Below are positions 1-64,000 of a stretch of 64,000 nt of DNA, one piece after another; within the stretch, counting starts at the first letter, position 1; each line of letters begins with the position of its first letter. Source of the DNA: a virus; the IMG/VR virus record IMGVR_UViG_3300046557_000205, positions 1 through 64,000 of that record, one strand, 5' to 3'. Below the pieces are notes generated by a model. The model did not search any database, was not told where the DNA came from, and was given only the letters and a program-made list of their open reading frames with translations. Made by a program: the position numbers and the translations under genes.

Positions 1-143
1 GCCATGCTAGCCTGTACTGACATAGTAAACCCATCGCGACACACAACATGGTCGCACGAGTGCCAAAAGCCCTTCATAACAACCTGATGATGAGTTGCAT
101 AAAAGTGCTTGATATGGTTGTAAGGGACAAGAGCGTTTGTCAT
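1..143 (-). CDS. Partial CDS of unknown function, running off the left edge
   Basis: An open frame starts at the ATG ending at position 143 and stays open to the window edge (47 codons seen). It follows the stop of the 54-aa gene upstream (151-315) by seven bases, as in a compact operon of small phage genes. The visible part begins MTNALVPYNHIK and is rich in His and Cys. I do not recognise a family. The frame is short, so the call rests on position and the absence of stops. Confidence 0.45.
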   Translation of the reverse strand, partial: MTNALVPYNHIKHFYATHHQVVMKGFWHSCDHVVCRDGFTMSVQASM

Positions 144-150
144 AGCTCTA

Positions 151-315
151 TCATCCCGTTTGATTGCAGAATTGCCAGAACAACCTGGAAATGAAGTCAT
201 TCGACCCTGTAGCCATGACGAAATCATCATGCATAAGCTTACAGTCGTCCCTATTCTGCTTGTGACGGATAGCTCTATACCCGTTGCGTTCCTTAAACGT
301 TTTGAAGTCATGCAT
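151..315 (-). CDS. Small protein of unknown function (54 aa)
   Basis: The frame begins MHDFKTFKERNG and ends FWQFCNQTG. A strong Shine-Dalgarno (AAGGGGA) sits six bases before the ATG, which supports it as a real gene despite its length. The protein is basic in its first half with no membrane segment. It belongs to the leftward string of tiny genes. No family recognised. Confidence 0.55.
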   Translation of the reverse strand: MHDFKTFKERNGYRAIRHKQNRDDCKLMHDDFVMATGSNDFISRLFWQFCNQTG

Positions 316-529
316 GATAGTCCCCTTTTTGATGCTTCAAGAGAGTACAGGTTTACTATGCATCCTCAAACAGCAATTACCAAACCGGCTGACATACGCC
401 CTGCAAGACTTGGATAACCTAGGATGCTGTTTTAGTTGGATGACACAAGGTTTAATCACCCGTCGGCTTTCACTAGCCTGTACTCACTTCAATCATCCTT
501 CACCAATAGGTGAATATCGTTCAACTTCG
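316..529. other. Stretch without a convincing gene
   Basis: Between the 33-aa and 54-aa genes I see only frames of fewer than ten codons on the minus strand. The plus-strand open frames that cross this area have no ribosome-binding site and overlap better minus-strand genes. The element CTAGCCTGTACTCAC near 473-487 nearly repeats one at 7-21 (CTAGCCTGTACTGAC); its meaning is unknown. Confidence 0.4.
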
Positions 530-631
530 TTAACCGGCAACAACTGCCAAGCCGATAAAGGCAAGGATCACGTGACCTACTCCAAACAACAAACAAAACA
601 CGATAAGCAAAGCTATAGCACGCATAGACAT
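530..631 (-). CDS. Very small hydrophobic membrane peptide (33 aa)
   Basis: The frame MSMRAIALLIVFCLLF... is preceded by a near-perfect Shine-Dalgarno (AAGGAGG, five bases before the ATG). After a single Arg the peptide is almost wholly hydrophobic, with about 28 residues suited to one or two membrane passes. It lies just downstream of a large inverted repeat. Small membrane peptides of this kind are common in phage early regions. Nothing in the sequence gives a specific function. Confidence 0.6.
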   Translation of the reverse strand: MSMRAIALLIVFCLLFGVGHVILAFIGLAVVAG

Positions 632-654
632 GCCCTCCTTGGCACGAGGTTGAC

Positions 655-718
655 CGTACAGAGAGATTTGACTAAAGGGTGACGCATTACCTATCCCAAT
701 AGCAAACCCCTCTGTACG
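655..718. repeat. Long imperfect inverted repeat between two small genes
   Basis: Arms at 655-670 (CGTACAGAGAGATTTG) and 703-718 (reverse complement CGTACAGAGGGGTTTG) match at 14 of 16 positions, around a 32-base loop. It lies between the stop of the 75-aa gene (733) and the start of the 33-aa gene (631). As RNA it could form a long hairpin: an attenuator, processing site or operator. There is no U-tract, so it is not a classic terminator. Confidence 0.55.
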
Positions 719-732
719 ACGTCTTGGGAGAT

Positions 733-960
733 TTATTCCAGTTTCACGTTGTCATGATATGTTATACCATAACGTGTTAGGTCACGCCTTTGATGACGAT
801 TGGTTTGCATGATACAATAGTCACCCTCAGTACAGAACAAGACAACAACCTGTAGTATGTGACAAGCTAAGCCAAAATTCCGTACATGTACCTTAACGGG
901 CCTTACATCATCATGCATTGCGCTATCCTCATCCATCAATTTGAGAAATGCTTCCGGCAT
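733..960 (-). CDS. Small protein of unknown function (75 aa)
   Basis: The start MPEAFLKLMDED is chosen because GGAGG lies eight bases upstream. A longer frame back to 1050 exists but lacks such a site and would overlap the upstream gene. The protein has an acidic N-terminus, a hydrophobic strand-like middle (CHILQVVVLFCTEG) and a basic C-terminus. No family recognised. It is part of the leftward cluster of small genes. Confidence 0.6.
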   Translation of the reverse strand: MPEAFLKLMDEDSAMHDDVRPVKVHVRNFGLACHILQVVVLFCTEGDYCIMQTNRHQRRDLTRYGITYHDNVKLE

Positions 961-1018
961 AACACAACCTCCATATTGTCCACACGGATAGGTTGTAGTG
1001 GTAGGCAAATAAAAGCCC

Positions 1019-1225
1019 TTAGGAAGGGTTGGACTTTTTAATGAACTCATGTGTCACAGTAGGTTTTGCGATATCGATAGTGACAGCATATGGAGTATAA
1101 TCAGACGGTAAATTTGCATCGATATAGGCTTTTGCCAACTCGTGTGTTGAAAAGACCATATGGAGAGGGTAATAAACACCAGTTTCCGGGTGTTTTGCTT
1201 CGATCAAAAATACTTTCATCAGCAT
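1019..1225 (-). CDS. Small protein of unknown function (66-68 aa)
   Basis: The frame begins MLMKVFLIEAKHPETG. AGGGG lies upstream, spaced better for the second ATG (1219) than the first (1225), so the protein may be MKVFLIEAKH.... The pattern of short beta strands around a helix (STHELAKAYIDANL) suggests a compact alpha/beta fold. No family recognised. The gene precedes the 75-aa gene in the same direction. Confidence 0.6.
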   Translation of the reverse strand: MLMKVFLIEAKHPETGVYYPLHMVFSTHELAKAYIDANLPSDYTPYAVTIDIAKPTVTHEFIKKSNPS

Positions 1226-1281
1226 AATCCCCTATGCTCAAGCCCTACAGGATTGCAGGGTTTGAATATAAGGCAAGTCAT

Positions 1282-1350
1282 AACCCCCCTAAGTGATCAA
1301 CCTAGGGGAGTTAATGAGGGACAGAACAAAGGGGGACTAAATCTGTCCCT
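1282..1350. terminator. Two tandem hairpins after the 274-aa gene
   Basis: Hairpin A pairs 1282-1291 with 1303-1312 (nine of ten pairs, C/G rich). Hairpin B pairs AGGGACAGA (1317-1325) with TCTGTCCCT (1342-1350), perfect over nine bases. Both follow the stop of the GC-rich 274-aa gene on the minus strand. Neither is followed by a clear U-run, so they may act as a stabiliser or a factor-dependent terminator rather than an intrinsic terminator. Confidence 0.4.
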
Positions 1351-1367
1351 TAGGCTCACACCTGTAA

Positions 1368-2192
1368 TCAGGCGGCCTTTTCTTCCTGATTTGCATCAGG
1401 GTTAGTTTCGGGAACCTTGGCGCCGACAAGCGTTTCTTCCTGCTTCTCGCCTTCCTGTTCACCTTCAACCTGAAGGATTTCAAGATTGGTTTCCTCCTGC
1501 TTCTCGACAGAGGCGATTTCAGGCGCCGGATCCTTGTATTCCTTGATATGCTCCGACAGCTTTTTCAGCTCGACAATCTGTGCGAGTGCAACCGTGGGCT
1601 TTTCGCCTGCTTTGATCTGGTCTTCACGGACCTTTTCAGCGCGCTTCACAAGGCTGATGATTGTCGCCATCAGGTCGAAAGGCTTCGTGGACACTTCACG
1701 CTCAAGAAGGAAGAATTCCAACTTGCGAGCATTGCCGTGGAAAGCCATCTTCTTGCCGTCCTTGTCCTTGCCGTAGAGATACGGCTTGTCTTCAGGAACG
1801 TCCTTGATACCACGAAATTCCGTCCATTCCTCCGCCGTCATGCCCTTTTTCGGAGCGTCGACGGTTTCGAATTTGTCAAGCTGGCGAGTGCCCGGCTTTG
1901 TCTTCATGTCGGCGTTGTACTTGAGCGACGGGATGAAATCGTTCACCCATTGCACCATTGCTTGCGCCTTGGAACCACCCAAAACGTCTGCGACGGCACA
2001 AAGCAAATCGTTCAACTGCGAACGGTCGCCCGAGCCCTTGCCGGCATAGTGATCGAAAATCGCCACAAGCACTTCATGGCAATCGCGGTTAAGCTTCATG
2101 CCCTTGGTGTAGATGTTGCCAATAGCGGCAGCAATCTTTTCCTTGGAGTCAAGCGAAGTGGAAGCGGACTTTTCGTTAAGAATCGTAGCCAT
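1368..2192 (-). CDS. Unknown 274-aa protein with GC-rich, expression-like codon use
   Basis: This is the only sizeable gene in the left region. It starts MATILNEKSAST with AAGGATAAG upstream. The first two thirds look globular (DKFETVDAPKKGMTAEEW, LMATIISLVKRAEKV); the last 60 or so residues are a low-complexity Glu/Gln-rich tail. Codon use is strongly G/C-ending and unlike its AT-rich neighbours. It resembles that of the capsid gene at 14.9 kb, which suggests high expression or recent transfer. Tandem hairpins follow the stop. I do not recognise a family; an abundant early or virion protein is possible. A long antisense frame exists only because of the base composition. Confidence 0.85.
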   Translation of the reverse strand: MATILNEKSASTSLDSKEKIAAAIGNIYTKGMKLNRDCHEVLVAIFDHYAGKGSGDRSQLNDLLCAVADVLGGSKAQAMVQWVNDFIPSLKYNADMKTKPGTRQLDKFETVDAPKKGMTAEEWTEFRGIKDVPEDKPYLYGKDKDGKKMAFHGNARKLEFFLLEREVSTKPFDLMATIISLVKRAEKVREDQIKAGEKPTVALAQIVELKKLSEHIKEYKDPAPEIASVEKQEETNLEILQVEGEQEGEKQEETLVGAKVPETNPDANQEEKAA

Positions 2193-2403
2193 TTTAGCTT
2201 ATCCTTTGTTTACCCTTGCCTTATAGGACTTACAGGATTTGAGGTTTTGCATATGGATAACACACTACGTATTACCCGATTATAACCCGCCACTCCCCAA
2301 AATGGTCTTATGGTTATAACCGCGTCACACGATTAGATATAGGTGGCAACTAACCACATGACAACACATATGGCGATTGTTCCGAGAAGTCCGTCCGAAT
2401 TGC
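2193..2403. promoter_or_regulatory. Leader of the 274-aa gene with a possible -10 box
   Basis: No gene is seen here. On the minus strand TATAAT occurs at 2284-2279, about 85 bases upstream of the 274-aa start. I see no convincing -35 at the right distance. A promoter here is plausible but weak. Confidence 0.25.
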
Positions 2404-2625
2404 TCATAGGTTTATATATCCCATGACAATGCGCTCAAATGCCGCAAGAGCCTGTATGAAGGCCACGGCAAGAACGACAAAGATCAACACCATTCCCAAG
2501 AACAAGAAAACAAACTCATCATTGGTATGAGCGTTTACGAGAATGTCACACAAAAAGTCAACAAATGCATACACGGCAAGTCCCCATTGCTGTTTAGAGT
2601 TATTCCCATCTATGCAACCATTCAC
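2404..2625 (-). CDS. Putative small membrane protein (73 aa)
   Basis: The frame encodes a mildly polar N-terminus followed by a long hydrophobic stretch (FVFLFLGMVLIFVVLAVAFI...), enough for one clear transmembrane helix and possibly a second earlier one (LAVYAFVDFLCDILV). The ribosome-binding site before the ATG is weak, so the start is uncertain. No family recognised. It lies in the leftward series of small genes. Confidence 0.45.
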   Translation of the reverse strand: MNGCIDGNNSKQQWGLAVYAFVDFLCDILVNAHTNDEFVFLFLGMVLIFVVLAVAFIQALAAFERIVMGYINL

Positions 2626-2892
2626 GCAAACACCACAATTCCACCGTATCGCTACGTATGGATTGCATGATTTACATTACGACTGTTACGATTGCATAGA
2701 CAATTACAACTCTTAATTCTTAGCACATCACTCTTGCGAGCGTCCCCCTTGTATGTCTTAAAGTGCAAAATGCCCTAAGGCGTTCTTCATCTTTATACAT
2801 GCAAGGTCTATTACCTGCTTTATTTGATCCAATCTAACCGATTGGCAACTGTATTCTTTCTAACGGTTCGCGTTAGGTCGACAAATCACATG
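2626..2892. other. Stretch without a convincing gene
   Basis: On the minus strand there is a 26-codon frame at 2720-2800 (MYKDEERLRAF...) with a poor ribosome-binding site. It may be a peptide or chance. Otherwise I see nothing coding, no RNA gene and no strong promoter. Confidence 0.3.
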
Positions 2893-3081
2893 CTACTTTA
2901 GAGCCTTAACCAAAAGGCTATTTCCACGTTTCTCTAACCTTGTTTCAGATATCCCTAGAGCGCATCTTAGGGCGGCCGAAACCAGATAGGCCAAGCTGTT
3001 TTGCTCCACCGTTATGACAACCAAGTCATTTAGCTTTGCAATGTAGCGACCAAGTCTAGGTTTAAAACGCTTCATTTTCAC
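2893..3081 (-). CDS. Small basic protein of unknown function (62 aa)
   Basis: The frame begins MKMKRFKPRLGRYIAKLN and is basic and mostly helical in character, with a segment (AALRCALGISETRLEKRG) that could be a helix-turn-helix. It starts inside the 3' end of the 45-aa gene (20-base overlap), suggesting translational coupling. No strong Shine-Dalgarno of its own. A small DNA-binding protein is a guess. Confidence 0.4.
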   Translation of the reverse strand: MKMKRFKPRLGRYIAKLNDLVVITVEQNSLAYLVSAALRCALGISETRLEKRGNSLLVKALK

Positions 3082-3199
3082 GTAATTTTCGTTGTCGCCA
3101 CCCAGCTGCTATGCTGTCTTTCGTTGTGCGCAATGCCCGGCTTTCACCCGTGGCAATCTTTTTTCTAGTGACGAGCCGGTTAATAGCCCGCGTGATCAT
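3062..3199 (-). CDS. Small very basic protein of unknown function (45 aa)
   Basis: The frame MITRAINRLVTRKKIATGE... has AAAGGA about seven bases before the ATG. It is rich in Arg and Lys throughout with no hydrophobic segment, as in small nucleic-acid-binding phage peptides. The downstream 62-aa gene begins within its last codons. No family recognised. Confidence 0.45.
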   Translation of the reverse strand: MITRAINRLVTRKKIATGESRALRTTKDSIAAGWRQRKLRENEAF

Positions 3200-3289
3200 C
3201 CTCCAATCCTTTGACCGTAATAACAAATCCACAAGGGACAGCGTTCAGGTTGCCAGTTAGGGCGCCAAATCACGGTAACGCTTTCGCGT

Positions 3290-3481
3290 TTATTCTCGCT
3301 TGCGATAATCCCCTTTGAGGGCGGCAAGCATGAAACCGTTTCTAGTATCTAGTGTTATGTTATAACGTTTGCTAGACGCTATCCCACTAAGGCTAAAGCT
3401 TTCCTCTACTAAACGCCATGCATTTTCGCACCGTCTTTCGCAGGGTTCCACCTCCGGCATTTCAGCCGACACTAAAGTCAT
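3290..3481 (-). CDS. Possible small protein (63 aa or shorter)
   Basis: The frame starts MTLVSAEMPEVEPCERR, with only a weak site before the ATG. An internal GTG preceded by GGAG would give a shorter protein. The second half (YNITLDTRNGFMLAALKGDYRKRE) reads like a real protein. Position and strand fit the leftward cluster, but evidence is thin. Confidence 0.35.
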   Translation of the reverse strand: MTLVSAEMPEVEPCERRCENAWRLVEESFSLSGIASSKRYNITLDTRNGFMLAALKGDYRKRE

Positions 3482-3700
3482 TCTCTTTTATCGACCATCC
3501 AAAAGGGGATGGCAATCACGAGAAACGAGAAATCCCAAGGTCAAGGCCCGAAAGCCAAACCGCAAGAGCGGGACCGGATAAGCACGTTTCGTTGTCCCCT
3601 TGTCTCAAATAATCGGGCCTTGGTCAACTGGATAATGCAAGAAAAGTGAAGGCTATCTAACGTTTGTTGATTTCATTGGGTTTTATCTTTGATCATCCCC
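3482..3700. other. Stretch without a convincing gene
   Basis: Only short frames without ribosome-binding sites occur here on either strand. I see no RNA gene, repeat or promoter that I can support. Confidence 0.3.
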
Positions 3701-3904
3701 TTATGTTCCCGTTCGCCAGGCATTGGATTTAAGGGTTTCTAGTGCTGCCAGGGACGCTTGAGCAGTCCTAATCGCCCTTGATGGCAAATCACTCTGTACG
3801 GGCTTCCTTGGGCTTAGGAGCGTAGGATTTCCCGCAGGTCGAGCGCTACGTTTCATCGGACGGGAACCGATCGGTCTATCTAAAGTTGAATTGACAACAA
3901 TCAA
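3701..3904 (-). CDS. Doubtful small ORF (51-67 aa)
   Basis: The frame from a TTG at 3904, or an internal ATG (MKRSARPAGNPTLL), lacks a good ribosome-binding site. The product is basic and Ala/Ser rich. It is kept only because strand and spacing fit the neighbouring small genes. Confidence 0.25.
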   Translation of the reverse strand: MIVVNSTLDRPIGSRPMKRSARPAGNPTLLSPRKPVQSDLPSRAIRTAQASLAALETLKSNAWRTGT

Positions 3905-4054
3905 TACACTTCAGGTGCTGCTAACAAGACCAAGAAATCGACCTGACCGGATGACAAATAAACAATGATTTCAACTAACTAGCCAAAATCAAAAGCCCTT
4001 AAGCTCCTCCGAAAAGCACTCGATTTCTAGCAGCTGTAACGAAGGCTCTAACAT

Positions 4055-4291
4055 TTAGCCTGTCAATGTTATCAAAATCTCAGTTTCCCAGTTTTCGAAA
4101 ATCAATCTATAGAGTTTATAGACTAATGTTCCTTCATGGAGATTAAGAACGCACACGCGGCTATAACTATTTATCCGATAGTCAAGCAACTTATAGTTTA
4201 CTATGTCAAATAACTCTAGGTTGTAACGAAGGGCGACCGAAAGCCCCTGCAACTCTAGCATTGTAATCATTATATAGTACTTCTTTGTCAT
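4055..4291 (-). CDS. Small protein of unknown function (78 aa), first gene after the leftward promoter
   Basis: The frame begins MTKKYYIMITMLELQG and has mixed alpha/beta character rich in Leu and Tyr. It is the first frame downstream of the minus-strand promoter at 4374-4403 and so would be the first product of the leftward transcript. The ribosome-binding site is weak; an internal ATG (MLELQGLSVAL) is an alternative start. No family recognised. Confidence 0.5.
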   Translation of the reverse strand: MTKKYYIMITMLELQGLSVALRYNLELFDIVNYKLLDYRINSYSRVCVLNLHEGTLVYKLYRLIFENWETEILITLTG

Positions 4292-4373
4292 AAACTACAA
4301 ATCATAGGTTGTAAATATATATTCCTATTTCTATCCTGGATTGTAGGATAATAGTCCTATTGTTTATTGTAAT

Positions 4374-4403
4374 ATGATACCATAGTTGTACTTGATGTGT
4401 CAA
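4374..4403 (-). promoter_or_regulatory. Leftward sigma70-type promoter with a repeat in its spacer
   Basis: On the minus strand TTGACA (4403-4398), an 18-base spacer and TATCAT (4379-4374) form a good promoter with an extended -10 (TGG before TATCAT). The spacer contains one of the four CATCAAGTA repeats, so a protein bound to the repeat would block or modulate this promoter. It would drive the leftward small-gene cluster. Confidence 0.65.
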
Positions 4404-4509
4404 CAATCTCCTGGTTGCAAAAGTATACTTGATGCTGTACCTGGCGAATAGAGTAATATACTTGATGTTGCCTTACGCCAGGTTAGGACTAATAGAGTTG
4501 TACTTGATG
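4387..4509. repeat. Four copies of a T[GA]TACTTGATG direct repeat
   Basis: Copies lie at 4387-4397, 4424-4434, 4457-4467 and 4499-4509, spaced 33-42 bases apart, roughly three to four helical turns. ACCTGGCG (4439-4446) and CGCCAGGT (4476-4483) form an inverted pair around the third copy. A near copy (TGTACCTGATG) occurs at about 63,202. Operators or origin iterons are the natural readings; the overlap with the leftward promoter favours operators. Confidence 0.7.
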
Positions 4510-4859
4510 CATAGTAACGTTAAGTAAGTGTAGACAGTATATCGTCTGGTAGTACTTACACAAAATCCCTTCTACTTGGTCAATTCTTGGTGTTTCTTGA
4601 GGTATACTCGGGCTGGACCCCTAGGGGGGTACCTATAGGTTATACTCCAATTGGATATAATTTTCAATAACTTAGGTGTATAAGTGTGTATTTGTTTCTT
4701 TTTGTCTAATTCATGAAGATAATTAACTCATAGTACAACTTCACGAGTCCTAAATGTGCTATTTTTACGTGAATGACAACCAAATGTATAAAATAGTTAC
4801 TGTTTATTAAGGAATTTTCATTTATTTTCAACTTTTAGTAGAATTAATGCATTTTTTAC
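4510..4859. other. AT-rich intergenic region without genes
   Basis: No coding frame is convincing here. The stretch is very AT rich from about 4650 on. It contains a short palindrome ACCCCTAGGGGGGT near 4617-4630. Together with the repeats to its left and the divergent promoters on both sides it could include an origin of replication, but nothing proves that. Confidence 0.35.
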
Positions 4860-4888
4860 TTGACAATGGTTGTAGAAAATGGTATAAT
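4860..4888 (+). promoter_or_regulatory. Rightward sigma70 promoter for the virion gene block
   Basis: TTGACA (4860-4865), a 17-base spacer and TATAAT (4883-4888), with TGG just before the -10: consensus at both boxes. The ten bases after the -10 (AATACTATAG) are shared with three other promoters in this window. It lies upstream of the terminase genes. The leader after it shares CTTACAGTATAACTTATG (one mismatch) with the leader after the promoter at 63.1 kb. Confidence 0.85.
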
Positions 4889-5055
4889 AATACTATAGGA
4901 TAAAGAGATTAAAGATTAGATCTTAAAGCTTTAGATTTTAATTACCAATGTATGAACTTACAGTATAACTTATGTTAACTCATTGATGTATGATTCATCA
5001 AATGTACTATCTTGATGTTATACATTCTGTTCATTCAATTTTAAGGAGAAAACCG

Positions 5056-5229
5056 ATGGAAGAAGTTCCTATGGTAGAACATACCCAAGGTTATTATCTT
5101 GATGAGTCTGGCGAGGTGCACCTTATAGTAGAGACCCGCCCGTACGAGGAGTATCATGTGTGGTCTCAAAGGATCTACGATGAGTTCCCACATAAAAAAC
5201 TAACTATTAAGGAACCTAAACATGGCTGA
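5056..5229 (+). CDS. Small acidic protein before the terminase (57 aa)
   Basis: The start MEEVPMVEHTQG is chosen because AAGGAG lies eight bases upstream. A longer frame from 4990 has no such site. It is the first gene after the rightward promoter and overlaps the small terminase gene by eight bases. The sequence is acidic and rich in Tyr, Glu and His (RPYEEYHVWSQRIYDEF). No family recognised. Confidence 0.65.
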   Translation: MEEVPMVEHTQGYYLDESGEVHLIVETRPYEEYHVWSQRIYDEFPHKKLTIKEPKHG

Positions 5230-5629
5230 TACCAGTTTGACCGACTCGTTGGTAGATGAGTCTGGACTTGATGAACGAGAAAGGGCATTCCTTGATGTAC
5301 TCTTCGATGAGTGCCAAGGAGATGTTCAAGAAGCAATGAAGCGAGTAGGATATCCTACCGGGACCGCCAGTTCCGTAGTTAGGAAGAAGCTGAACAAACA
5401 TATCAAGGATAGGGCTAAGGAATTCCTTGTCTCTTCTACAGGTAAAGCTGTCGTTGGTATGGTGTCTGTTTTGTCAAACCCAGCAGCAGTAGGTAATGGT
5501 CATCTGATCTCTGCCTCTAAGGATATCCTAGATCGTTCAGGCATCTTTAAAGAAGAAGGTGTTCAGGTTACAGAAATTAGAAACATGTTTATTTTGCCAG
5601 CCAAAGAAGTGCAGGTAGAGGATGAGTAA
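5222..5629 (+). CDS. terS: Putative small terminase subunit (135 aa)
   Basis: It lies directly before and overlaps the large terminase, which is where phages keep the DNA-recognition subunit of the packaging motor. Residues about 18-65 (ERAFLDVLFDECQGDVQEAM...) have the pattern of a helix-turn-helix DNA-binding domain typical of TerS, with a helical segment after it for oligomerisation. Length fits (usually 130-180 aa). AAGGA lies upstream of the ATG. Identification rests on fold pattern and synteny rather than a diagnostic motif. Confidence 0.75.
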   Translation: MADTSLTDSLVDESGLDERERAFLDVLFDECQGDVQEAMKRVGYPTGTASSVVRKKLNKHIKDRAKEFLVSSTGKAVVGMVSVLSNPAAVGNGHLISASKDILDRSGIFKEEGVQVTEIRNMFILPAKEVQVEDE

Positions 5630-7578
5630 TGGACCCGACCCAATCGAAATCTAATCAGATTAAACCTGAACGGTGGTTGGGTAGGACTAGGAAGATTCCC
5701 TACGGGAAGATAGGCTTTGGTTATATTGTAGATCCAGAAGATCCATACAATGTTATCCCTAACTTCGAAGAGATCCTTATCCTTGAAGCTGCCTTTGACT
5801 ATATTGATAGTGGAGCCTCCTGGAGAGAAGTCTGTGAATGGACCTCCCAGAAGCTCCTCAAGTCTATAGTCCATCAGACCATCAAGAATCTATACAACGC
5901 TCACCGTAAGCCTTTCCTCAATCGTAAGACTGCACGTAAGGATGTAATACAACCTAAGCAGTCAAAAGAAGTTATTGAGATCGCTAATGCCAAGAGGGCA
6001 GCTACTCGTGCTATTAAGAAAGCAGTAGCACTAGAGAACAAAGCTAAGGCTAAGCCTCTCCCAGATCGTCCTGATGGACGAGTCAACAATGGGAACCCAG
6101 TCTTTTCTGGTGCTCCTCTGGAAGCCAAGAGTTACCTCCCGCCAGTCCCTAAAGATGTTGCTTATGTCTTTACTCCTAACAAGGGTCCTCAGATGGATTT
6201 CTTGTCAGCGCCAGAACCGGAGGTTCTTTTTGGGGGCGCAGCAGGAGGCGGTAAGTCTATGGCGATGATCGCTGATCCAATGCGATACTTCGATAACCCT
6301 AACTTTGTTGGTCTTCTTTTGCGTCGTACAAACGATGAACTAAGAGAACTAAAGTGGGAGACTCAGAAGCTCTACCCTAAAATTTGGCCAGAAGCTAAGT
6401 GGAAAGAAAAGGACTCTATGTGGGTGTTTCCCTCAGGAGCCAAGTTCTGGATGACCTATCTCGAAAGAGATGATGATGTTATGCGTTATGTTGGTCAGTC
6501 TTTTTGTTGGATTGGTGTCGATGAGTTGACCCAGTATGCCACCCCATTTGCTTGGACCTTTTTGAAATCTCGTCTTCGTTCCACTGATCCGGAACTACAG
6601 AAGACACTATGTATGAGAGCAACTACTAACCCCGGTGGTCCTGGTCACCAATGGGTAAAGAAGATGTTCATTGACCCACAGATTCCTAATAAGTCTTTCT
6701 GGGCTACAGATTTAGACTCTGGTGAAATCATGAGATATCCTGATGATCACCACGATCCCAGTAAAGCAGGGAAGCCTCTATTCAAACGTAGATTCATTCC
6801 TTCTTTGTTGAAAGATAATCCATACCTTTTCAATGATGGTAACTACGAGCGCTCACTGCTAGGTTTGCCAGAAGCCCAAAGAAGGAAACTTCTTGAAGGT
6901 GACTGGTCTATAGTAGAGGGGGCAGCATTTGCAGAATTTAGTCCAAAGCATCACGTCTGTGAGCCATTCGATATCCCACATGATTGGCGCCGTTTCCGAG
7001 GTGCTGACTACGGTTACGCTAGTCCATCTTGTGTACTATGGTTTGCGATTGATCCGGCTTTTGATACTCTATATGTCTATAGGGAACTCTACGGACCGGG
7101 AATGACAGGACTAGATCTTGCTCATAAAGTACTTACACTAGAAGATGGTGAACGTATCTCTTATGGTGTACTTGATAGTTCAGTCTGGCACGAACGTGGT
7201 CTCTATGGACCTACAGTGGCAGAAGAGATGATCGCAGCAGGCTGTAGGTGGCGTCCTTCCGATAGAGGCAAGGGTAGTCGTACCGCAGGTAAGAACCGTC
7301 TCCACGAGCTTCTAAAGCTCAAGGAACAGCGATTGGATGAGCCGCCAAAGCCATCTATCATCTTCTTTAATACTTGCCGTCAGCTCATTGCCGACCTTCC
7401 ATCTATCCCAGTTGATCCAGATATGAAAGACGACATTGACGCACGATACACCAGCGATCATACTTATGACGCTCTCCGTTATGGGATCATGTCTCGTCCT
7501 CGTTCAGCATCTCCTTTAGATTGGGGAAGAGAACCAATGGATCGATACACCCCTGCAGATTCAACATTTGGTTATTAA
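5629..7578 (+). CDS. terL: Terminase large subunit with an N-terminal extension (649 aa)
   Basis: This is the ATP-driven packaging motor and nuclease. Walker A is FGGAAGGGKS at about 201-210, Walker B is WIGVDEL at about 294-300, and the RNase H-like nuclease begins near residue 460 (RGADYGYASP) with later acidic residues. Ordinary TerL proteins start close to the ATPase domain; this one has about 180 extra residues in front. Within them, about 45-95 (FEEILILEAAFDYIDSGASW...) looks like a recombinase-type helix-turn-helix, followed by a Lys/Ala-rich linker. The start codon overlaps the TerS stop (TAATGG). The extension might help recognise DNA. Confidence 0.95.
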   Translation: MDPTQSKSNQIKPERWLGRTRKIPYGKIGFGYIVDPEDPYNVIPNFEEILILEAAFDYIDSGASWREVCEWTSQKLLKSIVHQTIKNLYNAHRKPFLNRKTARKDVIQPKQSKEVIEIANAKRAATRAIKKAVALENKAKAKPLPDRPDGRVNNGNPVFSGAPLEAKSYLPPVPKDVAYVFTPNKGPQMDFLSAPEPEVLFGGAAGGGKSMAMIADPMRYFDNPNFVGLLLRRTNDELRELKWETQKLYPKIWPEAKWKEKDSMWVFPSGAKFWMTYLERDDDVMRYVGQSFCWIGVDELTQYATPFAWTFLKSRLRSTDPELQKTLCMRATTNPGGPGHQWVKKMFIDPQIPNKSFWATDLDSGEIMRYPDDHHDPSKAGKPLFKRRFIPSLLKDNPYLFNDGNYERSLLGLPEAQRRKLLEGDWSIVEGAAFAEFSPKHHVCEPFDIPHDWRRFRGADYGYASPSCVLWFAIDPAFDTLYVYRELYGPGMTGLDLAHKVLTLEDGERISYGVLDSSVWHERGLYGPTVAEEMIAAGCRWRPSDRGKGSRTAGKNRLHELLKLKEQRLDEPPKPSIIFFNTCRQLIADLPSIPVDPDMKDDIDARYTSDHTYDALRYGIMSRPRSASPLDWGREPMDRYTPADSTFGY

Positions 7579-7590
7579 GGATAATATATA

Positions 7591-7818
7591 ATGGCTAAAA
7601 CATCTCGTCTAGGTTCAGATATCAATGCAAAGGTAGCTGACGCCCACAATAGTATGCTTGATAGTGGTATAGGTGGTCCTAAGACTTGGGACGATATGGT
7701 TGCTACTGGTAATCAGAATGATGCTATTAAATCCAGCATCTCTAACAAGTACAATCAGGGTAAGGATACTGGTCAGAACGACCATCCTTTTCTCTCTCAT
7801 GTTTCAAAGGATTTCTAA
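7591..7818 (+). CDS. Small protein between terminase and portal (75 aa)
   Basis: It begins MAKTSRLGSDINAK with AAGGATAATATA in front of the ATG. The product is hydrophilic, Asn/Gly/Asp rich and probably largely unfolded. It shares its style with the next small gene (MAKSPSLGNIKNLK), which starts at its stop codon, so the two may be relatives and minor virion proteins. No family recognised. Confidence 0.7.
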   Translation: MAKTSRLGSDINAKVADAHNSMLDSGIGGPKTWDDMVATGNQNDAIKSSISNKYNQGKDTGQNDHPFLSHVSKDF

Positions 7819-8021
7819 TGGCTAAGTCACCTTCTCTCGGTAATATCAAAAACCTAAAAGCAATGCTTAATGTCAGTGCCTCTCCTAAAAGGATCGGTAA
7901 TAACCAGGCTCATCTTAATAAGAATGATGCTATGAATGGTCCCGGTACTGATCACTCTTTCTTCCCTGTATCAGCCGGTGGGCCAGCAAAGATGTCTAAT
8001 TCAAAGATGCCTAACTGTTAA
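7818..8021 (+). CDS. Small protein between terminase and portal (67 aa)
   Basis: It starts MAKSPSLGNIKN at the stop of the previous gene, with AAAGGA upstream. Hydrophilic and Asn/Lys rich, likely disordered. The resemblance of the first dozen residues to the neighbour suggests duplication or a shared binding motif. A minor head or connector component is possible from position only. Confidence 0.65.
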   Translation: MAKSPSLGNIKNLKAMLNVSASPKRIGNNQAHLNKNDAMNGPGTDHSFFPVSAGGPAKMSNSKMPNC

Positions 8022-8038
8022 TCAAGAAGGATCATACA

Positions 8039-8299
8039 ATGGATGATAATGTAGTTCTATTCCCCGGCCTCGAAATCAATGACGCACTCTATGAGGATGA
8101 GGGACTAGGGCCACAGATTCCTATGGATGAACTCATCGAAGGTTTGAAAGAACAAGACTTCAAAGAACTCGTCATCATCGGTAAGGTTGAAGAAGGTACA
8201 TATTTTGCCTCTACTTCCGGTAATCCGGCTGAGGTTCTATTCGCCCTTGAAAAGGCAAAGTATATTTTAATGAATAGTTACTTCTCAGAAGGAGATTAG
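8039..8299 (+). CDS. Small acidic protein of unknown function (86 aa)
   Basis: It begins MDDNVVLFPGLEIND after a good AAGGATC ribosome-binding site. The alpha/beta pattern includes FKELVIIGKVEEGTYF and EVLFALEKAKYILMNSYF. This resembles a small conserved phage protein type that starts with VVLFPG, but I cannot name its function. It lies immediately before the SGNH hydrolase gene. Confidence 0.7.
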   Translation: MDDNVVLFPGLEINDALYEDEGLGPQIPMDELIEGLKEQDFKELVIIGKVEEGTYFASTSGNPAEVLFALEKAKYILMNSYFSEGD

Positions 8300-8300
8300 T

Positions 8301-9662
8301 ATGACAATTGTATATGACGACGCACAGAACAAACTAGCAAATCTGATTTTTCCTGGTGCTAGCTCAGATAAACTTGCCATTATTCTTCGTGAAGCTTCAC
8401 GTACTCAAGACTCAGGTCCTAATACACTTGATGTTGCTATTATAGGTGATAGTTATGCTGGCCATAATACATCTAATGTAAATGGTACGTCAAACTGGGG
8501 TGTGAATACTGGTAATAGATATATGGCATACGGTTATCTCTCTATGCTAAGGATGATCTCCCGCCAGTCTTTTAACTTTGATGGTACTAATAATTATGGT
8601 GTAGTTGGTGAGACGACCCCACAGATTCTACTCCGAATTGCTGGTATGTTGCAGAATTCTACTGCACAGACGATTTTCTATCAGGGTGGAATTAATGACC
8701 GAGGTACAGCTAACCTCACACTCCAACAGACTAAGGATGCAGTTTCTACTTCATTCAATATGATCCTTGATACTGGTCGTACTCTCTTTGTTCCTGTGCC
8801 TGGTCCTGTTGGTGATAGTTCATTCACTTCTCAAAGACTATCAGCTACTCAGGTAGCAAATCACCTTATGTATCGTAGATGGTTGAATGAAACTTACTCT
8901 AATACTCCCGGTGTATCAGTTATCGATACCTATCCTGGTATTGCAGACGTAACGTCTACTACTGGTGATGCTGTTGTTGGTCAGCTTTACGAAGGTCTCC
9001 ATCCTAGTACTGGTGGTGCCAACACATATGCCACTAATATTAAACCAGTTACTAGCCTTATCTATCCTCCGCGTGAGACTGTACTATTCGGATCTAACTC
9101 GGATATCTATGGTGCGTCTAATCCTAACGGTTCCCTTACTGGCAATCCTTTTGTGACTGGTACAGGTGGTACTCCTGGTACAGGTGGATCTGGTTCTATC
9201 GCAGATAGCTGGACTGGTGGTAACGGTGGTGATACTGGACATACTCGTACTTACTCGAAAGTAACTTCGAATGGTAAGGCTTGGCAACAGTGTGTATTCG
9301 CTGGTACTCCTACTAGTTCTGGTGATGCTGTTGTAGCTTTACAGAATTTCACTTCTAATATTGCTGTTGGAGATAATCTTCGAGCAGTCTGCGAAGTTGA
9401 ATGGGATGCAAGTGTTACCGGTATCCAAACCTTTCGTCTTCGTATCGTAGACACTGGTAGTTTCGTTAACGTTGGTGTTGACATGGACTACTCGGGCTCT
9501 ATTGGCTTCTGGCCGACAAGTGCTGGTAGTGGTATCCTAATGACTCCTCCTGGTATGATTACTTCTACCAATCAGCGAGTGGCTCTTGAAGCTCGTCTTA
9601 TAAGCGGCACTGCTTGTGCTGGAACTATCCGGTTCCGTTCAATGGGTGTCATGAAACTTTAA
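8301..9662 (+). CDS. SGNH/GDSL-type esterase, probable virion-associated polysaccharide deacetylase (453 aa)
   Basis: The N-terminal half carries SGNH hydrolase blocks in order: GDSYAGH at about 48 (nucleophile Ser), a Gly near GVVGETTPQ, GGINDR at about 129 (Asn) and EGLHPS at about 231 (catalytic His, with Glu where Asp is more usual). This fold removes acyl groups from sugars. The C-terminal half, after a Gly/Thr-rich linker near 280-300, looks like a beta-sandwich, as in adhesin or carbohydrate-binding domains. GAAGGAG precedes the ATG. A virion enzyme that strips acetyl groups from host surface polysaccharide is the likely role. Its place between terminase and portal is unusual for a receptor enzyme. 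Confidence 0.8.
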   Translation: MTIVYDDAQNKLANLIFPGASSDKLAIILREASRTQDSGPNTLDVAIIGDSYAGHNTSNVNGTSNWGVNTGNRYMAYGYLSMLRMISRQSFNFDGTNNYGVVGETTPQILLRIAGMLQNSTAQTIFYQGGINDRGTANLTLQQTKDAVSTSFNMILDTGRTLFVPVPGPVGDSSFTSQRLSATQVANHLMYRRWLNETYSNTPGVSVIDTYPGIADVTSTTGDAVVGQLYEGLHPSTGGANTYATNIKPVTSLIYPPRETVLFGSNSDIYGASNPNGSLTGNPFVTGTGGTPGTGGSGSIADSWTGGNGGDTGHTRTYSKVTSNGKAWQQCVFAGTPTSSGDAVVALQNFTSNIAVGDNLRAVCEVEWDASVTGIQTFRLRIVDTGSFVNVGVDMDYSGSIGFWPTSAGSGILMTPPGMITSTNQRVALEARLISGTACAGTIRFRSMGVMKL

Positions 9663-9672
9663 AGGATAAATA

Positions 9673-11835
9673 ATGGGTATCATGGATCAGCCACCGGCTG
9701 GAATGACTGACAGTCTGTCGGTAGAAACTACAGCAGACCCTTCAGCTTCGGTGGCTATTCCTGAAGCTGCCGATACTTCACAGGATGCAAATAAATATTC
9801 TAAGTTAGTTGAAGCGATCAATGAGGACTTCAACAGGTCGAAACGTAAGAGACAGTCAGATGAAATGCGCTGGCTTGAATGCTACAGGAATTATCGAGGT
9901 CTCTACGGGCCGACCACAATTTTCACTTCTACAGAGAAGTCGAAAGCTTTTATCAAGATCACTAAGACCAAGGTTCAAGCAGCCTTCGCTCAGATTACAG
10001 ATGTTCTTTTCGCAGGTAATCGATTTCCTCTAGGTATCGAAAGTCCTAACAACCCTACTGGTGTTGCTAAAGATATTCATCTGTCAGGTCCTCCTCAACC
10101 AGGACAACCACCGGCCCCTGATACGTCGACCCCTGAACCTAATAGTCAGATGGATCCTCATATCGCTAAGCTCTTTGGTCCTAAGGCTGATCAGCTCAAG
10201 CCGTTGGAAGCAGACATTAAGTTGGGTCAAGGTGTACTACCTTCTGATATTAATTTTGAACCGGCTAAAGATACTGCCCGTGCAATGGAGAAACAAATCC
10301 TTGATCAACTTGAAGAAGCTGATGCGGCCAGACATCTACGTTCTACCATCTTCGAAGCCTGCCTTTTCGGAACTGGTGCATTTAAGGGTCCCTTTGCAAT
10401 TGACAAAGAATATCCTAGGTGGGGTACAGATGGTACCTATAACCCAGATATCAAAACTATCCCCTCAGTTGAGTATGTATCTATTTGGGATTGTTATCCT
10501 GACGCGGATGCACGAAATATGGGAGAAGCTGAAAAGTTCATTCAGAGACATCGTATGTCAAGGACTGACCTCCGCCAGCTTAAGAAAAGACCTTTCTTCC
10601 GTGCTAAGAACATCGAAGCTCGTATTTCAGAAGGCCCTAGCTACAGTCCTGAGTATTGGGAAAGCGCTTTGGTTGAAGATCAGAACGATGATACAATCAA
10701 CGAACGTTGGGAAGTCCTAGAATACTGGGGCATGATGGATACGGAAATAGCAAAAGATGCCGGTATCAAACTACCGAAGGAATATAAGGGACATGATCAA
10801 ATCCAGGTTAACGCTTGGATCTCCGGTTCTCAGATTCTGCGTCTGGTCTTTAATCCGTTTACTCCTGCTCGCATCCCTTATAACGTTATACCTTATGAAC
10901 TAAACCCTTATAGCATCTTTGGTATCGGTGTTGCTGAAAACATGCTCGATACTCAGTTGCTTATGAATGGTTTTATGCGGCTTGCAGTAGATAATGCTGC
11001 ACTCTCGTCAAATGTCATTCTTGAGATCAACGAAGACTATCTTACTCCCGGTCAGACTATGGAACTCTTTCCCGGTAAGATCTTCAAACGATCTGGTGGC
11101 GCTCCCGGTAACGCTATCAATGACATTCATATTCAGGACGTCTCTCAGTCGGCTCTGGCTCTATTTGATAAAGCCCGGCAACTGTCAGATGAGAGTACCG
11201 GTATGCCTTCCTTCGCACATGGTCAAACAGGTGTAACAGGTGTAGGCCGTACCGCTTCTGGTATGTCTATGTTGATGGGTGCCGCAGCACAGTCTATTAA
11301 GGCTGTCGTTCGGAACATTGATGACTACCTCCTTGGTCCTCTAGGTAAAGCTCTGTTTGCATTCAATATGCAGTTCAACTTTAAAGAAGAGTATATTGGT
11401 GAACTCACTGTTGTAGCCAAGGGTACAGAAAGCTTGATGCGGAATGAAATCCGTAGTCAACGTCTCCTTCAGCTAGCACAGTTTGCTGCACCTAATCCTA
11501 GTATGGCTCCCTTTATTAAATGGGATTACATTCTTAGGGAGTATGCTGCTTCTCTTGACCTTGATGAAGATAAGGTAGTTAACGATCCACGAGGTGCTCA
11601 GATTCAGGCACTCCTTATGGCACAAATGCAACAGACTATGGGTGGTCCTCAGGGACAACCTGGTGCTCCTGGTCAACCAGCTCCTCCGGGTGGTGGTGGC
11701 GCTCCGGCTCCTTCTGATCCAGGTGGTAACGGTAATGGTAACATCGCTCCTGGTAATGCTCCTGCTCCTGGTGCTCCGGGCTTCTCTAGTAACTCAGTAG
11801 GTCTCTGGAATTCCAGCCCTCAGAACACACAGTGA
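9673..11835 (+). CDS. Portal (head-tail connector) protein (720 aa)
   Basis: Position after terminase, length near 700 aa and sequence character match podovirus portals. There is a helical N-terminus (DEMRWLECYRNYRGLYG), a long mixed core, a segment near 520-560 (GVGRTASGMSMLMGAAAQSI) typical of portal crown/barrel helices, and a Pro/Gly/Gln-rich C-terminal tail of about 80 residues. Portals form the dodecameric ring through which DNA is packaged and ejected. The Pro-rich tail would face the head interior and is probably disordered. Confidence 0.9.
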   Translation: MGIMDQPPAGMTDSLSVETTADPSASVAIPEAADTSQDANKYSKLVEAINEDFNRSKRKRQSDEMRWLECYRNYRGLYGPTTIFTSTEKSKAFIKITKTKVQAAFAQITDVLFAGNRFPLGIESPNNPTGVAKDIHLSGPPQPGQPPAPDTSTPEPNSQMDPHIAKLFGPKADQLKPLEADIKLGQGVLPSDINFEPAKDTARAMEKQILDQLEEADAARHLRSTIFEACLFGTGAFKGPFAIDKEYPRWGTDGTYNPDIKTIPSVEYVSIWDCYPDADARNMGEAEKFIQRHRMSRTDLRQLKKRPFFRAKNIEARISEGPSYSPEYWESALVEDQNDDTINERWEVLEYWGMMDTEIAKDAGIKLPKEYKGHDQIQVNAWISGSQILRLVFNPFTPARIPYNVIPYELNPYSIFGIGVAENMLDTQLLMNGFMRLAVDNAALSSNVILEINEDYLTPGQTMELFPGKIFKRSGGAPGNAINDIHIQDVSQSALALFDKARQLSDESTGMPSFAHGQTGVTGVGRTASGMSMLMGAAAQSIKAVVRNIDDYLLGPLGKALFAFNMQFNFKEEYIGELTVVAKGTESLMRNEIRSQRLLQLAQFAAPNPSMAPFIKWDYILREYAASLDLDEDKVVNDPRGAQIQALLMAQMQQTMGGPQGQPGAPGQPAPPGGGGAPAPSDPGGNGNGNIAPGNAPAPGAPGFSSNSVGLWNSSPQNTQ

Positions 11836-11840
11836 GATAA

Positions 11841-12056
11841 ATGAAGAAACAAGATGCAGAGAAACTATACGCCTTAGCTAATGATAAGAAAGTAAATGAT
11901 GCTCTGCTACATTATGTGGAACTCAGGATATCCTACCTAAAGGATGTCTTGAGTACTGCAGATACGCTTGATAGTATTCGAAAGTACCAAGGTGCAATCG
12001 AAGAACTTAAATGGATCTACCATCTAAGAGATGATGTCAATAACCCGAGAGATTGA
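11841..12056 (+). CDS. Small helical protein after the portal (71 aa)
   Basis: MKKQDAEKLYALANDKKV... begins six bases after the portal stop. It is highly helical and charged (YVELRISYLKDVLSTAD), about 71 residues, with no membrane segment. Small helical proteins at this place are common in related phages and may be assembly factors. No family recognised. Confidence 0.7.
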   Translation: MKKQDAEKLYALANDKKVNDALLHYVELRISYLKDVLSTADTLDSIRKYQGAIEELKWIYHLRDDVNNPRD

Positions 12057-12094
12057 GATCTCGGATCTGCACTACGTGCGAGAGGGACTAATAC

Positions 12095-13849
12095 ATGGCT
12101 TTAGAAAATTCTACTCCATATGCCGTTCAGTATTTGAACCCTACTACGGGTAAGAATGACTACATCGATCTCCGTACTGGACAGCCTATTCCTCCGGAAT
12201 TGATTTCTCAGTATCAGCATACTACACAAGAAGATATTGATAGCGGGAAGACTAAGCTCGACCCTGGTGACAAACATGCTTATCAGGAAATCTTTCAGAG
12301 AACATCTGGTGGAGATCACGCCTCAGGAAACTTTAGTGGTTCTACTGCTGGTCCTCGTGAACCTGGTAACAATTACGGTTATGCTTCTAAGCCCGGTTTC
12401 CTAGGTGTTGCAAGTGCTATGCCCGGTCCAGTAGGGATTGTAGGTAAAGTTGCTAATGTGGCAATGAATGTTAACAATGGTCTTGCTGTTAATAAGGCTC
12501 GTGAGTCCCTAGGATTTGCACCTAAGTCTATGCTCGGCGCAGCTATTTCAGATAATAAAGGTCTTGTTGGTGAAGTTACCAATGGTGTTGAGAGTACTCC
12601 AGTAAGTATTGGAGCTGCTCAGACTCCTGATGGTCGTACAGCTTACACCCCTAACGAAGCTCGTATGCGATCCTTGGTTAATCCAGGGACTATGGCTGAA
12701 AGTGATCGTGCAACTGTTAACGCACAGAAACAAGAGTTTCAAGCTGCTAACCCAGATGCTCAAAAGAATATGCCAGCATCTAATATGTTTTCTAAAATGG
12801 CTGCAAACCTCTTTCATCCTGAACCTGCTGAAACACCCGCTGCTGTAGCTAATCCTGTTGGTGTATCTACTACTCCTGATGATACTGCAGAACAAGGTGA
12901 TATCGATACTCAAGGCTCTTCAACTATCAGTGCTCAAAATCGTTCTTTGGATGGTATGGGTTTAACTGGTTCTTGGGGACAACAGGCTAATGTATCCAGT
13001 AATGGTACAGACGGTAGTATCAATAGTAATATGAACAATGATGCTCTTAGTGGTTCTGCTCAACATATGGTTGGAGTAATGGATCACATGGGCCTTGGTA
13101 ACTTAGGTGTTAACTCAGATCGACGCTCTGTTACAAGTAATGCTGCTGCCGGTGGAGCTAAGGCTTCTCAACATCTGCAAGGTAACGCAGTGGATGTAGC
13201 TACTAAAGGTATGACCAATGAACAGAAAGAGGCTACCCTCGATGGTGCTCTTGCTGGTGGTGCAACTGGTATTGGTATGTATGGTACAGGTTCTATGCAC
13301 ATAGATACTCGTAATCAGGCAACTAATCCTGGTGGTCTAACGATGTGGGGATCAAATCCTAACAATCATTATGCTGGACAAACGGTAGACCAATCTCCCG
13401 CATGGGCACAATCAGACTTGCAAGCTAAGATAGACTCCAATGGTTATGGTTATTTGTCTAGCCATATGGTTCCTACTCCTACTGCTCGTCCTACTGATAC
13501 AGGTTTCATGGGTGCATCCGCAATCTCAAGTGGTTGGGGTGTTACAGGTGGTATAGCTCCTACAAACAGTATGTCACCTTCTGGTTCATTTGCCAGTGCT
13601 GGTCCTCAAACAAGTGGACCTACTCAAAGTTCAACAACTTCTTCTGCTCCGTCAAGCGGCCCCTCAACATCCTCTTCTTCATCTTCCACAGGTGGTATGG
13701 GGATGGGTGGACGTTCAGACAATTCAGCAGGTAATTCCGGTAGTGGTCTTGGTGGAGGTTTCTCCTCAGCCCCCGGTAATAAATCCGACTCTGATTCCAA
13801 TGGTGGACAGGGCGGTTATGGTGGTTCACGGTCAGATGGCTGGAACTAA
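12095..13849 (+). CDS. Virion protein with an M15-type peptidase motif (584 aa)
   Basis: Most of the protein is low-complexity Ser/Gly/Asn/Thr. Within it, residues about 345-405 carry the two signatures of M15 (VanY/D-Ala-D-Ala carboxypeptidase) enzymes: SQHLQGNAVDV (zinc-ligand His and Asp) and SMHIDTR (second His-x-Asp). This suggests a peptidoglycan-cleaving centre. The last 100 residues are Ser/Gly-rich. Lying between portal and scaffold it is probably a head-located protein released at ejection to open the cell wall. The start MALENSTPYAVQYL has GAGAGGGACTAATAC upstream. Confidence 0.7.
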   Translation: MALENSTPYAVQYLNPTTGKNDYIDLRTGQPIPPELISQYQHTTQEDIDSGKTKLDPGDKHAYQEIFQRTSGGDHASGNFSGSTAGPREPGNNYGYASKPGFLGVASAMPGPVGIVGKVANVAMNVNNGLAVNKARESLGFAPKSMLGAAISDNKGLVGEVTNGVESTPVSIGAAQTPDGRTAYTPNEARMRSLVNPGTMAESDRATVNAQKQEFQAANPDAQKNMPASNMFSKMAANLFHPEPAETPAAVANPVGVSTTPDDTAEQGDIDTQGSSTISAQNRSLDGMGLTGSWGQQANVSSNGTDGSINSNMNNDALSGSAQHMVGVMDHMGLGNLGVNSDRRSVTSNAAAGGAKASQHLQGNAVDVATKGMTNEQKEATLDGALAGGATGIGMYGTGSMHIDTRNQATNPGGLTMWGSNPNNHYAGQTVDQSPAWAQSDLQAKIDSNGYGYLSSHMVPTPTARPTDTGFMGASAISSGWGVTGGIAPTNSMSPSGSFASAGPQTSGPTQSSTTSSAPSSGPSTSSSSSSTGGMGMGGRSDNSAGNSGSGLGGGFSSAPGNKSDSDSNGGQGGYGGSRSDGWN

Positions 13850-13913
13850 CTAATGTGGAAGGCTACCCGCAACCCTCATAAAGAGACTACTTGTGGCCCC
13901 AAAGGAGAACTAA

Positions 13914-14720
13914 ATGGCTAAGTATCGTAATCCTCGTAATGATGAACTTCTCGCTGAACAGGAAGCCGCTGAGGCTGAACAGGCTCTTATGAATGAACCT
14001 GCTAAAACTGTAGAAGATGAAGGGTTCAAGAAACGTTACGGAGATTTGAGGCGCTTTCAGGCTCAGAAAGAACTCGAAGCAAAAACTCGAATTGATGAAC
14101 TAGAGCGCAAGCTTGATCAGGCTCTCCGGGGCCAAATCAAACCACCCAAGTCCGCAGAAGATGTGGAAGCTTGGTCTAAGAACTATCCTGAATTTGCAGG
14201 CATTCTTGAAACGATTGTCTCAAGCAGGATTAAAGAGGCAACATCCTCTACCAACGAAAAGCTAGGAAAGCTCGAACAGGACCGTCAGGAATTTGAAGCC
14301 GAGAAGGCCGTTACTGAACTCCGTCGTAGACACCCTGACTTTGATAAGTTGGCCAAATCAGATAAGTTCCACGCATGGTTGGAAGATCAGGATCAGGTAG
14401 CACGAGATGCTATCTATAATGGTTTCAACGTGAAGGCAGCTGATCTGGTTATTAAAGCATACAAAGCCGACAGCAATATCCCTACCTCCAACGCCCCAGT
14501 TGAAGACGGATTTAGTGGACGACAGGCAGCTCAGGCTGTTCAAACTCGCACACGTGCTGAGGCACCAGATTTCGACGGTGGTGACTATGAGTTCACCGAA
14601 AGTCAGATCGAACGGGAGAGCAAGAAGAATCGTAAATGGTTTGATGCCAATGAAGATAAAATTATTTCTGCTCACCAACGGGGTAAGATACTCTACGATG
14701 TAACAGGCGGTGCACGCTAA
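13914..14720 (+). CDS. Scaffolding protein (268 aa)
   Basis: It sits just before the major capsid gene. It is charged, rich in Glu, Lys, Gln and Ala, and strongly helical with coiled-coil stretches (FQAQKELEAKTRIDELERKL, near 45-65; another near 115-140), as in capsid scaffolds. The basic C-terminal region (ESKKNRKWFDANEDK) could contact the coat protein. AAAGGAG precedes the ATG. Scaffolds are absent from the mature particle. Confidence 0.85.
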   Translation: MAKYRNPRNDELLAEQEAAEAEQALMNEPAKTVEDEGFKKRYGDLRRFQAQKELEAKTRIDELERKLDQALRGQIKPPKSAEDVEAWSKNYPEFAGILETIVSSRIKEATSSTNEKLGKLEQDRQEFEAEKAVTELRRRHPDFDKLAKSDKFHAWLEDQDQVARDAIYNGFNVKAADLVIKAYKADSNIPTSNAPVEDGFSGRQAAQAVQTRTRAEAPDFDGGDYEFTESQIERESKKNRKWFDANEDKIISAHQRGKILYDVTGGAR

Positions 14721-14879
14721 CATCCCGGTATAATACTTACCTTACATAGTAAATAAGATAGAAGACAACCCAATACTTTTAGCCCTCTTAAGGAGACAAC
14801 CTAAATACAGTACTGGCCTCTCTAGGACTTATTGATCTATCTCACAATTAATCAATAATTAATCTAGGAGACTAATAAT
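14721..14879 (+). promoter_or_regulatory. Leader of the major capsid gene
   Basis: A 159-base gap, long for this compact block, separates scaffold and capsid genes. GGTATAATAC at 14,728-14,737 holds a -10-like TATAAT without a good -35. A strong AAGGAG near 14,790 leads to no normal gene, only a six-codon frame from an ATA. A second site (TAGGAG) serves the capsid. An extra promoter or an mRNA-stabilising leader for high capsid expression is plausible. Confidence 0.35.
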
Positions 14880-15926
14880 ATGGCTTTTCAGTCCGCAACA
14901 GGCTACGGCAGCCTACCTAATGGTAAATTTTCGCCGGTTATCTACTCGCAGAAGGTTCAGAAGCAGTTCCGTAAGACTTCGGTCGTCGAAGACATTACGA
15001 ACAACGACTACTTCGGCGAGATCACTGCCTTCGGTGACAGCGTTCAGATCATCAAGGAACCTGAAATCGCGATCAGCAAGTATGCCCGTGGCACTCAGCT
15101 GACGTCTCAGGACCTCGAAGACCAGGACTTCACGCTCCTCGTTGACCGTGCTAACTCCTTCCAGTTTCAGGTCGATGACATTGAAAAGAAGCAGTCGCAT
15201 GTCAACTGGCTTGATATGGCTACCGATCGTGCTGGCTATCGTCTTGCACAGGAATATGACTCGGACGTTCTCGGCTACCTGTCGGGTTTTGAGTTTAACG
15301 CAACGACTGGCCTCTGGGCTGCTCGTACGGCTCCTGTCGGTACTAAGGCAGAAATCACTGCTGACGTCGACGAACTCTTCGCTATCCATAAGCTTGCTCG
15401 TAACGCCTTTGTGACTGCCGGTGCTTCCACCGACTCCATCGCATTGGGTACGTCTGGCACGTTTGATGCAACTCCTCTTCAGGTCCTTAACCGTATGAAC
15501 CGACTGCTCGATCAGCAGAACGTTGAGAAGGAAGGTCGCTGGATCGTAGTTGACCCAATCTTTATGGAAATCCTGATGGACGAAAATTCGAAGTTCATCA
15601 ACCGCGACTGGAACTCGGACGAGTCCCTTACCAATGGTAAGATCTCTGCTGACAAGATTCGTGGCTTCCGTGTATACGTTTCCAACAACCTTGCCTACGT
15701 TGGTACGGGTCCTGGTGTAACGTCTACGGTTGGTTCTTCGACTAACTATGGTGTTATTGTTGCTGGTCATGACTCCGCTGTCGCAACGGCTGAGCAGATC
15801 AACAAGACGGAGTCCTTCCGTTCGCCGTTTGGCTTCTCCGACATCGTTCGTGGTATGCATATGTATGGTCGTAAGATCCTGCGTCCTACCGGCCTTCTTC
15901 GTGCAATCTACAACAAGGCTTCGTAA
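14880..15926 (+). CDS. Major capsid protein (348 aa)
   Basis: The order scaffold, capsid, decoration and the length are typical of podovirus coat proteins. Internal segments such as YGSLPNGKFSPVIYS, the N-arm, and NRMNRLLDQQNVEKEGRWIV, plus the C-terminal FGFSDIVRGMHMYGRKIL, fit an HK97-fold coat. Codons are strongly C/G-ending, unlike the rest of the plus-strand block. That is expected of the most abundant phage protein, and it creates a long meaningless antisense frame. A terminator after the next gene would raise capsid transcripts over downstream ones. Confidence 0.93.
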   Translation: MAFQSATGYGSLPNGKFSPVIYSQKVQKQFRKTSVVEDITNNDYFGEITAFGDSVQIIKEPEIAISKYARGTQLTSQDLEDQDFTLLVDRANSFQFQVDDIEKKQSHVNWLDMATDRAGYRLAQEYDSDVLGYLSGFEFNATTGLWAARTAPVGTKAEITADVDELFAIHKLARNAFVTAGASTDSIALGTSGTFDATPLQVLNRMNRLLDQQNVEKEGRWIVVDPIFMEILMDENSKFINRDWNSDESLTNGKISADKIRGFRVYVSNNLAYVGTGPGVTSTVGSSTNYGVIVAGHDSAVATAEQINKTESFRSPFGFSDIVRGMHMYGRKILRPTGLLRAIYNKAS

Positions 15927-15947
15927 TCTTAAAGGAGATTAATCTAA

Positions 15948-16448
15948 ATGGCTACTATCACTACTCTTTCTAATCCTCTGTCGACTGTCCTTGGTACGAC
16001 TCCTCGTCTCATGGACAACGATAAGTTTACGTATACCCTCTGGAAGGAGATCGACCTCGCTGCTGCTGTGACGGCCAAGGGTTCTGCCCTGGCTGCTGCT
16101 GACGTTATCGAAGTCCTTCGAATTCCTGCTTTCTCTATGATTATCGGCGCGTGGGGACGTAAGTCTGCTGCTCTCGCCGGTACGGTCTCTGTCTGCACGG
16201 TTAACGTCGGTGTGACGGGTGTCAATGCTACCGGTTACGGTAACGGTTGGGACCTCTTCGCAGCCGCTGTTGATACCTTCAGTACTCCTATCTCTGGTGC
16301 TCAGCCCATCCTTACGACTGACGATACGATTGACGTCGTTATTGCCACTCTGACGGGTACGCTTACCGGTGGTAAGATCATCGTTGGTGCAGTAGTTGCC
16401 GACCTTCATAAGAAGGCTCGTGGTATCATCGCTACTCCTAAGTCTTAA
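15948..16448 (+). CDS. Probable capsid decoration or head-stabilising protein (166 aa)
   Basis: It follows the capsid gene by 21 bases with AAAGGAG in front. It has the same GC-rich codon use and is followed by an intrinsic terminator, so it is expressed at capsid-like levels. The sequence is Ala/Thr/Val rich and beta-strand-like with few charges, as in head decoration proteins. I do not recognise a specific family; the role is inferred from position and expression signs. Confidence 0.75.
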   Translation: MATITTLSNPLSTVLGTTPRLMDNDKFTYTLWKEIDLAAAVTAKGSALAAADVIEVLRIPAFSMIIGAWGRKSAALAGTVSVCTVNVGVTGVNATGYGNGWDLFAAAVDTFSTPISGAQPILTTDDTIDVVIATLTGTLTGGKIIVGAVVADLHKKARGIIATPKS

Positions 16449-16460
16449 TCTATACTACAG

Positions 16461-16486
16461 CCGGGGGTGTAAAAGCCCCCGGTTTT
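16461..16486 (+). terminator. Intrinsic terminator after capsid and decoration genes
   Basis: CCGGGGG (16,461-16,467) pairs with CCCCCGG (16,476-16,482) around an eight-base loop, followed by TTTT. It lies 13 bases after the decoration stop. Partial termination here would set the ratio of capsid to downstream tail proteins. Confidence 0.85.
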
Positions 16487-16504
16487 ACTATAAGGAGTTA
16501 AGAT

Positions 16505-16759
16505 ATGGAGATGGAACATAATCTCGATGTAAGATTATCATCTTTGGAACGTTGGCGAACAACTATTGAAGTATCTCTTGGTAAATTAGAAGTTGACAAA
16601 GGGTATATCAATAAGAGGTTTGACGCAATTGAAGGTGAACTAAAAGAAATTAAGAATGCTGGCAAGAAGTTGAACTACATGGTTTATGCTTCTGTTGTAG
16701 CATATATTGTCAAGTTTATCGTTGATGGTGGACTTGGTACTCACCTACCAATCATTTAA
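16505..16759 (+). CDS. Coiled-coil protein with a C-terminal membrane anchor, XhlA-like (84 aa)
   Basis: The first 55 residues form a charged coiled coil (LSSLERWRTTIEVSLGKLE...). Then comes a single hydrophobic segment near 60-75 (YMVYASVVAYIVKFIV). This design is that of XhlA-type proteins and some holin partners. AAGGAG precedes the ATG. It lies away from the lysis cassette at 25 kb, between capsid and tail genes, so a structural or membrane-contact role at infection is also possible. Confidence 0.6.
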   Translation: MEMEHNLDVRLSSLERWRTTIEVSLGKLEVDKGYINKRFDAIEGELKEIKNAGKKLNYMVYASVVAYIVKFIVDGGLGTHLPII

Positions 16760-16771
16760 AAGGAACCCTGA

Positions 16772-17179
16772 ATGACACTTCAATACTCTGTAACTGTAAG
16801 GAACGCGAAGCTTGATGCTGTCGAGACGGCGACCGGTACTTCTGCAATCCTTCGTATTCGAACTGGTACTGTCCCTGCAACTTGTGCTACTGCTGATGCA
16901 GGTACTGTAGTTGCAACCTGTACTCTTCCCTCTGACTGGATGGCCGCTGCTTCTAGTGGTACAAAAGCACTGACTGGCTCTTGGGCCGATAGCTCTGCTG
17001 ATGCTACTGGTACTGCTGGTCACTTCCGAATTTATGACTCTGCCGGTACGACCTGCCATATTCAGGGTACGGTTACTGCTACTGGTGGTGGTGGCGATAT
17101 GACGGTTGATAATACCTCCTTCGCTTCTGGTCAGGCCTTTACGGTCACGACCTTTACGCTGACTGCTGGTAACGCCTAA
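16772..17179 (+). CDS. Small beta-rich structural protein (135 aa)
   Basis: MTLQYSVTVRNAKLDAVE... is Thr/Ala/Gly rich, almost without Lys or Glu, and alternates in beta-strand fashion (SAILRIRTGTVP, GHFRIYDSAGTTCHI). Such proteins are common near capsid and fiber genes and may decorate the head or join fibers. A good ribosome-binding site (AAAAGGAA) precedes it. The specific role is unknown. Confidence 0.7.
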   Translation: MTLQYSVTVRNAKLDAVETATGTSAILRIRTGTVPATCATADAGTVVATCTLPSDWMAAASSGTKALTGSWADSSADATGTAGHFRIYDSAGTTCHIQGTVTATGGGGDMTVDNTSFASGQAFTVTTFTLTAGNA

Positions 17180-17198
17180 TCAATAAGGGAGAGTACAA

Positions 17199-20100
17199 TT
17201 GGCTGCAACTATTACACTTGTTGGCACTACTACTGCCACAACGTCTGCTACTCTCCCTGCCCACCAAGCTGGCGACCTCATTGTTCTATTCGTTTCCCGT
17301 AACAACCTAGTAACTGCTCCAACTACTCCTACTGCTGGTGGTACTGTCCCTACTTGGACAAGTCTTATGACCCTAGCTGGTACTTCTTGTTGGGCTGGTG
17401 TATTTTATGCTACTGCTGTTAACGAACTAACAACTACCGGAACTTGGACTAATGCTACTCAGATTGAAGTAGCTATCTATCGTAGTACCGGGAGCTTTGG
17501 TTTTGTTGGTACACCAACTTCCAATCAGGGACTAGGTACAACTATTACATACCCAGCAGCTACTAATGCTTCTGGCTCTCATACTGGCCAATGGTTGAAC
17601 TTCGGTTTTACGAGGGCAATCAATAGTACTATCGAAACTCCTCCTACTGGATCTACTCTGGTTAGGAATGACGTTGCTAGTGCTTCAGAGTCCAGTATCT
17701 TTACTAAATCTTCTGTCAGTTCAAACTTCACTTCAGCTAACGTATCCATTGGTGGTACTAGTACTGGCTGGATTGGGATGACTGCACAGCTTGCTTGTAG
17801 CAATTTTACTACAGGTAAAACATACAATCCACAAGAACCTGGCCCTTGGGTTGGTTACTATACTGGTCTAGAAAGCAGTGGGTTCAATGGTACTAAAAGC
17901 TACACTCTCGGCGGTGGTGCTCCTACTCTAGGATATCCTCCAGCCAAAGCCACAAGATGGTTAGGTTGTGTTGCAAAAGCATATAATGCTGGTTTTAGTA
18001 CTGAATATGAAATTACAGCTGCTACTATTGGTGGTATATCCGCAACTATTAAACATTCTACAGGAACTTGGGCAAGTGGTGCATATACCGCTATTCTTGC
18101 TAACGTCCCTACTGGATTAACACCTACCCTGACTATCACTGTTGCAACCGGTACTCAGGTTATGGTTAACAGTGAATTTGCTTTCGATAATGTTGATCCT
18201 ACAACTCTTTCTATAACCTTCAATAACTCTTCTCTTGTGACATTCAATACTGTTGCAGGAGACCAGGTATATGGTGTTACCAATGTTTCATTTACACCTA
18301 TTGAAGATTCTCCTATGGGGAATACTACAAACCTAACTCAAGTATACGAGAATGTTTATTCCTCAGGGAATTTATCATCTCAAGGTGTTAAGTTATTTAC
18401 AAATACGAATACTGGTATAAGTTTTGATGCTGGTACTAACTACGCTGGACGTACATCTGGTGGTAGTTATGTAGTCAAAGCTGCAACAAGCGCTACAACT
18501 ACTACGACTGACTTTCTACTCTCTGGTTCTTCTTATACTATCCCAACTGGTGTTACCAACCTTCTCTCTGTAGAAGTACTTGGTGCAGGTGGTTCGGGTG
18601 CTAGTGTATCAGCCGGTACTGTAGGAGCAGGTGGAGGAGGTGGAGCTTACTCTGCTATCTTTAACATGTCTGTCACTGCTGGTGCTAGTGTATCTTATCA
18701 AGTAGGTTCTACTGGTGATACATGGTTCTCTACTTCTGGTACTGTCCTAGCTAAAGCTGGTGTAACCCCAACGGGTTCTACTGGTGGAGCAGGTGGTGCA
18801 GCAGGTAGTGGTGTTGGTACTGTAACCTTCTCTGGTGGTGCAGGCGGTAACGCTGGTTCATCTGGGGGTGGCGGAGGTGGCGGTGCTGCTGGTCCTAGGG
18901 GTAATGGTAAAGCTGGTGGTGTTGGTTCTTCAGGTCTCCGAGGAGGAGGCGGTGGTGGAGCTAATGGTTACTGGTCTACAGCTGCTGGTGATGCTACTAC
19001 AGGTGGTTCTGGTATTGGTGGAGCAGGTCCTACTAACTCGGTAGGTGGTCCTCGTGATACTGGTACTGCTGGTACAGCCGGTTCCGGTGGTGGTGGTAAT
19101 AATGGTGGTTCAGCTGCTGGTAACGGTTCTCACAATTCTGAATGGGGCATTACACATGGTGTAGGCTCTGGCGGTGGTGGGGGCGGTGGTAACACAGGTG
19201 AATTTGCAGGTTCTGGTGGTGGCTTCGGTGGGGGTGGGGGTGGATCCTCTTCTTCTACTATTGCTGGTGCTGGTACAGGTGCTGGTGGTCTTATTGCAAT
19301 TACCTATTTTGGTACCGCTGGTGGTACAGGTACTGCATCAATCACTGAAGCTTCTGATACTGTCTCTAGTGCTTCTACTATTGCACTGTCAGCCAATGCA
19401 TCTATCACTACTGCAAATGATACTTCATCTTCTACTTCAACACTAGTTATAACTTCAAACACCTCAGACACAGAGGGCAACGATACAAGTACTTCAGCTG
19501 GTACGATTAGTATTAAAGCTAATGCTTCTATTACAGAAGATGGCGATACGATACTATCAGATGCTAGAGGTCCTACTCGTTTTGCTGATGCTTCCATTAC
19601 TGAGGCTGACGACACTATATCAAGCACTGGTCAATCTTCTTATTCTGGTATCCTAACGGTTACAGAAGCAGACGACACTATAGTAAGTGCTACGAGGGCT
19701 GCTATCTCTGCTACTGTAATTCCTACAGAAGATAGTGATACTTCATCTTCTACCTCAACAATAAGTATTAGAGCTAATGCCCCAATCTCTGAGGCAGGTG
19801 ATACAATCTTTGCTGATGCTAACGGTCTACCTCCTCCAATAACTGGAACGGTGAATGTTACTGAAGCGAACGATACACTCTCTAGCTTAAACACTGTGCT
19901 TATTACAGGTACTTATACGAATACAGAAGCTAATGATACTCTTACTTCAGGAACTATCCTTAAGGTTACGGCTAATAGCTCTAACACTGAAGTAAATGAT
20001 ACTATTTCAGCTACTGCTAATTCCTCAAACTCTGGTGTCTTAAATATCACTGAGACTAACGATACTGTCACTTCAGCTACTAAGTTGGCTCTTAGTGGTG

Positions 20101-20597
20101 TATTTAATATCAGTGAGAATTCAGACACTGCCTCTAGTGCAACAACTATCCTTATTTCAGCCAATGTTGTACCTCTTGAAGAAAACGACTCTCTCTCTGC
20201 TTTTGGTTCGAAACCACCAATTGTAGCAAATAGTTCAATGGCTGAAGATAGTGATACAATAGTATCTGCTAGTACCATCTCTCTTCCGACCATACACGCT
20301 GATGTAGGCGTTACAGAGGGTAATGATACACTATCTACCGCTGCAACTACAAAGATCACTGGTGGTGCCTCTATGGTCGAAGGAAACGATACTCTATCAA
20401 CTAGAGGTGGTCCTAAGATTGTAGCAAATGGTAATACAATAGAACAAAATGATATAGTTGTCAGTACTGCTACTCGTCCTCCGTGGCGTCCTATCAGTGA
20501 TGACAGCACACTCCCATACTCAACTAAGTCTGGATCAAATGATAGACCTTACCAAGGTAATTCAGATATTGGAAGACGTCCCTATAAAACTGGTTAA
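17199..20597 (+). CDS. Giant repeat-rich fiber or surface protein (1132 aa, TTG start)
   Basis: The start is the TTG at 17,199: AAGGGAGA lies just before it and no ATG is nearby. The order is: an N-terminal beta-rich domain (about 1-450); a glycine-rich domain (about 460-705) with many G-G-x-G runs, as in phage adhesins that end in polyglycine sandwiches; then about 20 degenerate repeats of roughly 20 residues containing T-E-x-x-D-T (about 713-1090); and a short polar tail. Codons are Thr/Ser rich. A long virion surface fiber or host-binding protein is most likely. Confidence 0.75.
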   Translation: MAATITLVGTTTATTSATLPAHQAGDLIVLFVSRNNLVTAPTTPTAGGTVPTWTSLMTLAGTSCWAGVFYATAVNELTTTGTWTNATQIEVAIYRSTGSFGFVGTPTSNQGLGTTITYPAATNASGSHTGQWLNFGFTRAINSTIETPPTGSTLVRNDVASASESSIFTKSSVSSNFTSANVSIGGTSTGWIGMTAQLACSNFTTGKTYNPQEPGPWVGYYTGLESSGFNGTKSYTLGGGAPTLGYPPAKATRWLGCVAKAYNAGFSTEYEITAATIGGISATIKHSTGTWASGAYTAILANVPTGLTPTLTITVATGTQVMVNSEFAFDNVDPTTLSITFNNSSLVTFNTVAGDQVYGVTNVSFTPIEDSPMGNTTNLTQVYENVYSSGNLSSQGVKLFTNTNTGISFDAGTNYAGRTSGGSYVVKAATSATTTTTDFLLSGSSYTIPTGVTNLLSVEVLGAGGSGASVSAGTVGAGGGGGAYSAIFNMSVTAGASVSYQVGSTGDTWFSTSGTVLAKAGVTPTGSTGGAGGAAGSGVGTVTFSGGAGGNAGSSGGGGGGGAAGPRGNGKAGGVGSSGLRGGGGGGANGYWSTAAGDATTGGSGIGGAGPTNSVGGPRDTGTAGTAGSGGGGNNGGSAAGNGSHNSEWGITHGVGSGGGGGGGNTGEFAGSGGGFGGGGGGSSSSTIAGAGTGAGGLIAITYFGTAGGTGTASITEASDTVSSASTIALSANASITTANDTSSSTSTLVITSNTSDTEGNDTSTSAGTISIKANASITEDGDTILSDARGPTRFADASITEADDTISSTGQSSYSGILTVTEADDTIVSATRAAISATVIPTEDSDTSSSTSTISIRANAPISEAGDTIFADANGLPPPITGTVNVTEANDTLSSLNTVLITGTYTNTEANDTLTSGTILKVTANSSNTEVNDTISATANSSNSGVLNITETNDTVTSATKLALSGVFNISENSDTASSATTILISANVVPLEENDSLSAFGSKPPIVANSSMAEDSDTIVSASTISLPTIHADVGVTEGNDTLSTAATTKITGGASMVEGNDTLSTRGGPKIVANGNTIEQNDIVVSTATRPPWRPISDDSTLPYSTKSGSNDRPYQGNSDIGRRPYKTG
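19337..20475 (+). repeat. About 20 degenerate T-E-x-[ND]-D-T coding repeats
   Basis: Within the 1132-aa fiber the pattern [NS][IV]TE[AG][NDS]DT[ILV][ST][ST] recurs about every 19-22 codons, for example ITEASDTVSS, TEADDTISS, TEANDTLSS, VEGNDTLS. Units are diverged at DNA level, so this is an old amplification rather than a recent slippage tract. Confidence 0.8.
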
Positions 20598-20643
20598 TCA
20601 GCGAAGCTGAGTATTCTTTGCTACGCAAATAAAGGAATTTTCA

Positions 20644-21387
20644 ATGGCAGGTAGTACTTATCTAGATCTTGTTAATCGTGTCATTAGACGTATTAATGAA
20701 GTCGAACTCACTGAAACTTCCTTTGCCTCAGCTCGCGGTATGCAGGCTGTAGTTAAGGATGCTGTTCGAGATGCAGTGTATGAGATTAATCAACAGAAGT
20801 GGGAATGGCCATATCATGCATATCAGAACGCTCAGGTTCTGCAGATAGGTGAGAATGAGTATTCTTGGCCTTTGGACTTTAAGTCTGTCGACTGGAATAG
20901 CTTCCAGATCCGAAAAGACACTGCTCTGAATATCAATAATACTCATCTCGCTGTTATCGACAGGAATGAGTGGTATACATATATGAAGGATGCAGATGAA
21001 GATAACTACCCTAATGGTACGAAACTTCCTCACTATGTTTTCAAAGCTCATGGTAATGGTTTTGGTGTAGCCCCTGCTCCCGATAAAGCTTACACAGTAG
21101 AGTTTAGATACTATAGGAATGAAAATCCTTTGGTAATCTTCAGCGATGTTACAGACATTCCTAGTGAATTTGATAACGTTATTACTATGGGCGCCCTATA
21201 CCACATGAATCTCTTCCGGGAAAATCAACAGGGAGTTGCAATTGCTCAAGACTCTTTCACTAAAGGTATTAAAGCAATGTATTCAATTCTCGTGGGTGAA
21301 GTGTCTCCCTACGTGTCAACTACTGTACTTAACAATACAGGTATTCCCACTCTTAATGGTGGCGGAAGGGATAATTATAAGCTATGA
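20644..21387 (+). CDS. Tail tubular protein A-like head-tail adaptor (247 aa)
   Basis: The sequence pattern MAGSTYLDLVNRVIRRINE followed by helical DAVRDAVYEINQQKWEWPY, then a beta core and a C-terminal helix (MYSILVGEV), matches podovirus gp11/TTPA-type adaptors, which sit between portal and nozzle. The next gene encodes a nozzle-like protein and overlaps by four bases, as in T7-like phages. Length (usually 190-250) fits. Confidence 0.8.
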   Translation: MAGSTYLDLVNRVIRRINEVELTETSFASARGMQAVVKDAVRDAVYEINQQKWEWPYHAYQNAQVLQIGENEYSWPLDFKSVDWNSFQIRKDTALNINNTHLAVIDRNEWYTYMKDADEDNYPNGTKLPHYVFKAHGNGFGVAPAPDKAYTVEFRYYRNENPLVIFSDVTDIPSEFDNVITMGALYHMNLFRENQQGVAIAQDSFTKGIKAMYSILVGEVSPYVSTTVLNNTGIPTLNGGGRDNYKL

Positions 21388-22997
21388 TGGAAGAACTCCA
21401 AAGTCAGAAGGTCGTCAGTCTCGGTGGTCTAAATTCTAATGTAAATCACATTCAGCTCTCGGACAATGAACCAGGATCTGCTGTTGAACTTCAGAACTTT
21501 GAGAGTTCCCTTTATGGTGGTTATCGCAGACTATCTGGTTATGACTATCTAAGTCCTGACAGTCATCAAGTTGATGCAACTAATGCTGAGGGTCGTATCC
21601 TGATGGTTACGATCTTCAATGATGGTTTCTATGCTGCACGTAAACAGAAGTCAGGTAATACTTACAAGATTTACTCTTTCAATGGAGCTTCTTGGGATCC
21701 AATTACAACTGGTTTTACCCTTAGTTCTGTTAATGTAACTCGTATCAGATTTAAAGAGTTCAATTTCAAGGGTGTTCAGACTATTTGTTTTGTCGATGGT
21801 GTGAATAACGCCTATCTCTTTAATGGTACAACTTGGTCACAGATTGATTCAGCTGATACTGGTGCCGACTATGCACATGCTGGTGGAAATCAGGCAGTAA
21901 ATGCACCTAATCTAGTTAACGTATTCAGAAACTTTCTCTTCATTGCACAGAGTAACGTAGTTGTCTACAGTGCTCCACTCAGTGAATTCAATTGGACAGC
22001 TGCTGCTGGCTCAGGTCAGCTTCCTGTAGGGTTTGTAATTCAACAGATTATGCCTTTCCGTGATGCTCTCTATGTCTTTGGTGTCAATAACATCAAGGCA
22101 GTTACTGTAGCTACAACCTCTGCTGGTGTCTCTAGCTTTGTTATCAATGACGTTACAACTAATATCGGTTGCTTGGCTCCTGATAGTGTAGTTGAAATCG
22201 ATGGTAACTTGGTCTTCTTATCTCAGGATGGGTTCAGACCTATTGAAGGTACAGATAGAATTGGTGACGTACAGTTGGAAATGATCTCTAAGAAGATCCA
22301 ACAGCTTATCACTGATGAAATTGTCGGTAACGATATGTCTGAACTTTGTTCAGTTCTTGTCAGAAACAAATCACAGGTACGGTTCTTCTTCTCATCCCCT
22401 AGTAAACCAAGAGCTAGTACCTTTGGTGTCATTGGATGTCTCAGAAATGCTGCAACCAATACCGGAGCTACTTCTCAAACTTGGGAGTGGGGACGATTGA
22501 AGGGTATCAGTGCTGCTTGTGCATTCTCTAAGTATATTGGAAGCAATGAATATGTCCTCCATGGTACTTATGATGGTATGGTTATGAGACAAGAAGTAGG
22601 TAATACTTTCGCTGGTAATGCAGTTGAGGCTATCTATGCTACACCGTTCTTGGATTTTGGTGCTGCTGGTGTTCGAAAGACAATGAGGAAAATTAGGTTG
22701 TTTGTCCGCCCCGAAGGTGAAATGATTATCTCAGCCCGTCTTGTTTATGACTGGAATGATATAAGTAAACTCAATCCTACTACTTATGGTATCGAAACTG
22801 ATACAAGTTCTTTGGCTCGATATGGTACAGCTGTATATGGAACAAGTGTTTATTCTGCCCCCGGAACTCCGGTTCTAATCTCTAATGTTGAGGGCTCTGG
22901 CTTCTCAGTACAAGTACGTTATTCAACTGTAGATACGAATGCTCCTTACACCATTCAAGGTGCACTTTATGACTTTTCCGTAGAGGGGAGAAAATAA
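21384..22997 (+). CDS. Tail tubular protein B-like tail nozzle (537 aa)
   Basis: It overlaps the adaptor gene (ATGA type). The N-terminus (VVSLGGLNSNVNHIQLSDNE) and the repeated F-x-D/N-G, Y-x-F-N-G strands have the beta-propeller pattern seen in short-tailed phage nozzle and stabilisation proteins. Alternating strands and the C-terminal RKIRLFVRPEG/VRYSTVDTNAPY segment support a platform role. It would close the tail exit before ejection. Confidence 0.75.
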   Translation: MMEELQSQKVVSLGGLNSNVNHIQLSDNEPGSAVELQNFESSLYGGYRRLSGYDYLSPDSHQVDATNAEGRILMVTIFNDGFYAARKQKSGNTYKIYSFNGASWDPITTGFTLSSVNVTRIRFKEFNFKGVQTICFVDGVNNAYLFNGTTWSQIDSADTGADYAHAGGNQAVNAPNLVNVFRNFLFIAQSNVVVYSAPLSEFNWTAAAGSGQLPVGFVIQQIMPFRDALYVFGVNNIKAVTVATTSAGVSSFVINDVTTNIGCLAPDSVVEIDGNLVFLSQDGFRPIEGTDRIGDVQLEMISKKIQQLITDEIVGNDMSELCSVLVRNKSQVRFFFSSPSKPRASTFGVIGCLRNAATNTGATSQTWEWGRLKGISAACAFSKYIGSNEYVLHGTYDGMVMRQEVGNTFAGNAVEAIYATPFLDFGAAGVRKTMRKIRLFVRPEGEMIISARLVYDWNDISKLNPTTYGIETDTSSLARYGTAVYGTSVYSAPGTPVLISNVEGSGFSVQVRYSTVDTNAPYTIQGALYDFSVEGRK

Positions 22998-24472
22998 TGG
23001 GTAATGGTTATACTAGACAGAGTGCAGCAGATATTCAGGATGGGGTCATTGTCGAAGCCACTCCTCTTAATGCTGAATTTAACCAGCTACAGAGTGCTTT
23101 CAACTCTAGTACTGGACATACCCATGATGGTACTCTAGGAGAAGGTCCTAAGATCTCTCTCACAGGATCAATCACTGGTGTCCTCCCTGTTGTCAATGGA
23201 GGTATCGGAGGTATTAATAACCCCGGTGTAGCCGCTGATCCCGGAGCCTCTGATGATTCCACTACAGGTTATGTACCTGGATCTATCTGGGTAAATAGTA
23301 CAACGAAAGTCATTTGGCTATGTACTGTTAATACTGCCGGTTCTGCTGTATGGGTTAACTATCAGCCAATCAAAGCAGGTCTAACATCTATTGGTAATTT
23401 GACTACCGGTGCTGATCTTATGATCTACACTACTGCAAATAACCTCTACACTACGACTGCTCTAACTCCTTATGCACGTACAATTATTGATGATGCAGAT
23501 GCTACTTCAGTAAAGAATACTCTTGGTATTTCTACTTTCGTTCAAACGATCCTTGATGATACTGATGCTGCTACCGTCCGGAATACGATTGGTCTAGGCT
23601 CTATAGCTACACAGAACACTAATGCCTTGAATGTTACCGGTGGTACACTTACAGGCGTAAACGTTACTGGTACTCTAAGCTCTTCGTCTGTCACAATCAG
23701 TGGTGGTACTATTACAGGTATTACTGACTTGGCTGTTGCCGATGGTGGTACTGGTTCTTCCAGTGTTGCTGCAATGAAGACTAGCTTCGGTCTTGATCAG
23801 TTGGATAATACTACTGATATGAACAAGCCACTTTCTACTGCACAGAAGACTTATATTGATAATGCTTTTGCTGTTCAAGCTCCTGTAGGTATGGTTGCAA
23901 TGTTCCCTGCAGCTACTGCTCCTTCTGGATGGGTAGAATGTAATGGTGCACTTCTTAACCGTACAAGTTACTCTGCTCTTTGGGTTGCTGCTCAGGCAAT
24001 GGGTACTGTAACTGACGCTAACTGGACTTCGTCTCAGATTGGTTGCTTCTCAGTAGGTAACGGTTCAACAACTTTCCGTATTCCAGATCTCAGGGGTGAA
24101 TTCATCCGTGGTTGGGATAATGGTAAGGGCCTTGATCCTAGTCGTGTACGTGGTTCTTACCAGAGTCCACAGAACCTTAGTCATGCTCATACAGCTTCTG
24201 CTGATGCTCAGGGCAACCATGCACACGGTGTTAGTGACCCAGGACATGCTCATACGCTTACTATGTGGGCTGGTGATGGTGGTCGATCTGATGGCTTTGG
24301 TGGTAACGGAACTGCTTCAGTTATTGGTAACTTTGCCACTGCAGCAGCAGGAACTGGTATCGGTATTCAGGCAGCAGGTCTTCATGGACATAATATCACA
24401 GTTAATGCCGATGGTGGTTCAGAAGCTCGCCCAGGTAACGTTAGCTTGATGTATTGCATCAAATATCAATAA
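22997..24472 (+). CDS. Tail fiber with a C-terminal phage collar domain (491 aa)
   Basis: The C-terminal 180 residues match the phage tail collar domain: GMVAMFPAATAPSGW near 296-310, FRIPDLRGEFIRGWD near 365, and paired His motifs (HAHTASADAQGNHAHG) that bind metal in fiber tips. The middle is Thr/Gly/Ser-rich with repeated DDxDAxxVxNTxG units (about 165-205). The next gene is a likely chaperone, as usual for such fibers. The start codon overlaps the nozzle stop. Confidence 0.88.
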   Translation: MGNGYTRQSAADIQDGVIVEATPLNAEFNQLQSAFNSSTGHTHDGTLGEGPKISLTGSITGVLPVVNGGIGGINNPGVAADPGASDDSTTGYVPGSIWVNSTTKVIWLCTVNTAGSAVWVNYQPIKAGLTSIGNLTTGADLMIYTTANNLYTTTALTPYARTIIDDADATSVKNTLGISTFVQTILDDTDAATVRNTIGLGSIATQNTNALNVTGGTLTGVNVTGTLSSSSVTISGGTITGITDLAVADGGTGSSSVAAMKTSFGLDQLDNTTDMNKPLSTAQKTYIDNAFAVQAPVGMVAMFPAATAPSGWVECNGALLNRTSYSALWVAAQAMGTVTDANWTSSQIGCFSVGNGSTTFRIPDLRGEFIRGWDNGKGLDPSRVRGSYQSPQNLSHAHTASADAQGNHAHGVSDPGHAHTLTMWAGDGGRSDGFGGNGTASVIGNFATAAAGTGIGIQAAGLHGHNITVNADGGSEARPGNVSLMYCIKYQ

Positions 24473-24481
24473 GAGGTGATC

Positions 24482-25045
24482 ATGCAAGTATATAATTACG
24501 ATAAAGATACTGGTGCGTATGTCAGTACAGTCAACTGTCCTGTAGACCCTATGGAACCAGATAGGTTTCTTCAGCCTGCATTCTCTACAGAAGTGGCTCT
24601 TATTCCAGATGTGGGTGGTAACATCCGTATCTTTAAGGATGGTGCTTGGTTGTATCAGGCTGTAGGTACTACAGATGAACCTACCCTAAACCCTCAGCCA
24701 CCTTCTAATGACCTCATTGATGAAGAACGAAATAGACGTATTCAGGCTGGTCATACTTTCCAAGTCGATAGTATGTATATCCCACTACAGGGTGCTCCTA
24801 ATGATCAGATCAATCTGATTGCTCTCAAAGAGAGTGCTAAGGAATATGCTGCTGCTGGTATTACTGCTCCGATTATTCCCTTCCGTGATGCGATGAACAC
24901 TATCCATCAGCTTACCCCTGATCAGATGGTTCGTCTTGTCAATGCAGGACTTGGTTGGGTATCTGGTATTTATCAGAAATCATGGGCAATGAAGGATAAC
25001 TTCCCTCGCCCTATGGATTACACTAACGATATGTATTGGAGTTAA
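24482..25045 (+). CDS. Tail fiber assembly/chaperone-like protein with DUF4376-type end (187 aa)
   Basis: It directly follows the collar fiber. The N-terminus (MQVYNYDKDTGAYVS, residues 1-60) matches the start of phage fiber assembly proteins. The C-terminal part (ERNRRIQAGHTFQVD and the Asn/Leu-rich helix after it) resembles the DUF4376 domain found attached to them. AAGAGGTGATC precedes the chosen ATG. It probably helps fold or trimerise the fiber. Confidence 0.75.
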   Translation: MQVYNYDKDTGAYVSTVNCPVDPMEPDRFLQPAFSTEVALIPDVGGNIRIFKDGAWLYQAVGTTDEPTLNPQPPSNDLIDEERNRRIQAGHTFQVDSMYIPLQGAPNDQINLIALKESAKEYAAAGITAPIIPFRDAMNTIHQLTPDQMVRLVNAGLGWVSGIYQKSWAMKDNFPRPMDYTNDMYWS

Positions 25046-25047
25046 TC

Positions 25048-25473
25048 ATGAAGACATCTCAAAGTGGTGTATCGACTATTGTTGTAAGAGAAGGTTCAAG
25101 GACTAATGCTTATCAAGATACTAAAGGAATTTGGACTATTGGTGTTGGTCACACTGCTGCTGCTGGACTACCTCATCCGGTAGCTGGTATGGTAATTACA
25201 CCTGCTCAGATCCTACAGATACTAGCGCAAGACTTGACTCCTGTGGAGAATGAAGTTAACTCCTTAGTGAAGGTTCCTCTCACACAGAACCAGTTCGATG
25301 CTCTAGTATCTTTCGTATTCAATGTGGGTGGGGGTGCTTTTTCGGGTTCCACCCTCTTGCGTAAGTTGAACGCTAAAGACTACAAAGGTGCTGCCGATCA
25401 GTTTCTAGTTTGGATAAAGCAGCCTGAACTACTTGGACGTAGGCAGAAAGAAAGGGCACAGTTTCTAGCATGA
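25048..25473 (+). CDS. Endolysin, GH24 phage lysozyme (141 aa)
   Basis: The T4-lysozyme-type catalytic triad is visible: E in VREGSRTNAY near 16-20, D in AYQDTKG near 24, and T in WTIGVGHT near 30. The C-terminal LTQNQFDALVSFVFNVGGGAF is the classic second motif. It cleaves peptidoglycan glycan strands. GGAG precedes the ATG at 25,048. There is no signal sequence, so it needs a holin. It is the first gene of the lysis cassette and overlaps the putative holin by four bases. Confidence 0.93.
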   Translation: MKTSQSGVSTIVVREGSRTNAYQDTKGIWTIGVGHTAAAGLPHPVAGMVITPAQILQILAQDLTPVENEVNSLVKVPLTQNQFDALVSFVFNVGGGAFSGSTLLRKLNAKDYKGAADQFLVWIKQPELLGRRQKERAQFLA

Positions 25474-25760
25474 TTAAGATGGCCAGCAGAACTTATTCGA
25501 AATGGTTGGTAGCTCTAAACACTGGGCTGTCTTGGGGCTTGATGTACTATGGTGTATATCAGCATGAGGCAGTCTATACTGTACCGGGTGGATTTACATT
25601 CATTCTTGGTATTGGAGCATACTATATGCACATAGGTCATAGTGACTTGAAAGCAACCGTTGAAGCAGTAAGTTCTGCTGGTAAATCAGATCTATCAGAA
25701 CAGCCACAGCAATTCACAGAACCTTCAGGAGGTGCAGATGTTGGAACTCCTACTCAATAA
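25470..25760 (+). CDS. Putative holin (96 aa)
   Basis: It sits between endolysin and Rz, where holins are expected. There are two hydrophobic segments (about 10-28 WLVALNTGLSWGLMYYGVY and 36-53 VPGGFTFILGIGAYYMHIG), followed by a polar, acidic C-terminal tail. Class II holin topology fits, though the sequence has no diagnostic motif. Confidence 0.65.
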   Translation: MIKMASRTYSKWLVALNTGLSWGLMYYGVYQHEAVYTVPGGFTFILGIGAYYMHIGHSDLKATVEAVSSAGKSDLSEQPQQFTEPSGGADVGTPTQ

Positions 25761-26088
25761 GAACGTATGGATTGCTCTCGCCATTACTATAGGTCTTAGT
25801 ATCTTCGGGTACAAGGCTTATAGTTTTGGTTACGACCATGCCTCATCTAAATACAATCAACTAATTGCAGAAATCAATCGAGCGTCAGCCAAAGAGGCAG
25901 ATAGACAGATTGAAATACACGACAAAATTACAGAGTTACAACAGGCTCAGATCGTCAGTCTTCAACAGACTAAGGATGACTTGAACAAGAAACTTGAGGA
26001 GAATAAGGTTGCTGCACACAAAGACCCTAATGCTAATAACCCTGCTATCAATAGGGCTGGCATCTTGCGGCTCAATGCCATCCGTTAA
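25738..26088 (+). CDS. Rz-like inner-membrane spanin (116 aa)
   Basis: One N-terminal membrane helix (about 8-26, VWIALAITIGLSIFGYKAY), then a long charged coiled coil in the periplasm (NQLIAEINRASAKEADRQIE...). The ATG at 25,738 is preceded by AGGAGG at ideal spacing. The Rz1 gene starts inside it in another frame. With Rz1 it would fuse inner and outer membranes in the last lysis step of a Gram-negative host. Confidence 0.85.
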   Translation: MLELLLNKNVWIALAITIGLSIFGYKAYSFGYDHASSKYNQLIAEINRASAKEADRQIEIHDKITELQQAQIVSLQQTKDDLNKKLEENKVAAHKDPNANNPAINRAGILRLNAIR

Positions 26089-26305
26089 TGTCTCCACTCA
26101 TGTAGTGAACACACAACTAGATAGTGAAATGATAGCTGCTTGTGCCCGCCCTGTCGATCTCAGTATGTACAAAATATTGACACAAGATGATGTGGAAGCC
26201 CTTTGGGAAATAGATCGGATGAACCTAGTTTATTGTGGTCAACAGAAACAAGCCCTAGTGGATAGAATTAATAAAGAGAATAATCTAAGGAAGGGTAGTC
26301 ATTAA
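26009..26305 (+). CDS. Rz1-like outer-membrane spanin lipoprotein (98 aa, TTG start)
   Basis: A lipoprotein signal peptide is visible: MLHTKTLMLITLLSIGLASC with lipobox LASC. The TTG at 26,009 is chosen because GAGGAG lies seven bases upstream. An ATG at 26,030 gives a signal with no positive charge. It overlaps the Rz gene by 80 bases in a different frame, the standard spanin arrangement. The presence of an outer-membrane lipoprotein spanin indicates a Gram-negative host. Confidence 0.85.
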   Translation: MLHTKTLMLITLLSIGLASCGSMPSVNVSTHVVNTQLDSEMIAACARPVDLSMYKILTQDDVEALWEIDRMNLVYCGQQKQALVDRINKENNLRKGSH

Positions 26306-27975
26306 TGGCATATTCACAAGATCAGTTTGACTGGCAGGGTTATCTTGCCGCCCATCCTAGTTCTAATCTACAGCAGGGTACCAATTCTACTAAAGATGCA
26401 GAAGGAGCTAGAGCATATCAGGATTATGTAGCCGGTGGTTCTACTTGGTTGAACTCTACTGACCAGTCTGCATTGAATGCACAGACAACCAATACTCCTG
26501 CTAGTGGTGTGGATAAAGTCACTCCTACGACTCCTACAGCAGTAGGACAACAGAATATTCAAGATTATAGTGGTTCACTTGCAGCTAATCCAGGACAGGC
26601 TTCTAACCCAGGTGATGGTACTTCTCTTGTAGATGCTACAAAGAACCAGACTGGTACTGCCGCTCAGATTAACCCCACTGACCCTAATCTTTCTGTTCAA
26701 GGTAGTGTAGGTTCTACTGCTAGTACTGCTGCTGCTCCTGTAAAGACTGATGCTCATACAGCTGATACAACTGCCACCACTGGTGCTGTACAATCTGGAG
26801 CAATGACTGGGGCACAGGGTTCTGTCTCTCAAAATTCTCAAGTTACAGCTGCTCAGGAAAATGTAGGTGCTATTGCTAATGGGACGGATGCCAACGGTGT
26901 CGGTAAGGCACTACAGACGTACGCTTCCCAGAATATGTCTAACATCATCGACACTTCGACTAGTTCTGGTAAACTTCTTGCTGCTCAGCTTGGAGATGGG
27001 AACTACGTTGACAGTAAAGCCACTACAGAGGGTCAGCTAGCGCTTCTTCAGCAACAGTTTGTAGATCCTACCACTGGACAACCAAAGATCCCTGCATGGG
27101 CTGCTAGCACGGCTAGAAACGTATCTCAGATTATGGCCTTCTCTGGTATGACTGGAACGGCTGCTACTGCTGCTATGTCCCAGGCTCTTATGGAAGCTTC
27201 GCTACCAATTGCTACCTCTGATGCTCAGTTCTTTCAGACACTAACTACTAAAAACCTAGATAACAAACAACAGTCGGTTATCAATACTGCTAATACTCTT
27301 GCTAAGTTCGAACAGAGCAATCTAGACAATCGTCAACAGGCTGCTGTTCAGAATGCTCAGAGCTTCATGGCAATGGATCTGAAGAACCTTGATAACAACC
27401 AGCAGGCTGCTGTCATTAATAACCAAGCATATATTCAGTCTATCATGTCTGATGCTAATGCTAAGAATGTTGCATCTCAGTTTAATGCTACTGCTCAAAA
27501 TACTACTGATCAGTTTTATGCTACTCTTGGTGAACAGGTTGCTACTTTTAATGCTGCCCAGTTGCAGAGTACCTCACAGTACAACGCTACTATGGAAGAT
27601 AGTCGACAAAAGTATAATGCCACCAATGCTTATAACATTGCAGTATCGAATGCTAACTGGAGACAGGCTACACAGCTTCAAGATGATCAGCAGGCATTTC
27701 AGGCTGCTACGACTGATGTGAAGACTGCTACTGATATGCAAACACAGGCTCTTAATGAGATTTGGGATCGCTCTAATAGTCTTCTGGATTATGCATTCCA
27801 GAGTTCACAGAATGACAAGAACCGTGCTGCTACTCTAGCCGCTGCTCAACTTGCTGCAAGTCAGTCCAAGTCTAATGCAAACATGACTGCTCTCGGTTCA
27901 TTGGCTGGTACGTTCATAGGTTCTAAAGCAGGATCTGAAACTATTTCAGCTGCTATGACACATATTTTCGGTTAA
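26305..27975 (+). CDS. Internal virion or ejection protein, Ala/Gln-rich (556 aa)
   Basis: It is the first of four large proteins after the lysis cassette, as in T7-like phages where internal virion proteins follow tail genes. The N-terminal 200 residues are Thr/Gly/Ala-rich and low complexity. About 320-375 has the repeated unit NLDN[KRN]QQ; the rest is Ala/Gln/Asn-rich helix. The C-terminus ends in a short Gly/Ala amphipathic segment. Role in DNA ejection is inferred from position and composition. Confidence 0.65.
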   Translation: MAYSQDQFDWQGYLAAHPSSNLQQGTNSTKDAEGARAYQDYVAGGSTWLNSTDQSALNAQTTNTPASGVDKVTPTTPTAVGQQNIQDYSGSLAANPGQASNPGDGTSLVDATKNQTGTAAQINPTDPNLSVQGSVGSTASTAAAPVKTDAHTADTTATTGAVQSGAMTGAQGSVSQNSQVTAAQENVGAIANGTDANGVGKALQTYASQNMSNIIDTSTSSGKLLAAQLGDGNYVDSKATTEGQLALLQQQFVDPTTGQPKIPAWAASTARNVSQIMAFSGMTGTAATAAMSQALMEASLPIATSDAQFFQTLTTKNLDNKQQSVINTANTLAKFEQSNLDNRQQAAVQNAQSFMAMDLKNLDNNQQAAVINNQAYIQSIMSDANAKNVASQFNATAQNTTDQFYATLGEQVATFNAAQLQSTSQYNATMEDSRQKYNATNAYNIAVSNANWRQATQLQDDQQAFQAATTDVKTATDMQTQALNEIWDRSNSLLDYAFQSSQNDKNRAATLAAAQLAASQSKSNANMTALGSLAGTFIGSKAGSETISAAMTHIFG

Positions 27976-27988
27976 GGAGTAATAACAA

Positions 27989-28189
27989 ATGGCAATGGAT
28001 ATTGGAGACGCTTTCTGTAAAGCAGCCGAACACTTCTACGCTGGAAATGGATTTCCTGAAACTGCTAAAGTTAGAGGTAAACCTTCTGAGTACAACCATA
28101 CAATGTTTGATAATACTGAAAAGATTGTACGTAAGAAACTAACTGCTTCTAAAAAGAAAACAACAGTAGGAGATGATAATGCCGGGTAA
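27989..28189 (+). CDS. Small basic protein (66 aa)
   Basis: MAMDIGDAFCKAAEHFYAGN... has AAGGAG upstream. It is Lys rich at the C-terminus (KLTASKKKTTVGDDN) and overlaps the next gene by eleven bases. No membrane segment. Probably a minor virion or assembly factor; no family recognised. Confidence 0.65.
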   Translation: MAMDIGDAFCKAAEHFYAGNGFPETAKVRGKPSEYNHTMFDNTEKIVRKKLTASKKKTTVGDDNAG

Positions 28190-28793
28190 TGTGAATTCAG
28201 GTCCTATTCCTGGCGCTGCTATGACTTCTGATACTAAGAGTCAGCCTTGGCGTCAACCTCCTACCTATACTGATATGGACAAGGCTCTAGACTATCTGAC
28301 GAAGAAAATAACTAAGTTTAAAGCTGCTAATGAAATTATGAACATGATTGAAATGGGTATTCCTGTGGTACAAGCATCACAGGTTATCCTTATGCAAGGT
28401 GTTTCTCAAGGCTTTTGGTCTATTGATTTGGCTCTTATGATGTCTGGTCCATTGACACGAATGATTGAAATCTTGGCTATCAGTTATGATGTCCAGTATG
28501 AACTCGGTCTTAATGATGAACCTGATTTCCATACTGGTGTATTCCTTAAGGGTGACATAGCTCTTAAAGCACCACACGGATTTCAGATGGTCAAAGATCA
28601 GATTGAACAAGTTGCTAAGACAGCTTCTAGTACACCGCAAGATGGTACTGGTGCAGGTTCTGCTCAGGGTGGAGAAGTTGATCCTAATGCAGGTGCTGCT
28701 GGACAAAATGAACAACCTCTACAACAGGGTGGTTTTATGGCTATGACTGCTGGACCAACTGCCGGAGCCGATAAGGGAGCACCTAAACAATGA
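28179..28793 (+). CDS. Probable internal virion protein A-like (204 aa)
   Basis: The start MPGNVNSGPIPG is chosen for its GTAGGAG site. The middle (about 45-110) contains hydrophobic helices (MIEMGIPVVQASQVILMQGV; SIDLALMMSGPLTRMIEILA) that resemble small internal virion proteins able to insert in membranes during ejection. A Gly/Gln-rich tail follows. It overlaps the next large virion gene by four bases. Confidence 0.6.
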   Translation: MPGNVNSGPIPGAAMTSDTKSQPWRQPPTYTDMDKALDYLTKKITKFKAANEIMNMIEMGIPVVQASQVILMQGVSQGFWSIDLALMMSGPLTRMIEILAISYDVQYELGLNDEPDFHTGVFLKGDIALKAPHGFQMVKDQIEQVAKTASSTPQDGTGAGSAQGGEVDPNAGAAGQNEQPLQQGGFMAMTAGPTAGADKGAPKQ

Positions 28794-30787
28794 CATTTCT
28801 AGAGGGTTTTGCCTCTGCTTACCAGCATGAATCAGATAAGACTTTTGCTGCTGCTCAGAAAGACAAAGAATTCAAGATGCAGCAGGATGCTGAGACTGCC
28901 CGTCAGGCACACTCAGATGCTATGCAACTACAATCTGAGAAGTTTCAAACAATCATGTCTAACAATAACTTTAATCGTGAAGTTAGACAGAAGAAAGCAG
29001 ATCTTGAAGAGAATTATAATCGTATTGCTCAGGGTGTAATTCAGACTGTTGGTGCTAAAACTCCCGGACAGATTGCTCAGATTAACCATATGGCTCATTC
29101 AGGATTGGGTGCAGACTATATGGTTACTGCATTCCAGAGTGGTAGGATGGTACCTAACCCTGACGCTGCTCCAGAAGCTCCTATTACTATCCAAGCTAAT
29201 GATGTACCTTCTCCTTCTCCCACAACTGCAGCCCCTATGCCAAATGCAGTTACAGCCCCACAAGCTTCTCCTGGATACAAAGATCCTATGGTATCTGCCC
29301 CTAATTATACCCCTAAAGAACAGGGTGATGATGCATCTACTCCGGTGGCTGCGGGTACAGATATGAAGGCTGCTACTCCTTCTAGTCTTGGTATTGGTAC
29401 TGCTAATCCAGTTGCTGCTCCTGACCCTATTCAGGCTCATCAGGATAAATATGTAGCTCAAAATGGTGGTGCTGAACCAGCTTATATCTTCAAAAATCCG
29501 AAACAGGAAATCCAGAGTCTCCCGACACTTTACAATAACAAAAGGTTGGCGGATGCTTCAGGTAATGCCGCTGACATGCGTAATGCTGATGGAGAACTAG
29601 AAGCTGCTCAGAATGCAGCCACTTTCTCTGCTAGCCAGAACCCACAGAACCAAGGACAGGCTTATGCTCTGACTGATGGTAATGGTAACATGATCCCTCG
29701 TGGTGGTCTAGTTTCTGGTATCCTTCGGAATGACCCAGCTAATCCTGGTAAACAGCTTCTTGTTAATGCTGGTGACTCTAAGGGACAACCTATTGGTGGT
29801 GTACCAGTTCACTTGTCATCGGAACAGGTTAAAAATCTGGGTGATATGACTAGAGACTTTGGTGATCAATCTGCTAAGTATGCGGCAGGTATTCCTCATG
29901 CAGTTAATGCTGTACGTTCAGCTGCTATTATGTCTGATATCCTACATAATGATCCACAGGCAACTACCAATGCAGCTCAGTATTTGAATACTTTATCTAG
30001 TTTTGGACAGGATATCTCTGCTGCTTATAACACTATCACAAATGTTAGAAAGCAAGCTTTGAATAGAAGTCAGAATAAACAGGATCAAGGTACTATTGAG
30101 AGAGATGCTAATGACATAGCCAAGGCTACTGCGACGCTCTATAATGCGTCTCTTGGGGCTACTGGTGTTAAAAAGATTGCTCTTGATGCTGCTCTTTATG
30201 ATGCATCTAAGACGCAGTTGGCAATCTCAATCTCTGCTGCAAATGGTCTAACTGCCTCTAAGTCTTCGGACAAGGACTTTGATAATAACATGAAACTCCT
30301 TGGTGGTATTAACTCTAATACTGATAACCGAGATGAAGTTATTAATCAAGCTATTGCAGGTATGTCTCAGAACTATAAGACACAGGCTTACTTGATTGAA
30401 AATAATCCACGTCGTCAAGAGTGGGAAGCTGAAACTGGTGTCAAGACTAATCTCCATGCACCTAACCTGGATGATGTATTCAACCACTCAGTTGATGATC
30501 ATCGAACTAGGTTGTATTGGAATTCTGTTAATGCTCCACTAGATGCAGGTCATCAGCAGGCTGTAGAAGCTGCTAAGGCTCAAGGTGCTGTAACTGCAAC
30601 TCCACCACCTCCTGGGAATGATCCAAACTCTCAGACTGGTGCTCAAGAAGTTCCAATCACTAAGAAATTAGACTCGAATGCTTATAAAATTACGGGTGAT
30701 GAGAAAGCTGATAAAGCTGCTATCGCTAAGCTTAAACCTGGTGAACAGTTTATAGCTCCTGATGGTCACTATTACTTTAAAAATTGA
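28790..30787 (+). CDS. Large internal virion protein (665 aa)
   Basis: The N-terminus is helical and Gln/Lys-rich (FAAAQKDKEFKMQQDAETAR); residues about 125-210 are Pro/Ala/Thr-rich; the rest is mostly helix with Ala and Asn. Its place between the 204-aa and 1428-aa proteins matches the three-protein core of podovirus heads. No enzymatic motif was found. Confidence 0.65.
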   Translation: MTFLEGFASAYQHESDKTFAAAQKDKEFKMQQDAETARQAHSDAMQLQSEKFQTIMSNNNFNREVRQKKADLEENYNRIAQGVIQTVGAKTPGQIAQINHMAHSGLGADYMVTAFQSGRMVPNPDAAPEAPITIQANDVPSPSPTTAAPMPNAVTAPQASPGYKDPMVSAPNYTPKEQGDDASTPVAAGTDMKAATPSSLGIGTANPVAAPDPIQAHQDKYVAQNGGAEPAYIFKNPKQEIQSLPTLYNNKRLADASGNAADMRNADGELEAAQNAATFSASQNPQNQGQAYALTDGNGNMIPRGGLVSGILRNDPANPGKQLLVNAGDSKGQPIGGVPVHLSSEQVKNLGDMTRDFGDQSAKYAAGIPHAVNAVRSAAIMSDILHNDPQATTNAAQYLNTLSSFGQDISAAYNTITNVRKQALNRSQNKQDQGTIERDANDIAKATATLYNASLGATGVKKIALDAALYDASKTQLAISISAANGLTASKSSDKDFDNNMKLLGGINSNTDNRDEVINQAIAGMSQNYKTQAYLIENNPRRQEWEAETGVKTNLHAPNLDDVFNHSVDDHRTRLYWNSVNAPLDAGHQQAVEAAKAQGAVTATPPPPGNDPNSQTGAQEVPITKKLDSNAYKITGDEKADKAAIAKLKPGEQFIAPDGHYYFKN

Positions 30788-30799
30788 AGGGATTAAATA

Positions 30800-33700
30800 A
30801 TGGCAAATTGGTGGGAAGCAGAAGGTACTCCTGTACAGACTGCACCTGTATCTCCTGTAGCTGCTGCTCCACAGCCAACAGCCACTCCTAATGAATGGTG
30901 GAAGACAGAGGGGACTCCGGTTCAAGCTGCTCCCACCACTCCTGGGCCAGCAGGTAATCCTAATGGATTTAATCCAAATCCGGACGATAACCTACAAAAT
31001 GATCTGAACTCTATGAGGGATGATCAGGTTAATGCTCCTGATGCTCCTACTCCAGCAGTAACACCCCATGATCCTAACAAACCATACACTGCCAACGAGA
31101 TGTACACGGCTCCGGGTAAACCGGGTGATCCTAACAATCCTAAGTACCAAGAACTGACTGATTATGAGAATAATCTTTCACATCATCTTCCTGTACTTAG
31201 GACTTCAAAACAGGATGGTACTCTTGGTGCTGAGTATAGTTTTGGTGGGCAAATGCCACAGAACCTTGTTGATCTCACTAATCAGAGGTCAAAGGAAGCT
31301 CAGGATATCTACAATAGTACAGGTGATGAACATACCGTTCCGGACTATGTACCTATTGTAGGTGGACAGACATACCGTACACAGGATGTTCGAGTACCTA
31401 ATCCTCGTTATAACCCTAATCATCCGGGTGGTCATCCAGACGCTAATGGAGAAGCCCCCACTGTTGATAGTAGGTATCTAGTCCCACCTCCTGAGAGTGA
31501 TACAATCCATCGTCTAGGTTATAATATTCTACGTAATATTGCCACTGGTACTGTAGATTTTGCCACTCAAGGTAAGCTTCTTACTGAAGGTAAGGCTGGT
31601 CAGACATTCCCTAGTATGCCCACAGATGGCACTGGAGAGGATCTTGGTACGACTGTCATGACACTAGCCCTTGGCCCTAAAGCCCTCGGTAGTGCCTATA
31701 CACAGGTCGCTAAGAATCTGCCTATGTTGGGTAGAACAGGTCAAGCTGTAGCCACTATGGCTAACTCTTTTACACCTACTGAAATCTCTCGTTTGTCAGA
31801 AGGTTATGATTATCTTAAAAAGACAGCAGCTACAGCTCCTACAGCTCTTCAGTCTACATCCCTTCTGGCTAAGAAGTTGATTGGTGGCCTAGCTCTGATT
31901 ACTGCTCAGGCAGCTACGGCTCCAGACAATATGCAGGGTCTAATCTCTCCTGAAACTGTACAAAAGTACACTCCTGTAAAAATCTCTCATGAGACTGCTC
32001 AGGATCTGTCTTTTGCTTTGGACTCCCCAATTATTTCTATGGGTCTTGCCACTGTAGGTGGAGCTATTGCTGGTGCTGGTAAGGCTATCTCTGGTACTTT
32101 TGGTGCTCTTGGAGAAATGGTTCCAGTTGCTCAGAAGGCAATGAATGTTGTTACTATTAATGGCTATCAACGTGGTCTTAAGATTATGACTTCTATTGAT
32201 CCTGATCTTTTGACACAGGGTCCTAAAGAAGCAGCTGTAAACATTAAGCTTATGTCTGATCTTCTTGCCAAGAATAACATCTCCTATCATACTCTTGGTA
32301 CTACATCTGGAGAAAATGTTCTTGATACTGCTACTGCTTTTGGTAAGATTGCACAAGAATACTTCAGTAAGTCTTACGGGTACAAACAAGCATACATGAG
32401 ACCAGATGAATTCCAAGGTTGGGTTACTCAAAAAGCTACTGCTGCTACTAATGAACTTATGCAGATTAGAACTTCACTCAAGGGTGAGGCTAATCAGGTA
32501 GCTGCTACTGGTGCCAATCAACTCGATCAACTTGGAGCTAAAGCTGCTGATGAATTCGGTGGTGGTAATCTTGAAGCTACTCGTGGTCAGGCTGCTCAGA
32601 ATGCATTTGAAACTCAAGATGCTCGTGTACAGCAGCATAATAATGATCTTTCTGCTGGTGCTCAGGAACATGACTCCAATATAAACCGTATTCAGACTAA
32701 CTTCGATACTGCTATGAAACAGAATGCAGAAGCTAAGGCTGGTATAGGTCGAGAGAGAGATACTGCACAACTTGAAGCAGATAGAAAAGATCGTGTCTTC
32801 CAACTAAATCATGCTGCTGCTACAGAAGAAGCTGCCAAACAAAAGGCTGCATTCGACGATCAGCATCAAGTCTTTAAGGATAACACTGAAGCACAACAGG
32901 CTGCTAATAATCAAGCTGTAACTCGTGCTGAAGAAGAAGCAGCTAATGCTAAAGAACGTGCATCTAGGGCTATCTCTAATGATCCTGAAATTCGTAAACA
33001 GGCTGATGAAATCCTTTCGGATAATCCTTGGCATTCTGCGACTGAAGGTGAACGTATTCAACGTATGGCCGACCCTATGTACAGTGCCTTTTCTACTATG
33101 AAGAAGGGTGTCAACGAAGCGTACAACAGACTTGGAGACTCTAGTGCTCAAGCAGCACAGGGTGATGGTAATAAAATTCTGCAAACCATTCATGATAGTG
33201 GTCTTCAAGACCCAATTCTGGATAAGATTGCAGAGAGTGTAAATAAGAATGACTCTTTTGGTAATATCTTTAATAACGTTAAGGGTATGATCAATGCCAA
33301 ACTTAATACACTGAACTACCAAGCTAACCCTGAGTTGTATGGTGTTCTAAAACAACTTAAGACAAACGCTACTGAAGATCAGATTACTCATCTCCTATCT
33401 AATGGGGATGGTGATGTGGCTAACATGGCTAAGGATGCAAATAGTAAATTCCAGGACTTCTATTCACACTGGAAAGACTATAATCCTATGAAGGAAATCT
33501 CGAAGAGTGCATCTGAACGTCTAGCTAAAGAACATCTTCCTTTTGATCAGGGTGGACGTAACTTCAATGATACTTTTTCCAAGGTCGTCAAGAGTAATCT
33601 AAACAATGATGATCAAGGTACATTCATTAAATCAATGAGTGATGCAGCTAAGGCTGGTGGACAAAACATTGATCAAGATATGATTCATAGTCTATCTGCC

Positions 33701-35086
33701 AAGGCCCTTGATAACCTTCTTCAAACTCTGGATAGAGGTTCTGTAGAAAATGTTCAAACTCTACGTACTGCTCTTAACACCAGTATCAATGGTTTGAAGA
33801 CTATGGCTCCTGATCATCCATTGCTTAAACAATGGGAACAGCTTCGTAATCAGGTTGAAACACTCGGTGCTCTATCTGATGAGTCTGCTTCTACAGCTAC
33901 TAAGTTAAAGGCTAACACTGCTGTATCTAATACTCAACTGAGTAACGATATTACTAGCTCAAAGAGAAATATTGAAGCAAGTAAATCGACAGTGAATTCA
34001 AACCTTAAGGACACTACTGATCAGATTGAACAAGATCGTTTTAATAACAAAGAAGGTCTTAAGACTACTGTAGCTGATCTGAAAAATAAAAGTGGTCAGA
34101 TTGATGCCAAGGCTGAAACTGATAAAGCTATTCATGAAGATCAGACTACATGGGCTAACAAAAAGTTTGATGAGATCAAGCAAAAGGCAGCCGAACTTAA
34201 GCAGATGACAGATCATAGTATGCTTGAAAAATTTGTTCACGACAGTAATGTTGGTAAAAGAGCAATCAAATCTGGAGAAACTCAGGACACTATCCACGGT
34301 ATCTTCAGAGGTAAAGAAAGCACATCTAATCTAGAAGATCTGATTAGGGAAGCTGATGATATGAATAAGAAGAGTCCTGGAACTGGGGATACAATTAAGC
34401 AAGCACTTCAGGGTGAATATATTAATTACGTCTTCAATAAATCCAAGGGTGCTTCTAGTATGGGTGTTGTCTCTATGTCACCTAATGCTGAGATGTCTAC
34501 AGTCAATCGTACCAATCGTAATAAAGCTATGAAGCTTTTGGAAGGGAAGGATGAGGAAAACCTCGATGTCTTGTTCCCTAATAACCCAGAGGTAAAACAA
34601 CAGCTACACGATATTATCCATGAACGTGCTAATCTTACTATGACTACACCTCAGTCTGGTAATGTTGATGCACTACTCAGGGTAACTAAGGCTGAAGACC
34701 CTCGTCAGGCTATCGGCTCTACGATTACTCTTACATACGGTAACTTGAGTAGAGAAGCTACACGACTACGTAGACTTTCGGAACCAACTGCTGCCAAGGC
34801 ATTGAAAGATGTTCAGGAACGTAAGGCTGGGGAACTTGAGGGTGCTATGGCATATCCTAATCAGATGGCTGAGATAGGCCGTAAAACTGCTAAGGGTATT
34901 GAGCATAAAGAGAAGCAGAAAGAAGCTATCAAAGATGCTGCTCGTGGTGTTTCTCGTTATAACTCAAATGCCACTTCTGATTGGTATAATCAACTTAACA
35001 CCGGTACTGGTAACATCGCTAATGAGATGAAATCAGCACTTGGAATAGGTAATTCAAACGATCAGAATAATCAGGACGATAAATAA
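30800..35086 (+). CDS. Giant internal virion/ejection protein (1428 aa)
   Basis: Last gene of the virion block. The N-terminus has a tandem repeat: NWWEAEGTPVQTAP (2-15) and EWWKTEGTPVQAAP (32-45). About 390-440 holds Gly/Ala-rich, possibly membrane-active segments (GLATVGGAIAGAGKAI). From about 570 to 1180 it is long helix and coiled coil rich in Gln, Ala, Asn and Lys. It resembles gp16-type ejection proteins in size and position, but no lytic transglycosylase motif is evident. A bidirectional terminator follows at once. Confidence 0.7.
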   Translation: MANWWEAEGTPVQTAPVSPVAAAPQPTATPNEWWKTEGTPVQAAPTTPGPAGNPNGFNPNPDDNLQNDLNSMRDDQVNAPDAPTPAVTPHDPNKPYTANEMYTAPGKPGDPNNPKYQELTDYENNLSHHLPVLRTSKQDGTLGAEYSFGGQMPQNLVDLTNQRSKEAQDIYNSTGDEHTVPDYVPIVGGQTYRTQDVRVPNPRYNPNHPGGHPDANGEAPTVDSRYLVPPPESDTIHRLGYNILRNIATGTVDFATQGKLLTEGKAGQTFPSMPTDGTGEDLGTTVMTLALGPKALGSAYTQVAKNLPMLGRTGQAVATMANSFTPTEISRLSEGYDYLKKTAATAPTALQSTSLLAKKLIGGLALITAQAATAPDNMQGLISPETVQKYTPVKISHETAQDLSFALDSPIISMGLATVGGAIAGAGKAISGTFGALGEMVPVAQKAMNVVTINGYQRGLKIMTSIDPDLLTQGPKEAAVNIKLMSDLLAKNNISYHTLGTTSGENVLDTATAFGKIAQEYFSKSYGYKQAYMRPDEFQGWVTQKATAATNELMQIRTSLKGEANQVAATGANQLDQLGAKAADEFGGGNLEATRGQAAQNAFETQDARVQQHNNDLSAGAQEHDSNINRIQTNFDTAMKQNAEAKAGIGRERDTAQLEADRKDRVFQLNHAAATEEAAKQKAAFDDQHQVFKDNTEAQQAANNQAVTRAEEEAANAKERASRAISNDPEIRKQADEILSDNPWHSATEGERIQRMADPMYSAFSTMKKGVNEAYNRLGDSSAQAAQGDGNKILQTIHDSGLQDPILDKIAESVNKNDSFGNIFNNVKGMINAKLNTLNYQANPELYGVLKQLKTNATEDQITHLLSNGDGDVANMAKDANSKFQDFYSHWKDYNPMKEISKSASERLAKEHLPFDQGGRNFNDTFSKVVKSNLNNDDQGTFIKSMSDAAKAGGQNIDQDMIHSLSAKALDNLLQTLDRGSVENVQTLRTALNTSINGLKTMAPDHPLLKQWEQLRNQVETLGALSDESASTATKLKANTAVSNTQLSNDITSSKRNIEASKSTVNSNLKDTTDQIEQDRFNNKEGLKTTVADLKNKSGQIDAKAETDKAIHEDQTTWANKKFDEIKQKAAELKQMTDHSMLEKFVHDSNVGKRAIKSGETQDTIHGIFRGKESTSNLEDLIREADDMNKKSPGTGDTIKQALQGEYINYVFNKSKGASSMGVVSMSPNAEMSTVNRTNRNKAMKLLEGKDEENLDVLFPNNPEVKQQLHDIIHERANLTMTTPQSGNVDALLRVTKAEDPRQAIGSTITLTYGNLSREATRLRRLSEPTAAKALKDVQERKAGELEGAMAYPNQMAEIGRKTAKGIEHKEKQKEAIKDAARGVSRYNSNATSDWYNQLNTGTGNIANEMKSALGIGNSNDQNNQDDK

Positions 35087-35091
35087 AAAAA

Positions 35092-35140
35092 AAAAGGCCC
35101 CATCGGGATTTCCTTTCGGATTTCTCAATGGGGCCTTTTT
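35092..35140. terminator. Bidirectional intrinsic terminator between convergent gene blocks
   Basis: AAGGCCCCAT (35,094-35,103) pairs with ATGGGGCCTT (35,128-35,137). Eleven or more A residues lie on the left side and five T on the right, so both strands present a hairpin with a U-run. It separates the plus-strand virion block from the minus-strand metabolic block. Confidence 0.9.
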
Positions 35141-35145
35141 GCGTT

Positions 35146-35277
35146 TTAGAATTTCTTTATGCAAGCATCTAGATATTCATTTGAGATTATATATGGTCCC
35201 CTCAGTGTGGGAGGACGCTTACGAGTGTTGATCACTGCGTCTTTCATAATCTGTATTAGTTGTTCATGTCTCGTCAT
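35146..35277 (-). CDS. Small protein, last gene of the minus-strand block (43 aa)
   Basis: MTRHEQLIQIMKDAVINTRK... starts at an ATG overlapping the HAD gene stop (GGATGA) and ends just before the terminator. Basic and helical at the start, with a Pro-rich turn (KRPPTLRGPY). No family recognised. Confidence 0.5.
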   Translation of the reverse strand: MTRHEQLIQIMKDAVINTRKRPPTLRGPYIISNEYLDACIKKF

Positions 35278-35585
35278 CCACGAGTCTTTCTCCATTCTTC
35301 TACTTGTTCATCTGTAAGAGGACCATTTTCGAAGATACCTTTTGGCTTATCATCAATCCAGATATCAGGGACCCATCGATCACCTCGATGTTCACAATAC
35401 CATTTCTTTGCCACACCATCAGTATAGATGACTAGTGTATTGGTATCAATCTTATCTAGTTCTTCATGACGATGAGATACAATTCTGATATCAACATCTT
35501 TGTAGAACCTTGTCATATCAATGAAGTCATCCCAGAACTGTTTGTTTAGTGTGTAGGTTCCATCATAATCAAGTGCTATTTTCAC
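35274..35585 (-). CDS. HAD-like phosphatase (103 aa, GTG start)
   Basis: HAD motif I is DYDGTYT (first residues), with the nucleophile Asp. A Ser-containing motif II follows (RIVSHRHEEL), and motif IV-like acidic residues are in DIWIDDKPKG. This is the short phage HAD type without a large cap. The GTG at 35,585 is chosen because GAGGAG lies eight bases upstream. It overlaps the DUF3310 gene. It may dephosphorylate nucleotides or DNA ends, in keeping with the nucleotide-metabolism genes around it. Confidence 0.8.
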   Translation of the reverse strand: MKIALDYDGTYTLNKQFWDDFIDMTRFYKDVDIRIVSHRHEELDKIDTNTLVIYTDGVAKKWYCEHRGDRWVPDIWIDDKPKGIFENGPLTDEQVEEWRKTRG

Positions 35586-35787
35586 CGTAGTACTCCTCAA
35601 TGGCCAACTGGATGTAATGAATGGCCTTCTCTAAATCTTGTCTCTGTCCTTTAGCTTTATGTCTAGTAAGATACTTGATAGCATTTCCTTCATACCACCC
35701 AATACCATTCTTCACTACATACTCACCCGGTTGAATGGGCATATCCTTATAGTGTGATCCACCAATCTGAATGTCTTTTACGCTCAT
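35569..35787 (-). CDS. DUF3310 family protein, T7 gp1.7-like nucleotide kinase relative (72 aa)
   Basis: The diagnostic pattern of this small family is clear: IGGSHYKDMPIQPGEYV at 8-24, WYEGNAIKYLTRHK near 31-44, and DLEKAIHYIQLAIE near 50-63. T7 gp1.7, which contains this domain, phosphorylates dGMP and dTMP. This version is the minimal domain. It overlaps both neighbours by a few bases, so it is co-translated with the HAD protein. Confidence 0.85.
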   Translation of the reverse strand: MSVKDIQIGGSHYKDMPIQPGEYVVKNGIGWYEGNAIKYLTRHKAKGQRQDLEKAIHYIQLAIEEYYGENST

Positions 35788-35981
35788 TCAAGCTCCATCG
35801 TAATCTGTGCATTCTCTGCCATGATACGGACAACCCAATGCATGTTAATAAATCGGATACTGTCTTCAATAATAACTAGGTAACCAGCATCAAGATCATC
35901 CTGAAAGCCAGCATAGAACTCTTCCCTATAGCGATCAGCTTCAAGGTTAGAGAGGAAAGAGCCCATATAGGCTATACGCAC
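35784..35981 (-). CDS. Small protein of unknown function (about 65 aa)
   Basis: The start is uncertain: a GTG at 35,981 (VRIAYMGSFLSNLEADRY) or the ATG five codons later. A longer frame to 36,092 would lie wholly inside the methyltransferase gene. It ends at the DUF3310 start with a four-base overlap. Contains FYAGFQDDLDAGYLVIIEDS. No family recognised. Confidence 0.55.
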   Translation of the reverse strand: MRIAYMGSFLSNLEADRYREEFYAGFQDDLDAGYLVIIEDSIRFINMHWVVRIMAENAQITMELE

Positions 35982-35994
35982 TTGTGCTGGAAGT

Positions 35995-36579
35995 TCATCC
36001 TCCCCACTGATCTGCGAAGGCGTCTGCAATTCCTTGGAAGGTTTTGTTTCTAGCGTTACGTCTGGCATCACCTTTGAGGTTGCCTGTTTCATAATACCAC
36101 TTACTCCATTTCTTTCCTGATTTGAATGTTACATATTCGACCTCTACAATGTTAGTAGGAACAAGAAGAGGAAGTCCTTTTAACCAGAGACAAGTAGCTT
36201 TACCTGCATCATGACCAAACATCCAAGGTTGGATAATCTGATCTGGTTTTCTCCAGAGTGTTGATAGTCTTCCAATAGGATTTTCAATTGCTATCTTAGG
36301 ACAAGGGTGATCTGCAAATAGTTTAACAAATGCTAGTGCTTCTTTTTGAAGATCTTCTCTATCACTGTACCACCTATTACCAGCAACAGTAAGATAGGTA
36401 CAAGGAGGATGAGCGATAATGAGATCCCAAGATGTATCCAGACAATCACGAATGTCTCCTTGGTAGTGTGGGCCTTCTGTAAGGGATGGTAAGAGATCAC
36501 AAGACATAGCCTCATGACCCCTAGCAATAAATGCATCCCGTACTGTACCTGAGAATTCACAGGCTACTAGTACTTTCAT
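35995..36579 (-). CDS. Short DNA methyltransferase-like protein (194 aa)
   Basis: It has the SAM-binding start of C5-cytosine methyltransferases (VLVACEFSGTVRDAF) and a motif IV-like PPC (IIAHPPCTYLTV, near 56-67) with the usual catalytic Cys. It then has a family-specific part (AIENPIGRLST; KATCLWLKGLPLL). It is much shorter than Dcm enzymes and lacks the usual target-recognition and motif IX/X region. It is probably a phage-type DNA modification enzyme or a degenerate one. The ATG overlaps the stop of the 50-aa gene upstream. Confidence 0.7.
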   Translation of the reverse strand: MKVLVACEFSGTVRDAFIARGHEAMSCDLLPSLTEGPHYQGDIRDCLDTSWDLIIAHPPCTYLTVAGNRWYSDREDLQKEALAFVKLFADHPCPKIAIENPIGRLSTLWRKPDQIIQPWMFGHDAGKATCLWLKGLPLLVPTNIVEVEYVTFKSGKKWSKWYYETGNLKGDARRNARNKTFQGIADAFADQWGG

Positions 36580-36728
36580 TTTTTCTTTTCCGATATAGTA
36601 TATGATGCAAAAATAGATGCATTTGATAGTAGTCGTTTAAGTTCTTTCTCTGCTTCTTTTCGAGTAGTCCACTTAGAAATACAAGCACACCCTCCAAAAT
36701 CAAAACCTTCCCAAACTTCATATATCAT
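36576..36728 (-). CDS. Small protein of unknown function (50 aa)
   Basis: MIYEVWEGFDFGGCACIS... fills the gap between the reductase and the methyltransferase. Its ATG overlaps the reductase stop (ATGA) and its stop overlaps the methyltransferase start, which supports a real coupled gene. The pattern (KWTTRKEAEKELKRLL) is a strand-helix mini-domain. No family recognised. Confidence 0.6.
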   Translation of the reverse strand: MIYEVWEGFDFGGCACISKWTTRKEAEKELKRLLSNASIFASYTISEKKK

Positions 36729-38650
36729 GTCAAATCTACTACCTCACATCCGTCAGCTGAACATGCGAGAGTTTGCATTCCAGATGTATTGTCTTCTGCC
36801 TCATACAACGACAATTGATTCCAGTCGATGGAATTGGGCATCTTCGCCAAAAGCTCTTCATATTTCTTTTGATTACACTCTTCATAAGGTGCCTGACGAT
36901 AAGTATGGTCACTGTGAGGTAGAAAGCTAACTCCAGAAATATAATCAAAGTTATCATAGACCCATGCTCCAACAGCTGGCCATTCACTTTCCCTAACTGA
37001 GATTGTTACTGATGGTTTATGTTCACACCAGTTAAGTTGATAGATCTTCCAGATTTCTAGTTGTTCAATAGCTGTCATCTCATTCCTAGTGATTGCTCCG
37101 TCAGGAGACTTCATAGGGAAATAGAATACAGTCGTTGCATCTGGTTTGGTGACGTCGGGCTCATTTGGAATTCCTGAGTCTTTGAGGAATTGGGTGAGTG
37201 GGTCTTTGTTGTCACCCCTAACAGACCGTACATAATAAGGGCTATGCCGAGCATGTATCCCAGAACTACTATCCACAAGTTGTGATACTGTACCTGAAGG
37301 CTTAACACAAGTGATACTAGCACTAGGATTGATCCCAATATTGTGAGCAAAAGCATTGTTTACCTCGACTGAGTGTTCCTTGAGTTGAGTGAGAACATCA
37401 GCAAGACGAGTAGCTCCAGTTCCACCGGAAGTGATAACGTTATCCATAATGCCAGTGATACTAACACCCAGTAGTCTTTCATCTTCTGTATTCCTCTGCC
37501 AAATCTTACGAAGATAAGGGAAGTATGTTAGTGTTGATTGGAATGTACCAAGGATAGTTGCAACTTCGACTTTGTCCTTGAGTGTCTCAAAGGTGTCATC
37601 TGCTCGGGCAATAACTTCCGATAGATTACAGAATTGATAGGGCCTAAGGATAATTTCAGAACACGGGTTTGTTCCGAACTCATAGCCAGCATCACGACGT
37701 CCAACGGACTTAACTTGCTTAAGGGCTGCAACACGATTGAAGATACCTCTTTCACCAGACTTAGAGTTGTACAGAGAGAGCCACTCAGTCATGAATGCAC
37801 CTACATCAGGTGTCTCTGTATAGGACACAGAGTTGTTTGCTAGTGCCCTCTGTGGTTCAGTCTCCCACCAATTACCAGATTTAGCTTTACGCATCCGGTC
37901 ATCAGTGAGATTACTGAGGGAGATCATAGCTGATCGACGAACCCCTCCGACAACGACCACTTCGCCAATCTTACACATGATATCATGGCATTCGAGAGAA
38001 TTGAGTCTTCTACCAGCAGCAGCTCTAAATTTCCCAATGACGAACCTGAAGAGGTCCTCCAGAGGGCCCGGACCAGATGCTCGTCCTCCAAATGTCTTAA
38101 GTCTAGCCCCGGCAGGTCGTACAAGTGAGACGTCCCATTTTGGAACTTCACCCGAATAGAGTAGTGCAATGACCTGTCTGAGTGCTTTTGCCCACCCTTC
38201 TTTACTGTCCTTAACAATAACGGTAGTATCAGACGCAAATAGTTTGTCCGGAATTTCGGGTAGTTTCGTAACATACTGTCTTTCGACTGAGAAGCCGACT
38301 CCTGTGCCACACAATAGGATGTACATAGCTTCATCGAATGACTTGATGTCATCTACAGGAAGATACGCACAGTTGTAACCAGAGGTATTGTCTCGTGCCA
38401 GTGCTGGACCACTAGTCATTACTGACCTCATGCTCGGCATTACTTTGAGTTGATATATATTGTCAAATAGTCTAGTATAGAGTTCATCATCGAGCTTATA
38501 GTTAAACTTGCTACTAAGATGCTCACGCATAAAATCGAGATACCTATGAACCGTCTCATCCCAATTTTCCCTTCGCTTCTCTGTCTCTAGCCACCGACTG
38601 TATCTAGACTTATAGATAAATTCTTCATAGTAACTATTAAATGGTGTCAT
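36725..38650 (-). CDS. nrdJ: Adenosylcobalamin-dependent (class II) ribonucleotide reductase (641 aa)
   Basis: It makes deoxynucleotides from ribonucleoside triphosphates. Monomeric RTPR-type features are visible: SGYNCAYLPVD with a redox Cys, FGTNPCSEI with the N-x-C-x-E radical-site motif (near 340), ITCVKPSGTVSQLVDSSSG for phosphate binding, and a C-terminal Cys pair (LACSADGCEVVD) for reduction by thiol partners. A glutaredoxin is encoded 1 kb upstream. It requires host coenzyme B12, so the host must make or import it. Length matches the family. Confidence 0.95.
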   Translation of the reverse strand: MTPFNSYYEEFIYKSRYSRWLETEKRRENWDETVHRYLDFMREHLSSKFNYKLDDELYTRLFDNIYQLKVMPSMRSVMTSGPALARDNTSGYNCAYLPVDDIKSFDEAMYILLCGTGVGFSVERQYVTKLPEIPDKLFASDTTVIVKDSKEGWAKALRQVIALLYSGEVPKWDVSLVRPAGARLKTFGGRASGPGPLEDLFRFVIGKFRAAAGRRLNSLECHDIMCKIGEVVVVGGVRRSAMISLSNLTDDRMRKAKSGNWWETEPQRALANNSVSYTETPDVGAFMTEWLSLYNSKSGERGIFNRVAALKQVKSVGRRDAGYEFGTNPCSEIILRPYQFCNLSEVIARADDTFETLKDKVEVATILGTFQSTLTYFPYLRKIWQRNTEDERLLGVSITGIMDNVITSGGTGATRLADVLTQLKEHSVEVNNAFAHNIGINPSASITCVKPSGTVSQLVDSSSGIHARHSPYYVRSVRGDNKDPLTQFLKDSGIPNEPDVTKPDATTVFYFPMKSPDGAITRNEMTAIEQLEIWKIYQLNWCEHKPSVTISVRESEWPAVGAWVYDNFDYISGVSFLPHSDHTYRQAPYEECNQKKYEELLAKMPNSIDWNQLSLYEAEDNTSGMQTLACSADGCEVVDLT

Positions 38651-39004
38651 TCATTCTCCTACAACGATAGTTTCAATATCTCTTTGTCGTGCAATCTTTA
38701 CCATATGCCATGTACCAATACTTCCCTCTAGGGGGAATGCAATGACTAAGTGAGGTTTACCCTCATCTAACATTTGAAGATTTCTTAGAGTTCCGGCTTT
38801 CTTACCATACTTAGGCCAATTAGCAGGAAACTCTAAGTAACGTAAATAATTCATATGAGCATATTCTTCAGCTAAGTAATCTGCGCCATCAGCACCTCCT
38901 GCAATAATGATTGGGTTATCATATGGTGCAAGGAGTTTATCTAGTGTCTCATTAAACTGAAACATATCTTCATAGTCTCTTGAACCACTGATAAGTACTC
39001 TCAC
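38651..39004 (-). CDS. YspA/DUF2493-type SLOG nucleotide-binding protein (117 aa, GTG start)
   Basis: The N-terminal SGSRDYEDM and the Gly-rich GGADGADYLAEEYA (near 36-49) are the marks of the YspA-like SLOG family. AGTLRNLQML and AFPLEGSIGTW complete the Rossmann-like pocket. SLOG proteins bind or process nucleotides or nucleotide-derived signals. The GTG overlaps the previous stop. The gene precedes the reductase, so a nucleotide-salvage or sensing role is plausible. Confidence 0.85.
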   Translation of the reverse strand: MRVLISGSRDYEDMFQFNETLDKLLAPYDNPIIIAGGADGADYLAEEYAHMNYLRYLEFPANWPKYGKKAGTLRNLQMLDEGKPHLVIAFPLEGSIGTWHMVKIARQRDIETIVVGE

Positions 39005-39147
39005 TCATCTTCCTCTTCATTATCAATCGGGCTATAGTCGAATTCATCATCTGGGATGTCTTCTTCATTCATGATCTCAGCGAACTCCTTGAGACGTTCA
39101 AACAGATCTTCCATCTCTTCGTCCAACGTTTCTTTATCCATTGGCAT
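39001..39147 (-). CDS. Very acidic small protein (48 aa)
   Basis: MPMDKETLDEEMEDLFERL... is about 40 percent Asp/Glu with a helical first half. GGGGAG precedes the ATG. It overlaps the genes on both sides. Small acidic proteins may act as DNA mimics or binding partners; nothing specific can be said. Confidence 0.6.
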   Translation of the reverse strand: MPMDKETLDEEMEDLFERLKEFAEIMNEEDIPDDEFDYSPIDNEEEDE

Positions 39148-39415
39148 TATCAAATTCTCCCCTTAGGAGTTCGTATTGTCTACGACGGTATTCCTTCTGA
39201 GTTGCTTGAGCTTTTGCCCACCCTTCAGCCTCTTGTTCAGTCTGTGGACGAGACCACATAACGTAAAGAGAAGTGTAATCTTCATTACTCTCTGAACTGA
39301 TATTTGCTTCGTCAAAAGGTACTTCACAAACTTGCATCAGTTCATTAATAAGTTGAGCTACAGTTTGTTGTTCTATGATAATTTCTTTAGATACAGTACG
39401 CCATTCAGGAAACAT
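39134..39415 (-). CDS. Unknown helical protein (93 aa)
   Basis: The ATG at 39,415 (MFPEWRTVSKEIII) follows the MazG gene closely; a TTG nine bases upstream is an alternative. The C-terminal half is a charged helix (EAEGWAKAQATQKEYRRRQY). No family recognised. It lies between nucleotide-metabolism genes. Confidence 0.65.
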   Translation of the reverse strand: MFPEWRTVSKEIIIEQQTVAQLINELMQVCEVPFDEANISSESNEDYTSLYVMWSRPQTEQEAEGWAKAQATQKEYRRRQYELLRGEFDNANG

Positions 39416-39416
39416 T

Positions 39417-39695
39417 TTAAGCAAGGTTGTGCCTCTTTGTTAGCTTTTTCTGGTTCGCCAGAGCGATACCGTTAAGTTTAAGTCCATAGGATGTGGCAAC
39501 CTTATTTAAGTACCAGAGGACATCCCCTAGCTCCTTCTCAAGGTCTTCCAAATTCATAGGCTTGTGTCGATCACCTGTACGTCGATCCTTCTTGATCAAT
39601 TCAAGTACTTCACCCACTTCTCCAGGGAGTCCTAGAGCAGGGTCATCGAATAGTGGGCACTCTTCAGTCCAATTCTGATATTCTTCAAATGTCAT
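39417..39695 (-). CDS. MazG-like nucleotide pyrophosphohydrolase (92 aa)
   Basis: The all-alpha NTP-PPase signature is present: LPGEVGEVLELIKKD (E-x-x-E) at 23-37 and EKELGDVLWYLNKVA (E-x-x-D) at 53-67. Single-domain phage MazG proteins hydrolyse (d)NTPs or lower ppGpp signalling in infected cells. It lies between glutaredoxin and small genes in the nucleotide block. Confidence 0.88.
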   Translation of the reverse strand: MTFEEYQNWTEECPLFDDPALGLPGEVGEVLELIKKDRRTGDRHKPMNLEDLEKELGDVLWYLNKVATSYGLKLNGIALANQKKLTKRHNLA

Positions 39696-39716
39696 GTTAA
39701 ATCCTTTATTGCCTGA

Positions 39717-39998
39717 TTAAATTCTGATGAGCCTCTCACGTAGCTTCTCGTTCTTGGCGCCTGCGGTGCTACCTCTGAGATAAGATTGGAGTGCATCGTG
39801 TCCCCCAATGAGGGTATCATCGAGGTAGACCTGCGGGACTGTCTTATGGCCCGCTTCAATGAATTCCTTTTTGTACTCGGCATTAGTGTGAATATCCTTT
39901 TCGAAGAAATCATAACCGTATATGTTCAATAGTTCCTTAGCCTTAATGCACCAAGGGCATTCAAACTGACTCGTCGTGTAGATCACCATCCACTTCAT
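39717..39998 (-). CDS. Glutaredoxin (93 aa)
   Basis: The CPWC active site (residues 15-18 in QFECPWCIKAKE), the cis-Pro motif KTVPQVYLDD and the GG motif LIGGHDAL are all in place. It probably reduces the phage class II reductase. The start overlaps the 67-aa membrane protein gene. Length is normal for small glutaredoxins. Confidence 0.92.
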   Translation of the reverse strand: MKWMVIYTTSQFECPWCIKAKELLNIYGYDFFEKDIHTNAEYKKEFIEAGHKTVPQVYLDDTLIGGHDALQSYLRGSTAGAKNEKLRERLIRI

Positions 39999-40164
39999 CC
40001 TTATAGTCTCCTAGCAACATGCCTGACAATGCACCTAGTAGTACACCCAAAGCATAACTGTTGTACTCTTCTTCCTTGCAAGATGCTCCGTACATACGTT
40101 CATCATTACCTGCAAGTACTGTCACCTTACCGTCTGCAATCTCTTGTTTAACTGTTGTTGTCAT
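39961..40164 (-). CDS. Small protein with a glycine-zipper membrane segment (67 aa)
   Basis: MTTTVKQEIADGKVTVL... contains a hydrophobic segment near 38-53 (YALGVLLGALSGMLLGDY) with Gly/Ala spacing typical of packed membrane helices, then an acidic tail. It overlaps ThyX and glutaredoxin genes at its two ends. No family recognised. Confidence 0.6.
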   Translation of the reverse strand: MTTTVKQEIADGKVTVLAGNDERMYGASCKEEEYNSYALGVLLGALSGMLLGDYKDEVDGDLHDESV

Positions 40165-40843
40165 CTACTAACGCACTCCATGATACGGGGAACAAAGGAC
40201 GAATGATTTCATCCCACTTAACTGCGACATCTCTAATTTCTTTCTGAGCATGTGGATCAATCCTTAGTTTATAAGCCCTAGCCCATGCGCTAAGAGACCC
40301 AGTAACGTAATACTCAGTGTACATAGACTGAGGTAACACCATTCTCGCTTGCTCAGGGGCAATTCCATCCTCAATCATTTTGTTGTAAAGTGTTTCTGCA
40401 TACTCTAGGAAGAACTTATAATCTTCATTAACCTGAATCAAAATATTACATTGAGCATCCTCATCATAACCATAATCGAGACACTTAATTTCTACATCAG
40501 AGGAACCTTGCTTAGCCCCTACAGGTGCACCTCGCCAAGCTGATGGAATATAGAACTCTGGTTTGTCGTCCACATATCTACGGCTAACTTCATTGTAAGA
40601 AAAACCCACTGTATGCTTAAAGCGCTGACGAGCCACGAAGATAGGTACTTTTTCTCTGACCACAATCTGAGGGTGAGTGAAAGGAGTGAAATGACCGTGG
40701 CGAGCAAGATAATGAATGAGCTTATCATTCTGTTCCTTTGTATAGTTTGCTGCTTCTTTAGAAAAACTGACACGAGCTGCATCTACAACCAATGCATCAG
40801 TCCCCATCTTATCAATGAGGGATACTTCCATGTGATAATCCAT
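40148..40843 (-). CDS. thyX: Flavin-dependent thymidylate synthase (231 aa)
   Basis: It methylates dUMP using FAD and folate. The ThyX region is recognisable: HFTPFTHPQIVVREKVPIF, then RQRFKHTVGFSYNEVSRRY, a variant of the RHRxxSxNExSxRY signature, and the C-terminal RMVLPQSMYTEYYVTGSLSAW with the dUMP-binding Arg. The variation in the signature (Gln for His, two extra residues) is worth noting. Length is normal. Confidence 0.92.
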   Translation of the reverse strand: MDYHMEVSLIDKMGTDALVVDAARVSFSKEAANYTKEQNDKLIHYLARHGHFTPFTHPQIVVREKVPIFVARQRFKHTVGFSYNEVSRRYVDDKPEFYIPSAWRGAPVGAKQGSSDVEIKCLDYGYDEDAQCNILIQVNEDYKFFLEYAETLYNKMIEDGIAPEQARMVLPQSMYTEYYVTGSLSAWARAYKLRIDPHAQKEIRDVAVKWDEIIRPLFPVSWSALVDDNNS

Positions 40844-40934
40844 TCGAAAAATGTATTGCTAATACGACTAAGACAAAAAGAAAGGCCCCAACGAGGAGGC
40901 CCTTCCATAGGTATTCATTTTCACCCTTAAACAT
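40812..40934 (-). CDS. Small single-pass membrane peptide (40 aa)
   Basis: MFKGENEYLWKGLLVGAF... has one strong membrane helix (LLVGAFLFVLVVLAIHF). The ATG overlaps the protease stop (TAATG), and the frame ends inside the ThyX start region. There is no strong ribosome-binding site, so translation would depend on coupling. The same bases could form a terminator-like hairpin, so the call is uncertain. Confidence 0.45.
   Translation of the reverse strand: MFKGENEYLWKGLLVGAFLFVLVVLAIHFSNGLSHGSIPH
40876..40905 (-). terminator. Possible weak terminator inside the 40-aa ORF
   Basis: On the minus strand AAGGGCC pairs with GGCCTTT across a short loop, followed by CTTTTT. It lies 30-60 bases after the protease stop. 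The stem is short and includes a G-U pair. If active it would separate protease transcription from the nucleotide genes downstream. Confidence 0.35.
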
Positions 40935-41770
40935 TAGTCGTGCTTCTTGCTATCTTCCTTTACAGCTGCAACCTTTTCATCATCTGTAAGTTTGTCAGCC
41001 TTCAGGGCACGATTTACAACATCATTCATTGATTTCTGTGTATTGTAAAAACCGAGATTTGCGAAACGGCCTGATACCATGTCTGCAATCCCAACCAGGA
41101 GATAATCGTCTCCGTCTTTGAGAAACATACCACCGCCAGAGTTACCTCCTGTGATTGCGGGGGAAGCTGTATACTTAGGTACGCCATTGGATACTGCAGT
41201 GTCAGGACGACCACCCTGATCAGTTACTTCCATACTAATGAAACCACCGAAACGACCATCAGTAATAGTACGATTTGGAAGACCAGCAGAATAGCCAACA
41301 GTCCAAACGTTTTCTGCCAGTGCAGGATCTCGCTTAGCTAGGATAGCCTTAGGGAAAGTCAGACCTTCTTTACGAAGCTTGAGAACTGCCAGATCGTTCT
41401 TTACATCCCGAAGAAGTACATCATAAACATACTGCTGTGTGTCAATAATCTGATCATTATCCTTTTCATCGATAGTCAGACGACCTGACTTATCCTTCGC
41501 GTTAAATTCATCTTCCGGCTTCGCGTCTTCAACCGTACAATGATTAGCTGTCAAAATATAAGTCTTGTCCTTAAATTCAGGATACTCCTTACTAACATCA
41601 ATACCTACACCAGAACAATTACGTTCGAGTTGATATACAGGAGATACTGCTTGTTTAGTAAAGTTGTCTTCTGCATGTGCTGGTTTGATAAGATAACTCA
41701 TTCCTATCATAGCTACTCCAAATAGAATAACCCCAATACCTAGTCTGTTATAAAACCGTTCGCTGTTCAT
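40934..41770 (-). CDS. Exported trypsin-like serine protease (278 aa)
   Basis: The chymotrypsin-fold triad is clear: His in YILTANHCTVED, Asp in KNDLAVLKLRKE, Ser in GGNSGGGMFLKD with the Gly-rich oxyanion region. The ATG at 41,770 has AAGGA at good spacing. It gives a basic N-terminus, a hydrophobic core (LGIGVILFGVAMIGMSYLI) and a cleavage-type AHA site before the mature part, a Sec signal peptide or membrane anchor. Phage-encoded periplasmic proteases of this type are unusual. It could degrade envelope proteins, act in lysis or exclude superinfecting phage. Confidence 0.88.
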   Translation of the reverse strand: MNSERFYNRLGIGVILFGVAMIGMSYLIKPAHAEDNFTKQAVSPVYQLERNCSGVGIDVSKEYPEFKDKTYILTANHCTVEDAKPEDEFNAKDKSGRLTIDEKDNDQIIDTQQYVYDVLLRDVKNDLAVLKLRKEGLTFPKAILAKRDPALAENVWTVGYSAGLPNRTITDGRFGGFISMEVTDQGGRPDTAVSNGVPKYTASPAITGGNSGGGMFLKDGDDYLLVGIADMVSGRFANLGFYNTQKSMNDVVNRALKADKLTDDEKVAAVKEDSKKHD

Positions 41771-41786
41771 ATATCTGTTCCTTGTT

Positions 41787-41975
41787 CTAGCCATGTTGTT
41801 GGGTCCATATATCACCATCTACAATGACGTAGCCATTACCATTGTCATAATTGACATCGAGTACACTGATAGTCTGAAACTGATGTATGATACCAGCCTC
41901 TACTGCACGTTCCTCCATCCAGTTGATAAATTCCTCCACAGGATATTTCACCGTAAAGCCCGCACTTGTTAGCAT
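41787..41975 (-). CDS. Small protein of unknown function (62 aa)
   Basis: MLTSAGFTVKYPVEEF... has a helix (FINWMEERAVEAGI) and a beta hairpin (VLDVNYDNGNGYVIVDGDIW). The ATG overlaps the end of the 54-aa gene upstream. It is the gene just before the exported protease. No family recognised. Confidence 0.6.
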   Translation of the reverse strand: MLTSAGFTVKYPVEEFINWMEERAVEAGIIHQFQTISVLDVNYDNGNGYVIVDGDIWTQQHG

Positions 41976-42133
41976 TCTTTGATACTTTCAATTACTTCAT
42001 CGTCGAGTTGTCCTTGGTTGTAGAGTATCCACATTACCTCGAAAGGAGACAAATCAAACTGCTCCAGCAACTCTTCGAGAGACTGCTCTTCCAAAGACAA
42101 AGCGATAAAGTCCTCAAACTCAATCTTCTTCAT
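41969..42133 (-). CDS. Small acidic helical protein (54 aa)
   Basis: MKKIEFEDFIALSLEEQS... is Glu/Leu-rich and largely helical, ending IKEC. It starts inside the 3' end of the 58-aa gene and overlaps the 62-aa gene, in a run of four mutually overlapping small genes. No family recognised. Confidence 0.6.
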   Translation of the reverse strand: MKKIEFEDFIALSLEEQSLEELLEQFDLSPFEVMWILYNQGQLDDEVIESIKEC

Positions 42134-42296
42134 CTAATACCTCATTAATCTTAAGCTTCTTACGCTTATATTCTTCTTTTCTTGCATCATGTACCTTCAT
42201 GGCATAAGCCCCTTTGAACTCGCCAGGATCAAAGAGGGTCTTAGCCATTGGGTTACGACGTTTGGATTTCTTAGACCCAAAATCGTTGTCACTCAT
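42120..42296 (-). CDS. Small basic protein (58 aa)
   Basis: MSDNDFGSKKSKRRNP... is rich in Lys and Arg, with FDPGEFKGAYAM in the middle and a basic helix after it. The ATG overlaps the stop of the Zn-finger gene. The composition suggests a nucleic-acid-associated peptide. No family recognised. Confidence 0.6.
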   Translation of the reverse strand: MSDNDFGSKKSKRRNPMAKTLFDPGEFKGAYAMKVHDARKEEYKRKKLKINEVLDEED

Positions 42297-42427
42297 TTTT
42301 CTACCTTAGTCTTTCCTGTTCCCATACATTGTTGACAAATAACATCACCAACAGGTTTAGGGATTGCTCTCCAACTGTAGAGAATCAGTCGTCCTTTGCC
42401 ACTACAAGCCTCACAGATACGTGTCAT
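42293..42427 (-). CDS. DnaJ-type zinc-finger mini-protein (44 aa)
   Basis: Two C-x-x-C-x-G-x-G motifs (CEACSGKG at 5-12 and CQQCMGTG at 31-38) make a single zinc knuckle like half of the DnaJ cysteine-rich domain, with nothing else attached. The ATG overlaps the phosphoesterase stop (TAATG). It may bind unfolded peptides or tether a partner protein. Confidence 0.7.
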   Translation of the reverse strand: MTRICEACSGKGRLILYSWRAIPKPVGDVICQQCMGTGKTKVEK

Positions 42428-43194
42428 TAACTTCCATACTCTTTCTTAAGTGCATCAAGGGAAACCCACTGTGGGTCATACGTGCCATTGTCTACGTTAC
42501 GCTTGATGACGACTCCCCTCCACCAGAGCTTGTTGATTTCACCTGCCCATGAAGCATCGTAATCTGATGCAACACCTGCAACGAGTCCTTGAATGCGTCT
42601 ACCACCAACCGTCGTTCGGATAGCATAGTCTGTTGTATGGATGTGACCGCATGTACAGCTTTCAAACTCTTTAGTAAGTAGCGAGTAAGCTGGATGTTCG
42701 CCAGAGATGCTACGACCCATAACACCTGAGATAAAATAATGAGCGTAGTTGATACCGTCAATTTGTGTTACTCCCGGTGTGCCTCCAGTATATTCGACAA
42801 CTTCATCGTAGTTTCGGTCCAAGTCAAACTGTTTAAATCCGATAGTGCCTTCAAGCTCTGGCTGTAGTTCAATTGCCCTCTTGAGACGGAATTCATGATT
42901 CCCTTCCGTAAACACCGCATAAGGACGCTTCTTCTTTGCTCGTCTGATAGGTGCCCATAGTCGATCATCGAATTCAAGTCCAGCATCGATATCCTTCTTG
43001 TAGGTACGACCCCAAAAGGACTTCCTACCCTTATCATATCCTGCCATGCTACTCATATCCCACATGTCACCGAGATTGATAACAACATCTGGCTTGAGGT
43101 CTACAATTAGCTGACCAATATGATCTGCTCTGTCATTGTTATGTCCCGGTGCTGCATGAGGATCGGGGATGATTAGATGAATTTTACCTGTCAA
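42427..43194 (-). CDS. Calcineurin-like metallophosphoesterase (255 aa, TTG start)
   Basis: The metal-binding motifs are in order: DPHAAPGH (D-x-H), INLGDMWD (G-D), FTEGNHEFRLKR (G-N-H-E), then GHIHTTDYA (G-H-x-H). Such phage enzymes act on nucleic-acid ends or nucleotides. No ATG is near; TTG at 43,194 overlaps the endonuclease stop by four bases, and a TTG at 43,203 is an alternative. Gene order with endonuclease I and exonuclease places it in the DNA replication and repair set. Confidence 0.88.
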   Translation of the reverse strand: MTGKIHLIIPDPHAAPGHNNDRADHIGQLIVDLKPDVVINLGDMWDMSSMAGYDKGRKSFWGRTYKKDIDAGLEFDDRLWAPIRRAKKKRPYAVFTEGNHEFRLKRAIELQPELEGTIGFKQFDLDRNYDEVVEYTGGTPGVTQIDGINYAHYFISGVMGRSISGEHPAYSLLTKEFESCTCGHIHTTDYAIRTTVGGRRIQGLVAGVASDYDASWAGEINKLWWRGVVIKRNVDNGTYDPQWVSLDALKKEYGS

Positions 43195-43634
43195 ATAAAC
43201 CAACTTTCTGGGATGTTTTCTTTCCCGATACAGAACTCAAATCCATACTTAGTAGCCCAATCAGACTGTTTCATAAAGGTACCATTCTTTCGTTTGGAAC
43301 CAATCTTCCCATCTGTGTGGAATACAATATAGAACTTGTGTTCTGGATATTTAGTTTTAACTGCAATCATTTTCTGTCTTACAGGTACGTCAAATGCACG
43401 ACCATTACCTTTGTATTCAATGAAGCAATGAGTACCATCCGACTTAGTATATGATACTGTGTAGTCTGGACGATACGTATGTGTCGTGGTGTACTCCAAG
43501 GTGTCTGTCTCATATGTCACCATAAGATCACTAGGCAACATGCTTTCGATCTTCTTATAGCAATCATACTCTGATGGGTTCTTGACAGTACGTTTCCCAA
43601 TCTTGGGGAGTTCAGCTTTCTTTTTTCTTACTAT
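43191..43634 (-). CDS. T7 endonuclease I-like Holliday junction resolvase (147 aa, probable ATA start)
   Basis: The PD-(D/E)xK nuclease core is visible: YRPDYTV, then FIEYKGNGRAFD, then VFHTDGKIG. The last third (SDWATKYGFEFCIGKENIPESW) matches the end of T7 gp3. The first ATG (43,541) would remove a segment (NPSEYDCYKKIESMLPSDL...) that aligns with the T7 N-terminus. Going upstream in frame there is no ATG, GTG or TTG before a stop. AAAGGAG (43,648-43,642) sits seven bases before an in-frame ATA at 43,634. That start gives 147 residues, close to T7 gp3 (149). Confidence 0.85.
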   Translation of the reverse strand: MVRKKKAELPKIGKRTVKNPSEYDCYKKIESMLPSDLMVTYETDTLEYTTTHTYRPDYTVSYTKSDGTHCFIEYKGNGRAFDVPVRQKMIAVKTKYPEHKFYIVFHTDGKIGSKRKNGTFMKQSDWATKYGFEFCIGKENIPESWFI

Positions 43635-43794
43635 TAAATATCTCCTTTATATCTTCATCTGATTGAAGATCAAGTAGGGCTTCTGTGATACTTACGTTAG
43701 ATAAATCTCTTTTTGAGAGAATTCTACAGATGAATATCAAAGAATCTATAAGACCTACAGTAATTCCTACTTCACTTCTACAATCGGTGTCCAT
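43612..43794 (-). CDS. Small protein of unknown function (60 aa)
   Basis: MDTDCRSEVGITVGLIDS... has AAGGA upstream and overlaps the exonuclease gene. A hydrophobic first half (GLIDSLIFICRILS) is followed by an acidic, Lys-ended tail. Its last codons contain the ribosome-binding site and probable ATA start of endonuclease I. No family recognised. Confidence 0.6.
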   Translation of the reverse strand: MDTDCRSEVGITVGLIDSLIFICRILSKRDLSNVSITEALLDLQSDEDIKEIFNSKKKES

Positions 43795-44510
43795 AAGATG
43801 GGTTCCTTCGTTTCTTGGTTATAGTCTGATGCTCTGAGTATCCTGGCACATCTTGCTTGGACTAATGCATCCTCTTCTTCGAGATCCGCTTTGATATAAG
43901 CTTTGACAACATTTTTCCAAGTAACTCCTTTATCGAGGATTTTCTTTGCTGCTACTGGTCCTACTCCATATAGTCCGGAGTATCCATCGATAGTGTCACC
44001 TACGAGGGTCTGGTAGAAATGCCAGTAGTTAGCTTCATCTTCTGTGATATCTAGCACAATATCTGTGTTCGGATTGTAGTACTTTCCGGGGATAGTCTTC
44101 ATATCCTTGTCAATACTAACAATGATCCGTTCGTCTTCGTGTGGTTCAGTGGAGAGGATACCCATAATATCATCCCCTTCAAGACTGGGGTAGATCAACG
44201 CATTGTGTTCCTTAATGAGAAACTCGCGAGTGGGCTTTAGAACGAGGGGTTTTTTAATATTACCTCGTCTACTTTTATAGGTGCTTAAAACTTCTTTTCT
44301 AAAATTACTTTCATAATCAGTTAAACAAAGAATAAACTTATCAGCTTCTAGCCTCTTGAGGTAGGCAGAAATCTGCCAGTCAATACTCTCGATGACTTTG
44401 TTGAAATCACAAAACCATGTCCAATATCCCGGTTCGACCTCTGTTGCTACCTCATGAAACTGAGACACTTGGTATGCAAGCACATCAGCGTCGAGTAAAA
44501 GTGTTCTCAA
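43767..44510 (-). CDS. 5'-3' exonuclease, FEN/PIN type (247 aa, TTG start)
   Basis: Family features in order: LLLDADVLAY at the start with the first metal Asp, FRKEVLSTYKSRR in the arch region, LEGDDIMGIL and VSIDKDMKTI with acidic metal ligands, then GDTIDGYSGLYGVGPVAAKKIL, the helix-hairpin-helix. It is like T7 gp6 and would remove primers and degrade DNA from 5' ends. TTG at 44,510 overlaps the previous stop. Confidence 0.92.
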   Translation of the reverse strand: MRTLLLDADVLAYQVSQFHEVATEVEPGYWTWFCDFNKVIESIDWQISAYLKRLEADKFILCLTDYESNFRKEVLSTYKSRRGNIKKPLVLKPTREFLIKEHNALIYPSLEGDDIMGILSTEPHEDERIIVSIDKDMKTIPGKYYNPNTDIVLDITEDEANYWHFYQTLVGDTIDGYSGLYGVGPVAAKKILDKGVTWKNVVKAYIKADLEEEDALVQARCARILRASDYNQETKEPILWTPIVEVK

Positions 44511-44725
44511 ATAGTAACCCGATCTACAGTGGAGAAGAGACCCTTATGCTTGAGGGCTTCGTGAAAACCCCAGGCAAACGATTCAGGCTCTGCTACATCT
44601 GTTTGAACATCGAACTCCTCCCAGAACTCTCCATCGAGAAGTCCTGAGACATATACTACATTATTCTCTATATCATACTCAATGAAATACTCTGAGTACT
44701 TATTCTCACCACGGCAAATCGTCAT
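44507..44725 (-). CDS. Small protein of unknown function (72 aa)
   Basis: MTICRGENKYSEYFIEYD... is acidic, with beta strands (NVVYVSGLLDGEFWEEFDV) then a helix. AAGGAAG lies before the ATG, inside the end of the SSB gene; its own stop overlaps the exonuclease start. No family recognised. Position between SSB and exonuclease suggests a replication accessory role. Confidence 0.65.
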   Translation of the reverse strand: MTICRGENKYSEYFIEYDIENNVVYVSGLLDGEFWEEFDVQTDVAEPESFAWGFHEALKHKGLFSTVDRVTI

Positions 44726-45281
44726 TAAGTTCTTCCTTAAGGCTCTTTGTTTCGGTTTTAATTTCTTCTTTTACAGGAGTATCATCCTTATCTTGAATAC
44801 GGCCATCACCATCCTGAACAACTTCAACATGTTCAAGAATGTTCAGACCTTCGAGACGATGACCTGCCCCTTTGGCTGTATTGTAGTAAGAGAAATTGAC
44901 AAGGACTAGAGAACCATTACCGATTAGTTCAGGTTCACCTTCACGAACGATCTTAACCTTGTCACCCTTGTTGTACTGACGGACCTTATTACCTTCAGCA
45001 TCAACATAACGAACACTGACCTTACCAGTGATTTCTGGAGGACTAAAGACAACCAGATTATCACCAATCAACTTCTGAGTAGGACGACGGAAGACGATGT
45101 ACTTACCGTCAATATCCTCCTTCTTCACAAGCTGGAGTTGAGCAGTTTCGTACTTACCCCACTCCTTTTCATCTGCTGGATAGAAGTTAACCTTCCAGTT
45201 AGAAGCCCCTGCATATACATCGGGGTCGTAGACCTTAGCCCACTTTACATTTCCTTTTAGTGTCAAATATTTTGTAGCTAT
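44706..45281 (-). CDS. Single-stranded DNA-binding protein, T7 gp2.5-like (191 aa, probable ATA start)
   Basis: An OB-fold-like body (WKVNFYPADEKEW; LVVFSPPEITGKVSVRYVD; LVLVNFSYYNTAKGAGHRLEGL) ends in an acidic tail closing with NDDLPW, the typical acidic-aromatic end that contacts polymerase and helicase. It lies between a nucleotidyltransferase and the exonuclease. A TTG at 45,266 could start it, but its ribosome-binding site would be 24 bases away. An in-frame ATA at 45,281 has AAAAGGA at eight bases and gives a natural ATKYLTLKG start. Confidence 0.8.
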   Translation of the reverse strand: MATKYLTLKGNVKWAKVYDPDVYAGASNWKVNFYPADEKEWGKYETAQLQLVKKEDIDGKYIVFRRPTQKLIGDNLVVFSPPEITGKVSVRYVDAEGNKVRQYNKGDKVKIVREGEPELIGNGSLVLVNFSYYNTAKGAGHRLEGLNILEHVEVVQDGDGRIQDKDDTPVKEEIKTETKSLKEELNDDLPW

Positions 45282-45298
45282 AGCTTTGTTCCTTTTAA

Positions 45299-46111
45299 TT
45301 AAAAGTTATTGTCTAGTTCTGGTAGTACTTCTACAACCGCAGCATCAACAGCATCGACCCAATTGAGTGGTTGTGTCTGAGCGAGACCAAGATTGAATGG
45401 TTGTGGAGGAAGTTCATTAGGGAATGGGGCAGGAGCAGCTTGTGCAACTTCTGCAAACGGATTGTTAGCCCACATACCACTGTATTTCTTCTTTAGTGAC
45501 TTAATCTTCACATAGTCATCTTCTTTTTGTTCAGCTGTAAGTCTTAGGCATGGAGCACGAAATGACCATTCACCTTTATTAGCAGCTTTCGACTTCTCAT
45601 TGAATTTATTGAAGCGTTCAATTGCATTGGGTAGGTTTTGAACACTCTTCAAATTAATCAAAGAGAAATATCCATGATCAGAGTCATACTTGAAGTTCTC
45701 ATTGTCTTCTGAAACATATGAACCAGTGTCGTATACCATGTTCAATCCATAGTCGAACTGGTTAACTGCCTGAGAAGGAAAGTCTTCATCATCAGGTTCA
45801 AACACCCCAATGATATCAAATTTCAAATCCTCATGCACAAACTCAGTCACTCCACGGACATGATTCTGTGTCATCTCTTCGTATTCTTTACCCTTACTCC
45901 TAATAGTATCTATCTTGATACCGAACTCATTTGCAATTTCTGTAATGAGCTTTGGTACCTCCACCTTAGAAGTTACAGGTACAAGTATGTCGTAGTCCTT
46001 TGGGACAAGACCAAGTATCTCATCCCTCACTGCTCCACCCGCTAGGATGGAGTTCTTATGCTTTTCTTTTGTTTGAATATAATGCAAAATTGATCTTACG
46101 ATAATGTTCAT
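45299..46111 (-). CDS. Pol-beta-type nucleotidyltransferase, poly(A) polymerase/tRNA-NT head-like (270 aa)
   Basis: Residues about 23-43 (ILAGGAVRDEILGLVPKDYD) are the G-G-x-x-R-D...D-x-D signature of the PolA/CCA-adding head, and later acidic strands (KFDIIGVF) supply a third metal ligand. The C-terminal 60 residues are Pro/Ala-rich. Phage relatives might act on RNA ends or signalling nucleotides. It lies between DNA polymerase and SSB; both spacings are short. Confidence 0.8.
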   Translation of the reverse strand: MNIIVRSILHYIQTKEKHKNSILAGGAVRDEILGLVPKDYDILVPVTSKVEVPKLITEIANEFGIKIDTIRSKGKEYEEMTQNHVRGVTEFVHEDLKFDIIGVFEPDDEDFPSQAVNQFDYGLNMVYDTGSYVSEDNENFKYDSDHGYFSLINLKSVQNLPNAIERFNKFNEKSKAANKGEWSFRAPCLRLTAEQKEDDYVKIKSLKKKYSGMWANNPFAEVAQAAPAPFPNELPPQPFNLGLAQTQPLNWVDAVDAAVVEVLPELDNNF

Positions 46112-46112
46112 T

Positions 46113-47966
46113 TTAATGAATTTCCGAATAACGTGAACCGAATTGTACTGAAATACCTAGTTCTCGGTTCAACCTGAGTTGATTATTAGTTTCTGCAATA
46201 GTCTTATTCAAATATTCTGTGATCTGTTCGGAATATCCTTTCTTGACACACAAAACAATTTCATCATGGAACTGAGCAGTAAGTTGTTCTCTCTCTGAAA
46301 GTACCTTACGTACCCACAGATCGAAGACATAAGCTGCTGTACCTTGAACCAAAGTACTAAAGATGTCTTTCTCAAATCGAAGTGAATACCACAGCTCTGA
46401 CACGGGGTTCCACAACCACATCTGACCATTGACTGTCTTAGTAGTTTGTTCATCAACAACAACCTTAATTGCCCAATTCAAATCCCAATAGGCCTTATGA
46501 AGAAGTGCAGCTTGCTCACGACCAATACCGCAAGTAATCATCAGACGGGCAATTCCAGCACCATACTGACAGGCATAATTACCATTCTTCGCAATATCCC
46601 TAACGGGTTTCTTCTTTGTATCACCTGCCTTATAAGCAGCAATATCTTCTTCGGTGAGCATTCCAGCCATCCCAGCAATAATCAAATGTGGATCGAAGTC
46701 TGGTTTGTTCATCGCATGTACGTATTCAGGATCATGTGGAAAGATAAAATGTTGTTTAATTCTATCTTCCAGCGAAGCCATATCTGACCCGCATAGCTCA
46801 TATCCATCTGGTGCCACCAGTGAGGCTCTAATTGCTTCTGCATATCGATTGGTAACTTTTGGAAGGTTAACAATAGTGGTATGTTTGAAACGTAGAGTGT
46901 TGGTCAACCCGTTAACTTGGGCAAGTATCCAACCGTCTTCTTGATCTCTCAGGAAACCCTTAAGAATACCAATCCTGTGTTGCAAGACAGACAGTCCATC
47001 CAACAACTCTAGGTTTGGCTCTTTATCATAAAGCTTCTTGATCGACGTACAAATCCCCTTACCATGCTCCAGGTTAATCTGAGGAACTTCCTTAGTATCA
47101 CCTGTCAGGGGGTTCTTTGTAGTCTTAAACGTCGTAGGGACCCAGCCAAGGGAGTATAACCAATCTTTTACTTGTATGTTGCTCGAAGGATTTCCATCTT
47201 CGTATCCAGTGACAAGCCTAATCTCGCCTTCATAGTCGGCTGGTAAGTTATTTTCTGTACATAGTGCTACCCAAGCCATACCTAATTTAGTGTAATCCCC
47301 CGCATTATTGAGGAATCTCTTAGGTTTAGTCTTGACTTGTTCCGATGGTATCTTTGGCATAGCCGCTACCAAGGCTAGTTTCTTGACTGATTGGATTTCT
47401 GTCAATTCTTCCAGTGCAGAAGTCGCATATTCAATATCAAGTTTCCATCTACTTACTTCTTGTAGATGTGCACAATGCATTTTAAACTGCAAGTAGTCTA
47501 ATAGTTTCCATACACCTTTGTCTGATCCGTAAATGTCAAGCAAATATCTGTACATCTTCTTCCAAAGTGCCACATTTATCTTAACATCTTCTTTGCATCG
47601 GTGTTCATACTCTTCTTGTGTTTGATCTTCCCAATTAAGAATGAATGGTTTCTTGATACCAAGGTCATCACCGTGGCTCTCAAGTCCATGTTTGTTACGT
47701 TCAGGGTACAGATACCAAGACAGGGATAGCGTATCAACCAACTTGGCTTTAATTTTAATACCAAGAATACGTTCTAATTGAGGAATGTCCCAACGGATGA
47801 TGTTGTGACCAATTAGTACATCAGCTTCAAGAAGTATTTTCCTCATTCTGTTGTAATCTGGTGTGACGTGGACAGTAGAGGATGTTGGGTTACTCGCAGC
47901 TAGGCAGTGAAATCTTGTAGGTGTCAGACTGTCGCCTTCACAGTCGAATACCCATATCTTACTCAT
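46113..47966 (-). CDS. DNA polymerase I family with 3'-5' exonuclease, T7-like (617 aa)
   Basis: The exonuclease domain opens with VFDCEGDSL (7-15), then GHNIIRWDIP and YEHRCKEDVKIN. Polymerase motif A is GSDMASLEDRI (near 394-404), motif B is RDIAKNGNYACQYGAG with the O-helix Lys/Tyr, motif C is AQFHDEIVL near 566. It is shorter than T7 gp5 (704 aa), mostly in the thumb and linker. The thioredoxin-binding loop is not evident. The ATG overlaps the stop of a small membrane ORF. Confidence 0.95.
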   Translation of the reverse strand: MSKIWVFDCEGDSLTPTRFHCLAASNPTSSTVHVTPDYNRMRKILLEADVLIGHNIIRWDIPQLERILGIKIKAKLVDTLSLSWYLYPERNKHGLESHGDDLGIKKPFILNWEDQTQEEYEHRCKEDVKINVALWKKMYRYLLDIYGSDKGVWKLLDYLQFKMHCAHLQEVSRWKLDIEYATSALEELTEIQSVKKLALVAAMPKIPSEQVKTKPKRFLNNAGDYTKLGMAWVALCTENNLPADYEGEIRLVTGYEDGNPSSNIQVKDWLYSLGWVPTTFKTTKNPLTGDTKEVPQINLEHGKGICTSIKKLYDKEPNLELLDGLSVLQHRIGILKGFLRDQEDGWILAQVNGLTNTLRFKHTTIVNLPKVTNRYAEAIRASLVAPDGYELCGSDMASLEDRIKQHFIFPHDPEYVHAMNKPDFDPHLIIAGMAGMLTEEDIAAYKAGDTKKKPVRDIAKNGNYACQYGAGIARLMITCGIGREQAALLHKAYWDLNWAIKVVVDEQTTKTVNGQMWLWNPVSELWYSLRFEKDIFSTLVQGTAAYVFDLWVRKVLSEREQLTAQFHDEIVLCVKKGYSEQITEYLNKTIAETNNQLRLNRELGISVQFGSRYSEIH

Positions 47967-48082
47967 GTATCCTTATTATAATAGTTTTTGATCTTGACGA
48001 AACTAAAAGCCTTGAACAAGAGCCAGATACCGAGGAAGTGCCATCCGTCCTGAAATGTAAAATTCAAAAAATCCATCATCAT
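47963..48082 (-). CDS. Small membrane peptide before DNA polymerase (39 aa)
   Basis: MMMDFLNFTFQDGWHF... has one hydrophobic helix (GIWLLFKAFSFVKI). Its ATG overlaps the stop of the 49-aa gene, and its stop overlaps the polymerase ATG, forming a chain of coupled starts. No family recognised. Confidence 0.5.
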   Translation of the reverse strand: MMMDFLNFTFQDGWHFLGIWLLFKAFSFVKIKNYYNKDT

Positions 48083-48228
48083 AGTACTCGTACTACCTCA
48101 TCATATCTATATTCTGTGATCAAACCATCGAAGAGGTTCTTTTCCCTCTGTTTACTAGGAGCAAAAAACTCCTTAGTTTCTACATGTTTTGATCTTGCTG
48201 TTGCAAAAAATTTACTAATCTTATCCAT
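48079..48228 (-). CDS. Small basic protein, first gene after a promoter (49 aa)
   Basis: MDKISKFFATARSKHVE... has AGGGA seven bases before the ATG. It lies about 14 bases after the likely start point of the promoter at 48,249-48,277, so it would be the first product. Helical and basic, ending EVVRVL. No family recognised. Confidence 0.65.
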   Translation of the reverse strand: MDKISKFFATARSKHVETKEFFAPSKQREKNLFDGLITEYRYDEVVRVL

Positions 48229-48248
48229 TCAATATTCCCTAGAGTATT

Positions 48249-48277
48249 ATTATACCATATTAATGATGCTGTGTCCA
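48249..48277 (-). promoter_or_regulatory. Minus-strand extended -10 promoter upstream of DNA polymerase
   Basis: TGGACA (48,277-48,272), a 17-base spacer and TATAAT (48,254-48,249) preceded by TGG. It shares TATAATAATACTCTAG with the promoter at 50.2 kb and is close to those at 4.9 and 63.1 kb. It would boost polymerase, nucleotidyltransferase and SSB expression inside the long minus-strand block. Confidence 0.85.
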
Positions 48278-48334
48278 TAGAATAAGTAAAGCAAATCCTA
48301 TTCCTACACACAAAATAAATTTATCAATCTTCAT
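48260..48334 (-). CDS. Very small membrane peptide after primase (24 aa)
   Basis: MKIDKFILCVGIGFALLILW... starts inside the last codons of the primase gene and consists of a basic start and one hydrophobic helix. It overlaps the promoter's -35. Too short to be sure. Confidence 0.35.
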   Translation of the reverse strand: MKIDKFILCVGIGFALLILWTQHH

Positions 48335-49883
48335 TTGGTACTTCAAGTCCCTTTTCATATGGGTCTATCAGCATGAGAGTGTCTGTATCATAGAAAGCAT
48401 AACCTGCTGGACCTTCTGTGGCCCCTGCTGTACGTGCCTTTTCGATCATCATATGCAACTTGACCCGTTCACTTTCGTCATCGGTTGTCTTATTACGTGT
48501 CAGATCGATGACAGTATTTGCTACCTTACTAATGTTTCTTGATCCTCGGGTCTTACCGTCATCATTGACGTGTGACACCATTACCAAACCAAACTTAAGT
48601 TCTTTAGCTAGGAACTTCAGTCTTTGTGATATCCGATCAAGTTTCTTACGTTCATCTCCGTCCTTATCGTCACCACCGCCGGTAGCTAGCCATGAGATAT
48701 GGTCAAAGAAGATAATCTTACATTCATTGGCAACAACCATAAATCGAATGTCGTCAATGAACTTATCATCATCCTCAACATCAAATGATGAATGCAAAAC
48801 AAATCGATCTTCCTTTTCTCCAAGGATTAGTTCGAGTGTCTTTGCGATCTCATCATCATCTGCATTAAATTCAGGATGCAGGATAGGCTGCTTAGTGTAG
48901 TAACCTACCATAGATCTCAGTGTCGTACTATTGGACTCTTCCAAATGGATGATACCAATGTTATGACTGGTTGTTTTGAACGTTTGGTTCTCAACAGCCC
49001 TGAGGAACTCTGTCTTACCAAGTCCTTCCATCCCCTTAACAACGATCACTTCGGCTTCATGGATACCGAACAGCTTCTTTTGTAGGATTTCGAAGGGGTA
49101 CTTAACCAGTAGTTGTTCCTTGTCCTCGTGGAGGGCTCTACGGAACTCTGACATAGTACTTAGGATATTATCGGGGGTATACCTTTTAGTAGCTCTCCAC
49201 GCTGCATAATAATCAGCACCGAGGTCCTTCTCAAGATACGAATTAGCATCTTTGCCCTTGTCCAGGCAGAGGTTGAAGACCTTCTTGAAGTCAAATAGTG
49301 AGGCTACTTTTTTGGCTGCCGCTTGTCCCGGCTCGTCGTTATCAAAATTAATAATGATCTTATCGAATGAGTTTATATAATCGTATTCGGCTGCACAGTC
49401 TGATTTAGCAGAAACAGAACTTCGGACTGAGACGACAGCTCCCTGCTCACCAATCATTTGAGATGCTGCTAGGGCATCATACTCTCCTTCGGTGATTGTA
49501 ATTGACTGCTTCGAACCTTTGTCATAAACATTGGACCCGAAGAGCATACCTTTCTTGAAGTCTCCTTTCGTCTTGAAAGTCTTTGTTGCCATCCCTCTGA
49601 TCTTAATTGCACCAGTTGGATAGAAGAAAGCAGTTTCAATAGGAGTCCCTTCGAAGAACTTAGTCTTGACTGCATACTTTTCGAGGATTCTTTTACTGAG
49701 TCCCCTGTGTTCATACGTTTCTAACGTGTACTTGTTATTATCCATATCCTCTTCTTTGTTATTTCGGAAAGGTTTACCACCACACTGACCGAAACAATAT
49801 CCATTACCTGATGTGTCCAATGCATAAGCATCACTTGAGTTACCACATGGACATGCTAATCCAGTCTGTGCCCAGTTCCCTAT
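48324..49883 (-). CDS. Primase-helicase, T7 gp4-like (519 aa, probable ATA start)
   Basis: It unwinds DNA and makes primers. In order: zinc-binding domain with ACPCG and CFGQCGG (residues about 10-35), TOPRIM primase (TITEGEYDALA; IINFDNDEPGQAA), then a RecA-like helicase with Walker A VVKGMEGLGKTEF, Walker B KIIFFDHISWL and SHVNDDGKTRGS. The TTG at 49,820 would cut away the CPC half of the zinc site. In frame upstream there is no ATG, GTG or TTG, but AAGGAG (49,895-49,890) lies six bases before an ATA at 49,883. Confidence 0.92.
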   Translation of the reverse strand: MGNWAQTGLACPCGNSSDAYALDTSGNGYCFGQCGGKPFRNNKEEDMDNNKYTLETYEHRGLSKRILEKYAVKTKFFEGTPIETAFFYPTGAIKIRGMATKTFKTKGDFKKGMLFGSNVYDKGSKQSITITEGEYDALAASQMIGEQGAVVSVRSSVSAKSDCAAEYDYINSFDKIIINFDNDEPGQAAAKKVASLFDFKKVFNLCLDKGKDANSYLEKDLGADYYAAWRATKRYTPDNILSTMSEFRRALHEDKEQLLVKYPFEILQKKLFGIHEAEVIVVKGMEGLGKTEFLRAVENQTFKTTSHNIGIIHLEESNSTTLRSMVGYYTKQPILHPEFNADDDEIAKTLELILGEKEDRFVLHSSFDVEDDDKFIDDIRFMVVANECKIIFFDHISWLATGGGDDKDGDERKKLDRISQRLKFLAKELKFGLVMVSHVNDDGKTRGSRNISKVANTVIDLTRNKTTDDESERVKLHMMIEKARTAGATEGPAGYAFYDTDTLMLIDPYEKGLEVPNED

Positions 49884-49884
49884 A

Positions 49885-50136
49885 TTATTCTCCTTCTTCT
49901 ATTTCATCGAAGACTTCATAATCCCAAAGTTGATCTGAAACGCTCTCATCACATTCAACACAAATAAAGTGTAGGGGATCTTTAGGATCATTAACGAATG
50001 GCATGTTAGGTTTGTAATCACCAATGTTTGTGGCTATACTTTCCATTGACACACAGTCACAGATGCTACATCGAAAGTAGCCACCTCTGTTAACTGACTT
50101 CACAAGCTCATCTAATTTCTTCAGTTCATCACTCAT
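49885..50136 (-). CDS. Small zinc-ribbon-like protein (83 aa)
   Basis: Two Cys pairs (FRCSICDC near 23 and FICVECDE near 60) predict a zinc ribbon; an acidic tail (EVFDEIEEGE) ends it. The ATG at 50,136 has GAAAG upstream; a TTG at 50,154 is an alternative. It is the first gene after the promoter at 50.2 kb and precedes primase by one base, so it may be a replication accessory factor. The end of the gene carries the primase ribosome-binding site. Confidence 0.7.
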   Translation of the reverse strand: MSDELKKLDELVKSVNRGGYFRCSICDCVSMESIATNIGDYKPNMPFVNDPKDPLHFICVECDESVSDQLWDYEVFDEIEEGE

Positions 50137-50168
50137 CAAATTACTTTCAATCAAATCTCTAGAGTATT

Positions 50169-50197
50169 ATTATACCATTTGTAAAAATGTCTGTCAA
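50169..50197 (-). promoter_or_regulatory. Minus-strand consensus promoter upstream of the replication genes
   Basis: TTGACA (50,197-50,192), a 17-base spacer and TATAAT (50,174-50,169) preceded by TGG: perfect at both boxes. It starts two bases after the stop of the last tail-tagged gene. It therefore marks the border between the ligase cluster and the replication genes. Confidence 0.9.
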
Positions 50198-50198
50198 G

Positions 50199-50486
50199 TC
50201 AAATATCGTCTTCTTGATCCCCTTGTTGAGTAGGATCATAAGGTATTTCAAAAATAATATGATCTACTATGTATATTGGATGGGTATAACGTGGATTATC
50301 ATTATCTTCTTCATCCCATATAACCCAAATGACATCATCTGTCTCTTCTCTAACCTCTTCAATAACTAAATTACCCCAAACAGATTCAGCAAAATTTTCT
50401 GTGGTTACGGTACCCCATTGCACATATGCATGATCCTCTTCCTCCCAATGATTGGTTGATATCCTATCACCCTCACTAAATGTCAT
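50199..50486 (-). CDS. Tail-tagged small protein 1 (95 aa)
   Basis: It begins MTFSEGDRISTNHW, with the F-x-x-GD entry seen in all ten tagged proteins, and ends YDPTQQGDQEDDI, the most divergent tag. The middle is very acidic with beta strands (DVIWVIWDEED). Start chosen by analogy: the ATG lies in the tag codons of protein 2, 11 bases before that gene's stop, with GGGATCGTGAAG in front. No tagged gene follows it, so tag conservation here cannot be explained by the next gene's start. It uses TGA where most tags end in TAA. Confidence 0.8.
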   Translation of the reverse strand: MTFSEGDRISTNHWEEEDHAYVQWGTVTTENFAESVWGNLVIEEVREETDDVIWVIWDEEDNDNPRYTHPIYIVDHIIFEIPYDPTQQGDQEDDI

Positions 50487-50724
50487 CTTCACGATCCCCC
50501 ATTTGAGTTGGATCATATTGGAGTTCAACATACTTCAAGTTCCAAGGGCTAGCCCCGAGAGCTCTTTGACGTTTATTAAACCTGACAATACAAACTTCAC
50601 CTGGTACATCAATTTGTTCAATAATACCTTGCCAACCGATCCAACTTCTAGCACACGCACCACGATGACCATTTATATACTCTACATGATCACCAACTTT
50701 GAAGGTAATTTCAGATATCATCAT
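50476..50724 (-). CDS. Tail-tagged small protein 2 (82 aa)
   Basis: Begins MMISEITFKVGDHVEY and ends YDPTQMGDREDDI. The body has SH3/KOW-like strands (GWQGIIEQIDVPGEVCIVRF) expected of a small beta barrel. It starts within the tag codons of protein 3 (14-base overlap). Shortest of the ten. Confidence 0.82.
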   Translation of the reverse strand: MMISEITFKVGDHVEYINGHRGACARSWIGWQGIIEQIDVPGEVCIVRFNKRQRALGASPWNLKYVELQYDPTQMGDREDDI

Positions 50725-50977
50725 CTCGATCCCCCATTTGCTTAGGGTCATATGGTCTTTCACCAGGTTGTAGATGCCTAGTGTATACAGGATACCATCC
50801 TTCTATGGAATATCCTTTTGCTATTTCTACCATTTTCCCAGAAGTAAATATGATATTAGAGACTTCATTGTCATTCCATTGATGATGATAAGAATGAAAT
50901 ATACCTTGTGAGTCTTGGAAATCACTATTAGGGTGACCTGAATATACTAAAAGATCACCCTTCTTAAATGTCATCAT
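50711..50977 (-). CDS. Tail-tagged small protein 3 (88 aa)
   Basis: Begins MMTFKKGDLLVYSGHP and ends YDPKQMGDRDDDI. It is a clear paralogue of protein 4: both have a HP...GIF..Y segment, a [FV]T[AS]G[KR] segment and the same length. A frame extending to 51,052 exists only because it reads the previous gene's tag in another frame. The start lies in the tag codons of protein 4 (14-base overlap). Confidence 0.85.
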   Translation of the reverse strand: MMTFKKGDLLVYSGHPNSDFQDSQGIFHSYHHQWNDNEVSNIIFTSGKMVEIAKGYSIEGWYPVYTRHLQPGERPYDPKQMGDRDDDI

Positions 50978-51230
50978 CTCTGTCTCCCATCTGTGTTGGA
51001 TCGTATTTCTTCTCTGACCATACAAGTTTAAGACTACTGGAATATATCGCATAGCCTGCGACTTTCTTGTCTTTTATTCCATCAGTTATACGACCAGCTG
51101 TAAAATCAACTATAGATACACCTCTGAGTGAATAACTTTCATGATACTTTTTGAAAATACCAGTTGATTCATGATAAGGATGACCTATTTGATCATACAT
51201 TACTTCATCACCTGGATTAAATATCGTCAT
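50964..51230 (-). CDS. Tail-tagged small protein 4 (88 aa)
   Basis: Begins MTIFNPGDEVMYDQIGHP and ends YDPTQMGDRDDDI. Paralogue of protein 3. The ATG lies in the tag codons of protein 5, preceded by GGGAGA from the Met-Gly-Asp codons. Predicted small beta barrel followed by the acidic tag. Confidence 0.85.
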   Translation of the reverse strand: MTIFNPGDEVMYDQIGHPYHESTGIFKKYHESYSLRGVSIVDFTAGRITDGIKDKKVAGYAIYSSSLKLVWSEKKYDPTQMGDRDDDI

Positions 51231-51570
51231 CACGGTCTCCCATTTGGGTAGGATCATACTTCATTTCAGCAAGTTTCAGGGTTCTGGAATTACTAGAAAC
51301 TCTACTATTGTTTTTTCCAAGGGTACGGACGTAATTACTACCAAGTGATTTCTGTGCAAATTCATAAATCAAATATGTAGAGGTTGGAAAATGAATATCC
51401 TTAGATCCAACCCACCATTTAACATCACTCTTGGACTTATCTTCATCCCATTTAATGATGTATTCGGAGTTATTCGGACAGCAAGAAATGATTGTACCAA
51501 ACCACTCCCCATTCATACCCATAGATTTATTGCTGTATTTAACAAAATCCCCCAGTTTAAACTTAGCCAT
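51217..51570 (-). CDS. Tail-tagged small protein 5 (117 aa)
   Basis: Begins MAKFKLGDFVKYSNKS and ends YDPTQMGDRDDDI. The largest of the ten, with a Ser/Arg-rich linker (GKNNSRVSSNSRTLK) before the tag. The body has Trp-rich strands (WFGTIISCC; YIIKWDEDK). AAAAGGTGC precedes the ATG. First of a run of five tagged genes joined by overlaps; it follows the GGCT-like gene. Confidence 0.88.
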   Translation of the reverse strand: MAKFKLGDFVKYSNKSMGMNGEWFGTIISCCPNNSEYIIKWDEDKSKSDVKWWVGSKDIHFPTSTYLIYEFAQKSLGSNYVRTLGKNNSRVSSNSRTLKLAEMKYDPTQMGDRDDDI

Positions 51571-51615
51571 TATAGCACCTTTTAACTATTTGTGTAACAA
51601 ATTTCACGCTGATCT

Positions 51616-52242
51616 TCAGCTAGTAAAATAATATGTTCTGTCATGTTGATAAATGGTAGCACATGAGATTAAATGACCCTGTGCAAACATAGCATACTCT
51701 GAGAAAAATTCAAAGTCTACTAGATACATGAAAGCTTTGATTGCTCTCGTGTTGTCTTGCTTTTTGTCAGTGAGTTTTATCCATTCGAGTTCACGATTGT
51801 TACCCTCTGAATTACCCATGTACTTATCAATAGCACATAGAGTACGAAGATCCACCCCATACACATCACCTTCGATACGACCACAATACTGCATATTGAA
51901 TACATCACTGTAGTTATCACGAAGGATTGTATCTGTCGTTGGAAACTTGAATGCCATTGGTTCTGGTGACTCAGAGTTTACATCGTAGTGATCATAGTTA
52001 GTACGTTTGAGTAGATACTCATCCTTACTATAAGTAATCCCCTCACCATAGTACTTACAATGAGCAAGATACGTTAGATTCAGTGGTCTATTACGACGAA
52101 GATTACCTGTAACCATAACAAGAAATTCATTATGGATAAGATTATAATCCTTGAGGTTGTTCCAGTCTGGTGTGTTCTCTGAGGCCTTTTCGATCCGAGC
52201 CCAAGGATCGTAATCAAGCGGCTTCCGCTGTCTGACTGACAT
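51616..52242 (-). CDS. Gamma-glutamylcyclotransferase (GGCT/AIG2)-like protein (208 aa)
   Basis: The pattern fits GGCT-fold proteins: an early F-L-V...G-x-L-R strand-loop (FLVMVTGNLRRNRPLN), a central GDVYGVDLRTLCAIDKYMG resembling G-x-V-Y-x-V...L-D-x-x-E, and a late strand (AIKAFMYLVDFEFFSEY). Such enzymes release gamma-glutamyl groups as 5-oxoproline. The known YGTL start motif is altered and the acidic general base cannot be assigned with certainty. Amidoligase_2 genes elsewhere are linked to AIG2-type cyclotransferases, so context supports the call. It overlaps the preceding amidotransferase gene. Confidence 0.6.
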   Translation of the reverse strand: MSVRQRKPLDYDPWARIEKASENTPDWNNLKDYNLIHNEFLVMVTGNLRRNRPLNLTYLAHCKYYGEGITYSKDEYLLKRTNYDHYDVNSESPEPMAFKFPTTDTILRDNYSDVFNMQYCGRIEGDVYGVDLRTLCAIDKYMGNSEGNNRELEWIKLTDKKQDNTRAIKAFMYLVDFEFFSEYAMFAQGHLISCATIYQHDRTYYFTS

Positions 52243-53290
52243 CAGTAGTTCCCTTCTTCAGTTCAATAATCTTCTGTTCACCACGCTTCTTTGCTGCTTG
52301 AAGGAGACGGACGAGTTTAGTCTGCTTCCTTACCTGATCAGCCATATGACCCATCAGTGCTGCAATAGAATATGGACCTTCATTATCAATCAGATCGACC
52401 CACTCATCATACGTGATAAGCGATAGCTTAGCGAGAAGCTCCGGATCATCAAGATCCCAACGATCAATGATGTCAGTAACGGCTTTAACGATGACTGACG
52501 AACGAGCATTACTGAAGTCCCAAACCTGAACGTCTTGACTGGTTCCTGCAATAGTCCTGGAATGATCTGAGGGCCGAAAAGGGCCTGCAATTGCTAGTTG
52601 CGCCTCCCTTTCTTTGCGTGCCTCCTCCCTTGCTGCTTCCTCGCTTGCCTTTCTAACATCTTCAAGTCTTTGAAAGTATGGTCCACGCGAAAGTTTATCA
52701 AAGTAATCGTTGTTGGAGATCCAAACTTCACCGCTTGTTTCACCACCATCTTTGTGCTTGTACTCGGACCAACCATAACCAATCTTGAGGAATGGCATAT
52801 CATTCGAGATGAATAGACCCTTTGACTGAGATACCCACTGTTTTTCAACAATAAGCTTCCAGAAGTCGGGGTCAATATAATCACCCTTCCACTTGCTCAA
52901 CCCCGGAGTGAGGATTTTTTCACAGAAATCGAGGGTGTCAGATTTGCCAGTGTTGTGTTCTCCAAACATACCCAAAGTGCCGTTGTGCATGAACCACACT
53001 TGACGCTTGTTACTATGATAGACCGAGAACGGTTGCGTATTGCTCTCGTCTGTTGCTCCCTTGGTCGACCAACGGACATGAAGAATGCGTTCAATATCTT
53101 TGTTGTCTTCGAGAAGATCATAGATTTCTTCTGGATCATTTCCCTCTGCCCTAAACTTCTTGATCAATTGTGCATGTCCATTGCCATCCTTAAGGATTAG
53201 GCCATACCCATGTGGATTGTTATGCACTGCATTCGTCAAGTGCTCCTTGGTGATCATTGCACCAGAAGCCAGATGGATTATAACGCACAT
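52214..53290 (-). CDS. Stand-alone class II glutamine amidotransferase (358 aa)
   Basis: Ntn-type GATase II marks: Cys2 as the nucleophile after Met removal (MCVIIHLASG), HVRWSTKGATDESN, FMHNGTLG and GKSDTLDF. This domain hydrolyses glutamine to ammonia. No SIS, PRT or synthetase domain follows. Instead residues about 210-355 form a charged helical region (ASEEAAREEARKEREAQ). It follows tagged protein 6 by 18 bases. It may supply ammonia, or act as an amidase on conjugates, in the ligase pathway. Confidence 0.9.
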   Translation of the reverse strand: MCVIIHLASGAMITKEHLTNAVHNNPHGYGLILKDGNGHAQLIKKFRAEGNDPEEIYDLLEDNKDIERILHVRWSTKGATDESNTQPFSVYHSNKRQVWFMHNGTLGMFGEHNTGKSDTLDFCEKILTPGLSKWKGDYIDPDFWKLIVEKQWVSQSKGLFISNDMPFLKIGYGWSEYKHKDGGETSGEVWISNNDYFDKLSRGPYFQRLEDVRKASEEAAREEARKEREAQLAIAGPFRPSDHSRTIAGTSQDVQVWDFSNARSSVIVKAVTDIIDRWDLDDPELLAKLSLITYDEWVDLIDNEGPYSIAALMGHMADQVRKQTKLVRLLQAAKKRGEQKIIELKKGTTDVSQTAEAA

Positions 53291-53308
53291 CGTGAAAGTT
53301 CTTCCTAT

Positions 53309-53572
53309 TTAAATATCATCATCCCGGTCACCCATTTGTTTGGGATCATAGGGTATTTCTTTTGCATCTCGTTCCCATTTCCAAGCAGTAAAACCACTGT
53401 AACCGATTGAAGTGGGATAATCACCACCCCAACCGTGAATGAATGAGATCATCTTAGTCTTTTTGTTATTCTCTTTTATGAGGTGGGGACGAGGTTGGTG
53501 TTTTGCCTCATCAACTATCCATATCTCATCCCCAACTTCAAAGTCTTGGGCTTCAACTCTTTCTCTTTGCAT
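53309..53572 (-). CDS. Tail-tagged small protein 6 (87 aa)
   Basis: Begins MQRERVEAQDFEVGDEIW and ends YDPKQMGDRDDDI. The F-x-x-GD motif is preceded by nine extra residues. It starts at the stop of the ATP-grasp gene (TAATG) and precedes a class II amidotransferase. The next gene starts 18 bases after its stop, so the tag codons are not needed for translation coupling, yet the tag is fully conserved. Confidence 0.88.
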   Translation of the reverse strand: MQRERVEAQDFEVGDEIWIVDEAKHQPRPHLIKENNKKTKMISFIHGWGGDYPTSIGYSGFTAWKWERDAKEIPYDPKQMGDRDDDI

Positions 53573-54351
53573 TAGAATCCTGCCATTGCTGTCCGATAGT
53601 TGGTTACAGTTGCACCAGTGAGACCAGGAGCTGTGTTCACTTCAAGGGCATATGCACGATTGGATGCCTGATTGAAGATCACATCAGAAGCACCGAAATC
53701 CAACCCAAGAGCTTGAACAGAACGGATACCAGCATCAAGTACACACGGTGGGACCACATGACCATCATTGCGGGTATAGATGAACCCATTGGCCAGATTA
53801 CGAATCTTCCAGTTGACACCTTCAGTTCCCTGATGCTCCGGACGAAGGCCCTTACGTTGTGTATCAATTACTGCTCCACGACAAACATGAATACGATACT
53901 CATGCTTTTTGCTGATATACTTCACATACAAAGGAGCGGTCTGTTCCCAAGTATCCGGATGTTCTGGATCCATGATGACAATACCACGTCCTGAATGGGC
54001 TCTCAGCTGTGTCCGGGCAAATACCATAGTACCGGCCTCCAACCATGCCAAAGCCTCTGTACGGTTCGTTGTGAACTCAGGAGAGGGTACTCCTGCCTCA
54101 CGGAACTTCTGGAATGTCAAAGTCTTGTTCACTGCGATATCAACGTTCTCTGGTTTGTTGATTACAGTGCACTTTGCCAGTTCAGGGTTGGTGAACCGTT
54201 CAGTTGTCGCTCCCCAATTGAGAAGAATCTTATCCTTCGAACCCTTGAACTTGGAACCGTTATGCTTGACCCTCGGAATACCAAGAATCTCAGAAAGTTC
54301 CTTTGCGCCTTCAGATGCATTATTGTACGAAAACATTGCCTTGATAGTCAT
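53572..54351 (-). CDS. ATP-grasp ligase, RimK-like (259 aa)
   Basis: An ATP-grasp fold is visible: NKTLTFQKFREAGVPSP (near 75-91), VFARTQLRAHSGRGIVIMD (ATP-binding lid with Gly loop), PLYVKYISKKHEYRIHV (hinge) and ALEVNTAPGL near the end, with the E-x-N magnesium ligands. Family enzymes activate a carboxylate as acyl phosphate and join it to an amine, adding amino acids to peptides or proteins. The start MTIKAMFSYNN lies directly after tagged gene 7. Substrates are unknown; the tagged proteins encoded on both sides are candidates. Confidence 0.93.
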   Translation of the reverse strand: MTIKAMFSYNNASEGAKELSEILGIPRVKHNGSKFKGSKDKILLNWGATTERFTNPELAKCTVINKPENVDIAVNKTLTFQKFREAGVPSPEFTTNRTEALAWLEAGTMVFARTQLRAHSGRGIVIMDPEHPDTWEQTAPLYVKYISKKHEYRIHVCRGAVIDTQRKGLRPEHQGTEGVNWKIRNLANGFIYTRNDGHVVPPCVLDAGIRSVQALGLDFGASDVIFNQASNRAYALEVNTAPGLTGATVTNYRTAMAGF

Positions 54352-54352
54352 T

Positions 54353-54619
54353 TTAGATATCGTCCTCTCTGTCACCCATCTGGGTGGGATCATATGGAAT
54401 TTCTGCTAGTCTAATAGTAGTACCATCGTTAGGGTGAGTGTATCGTCTACTAATTGGTCCTACTACTTGAAAGTATTTTACATCAATGAGAGTGTTTTTA
54501 TCCCATTGAATACCTACTGCTTCAGCACCTATATCAAAAACAATACCAGTACTACCAGCATAGGTTTTGGAACCACAATATTCAACTCGGTCCCCAATAT
54601 GAAATATCTCTCCTGCCAT
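54353..54619 (-). CDS. Tail-tagged small protein 7 (88 aa)
   Basis: Begins MAGEIFHIGDRVEYCG and ends YDPTQMGDREDDI. The body is a good SH3-like barrel candidate (STGIVFDIGAEAVGIQWDK). It starts at the amidoligase stop (TAATG) and is followed at once by the ATP-grasp gene, so ligase, tagged protein and ligase form a unit. Confidence 0.9.
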   Translation of the reverse strand: MAGEIFHIGDRVEYCGSKTYAGSTGIVFDIGAEAVGIQWDKNTLIDVKYFQVVGPISRRYTHPNDGTTIRLAEIPYDPTQMGDREDDI

Positions 54620-55650
54620 TATAGATCACCCTGAGCATCCACAATCTTGTTGGTCGGATTGACACGATGATAAATTTCGTAAACAATCAAACGTTCATGA
54701 TAAGGGATCTGATCGAAACCAGAGTTAAACTGTTTCTGAGAGATTGCTTCCAATTGTTCCTTGATCTTCTCCTTGTATACCGGCTTGACCTTCAAGATAC
54801 CAAACTTAGACCAATCCTTCGATACACCTGCCAGATTTGCTGCATACCATACATCACGGTCCATCTCTCTTTTGATGTCCTTGACGGTAGCCTTCAGCTT
54901 CTTAGCATGTTCCTTGAGGATGATATCAACCAGAGCTGGACCATTCTCACTGTACATCTTACAGATTGTTGCAGGAGTTAGCTTAGGGTCAGCAGCGAAC
55001 TGCTTGATCCGATCAATGATGTCGATCCATTCCTGGATGACCTTGATATCAGTCTCACCACGGAAGGAACGTACTTCCAGTGTCCCAAGAGTGGACAGAG
55101 TAGCAGCATTGAGTGCAGAGTACTTTACGTGCTCGGAGTTCAATACTGCCTTGCTGAACGAGTTTCGATTGATCTGTGATAGAAGGTTAATCCACTTGTT
55201 CAAAAGCCCCTCAGCGTCTCGTACGGGCAGACAGAACAGGTTTGACAGACGATCTGGGCCTGAATATCGGATCAACATCGTTTCCAACAATACCCATGCT
55301 GTCATGAAGTTCGCTACTGTCAGGTAGGTCTCATTCAACATGTTGACATGTACATGAACAGATGTAGACACTGATGACGTCTTGAACTTCCATTTTTTGT
55401 CACAGGCTTGGAATTCAGTCAGTGCTCGTTCCAACTCAGGCCCACCCATAGGACCCTTCAAGACATACTCTACACCCCAATCTCGGAGAGAGTTGTCCTT
55501 TTTGGCTTCCCAATACTTGAGAGCAGGGTAATCATACTTCTTGTCGGTCTCAGTTTCGATCTCAACACCAAAGTCTCCTGTGTAACGAGTACCAATCCCT
55601 CGTCCAGAAGACTTCATGATGTCATATACTTTATTCAAATTCGTAGACAT
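54619..55650 (-). CDS. Amidoligase_2-type glutamine-synthetase-fold ligase (343 aa)
   Basis: Signature residues: GDFGVEIETE (26-35, two metal-binding Glu), TSVHVHVNML (near 115-124, paired His) and GTLEVRSFRG (near 204-213, Glu and Arg), the pattern of COOH-NH2 ligases related to glutamine synthetase. Such enzymes form amide or peptide bonds with ATP. The family is known to neighbour glutamine-amidotransferase-like peptidases or AIG2 cyclotransferases; both are present here. GAAGGTAATAAATA precedes the ATG. Confidence 0.9.
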   Translation of the reverse strand: MSTNLNKVYDIMKSSGRGIGTRYTGDFGVEIETETDKKYDYPALKYWEAKKDNSLRDWGVEYVLKGPMGGPELERALTEFQACDKKWKFKTSSVSTSVHVHVNMLNETYLTVANFMTAWVLLETMLIRYSGPDRLSNLFCLPVRDAEGLLNKWINLLSQINRNSFSKAVLNSEHVKYSALNAATLSTLGTLEVRSFRGETDIKVIQEWIDIIDRIKQFAADPKLTPATICKMYSENGPALVDIILKEHAKKLKATVKDIKREMDRDVWYAANLAGVSKDWSKFGILKVKPVYKEKIKEQLEAISQKQFNSGFDQIPYHERLIVYEIYHRVNPTNKIVDAQGDL

Positions 55651-56276
55651 TATTTATTACCTTCTTGAATATCCCAGTCTTTAATATCAGACAAGAAAAA
55701 GATAGCATAGCAAGACGTATCAGTCGTAGGAACGATGACCTTCTTTGTCCCCATCCGGACATATCCTACTTCAATTTCCTTGACAAACACCTTGAGCTTA
55801 TCATATTCCCTCTGAACTGCCACATCTCGCGATAGAGCAACAGAGAAAAACCCTTTCTCAACCAAGAGTTTCATCGCTTGAGAAAATGATGGGTAATTGT
55901 TTGCCACACAATCAACCAAGCACTTACCTTCAAGGATCTTCGGATGGACTCCAGCACCATTACTACGGAGAACTGTCTGTGTCAGGCGTTGTACATCGAT
56001 ACCTTGACGGTACTGACGAGCAGGTTCACGCTTCAAATACACTGCCAGCTTGTAATCTGGGTGATCAATGTTGAGATACCCCAAAGTCAAGCTACTAATA
56101 TCGATATTGACATCTTCCGGGTCAACATTTGAGGCAATCAAACCATGACCTTCGAGGGAAAAGAGGGCCAACTGACCCAAATCCTGTACCTCTACCTTCA
56201 CTGGTATGCCTTTGTACCGAATAATGGTACCACCAAGACGAGCCTTGATGTCTTCACCCTTGTATTTATTACGCAT
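55650..56276 (-). CDS. Unknown protein in the ligase cluster (208 aa)
   Basis: Start MRNKYKGEDIKARLGG chosen because it follows the ligase stop by one base; the longer frame to 56,420 lies inside the ligase gene. The N-terminal part is beta-rich (GTIIRYKGIPVKVEVQD); the middle has RQGIDVQRLTQTVLRS; a Cys-containing segment CLVDCVANN follows; the C-terminus has DTSCYAIFFLSDI. No catalytic signature is recognised. Tightly packed between two amide ligases, it may be a substrate or partner. Confidence 0.75.
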   Translation of the reverse strand: MRNKYKGEDIKARLGGTIIRYKGIPVKVEVQDLGQLALFSLEGHGLIASNVDPEDVNIDISSLTLGYLNIDHPDYKLAVYLKREPARQYRQGIDVQRLTQTVLRSNGAGVHPKILEGKCLVDCVANNYPSFSQAMKLLVEKGFFSVALSRDVAVQREYDKLKVFVKEIEVGYVRMGTKKVIVPTTDTSCYAIFFLSDIKDWDIQEGNK

Positions 56277-56277
56277 T

Positions 56278-56994
56278 TTAGAGTCCGATAAGTTCGCGGA
56301 ACGTATTCCGGGTCTGGTTAAAAATAAGACGACGTGTTTCTTCACGTCCCACCCAAAGATTTGAAGGGGCACGGAGTTCAACACCGTACTTCTTAGGGCG
56401 GAAAGAGCCGCTATGGCCATAATAAATCAACCGTTCTTGTTCTTCCTCAGTGTGTGGGGTATACAAAGACAGACCCTTCTTGTGGAATTCCCTTGCAAAA
56501 TACAAGCAATCCTCAAAATGATCTGCTTCCATAGGATTATCAATCAACTCATCCCGGAAACCGATATGAATATGACCGGCAGCCGTACGAAGGGTATCTC
56601 CCTCAAGTGCCTCCGTTGGGTTGATGTTAACCTGCCCTTCGATATTGAAGTCAGGGTCACAACCAAGGACCTTGTTGTCCTCAGGTATCATAGTCCAGAT
56701 GTCTTTACGGAACCGTGCCACTGGTGTCCACGAGACAGTGTAGTCTTTGTCCACCTTCTTGATCATAGTGTCGATTTGTTGAGTAACAGCGACTACATTC
56801 CGGTTGAACTCTTCTTCGTTCTCTGCCGGATCAATGTTGAACTCTACTGCTACACCGTCTACCTGTACTGCACCATGCTCAATCTTGTATGGGTTATGCT
56901 TGTCTCCGGGAATAATTCCGGTCGCAGGAATAAACGTACCTGCCTTGTCAACAATAAACCCTTCCGGGTCTGCACCAATACGTATCGTAGTCAT
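56278..56994 (-). CDS. phiEco32-like COOH-NH2 ligase, type 2 (238 aa), copy B
   Basis: Motifs: IGADPEGFIVD (5-15), GAVQVDGVAVEFNIDPA (37-53, metal Glu), TAAGHIHIGF (paired His) and YGVELRAPSNLW (Glu and Arg). These match the phage ligases first noted in phiEco32. It shares the whole pattern with the 279-aa copy at 59.1-59.9 kb but is diverged in between, so they may use different substrates. AAAGGTAATATA precedes the ATG. Confidence 0.92.
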   Translation of the reverse strand: MTTIRIGADPEGFIVDKAGTFIPATGIIPGDKHNPYKIEHGAVQVDGVAVEFNIDPAENEEEFNRNVVAVTQQIDTMIKKVDKDYTVSWTPVARFRKDIWTMIPEDNKVLGCDPDFNIEGQVNINPTEALEGDTLRTAAGHIHIGFRDELIDNPMEADHFEDCLYFAREFHKKGLSLYTPHTEEEQERLIYYGHSGSFRPKKYGVELRAPSNLWVGREETRRLIFNQTRNTFRELIGL

Positions 56995-57038
56995 TATATT
57001 ACCTTTGAAAATATACTTTGAGCGTAATTGCTCTTTGC

Positions 57039-57320
57039 TTAAATATCGTCTTCTAAATCACCCATCTGACTTGGGTCGTATGCACGTTCTTCGTCGATAT
57101 GTTCAAGATTACTGGGGAAAACCCCCAGAGAATGGTCATAACTAGAACCGAATTTCCAAAACTTCTCGTCTACTTCAAAATAGACATTCTCTTTAGTACC
57201 TTCGAGTGTAACAGTACCGGTAATCCCAATCCTATTCAAGTCGATTGAACTAATGACACCATGTTCTTTCCAGTAATTACCGGTATACCTTACTCTGTCA
57301 CCTTTCTTAAATGTCGTCAT
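57039..57320 (-). CDS. Tail-tagged small protein 8 (93 aa)
   Basis: Begins MTTFKKGDRVRYTGNY and ends YDPSQMGDLEDDI. Strong SH3/KOW-like strands (EHGVISSIDL; GITGTVTLEG). Its ATG lies in the tag codons of protein 9 (14-base overlap). The next gene, ligase B, starts 45 bases downstream with its own site, so here too the tag is conserved without overlap. Confidence 0.88.
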   Translation of the reverse strand: MTTFKKGDRVRYTGNYWKEHGVISSIDLNRIGITGTVTLEGTKENVYFEVDEKFWKFGSSYDHSLGVFPSNLEHIDEERAYDPSQMGDLEDDI

Positions 57321-57588
57321 CACGGTCCCCCATTTGAGTAGGGTCGTAAGGTATTTCTCGGAGAGAGAGTTTTTCTGGTGGAAAAAACCAACCCTCTTTC
57401 TCTTTGAGACCACCATGAAGATTATGCTTCAGAGTTTTAGTGGTTCTCTTATCCTCTCTAGTGATTTTGATACCATAACAAGCATAGCTGTGTTTATCAC
57501 CGGGCTTAGTGATGACCTCACCCTCTCCTGCCCCGGAGCCCATGTAGTCTTGGAAATTTATGAGATCTCCATAATTAAATTTACTCAT
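57307..57588 (-). CDS. Tail-tagged small protein 9 (93 aa)
   Basis: Begins MSKFNYGDLINFQDYM and ends YDPTQMGDRDDDI. The body is Gly- and Lys-rich with beta strands (YACYGIKITRED). The ATG overlaps the amidotransferase stop (ATGA). Its tag codons hold the ribosome-binding site and start of protein 8. Confidence 0.88.
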   Translation of the reverse strand: MSKFNYGDLINFQDYMGSGAGEGEVITKPGDKHSYACYGIKITREDKRTTKTLKHNLHGGLKEKEGWFFPPEKLSLREIPYDPTQMGDRDDDI

Positions 57589-58844
57589 CCCACTTTGGCC
57601 TCTGGTTTGCAGTTGTCACAGTAATATTCCCCATGCTTTTCATCATAGGAGAAACCCTTGAGAAGACCACGACGGCATCGATCACTTTCAAACAAATTGA
57701 ACCGCTTCTTCTCGCAACGGCACTTGTTCCAGAATGTCTTGATCGATTGGTGTTTGAACACCGGTTGTTTAACTATCTTCACTTCTGGTTGCACAACAGG
57801 AACTGAACGATTGCCCGTACCAGTAGCCGCAGCTTGCTTGTTGAAGGGAATAACGACACTCTCACCCATTGGTGTCTTCCACCGTTCGGGTTCACCATTG
57901 ACGTCCTGGGACAAAAAATCAGGAGACCATACACCTCCTTTATTCGTCGTTCCCCCAGATTGCGGAGTAAAATTTAGGCGTTCCTCTCTGTCCAACCTCT
58001 CTCTGTTGGTCTCTTCTTGGACTACGACAGGAACCTGCTTCTTCATCTCAGGATGTTCGTTGGTATAACCAAAATGTTTCCAGACATATGCTGTCGGATC
58101 CTTTTTGATATTGGCCATCGTTACATCTGACGACGATACAGTGATAACCTGATGAGAAGCAAAGCCCATAACATTTGCATCACCTTCACCATTACGACCA
58201 AGGATATACCGGAGCATACCGATATCAGATGCCCAATACATGACACCACGATCCTTCAGGAACGCAAAGGCGAGGTCTCGTGCACCATTACGAGCAAAGT
58301 ACATCTTGTGGTCTGCACGGTTGTACATAGTGATTGCATAGGCACTACGAACATCGAGATCATTCAGGACATCGAGGATGTTACCCTTCTTCTCCTGCAT
58401 ACGATGATTGATATCAAGGAACAACAATTCGCTGTCGGTCTTCTTGTTATCTTCATACTTCTTGTCTACGAGTGTACCATTGTGTGCACCTACGATATTG
58501 TAAGTGTTGAATGGATGAGCATTGGCCTCATTGATATGACCCTTGGTTGCCCAACGAACATGGCACATCAATACGTCAGCCATCGTTGACTTGAGAAGAT
58601 CAGCATAGTCTTTGTCTTTACGACCATGATGTTCATCAATCTCAGTCATCATCGACGACCAGTTTTCTGGTGACTTGTATATCTGCTCATACTTGAAGGC
58701 GTTCTTACCGAATGCCTGTGAACGAACTTGATATATGCCAGCACCATCGATACCCCTGATCTGAGATACAAATCCCAATTCTCGGAGAATCTTATAGTCC
58801 TTGACCTGAATTCCAGGCCCCATCATTCCCAAAAGTCCACACAT
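57585..58844 (-). CDS. Class II glutamine amidotransferase with a C-terminal zinc-ribbon-like end (419 aa)
   Basis: Cys2 (MCGLLGMMGPG), CHVRWATKGHINEA, GAHNGTLVDKK and KKTDSELLFLD define a GlmS/PurF-type glutaminase domain of about 230 residues. No synthase domain follows. The C-terminal part has a Gln/Pro/Thr linker and a Cys cluster (CRCEKKR near 385, then DRCRRG and YCDNCKPE) that should bind zinc. It may deliver ammonia to, or trim, a conjugate. The start codon overlaps the stop of tagged gene 10 (TAATG). Confidence 0.92.
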   Translation of the reverse strand: MCGLLGMMGPGIQVKDYKILRELGFVSQIRGIDGAGIYQVRSQAFGKNAFKYEQIYKSPENWSSMMTEIDEHHGRKDKDYADLLKSTMADVLMCHVRWATKGHINEANAHPFNTYNIVGAHNGTLVDKKYEDNKKTDSELLFLDINHRMQEKKGNILDVLNDLDVRSAYAITMYNRADHKMYFARNGARDLAFAFLKDRGVMYWASDIGMLRYILGRNGEGDANVMGFASHQVITVSSSDVTMANIKKDPTAYVWKHFGYTNEHPEMKKQVPVVVQEETNRERLDREERLNFTPQSGGTTNKGGVWSPDFLSQDVNGEPERWKTPMGESVVIPFNKQAAATGTGNRSVPVVQPEVKIVKQPVFKHQSIKTFWNKCRCEKKRFNLFESDRCRRGLLKGFSYDEKHGEYYCDNCKPEAKVG

Positions 58845-59116
58845 TAAATATCGTCCTCTCGATCACCCATCTGAGTGGGATCGTATTGAATTTCTGCTGG
58901 TATAAAACGTCTGGCACTATATGGACCCATCCCTTCCACCCAACTCTTTTGATGTTCTGGTGGAGGAACAAGTGTCACTAGTGGGTTCACATTCCCATCT
59001 AGAGTATCACTATTGTTGAAAGCCTTTTGGACGACATATTCAACATCACCCTTAAGACGAGACAACTTCCAGTCTATGCACTGTACTCTATCACCCGGCG
59101 AAAACTGGTGTGCCAT
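58844..59116 (-). CDS. Tail-tagged small protein 10 (90 aa)
   Basis: Begins MAHQFSPGDRVQCIDW and ends YDPTQMGDREDDI. The start is chosen because GGGAAG lies four bases upstream; a longer frame to 59,257 runs inside ligase A. It starts inside the last codons of ligase A and its stop overlaps the amidotransferase start, so ligase, tagged protein and amidotransferase are translated in a chain. Confidence 0.9.
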   Translation of the reverse strand: MAHQFSPGDRVQCIDWKLSRLKGDVEYVVQKAFNNSDTLDGNVNPLVTLVPPPEHQKSWVEGMGPYSARRFIPAEIQYDPTQMGDREDDI

Positions 59117-59930
59117 AGTTCTTCCCGATATGTTCAAGATACTTTCGTATGCCTGTTCGTGATGATGATTTACCGCCCTGCACGGATTTGACAAAGCCAG
59201 CACACAGATCGTCACTATAGATACGAGTCCCAGTGTCAAAAAGAAGGTTAGTAACATGGACTGTCATCTCAAAGACAAACTCTTGTGTTGACTTATCCCT
59301 AAGATAGGCATTGGAGAGAGGTCGATACTCCACACCATAGGGTTTGGGCCTGAATGACCCCATCTTACCATACAATGTACGACGTTTCGTGTCGTCGTCC
59401 CAGAGAAGGCTACTCGGGTAGAGTGTAACATCTAACTGTTGGACCAGTTCACGACAATTCGAGATGTGTCTTTCGTCCGTAATAGAATGACCATCTCCCC
59501 ACCCAATATGGATATGCCCCGCTCCAGTACGAAATGTCTCATTCGTGAACGGAGGTTCATTTTCTTTTCCTGTGTAAGCATTGAAGTCGGGAGTACATCC
59601 CAGAACTTTAATCTCCTCGGGAAGCGCATCGAAGTACACCTTATCAAAATGAGCTGTAGGGATAATGTCAAGGTCATATGCAGGTTTCTTCTCCTGAATA
59701 ATCTCCGTCATGGAGTTCATGACACTACGAATACTCTTTGTGAACTCATCCTTCGTTTCAGCAGGATCAATATTGAATTCACAAGCAACACCATCCACCT
59801 GAATAGCTCCACGTGGTACATGATGTGGCATATCCTTTGTCCCTGGGATGAGATCATGACCAGATACATATCGGCCATATTCATCAATCACAAAGAGTTC
59901 GGGATCTGTTCCTATTAGAATTCGGTTCAT
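59091..59930 (-). CDS. phiEco32-like COOH-NH2 ligase, type 2 (279 aa), copy A
   Basis: Motifs: IGTDPELFVID (6-16), GAIQVDGVACEFNIDPA (near 37-53), TGAGHIHIGWGD (paired His, near 137-148) and YGVEYRPLSNAYL (Glu/Arg, near 197-209). Glutamine-synthetase-fold enzyme expected to join a carboxylate and an amine using ATP. AAAGGTAGC precedes the ATG. Longer than copy B by about 40 residues at the C-terminus. Second ligase of the same subfamily in one operon suggests a two-step conjugation or two substrates. Confidence 0.92.
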   Translation of the reverse strand: MNRILIGTDPELFVIDEYGRYVSGHDLIPGTKDMPHHVPRGAIQVDGVACEFNIDPAETKDEFTKSIRSVMNSMTEIIQEKKPAYDLDIIPTAHFDKVYFDALPEEIKVLGCTPDFNAYTGKENEPPFTNETFRTGAGHIHIGWGDGHSITDERHISNCRELVQQLDVTLYPSSLLWDDDTKRRTLYGKMGSFRPKPYGVEYRPLSNAYLRDKSTQEFVFEMTVHVTNLLFDTGTRIYSDDLCAGFVKSVQGGKSSSRTGIRKYLEHIGKNYGTPVFAG

Positions 59931-60907
59931 GCTACCTTTAATACCTTCTGTTTCGCTGCTAATGTCTTGCTGGCACCCTTCCAGACAAACAACTTACGCT
60001 TAGTCTGTCCACCCTTGAGGATATCTTCAAAGGCTTCCTTGAACCTATCGCAGACAGGTTTGATACTCATTGGTTGGGGAGTTAAACTACCACCCTTATG
60101 GATACCTAGTTTGGCACAAAGAACATCCCATTTGATCTCTTTTTCTTCTCCAGGATCATAGCAGAAGAGCTCATCAATGGATGTGCGGTTATAGTCCACA
60201 CGGTCACGTAGAGAGCCACCAGAGAGATCTCGTGGTGTTCCTTGTAGAAGACGCCTGATGTTATACTGAAAGCCACTGTACCCCCCTGTACAGCCATTCC
60301 AGATGGGGTTACCACTATTAAGGTAGTGGATAGTGAAAGCTTCACGCCATGTCAGCCCTGAATCCACATATGTCTTGATAGCATTGGCAGACTCTCCGAA
60401 GTACAGATAACTCTTACGGAGATAGTGGACCAATACCGTAGGGTCGATCTCAAGATTGGACATATAGAATCCAATAATGTTCTTCTTGGCATTGTACTGG
60501 AACTGGACATCACCAATCATCTGCGGATAGATGGAGTGCTTTTTGTCAAAGAGCTTCTCCAAGACACGATTGGTTGTCTGATTGCCGTCTTCCAATCCAC
60601 TATTCAATGTGTTGACACTGAAGTCTACAGCCAGACCAAGAGGACGACCTTCAGGAAACTTATGCCAAAGATCAGTTGGCTTGTTGTTCTCAGGCTGAGT
60701 GCATTCCTCAGGATAGTTCTTTGTGTACTTCCTGAGTTCACCCCAACATGGCTGACTCTCCCGTGGATGAAAACTCACATCAGGGTTGTTCCGATATGCA
60801 TCATAGGGAACTTGTGAATTCCAACCTTGATCATGTTCCATCACTAGGACGAACGAACGACCACGAAGACCTGATGCCATTGCCATAGCGATGGATGCAT
60901 AATTCAT
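59927..60907 (-). CDS. Unknown protein in the ligase cluster (326 aa)
   Basis: MNYASIAMAMASGLRGRS... shares a four-base overlap with ligase A and is certainly part of the operon. It has a Cys/Pro-rich N-terminal third (PRESQPCWGELRKY; PEECTQPENN), a central LGLAVDFSVNTLNSG that could be a metal or carboxylate site (like E/D-x-N strands of GS-fold ligases), and a C-terminal helical part. A very diverged amidoligase is possible but I cannot show it. Confidence 0.8.
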   Translation of the reverse strand: MNYASIAMAMASGLRGRSFVLVMEHDQGWNSQVPYDAYRNNPDVSFHPRESQPCWGELRKYTKNYPEECTQPENNKPTDLWHKFPEGRPLGLAVDFSVNTLNSGLEDGNQTTNRVLEKLFDKKHSIYPQMIGDVQFQYNAKKNIIGFYMSNLEIDPTVLVHYLRKSYLYFGESANAIKTYVDSGLTWREAFTIHYLNSGNPIWNGCTGGYSGFQYNIRRLLQGTPRDLSGGSLRDRVDYNRTSIDELFCYDPGEEKEIKWDVLCAKLGIHKGGSLTPQPMSIKPVCDRFKEAFEDILKGGQTKRKLFVWKGASKTLAAKQKVLKVA

Positions 60908-60913
60908 TGAAAC

Positions 60914-61567
60914 CTACCTAAGCATATCAAAGATGTTAAAGAAATAATCTCGGCATTCACTCTTGGACTTACCGACTGCACGAACTTCCCATTCAGGATG
61001 TGGCTGGAAGCAAAGGGAACGAGTATTGTCATACCACAAAACCTCAGGCTCTACCGCTGGCTTGGTGATAGGACCATTCTGACCATAGCACTCAGTGATA
61101 CGATTCTCTGAGTATGCAATGATCTCTGCACTCTCAGCAGGAACCATCATCTGATGATGACTGCTTGTGACTGTGACCGGTTCAGGTGAGCCGAGAAGAG
61201 TATCAAACATCTCATGCTCAATGGTGTGGTTATCCACATGTTGGATCATCTTGCCACCATTCATGACATTCAAGAACTGACCGCCACGGCAGATACCCAC
61301 CTTGATCTGATCAGCCCGTGTCTTCTTCCATGCAGCAATGTCACGATCATCCGTGTGTGCATCGACAGAGAACTTGTGCATCTTGGGGCCAAGCTTCTCC
61401 TGATACAAAGCAGGACTGATGTCATGACCACCAATGAAGCAAACAATGTCTGCCTGCTCAATACGAGCTTCGAGTGGATACCGTGCTTCATACCACATGG
61501 CACTGATATCACGAGATGCACCAACGATATATACCGATGGCTTACGTGGGGTTGCATCGTTAGTCAA
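60914..61567 (-). CDS. Class I glutamine amidotransferase/gamma-glutamyl hydrolase-like, PuuD family (217 aa, TTG start)
   Basis: The catalytic Cys is in KVGICRGGQFLNVMNGG (near 88-104), matching the CRGxQxLNxxxGG nucleophile elbow of gamma-Glu-GABA hydrolase. FIGGHDISPALY is the oxyanion loop and LCFQPHPEWE holds His-x-Glu. The family cleaves gamma-glutamyl amide bonds. The TTG at 61,567 has GGGGA seven bases upstream; an ATG near 61,666 would overlap the upstream gene by about 100 bases. It would reverse or edit bonds made by the ligases. Confidence 0.88.
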   Translation of the reverse strand: MTNDATPRKPSVYIVGASRDISAMWYEARYPLEARIEQADIVCFIGGHDISPALYQEKLGPKMHKFSVDAHTDDRDIAAWKKTRADQIKVGICRGGQFLNVMNGGKMIQHVDNHTIEHEMFDTLLGSPEPVTVTSSHHQMMVPAESAEIIAYSENRITECYGQNGPITKPAVEPEVLWYDNTRSLCFQPHPEWEVRAVGKSKSECRDYFFNIFDMLR

Positions 61568-61568
61568 C

Positions 61569-62435
61569 TTATCGTCCCCATTTTTCGAGTTTGGTCTTGA
61601 GGTGCTCACTGAGTGTGCTAAGCCTTTGCTGATCAAGGGTGTAGACAGTAGCCGTAGGAGCGCCATACCGGGCACCTGTTGCTGCTGTTGTTGCGATCCC
61701 GAAGGATTGTTTGAATTCACCGGACAGTACCTTTCCTGTTCCAGACCATAGTTCCCTCGTGTAGGCATCTCTCTCCTTACCACGATGGGTTTCATTACGA
61801 TAGAACATACCCCAATCGGTACTTCCATCAATTGTCACCTGATGAGAACCAGTCCAACCACCAGTGAATGTCCCACCAATGGCAATTTGTTCATCAGGTA
61901 GTATCGATAGATAGTACATCATGATGTGAGCTAGCTTCTTGTTTACTCCTAGTTCAACAAGACGGCCCCATACATTGACGTTAGCTACCTTATCCTTTGG
62001 TGCTCTACTCTCAATAAGGAAAGCATAAAAGAGTAGTGACATACCATCTTTCATCAAAGCATCGGGAACCCTAAAGCCAAGCATCTGATCTGAGTTATCA
62101 GTGAGAACCTCCCATCCGGGTACTTTGAAGAAATCCTGATAGAAACACTCAGGACCAGTAATGTAATCCCACCACTCTTTTGCATACTTATGTCCCCCAC
62201 CATAATTGGACACAAGATCACTGATGAAGGTAGACCGACGAATGCCAGCATGACATGTCTGACCAGAGTGTCTCACTGGTTCAGGCTTTGATAGTGCAGC
62301 ACCATATGCACCAGTACCAGTTAGGCATGAATACACACAGATACCAGTCTTACCATGAATGGCGACATGTTGTTCACTCGGATCTTTGGGATCATAAACC
62401 CTTCTAGACAAGCTCAAGCTTCCAGGCTTTTGCAT
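61569..62435 (-). CDS. Unknown protein in the ligase cluster (288 aa)
   Basis: Start MQKPGSLSLSRRVYDP chosen with AAGAAG upstream; a longer frame is possible. Notable parts: HGKTGICVYSCLTGTGAYGAAL (Gly/Cys rich), KYAKEWWDYITGPECFYQDFF, and QIAIGGTFTGGWTGSHQVTID. It contains a YDPKDPSEQ segment near the start that vaguely recalls the tag but is not terminal. No family recognised. Gene order ties it to the amidotransferase after it (two-base gap). Confidence 0.8.
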   Translation of the reverse strand: MQKPGSLSLSRRVYDPKDPSEQHVAIHGKTGICVYSCLTGTGAYGAALSKPEPVRHSGQTCHAGIRRSTFISDLVSNYGGGHKYAKEWWDYITGPECFYQDFFKVPGWEVLTDNSDQMLGFRVPDALMKDGMSLLFYAFLIESRAPKDKVANVNVWGRLVELGVNKKLAHIMMYYLSILPDEQIAIGGTFTGGWTGSHQVTIDGSTDWGMFYRNETHRGKERDAYTRELWSGTGKVLSGEFKQSFGIATTAATGARYGAPTATVYTLDQQRLSTLSEHLKTKLEKWGR

Positions 62436-63057
62436 CTTCTTTGAGCCTCCGAGTAGAGATCTTAATCCAATTGTCACCGTAGTTGTTCCACTTCTTGATA
62501 TCGATACCGAACTTCAGCTTGATATGTTTTGCTGCTGCGTCCGGAGGGACGAGGAGAACGTGCTCAATGCGATTATCAACCCCAGTGTTGTCTTGGACGA
62601 TGCGGGCCTTCCTAAGTTTCGACAACAGAATGTCCTCAAACGCTTGGCGCTTTGGATCTGGTTTCTTTGGAGGATCAATCTTGTCTTTGAGTTCTTTGAG
62701 TTCTTCATGGAAAGATGTGAGAGCCTTTTCGTACTCGCTCGGCTGCGCAGTGAAGAGGTATATATCACCTGTGTCCTTGTGGCGTTGTTCGTTGTGTTTG
62801 TTTTTCTCCCCGTGGAACACCTGGACGAAGCCACATTTGGGGAGGAACTCGTCCAGTCCATGATACTCGATCTGTTTCCCGGTGACCGTAACCATAATTC
62901 CTGCAAAGTCACGCTTAAAGCCCAACTTTATCATTTCAGCTACAGTGTTCAATCGGGAATTGACCTGCAACTTAGGGTCCTTTGACACCAAATTAGCAAT
63001 ATCCCATCCCACAAGGTGGGACATAGTGCATGTAGTAGACACAGCTACATGTTGCAT
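62404..63057 (-). CDS. Unknown protein, first gene of the ligase cluster (217 aa)
   Basis: Start MQHVAVSTTCTMSHLVG is chosen: AAAGAAAG lies upstream and a longer frame would run into the promoter region. The N-terminal Thr/Cys/His-rich stretch could be catalytic. The middle (FHEELKELKDKIDPPKKPDPK) is charged; the C-terminus (ARIVQDNTGVDNRIEHVLLVPP...) resembles part of a nucleic-acid or nucleotide-binding domain. No family recognised. It overlaps the next gene by 32 bases. Confidence 0.75.
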   Translation of the reverse strand: MQHVAVSTTCTMSHLVGWDIANLVSKDPKLQVNSRLNTVAEMIKLGFKRDFAGIMVTVTGKQIEYHGLDEFLPKCGFVQVFHGEKNKHNEQRHKDTGDIYLFTAQPSEYEKALTSFHEELKELKDKIDPPKKPDPKRQAFEDILLSKLRKARIVQDNTGVDNRIEHVLLVPPDAAAKHIKLKFGIDIKKWNNYGDNWIKISTRRLKEDAKAWKLELV

Positions 63058-63092
63058 GTTAAATCTTTCTTTCTGTGGTTGTACGATTTCTC

Positions 63093-63121
63093 TTGACAAA
63101 GAAAAATACAAATGATATAAT
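63093..63121 (+). promoter_or_regulatory. Plus-strand consensus promoter facing minus-strand genes
   Basis: TTGACA (63,093-63,098), a 17-base spacer and TATAAT (63,116-63,121) with TG in the extended -10, followed by AATACTATAGGA exactly as at 4.9 kb. Downstream, AATAAG/CTTATT can form a small hairpin. CTTACAGTACAACTTATG repeats the leader at 4.95 kb. All recognised genes to the right up to the window end lie on the other strand, so its transcript would be antisense or a small RNA. Confidence 0.8.
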
Positions 63122-63227
63122 AATACTATAGGAACAGAACAATAAGCTTTTAAACTTATTAACTCAATGTTAGTTCTTACAGTACAACTTATGGAACTGT
63201 GTACCTGATGTTATCCTCAGGTATACC

Positions 63228-63575
63228 TCAGGGTGCGGGAGGATGTCGCCTATCGAAGTCTGCTTGCCATGCTGCATCAGCTTCTGCAATCTTACGAGCT
63301 TGTCGTAAATCACTCCAGTCATCGATCTTGAGGATCAACCAATGACAAGGTATCGATAAGAGAAACAATGTGATCATACACACAATGATGAACACGATGG
63401 CTTGCACACCAATGATCAGGCCAGCAACCACAGCTGCTGTATCCCAATTGGCAATGATCACTGATATCAATAGGAATAGAAAAAATCCTACTGTAAGAGT
63501 GAATAGTGTAACTGCCACAGATGCACTAAATCCCGGACCCTTCCTCAAGAACCTCTTGAAGTTATTCAACATCAC
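63228..63575 (-). CDS. Membrane protein of unknown function (about 115 aa)
   Basis: Three hydrophobic segments (SVAVTLFTLTVGFFLFLLISVII, AAVVAGLIIGVQAIVFIIVCMI, LFLLSIPCHWLIL) followed by a charged C-terminal helix (DLRQARKIAEADAAWQADF). GTG at 63,575 or ATG at 63,572 overlaps the stop of the upstream gene; AAGGAAAC lies in front. Phage inner-membrane proteins of this kind often act in exclusion or lysis control; no family recognised. Confidence 0.75.
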   Translation of the reverse strand: MMLNNFKRFLRKGPGFSASVAVTLFTLTVGFFLFLLISVIIANWDTAAVVAGLIIGVQAIVFIIVCMITLFLLSIPCHWLILKIDDWSDLRQARKIAEADAAWQADFDRRHPPAP

Positions 63576-63955
63576 TTTGTTTCCTTCTTTGTGTAGTCAT
63601 CAATCTGCTGTTGAATGACCTTGTTGATACCATCAAGCAATTCTTTAGCCTGAGGTGTTTCGACGATCTGTTGTCCGAACTGTGATCCTGCCATCAAGAG
63701 GATGGTCTGACGTCCTGGTATCAGGATAGAACAAAAGATCATGACGAATATCAGAGGTGCAGCCCATCGCCACCATGTGTAGACATGCGGGACCCAATTT
63801 GGTCGACGTCTCAAGTCATAGTCACTGTTCCTTGCCAAGAAACAGATCGTAATAATACCGGCGGCACAAAGTCCACATACTGACAATATTGCTAGCATGA
63901 TGGAGAGTGATGGAAGGATGTCTGCAAGATAGATAACAAGTGTAAGCTGGTTCAT
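63572..63955 (-). CDS. Membrane protein of unknown function (127 aa)
   Basis: Two or three hydrophobic segments (IMLAILSVCGLCAAGIITICFL; WAAPLIFVMIFCSILI), separated by a basic loop (ARNSDYDLRRRPNWVP), then a soluble helical tail (LLDGINKVIQQQIDDYTKK). It overlaps genes at both ends. Together with the next gene it forms a pair of membrane proteins. No family recognised. Confidence 0.75.
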   Translation of the reverse strand: MNQLTLVIYLADILPSLSIMLAILSVCGLCAAGIITICFLARNSDYDLRRRPNWVPHVYTWWRWAAPLIFVMIFCSILIPGRQTILLMAGSQFGQQIVETPQAKELLDGINKVIQQQIDDYTKKETK

Positions 63956-64000
63956 AGGTAGTGATCCTCTTCGTTGATATAGTCTTCTTCATTGCTGAAG
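63952..64000 (-). CDS. C-terminal end of a CDS running off the right edge
   Basis: An open frame enters from beyond the window and ends ...SNEEDYINEEDHYL with its TGA overlapping the ATG of the 127-aa gene (ATGA). The acidic ending and coupled stop/start make a real gene likely. Only about 15 codons are visible. Confidence 0.55.
   Translation of the reverse strand, partial: FSNEEDYINEEDHYL

Follow-up and report, generated by a model that had tools for sequence, protein, structure and literature searches.

Genes of the locus

The window (the whole 64 kb stretch of viral DNA that was analysed, part of a 70,564-base record) carries an amide-ligase cluster on the minus strand, interleaved with ten genes for small proteins that share a C-terminal tail (Table 1). 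The first-pass annotation of these ten genes was confirmed: all of them are present, and every one closes with the pattern YDP[TKS]Q[MQ]GD[RLQ][DE]DDI. On six-frame translation of the window, no other orf longer than about 40 codons ends in three acidic residues and one hydrophobic residue. Two more copies lie beyond the window (stops near 64337 and 64729), for a total of twelve tail proteins in the record. When the classes of the last four residues were shuffled column by column among genes, none of 200 shuffled sets gave a family as large as the real one, and therefore the family is not due to chance. The bodies of the proteins are mostly unlike each other, as had been noted before; a few pairs within the genome are similar, at most 35% over 77 aa, and a F-x-x-GD start is common to many. 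The body of tail gene 5 is the most widely conserved, with orthologues in about ten related phages, and its AF2 model (pLDDT 75) has weak SH3/Tudor/KOW-like matches. The tail itself is probably a disordered segment, with which its low AF2 confidence (approximately 55-66) is consistent.

Table 1. Tail genes, amide-ligase cluster genes and unk62 in the 64 kb window
Feature	Coordinates	Strand	Tail or basis of assignment
Tail gene 1	50199..50486	-	YDPTQQGDQEDDI at 50202-50240
Tail gene 2	50476..50724	-	YDPTQMGDREDDI at 50479-50517
Tail gene 3	50711..50977	-	YDPKQMGDRDDDI at 50714-50752
Tail gene 4	50964..51230	-	YDPTQMGDRDDDI at 50967-51005
Tail gene 5	51217..51570	-	YDPTQMGDRDDDI at 51220-51258
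GGCT-like protein	51616..52242	-	PF06094 weak, E 0.016; kept in relatives
Class II glutamine amidotransferase GATII_a	52214..53290	-	PF13230 E 1e-5
Tail gene 6	53309..53572	-	YDPKQMGDRDDDI at 53312-53350
ATP-grasp ligase, RimK/graspetide-ligase-like	53572..54393	-	PHROG 2599 'S6 glutaminyl transferase' E 2e-77
Tail gene 7	54353..54619	-	YDPTQMGDREDDI at 54356-54394
Amidoligase_2	54619..55650	-	PF12224 E 1e-7; alignment A1
unk55, conserved cluster protein	55650..56420	-	PHROG 11055 E 2e-17
COOH-NH2 ligase COOHNH2_a, PF14395-like	56278..56994	-	Pfam weak; PHROG 3815 (COOH.NH2 ligase) E 6e-56
Tail gene 8	57039..57320	-	YDPSQMGDLEDDI at 57042-57080
Tail gene 9	57307..57588	-	YDPTQMGDRDDDI at 57310-57348
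Class II glutamine amidotransferase GATII_b	57585..58844	-	PF13522 E 6e-9
Tail gene 10	58844..59116	-	YDPTQMGDREDDI at 58847-58885
COOH-NH2 ligase COOHNH2_b	59091..59930	-	PF14395 E 1e-6
unk59 cluster protein	59927..60907	-	No Pfam or PHROG match; found in some relatives
Peptidase_C26 / class I amidotransferase	60914..61750	-	PF07722 E 2e-12
unk61 cluster protein	61569..62435	-	No PHROG match
unk62, putative GNAT-fold protein specific to tail phages	62404..63060	-	Presence pattern and structure model

The enzyme assignments of the first-pass annotation mostly hold (PF12224, PF14395 and PF14395-like ligases, an ATP-grasp ligase, two class II amidotransferases and one of the C26/class I type), the GGCT-like protein being the weak one. 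Matches for the amidoligase came from an alignment-based search, a single-sequence scan having given nothing. Profile matches of the ATP-grasp protein include CdnC (E 8e-6), the ATP-grasp ligase 5ig8 (E 9e-6) and RimK (E 2e-5) as well as microviridin ligases; its nearest solved relatives, graspetide ligases and RimK, modify peptides or the C-terminal ends of proteins. An HMM match to unk55 occurs in 61 of 84 other ligase-phage loci.

Clusters of this kind, the phiEco32 type, were reportedly described by Iyer et al. 2009 as comprising PF12224, PF14395, ATP-grasp, class II amidotransferase, GGCT and C26 genes. The window has the same enzyme set in a similar order, with GS-fold COOH-NH2 ligases of both PF12224 and PF14395 linked to an ATP-grasp ligase and class II amidotransferases, but most members of the type have neither the tag nor the putative GNAT-fold gene unk62. 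ATP-grasp and COOH-NH2 ligase genes occur together in about 310 public phages. Published suggestions for the function of the cluster, cell-wall or peptidoglycan modification, are proposals only (PMC6256558, PMC10580990). No tag family described with the cluster was found in the sequence libraries and literature searched, in agreement with the earlier annotation.

The tail is conserved as protein

Several tails overlap the start codon of the next gene (ATG within GATGACATTTAA), so that a promoter, a recombination cassette or the ribosome-binding site of the overlapping gene might be what is conserved, the peptide being a by-product; indeed, in the ligase phages CVT22 (LENE), L168 and L155 the common ends are ribosome-binding sequence. 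The tails of the window phage and its relatives, however, have no excess of codon conservation. Identical residues of the window tails share codons at a frequency of 0.44, versus 0.47 expected from the codon usage of the genome: arginine is encoded by CGT, CGA, AGA and CGG, glycine by GGG, GGT and GGA, and proline by CCT, CCA and CCC. Observed and expected values are just as close in phiM6 (0.48/0.48), RHph_N3_13 (0.45/0.45) and the IMG/VR types 3322 (0.44/0.46), 27809 (0.51/0.50) and 47472 (0.48/0.49). Because codons vary as freely as codon usage predicts, what is conserved in the tail is the protein, and neither a repeated DNA element nor a ribosome site; a phage promoter or SD/start element is ruled out by the same test, and recent duplication or gene conversion by the free variation of synonymous sites. 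Tails are also kept where no start closely follows: the next gene begins about 45 nt downstream of tail gene 1, which keeps its tail in the absence of translational coupling, and 45 nt from tail gene 8, so there is no overlap. The tail is likewise kept on a bacterial protein, the HisRS described below. A DNA or RNA element is thus refuted for this phage group and scarcely deserves credence as an explanation of the tail.

Common protein ends in other ligase phages were assessed by the same codon comparison. Those of CVT22 (0.70 vs 0.43 expected), L168 and L155 (ENE and ENK; 0.63 vs 0.47 and 0.76 vs 0.51) were rejected as ribosome-binding sequence, and those of L174 (DLYY) and L189 (FRGN) are doubtful on the same grounds. 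At 0.47 vs 0.41, the shared end in CW02 (L.P..LEEN) seems to be protein-level for the most part, yet is mixed.

Relatives and covariation

Between six and 15 tail proteins per genome, with a flavour specific to that genome, are encoded by relatives among the phages of soil bacteria: Sinorhizobium phage phiM6, three Rhizobium phages and at least seven IMG/VR genomes. Across genomes the tails end in DDI, EDI, DDV or ETL, the last residue being Ile, Leu or Val; position 4 may be T, K, S, N, M, D, E, L or A, and none of the residues Thr, Ser and Lys is kept throughout. Tails resemble the others of their own genome (similarity 0.80) more than that of their own orthologue (0.68); unrelated proteins of the same genome were the closer ones in 81 of 97 orthologue pairs, which is concerted evolution and implies a reader.

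Among 8-9 genomes, tail flavour covaries most strongly with COOHNH2_a (Mantel rho 0.81, p 0.0003), followed by GATII_a (0.66), ATP-grasp (0.59), unk62 (0.57) and Amidoligase_2 (0.54). Flavour does not covary with polA (rho -0.01) or zn49 (0.10), while some genes outside the cluster also correlate (SSB 0.56, nucleotidyltransferase 0.49). The earlier proposal that the tail is a recognition or attachment site is upheld in its first part: the tail serves recognition at the level of the protein, and its flavour follows the ligases and not polA. The predicted association with ligases is one-sided. Every long tail-rich phage record has the ligase cluster, but most ligase phages have no tails (PA11, PaP3, phiEco32 and approximately 70 IMG/VR loci), so tails were rejected as a general trait of ligase phages and the core ligases alone cannot be tail-specific. 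No tail family was found in 67 control loci of non-ligase phages.

The gene unk62 is present in every tail-rich phage record and in 0 of 48 other ligase-phage records. Its product has no sequence match in PHROG. Structure predictions, made from window and IMG/VR sequences, gave an AF2 model of unk62 (pLDDT 87.6) for which the top Foldseek matches are all GNATs (probability 1.00, but E 3e-3 and TM 0.36-0.38), suggesting a GNAT assignment at the level of fold only, with modest TM-scores. A search with unk62 retrieved one new contig with ten tails, the flavour of which, YDP[NT][QG][QE]GET[DE][DE]DI, had not been seen before; this was a held-out success. Because all tail-rich phages are a single lineage, the co-occurrence of unk62 with tails is close to a single evolutionary event.

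Comparison with known tags and terminal peptides

A likeness to Pup had been suggested, and in both cases small proteins that are conserved at their very C-terminal end occur close to a carboxylate-amine ligase of the GS fold; however, the GG[E/Q] end of Pup is missing from the tails, there are many bodies instead of one modifier, and the Amidoligase_2 sequence profile retrieved no PafA/Dop chains at E up to 10. The Pup comparison fails at the C-terminal residues. The LysW/ArgW amino-group carriers, which end in EDWGE with a final Glu, were ruled out by the terminal Ile, Leu or Val of the tail.

RimK extends ribosomal protein S6 at its acidic end. The ATP-grasp kinship is common to both systems, as is a flexible, acidic C-terminus that may be the substrate, but the last residue of the tail is Ile, Leu or Val and not Glu, and the tail is borne by a dozen proteins and has a genome-specific sequence. 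Graspetide precursors resemble the tail proteins in being small and having an acidic segment at the C-terminus, and CdnC and microviridin-type ligases are among the nearest solved relatives of the ATP-grasp enzyme. In graspetides the leader is common and the core motifs have fixed nucleophiles, whereas in the tail proteins the body varies and the tail is common; with mostly unrelated bodies, a variable position 4 and no invariant nucleophile, the tail proteins were rejected as graspetide precursors. Thus, the first-pass comparison with peptides modified by ATP-grasp enzymes stands as to the relatives of the enzyme, and fails as to the precursors.

The acidic C-terminal tip of SSB (DDDIPF) is a docking hub and likewise an acidic disordered tail with a hydrophobic end, but the phage tail is longer, has a Y-D-P-x-Q core and no PF end, and occurs on a dozen proteins of one phage. 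Many diverse small proteins with one terminal peptide is also the arrangement of T4 internal proteins and encapsulin cargo; the T4 proteins have a common N-terminal capsid-targeting sequence that is cut off by the prohead protease. By analogy, the tail might be a signal that loads small proteins into the capsid for injection, and one terminal peptide on unrelated small phage proteins would be as expected. However, the tail is C-terminal, its genes sit among ligase and replication genes rather than structural genes, its flavour tracks the ligases rather than polA, and a host HisRS has no need of a packaging signal, so that such a role is quite improbable.

Tails on host and prophage proteins

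A search of 85,000 bacterial and archaeal genomes found the tail pattern in Rhizobiales only, at the end of the essential histidyl-tRNA synthetase (HisRS) of scattered strains and in one gene of a prophage. Rhizobium genomes with the HisRS tail are a minority, and the tail was gained or lost no fewer than 5-9 times on the tree; between two genera its codons differ by nine synonymous and one non-synonymous changes. Two temperate phages or prophages encode one tagged protein each, L046 with the flavour of lytic phage type 46507 and L062 with that of type 3322. No ligase ATP-grasp was found in these two or in the genomes with a HisRS tail, in searches that covered the ATP-grasp family and unk62 only; the tail thus also occurs, on HisRS and on these single genes, outside carriers of the ligase ATP-grasp family. 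No tail was found on plasmids, and no host protein other than HisRS was found to have one. A search of 299 Rhizobiaceae genomes for the phiM6-type tail gave two loose matches with one mismatch, neither convincing.

These occurrences invite the explanation that the tag is read by a protein of the Rhizobiales host (a chaperone, polymerase, ribosome-associated or other factor), to which takeover proteins are brought and on which the tagged HisRS uses the same dock, flavours following hosts. The confinement to Rhizobiales, the prophages that match lytic flavours while lacking the ligase ATP-grasp, the excess of synonymous differences in the HisRS tail, and the most divergent flavour being that of phiM6, on Sinorhizobium, all agree with a host reader. 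Its gains and losses in a minority of Rhizobium genomes, on the other hand, are unlike a core host interaction; no further tailed host protein was found; the tail phages share unk62, absent from other ligase phages; and flavour covaries with the ligases. A host reader is therefore considered unlikely, though a serious alternative. Less probable still is a role in protein stability, with the tail as a C-terminal degron or anti-degron through which a protease of host or phage sets the lifetime of early proteins. The position at the extreme C-terminus, the probable disorder, the acidic sequence with a terminal hydrophobic residue, and the unrelated bodies (HisRS included) would suit it, but thirteen constrained residues with genome-specific flavours exceed what is needed, and a degron on essential HisRS would cost the host. 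To our knowledge, the known bacterial C-degrons are shorter and looser than the tail.

A proposed address tag and its significance

The preferred reading, plausible though held tentatively, is that the tail is a C-terminal address tag on early small phage proteins with one shared reader, most likely in the amide-ligase/GNAT module. The short, probably disordered tag would mark a set of early small proteins, with bodies that are often SH3-like, for this reader, which is most likely phage-encoded, the best candidates being unk62 and a COOH-NH2 ligase or the ATP-grasp ligase. After docking on the tag, the reader would modify the proteins that bear it; the simplest modification would be the addition of an amino acid or an amide at the free C-terminus or close to it, much as in RimK and S6. 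With a single reader for many tagged proteins, it and all the tags would drift jointly, giving each phage its own flavour. On this reading, the copies on HisRS and on prophage proteins may be bait, decoy or counter-mimicry. The private tail versions and the matching tail on the HisRS of some Rhizobium strains point to a peptide-recognition system not previously known, for which phage and host may compete.

A more speculative and rather unlikely extension is that the early small proteins of the phage bear a private C-terminal zip-code, which its own ligase/GNAT module reads and may also extend covalently, and that some Rhizobium strains (on HisRS) and prophages show the locally matching zip-code as bait, decoy or abortive-infection trap, which would make the tag an arms-race interface.

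The amide-ligase cluster occurs in hundreds of phages, and the literature found gives no substrate for it; a tag that covaries with the ligases is a concrete candidate substrate that can be tested with phages grown in the laboratory, phiM6 on S. meliloti 1021 and RHph on Rhizobium phaseoli. Natural records of a many-to-one recognition code are rare, and a tag that evolves in concert, at protein level, over a dozen proteins is one of them; the tags would also serve as useful short recognition peptides. If the HisRS tail is a bait or decoy, it would represent a new bacterial way to engage phage machinery.

Tail genes and their conservation at the protein level

The window is part of a 70,564-base IMG/VR phage record, and ten of its minus-strand genes end in YDP[TKS]Q[MQ]GD[RLQ][DE]DDI; the first-pass annotation had their positions, strand and C-terminal pattern right, as well as, for the most part, their surroundings, which are a known phage amide-ligase cluster. 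Two further tail genes lie in the record outside the window. Apart from the ten, none of the ORFs longer than about 40 codons that the 64 kb window contains ends with three acidic residues and a hydrophobic one. A match to the B12-dependent ribonucleotide reductase genes of phiM6, RHph phages and marine podoviruses places the phage near the HMO-2011-like group, in whose tested loci the ligase cluster is absent.

Coordinates of features
Feature	Sequence	Position	Strand
Ribonucleotide reductase match	window	36725-38650	
unk62 (putative GNAT-fold protein)	window	62404-63060	-
Extra gamma-glutamyl cyclotransferase-like gene	phiM6 (L007)	20944-21354	
Small tagged protein gene, temperate Rhizobiales phage/prophage	L062	3814-4032	
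Small tagged protein gene, temperate Rhizobiales phage/prophage	L046	11445-11624	

Because the genes overlap, an explanation of the tail as a start-codon or ribosome-binding element needed testing. Wherever two tails agreed in an amino acid, the fraction of identical codons was compared with that predicted by genome codon usage; the window tails gave 0.44 (expected 0.47), and the element was rejected. Observed and expected values were 0.48/0.48 in phiM6, 0.45/0.45 in RHph_N3_13, and 0.44/0.46, 0.51/0.50, 0.47/0.46 and 0.48/0.49 in the related phages 3322, 27809, 46474 and 47472. That the test can detect DNA-level conservation is evident from Citrobacter phage CVT22, in which LENE ends seventeen proteins with codon identity of 0.70 (expected 0.43), because TTGGAGAATGAATAA is the ribosome-binding sequence of the next gene. 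The common short C-termini of CVT22 (L200), L168, L155, L189 and L174 (LENE, ENE, ENK, F[RK]GN, DLYY) mostly look like ribosome-binding sequences belonging to overlapping genes and can mislead searches for C-terminal motifs. In Salinivibrio phage CW02 (L116), the ligase cluster and its vicinity encode about nine small proteins with bodies FK.GQ.V that end in L.P..LEEN, possibly an independent, mostly protein-level tail family.

Genome-specific flavours and concerted evolution

The nearest named phages, Sinorhizobium phage phiM6 and Rhizobium phages RHph_N3_19, I3_11 and N3_13, each encode 13-15 small proteins with a common C-terminus, annotated as hypothetical in the record tables. The three Rhizobium phages have one flavour, [YF]xxxQ[TSAQV]GD[TR][DE][DE]DI, and phiM6 has YxxDQEP[LM]E[DE]E[ETC][LI]. 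When IMG/VR was scanned with tail patterns, about sixteen contigs proved to carry the tail, with flavours YDPxQQGDKDEDI, YDPxQQGDTDEDI, YDPKQQPDEEDDI, YDPSQEPDDEDDV, YDPTQ[VAM]GDTDDDI and YSPDQNGDTDDDI, genome by genome; similarity within genomes equals or exceeds that between them. In phage 46474 (L032, L039) a few of the tails are degraded (YCINQLGDREDDL, YDPTKQEDGDDDL), possibly a record of tags escaping the code. The extra cyclotransferase-like gene of phiM6 lies within a run of tail genes, and a comparable gene adjoins those of the RHph phages.

The protein bodies can be matched between phages. Among 97 orthologue pairs, restricted to those below 85% identity, mean tail similarity was 0.68 to the orthologue and 0.80 to the tails of unrelated proteins in the protein's own genome, which were the closer in 81 pairs. 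Gene conversion as the source of this likeness is excluded by freely varying synonymous sites; the pattern implies that each genome has one reader (a recogniser of the tail), which its tags follow.

Candidate reader

The expected co-occurrence with ligases stood in that all long tail-rich records contain GGCT, two class II amidotransferases, ATP-grasp, Amidoligase_2, COOH-NH2 ligase and C26 (class I amidotransferase), and in that 67 control loci of non-ligase phages have no tails. It did not hold in reverse: about 310 public phages have the cluster, but nearly all ligase phages tested (PA11, PaP3, phiEco32, T5S1, 80 IMG/VR loci) lack tails. The one gene separating the two groups is unk62, present in every tail-rich record versus none of 48 other ligase-phage records. 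As a held-out test, a scan with unk62 matched six known contigs and a seventh, IMGVR_UViG_3300023118_000023 (L315), with ten tails whose flavour, YDP[NT][QG][QE]GET[DE][DE]DI, is new and had escaped the pattern scans.

Across nine genomes (also computed without phiM6), tail similarity correlated best with identity of the COOH-NH2 ligase COOHNH2_a (rho 0.81, p 0.0003), then with the class II amidotransferase GATII_a (0.66), ATP-grasp (0.59), unk62 (0.57) and Amidoligase_2 (0.54); values were -0.01 for polA and 0.10 for zn49, and outside the cluster an SSB-like gene (0.56) and a nucleotidyltransferase (0.49) also correlated. This covariation is evidence, though not proof, that the reader belongs to the ligase module. 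Compared with PDB structures, the AlphaFold2 model of unk62 (pLDDT 87.6) resembles GNAT acetyltransferases (probability 1.00, E 3e-3, TM 0.36-0.38); some GNAT-fold enzymes also transfer amino acids to proteins. The best solved matches of the ATP-grasp profile are graspetide ligases and RimK. The reader is probably phage-encoded, in or beside the ligase module, and covalent modification of tagged proteins is a candidate reading, still unproven.

The tag on host histidyl-tRNA synthetase and in prophages

A scan of 85,000 bacterial and archaeal genomes for YxPxQxxDx[DE][DE]D plus a hydrophobic residue gave eight DNA matches: five at the C-terminus (...PYDPAQAGDTDDDI) of histidyl-tRNA synthetase (HisRS) in Rhizobium and relatives, one in a 72-residue gene of a Rhizobium prophage, and two in Streptomyces that yield no tail-type protein end. 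Most Rhizobiaceae HisRS end in ...AEDRKRAG; within one genus the tail occurs in 10 of 148 genomes, partly decayed in one. The HisRS tree requires at least five to nine gains or losses, yet a comparison of the tail in two genera shows nine synonymous codon differences and one non-synonymous. Phage-type endings (PYDPAQAGDTDDDI/V) were seen in scattered Rhizobium and related strains (L056, L057, L058, L059, L063, L100-L108, L110), with patchy gain or loss and partial decay in some.

L062 and L046 each encode one tagged protein, their flavours matching those of lytic tail phages; L046 is a temperate phage with an adjoining integrase gene, and its flavour is exactly that of lytic phage 46507. The ligase ATP-grasp and unk62 are absent from six HisRS-tail genomes tested and were not found in the genome or record of L062 and L046. 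Taken together, these host and prophage findings show that the tag is portable and is under selection beyond the ligase phages. Its scattered occurrence, in flavours that match, suggests a role as bait, decoy or counter-mimicry, and recognition by a host reader would also fit; any reading of the HisRS tail is unproven. What is secure is that many proteins of these phages share a C-terminal tag that is conserved as protein sequence, is specific to each genome and evolves in concert, and that the HisRS of Rhizobium carries its counterpart.
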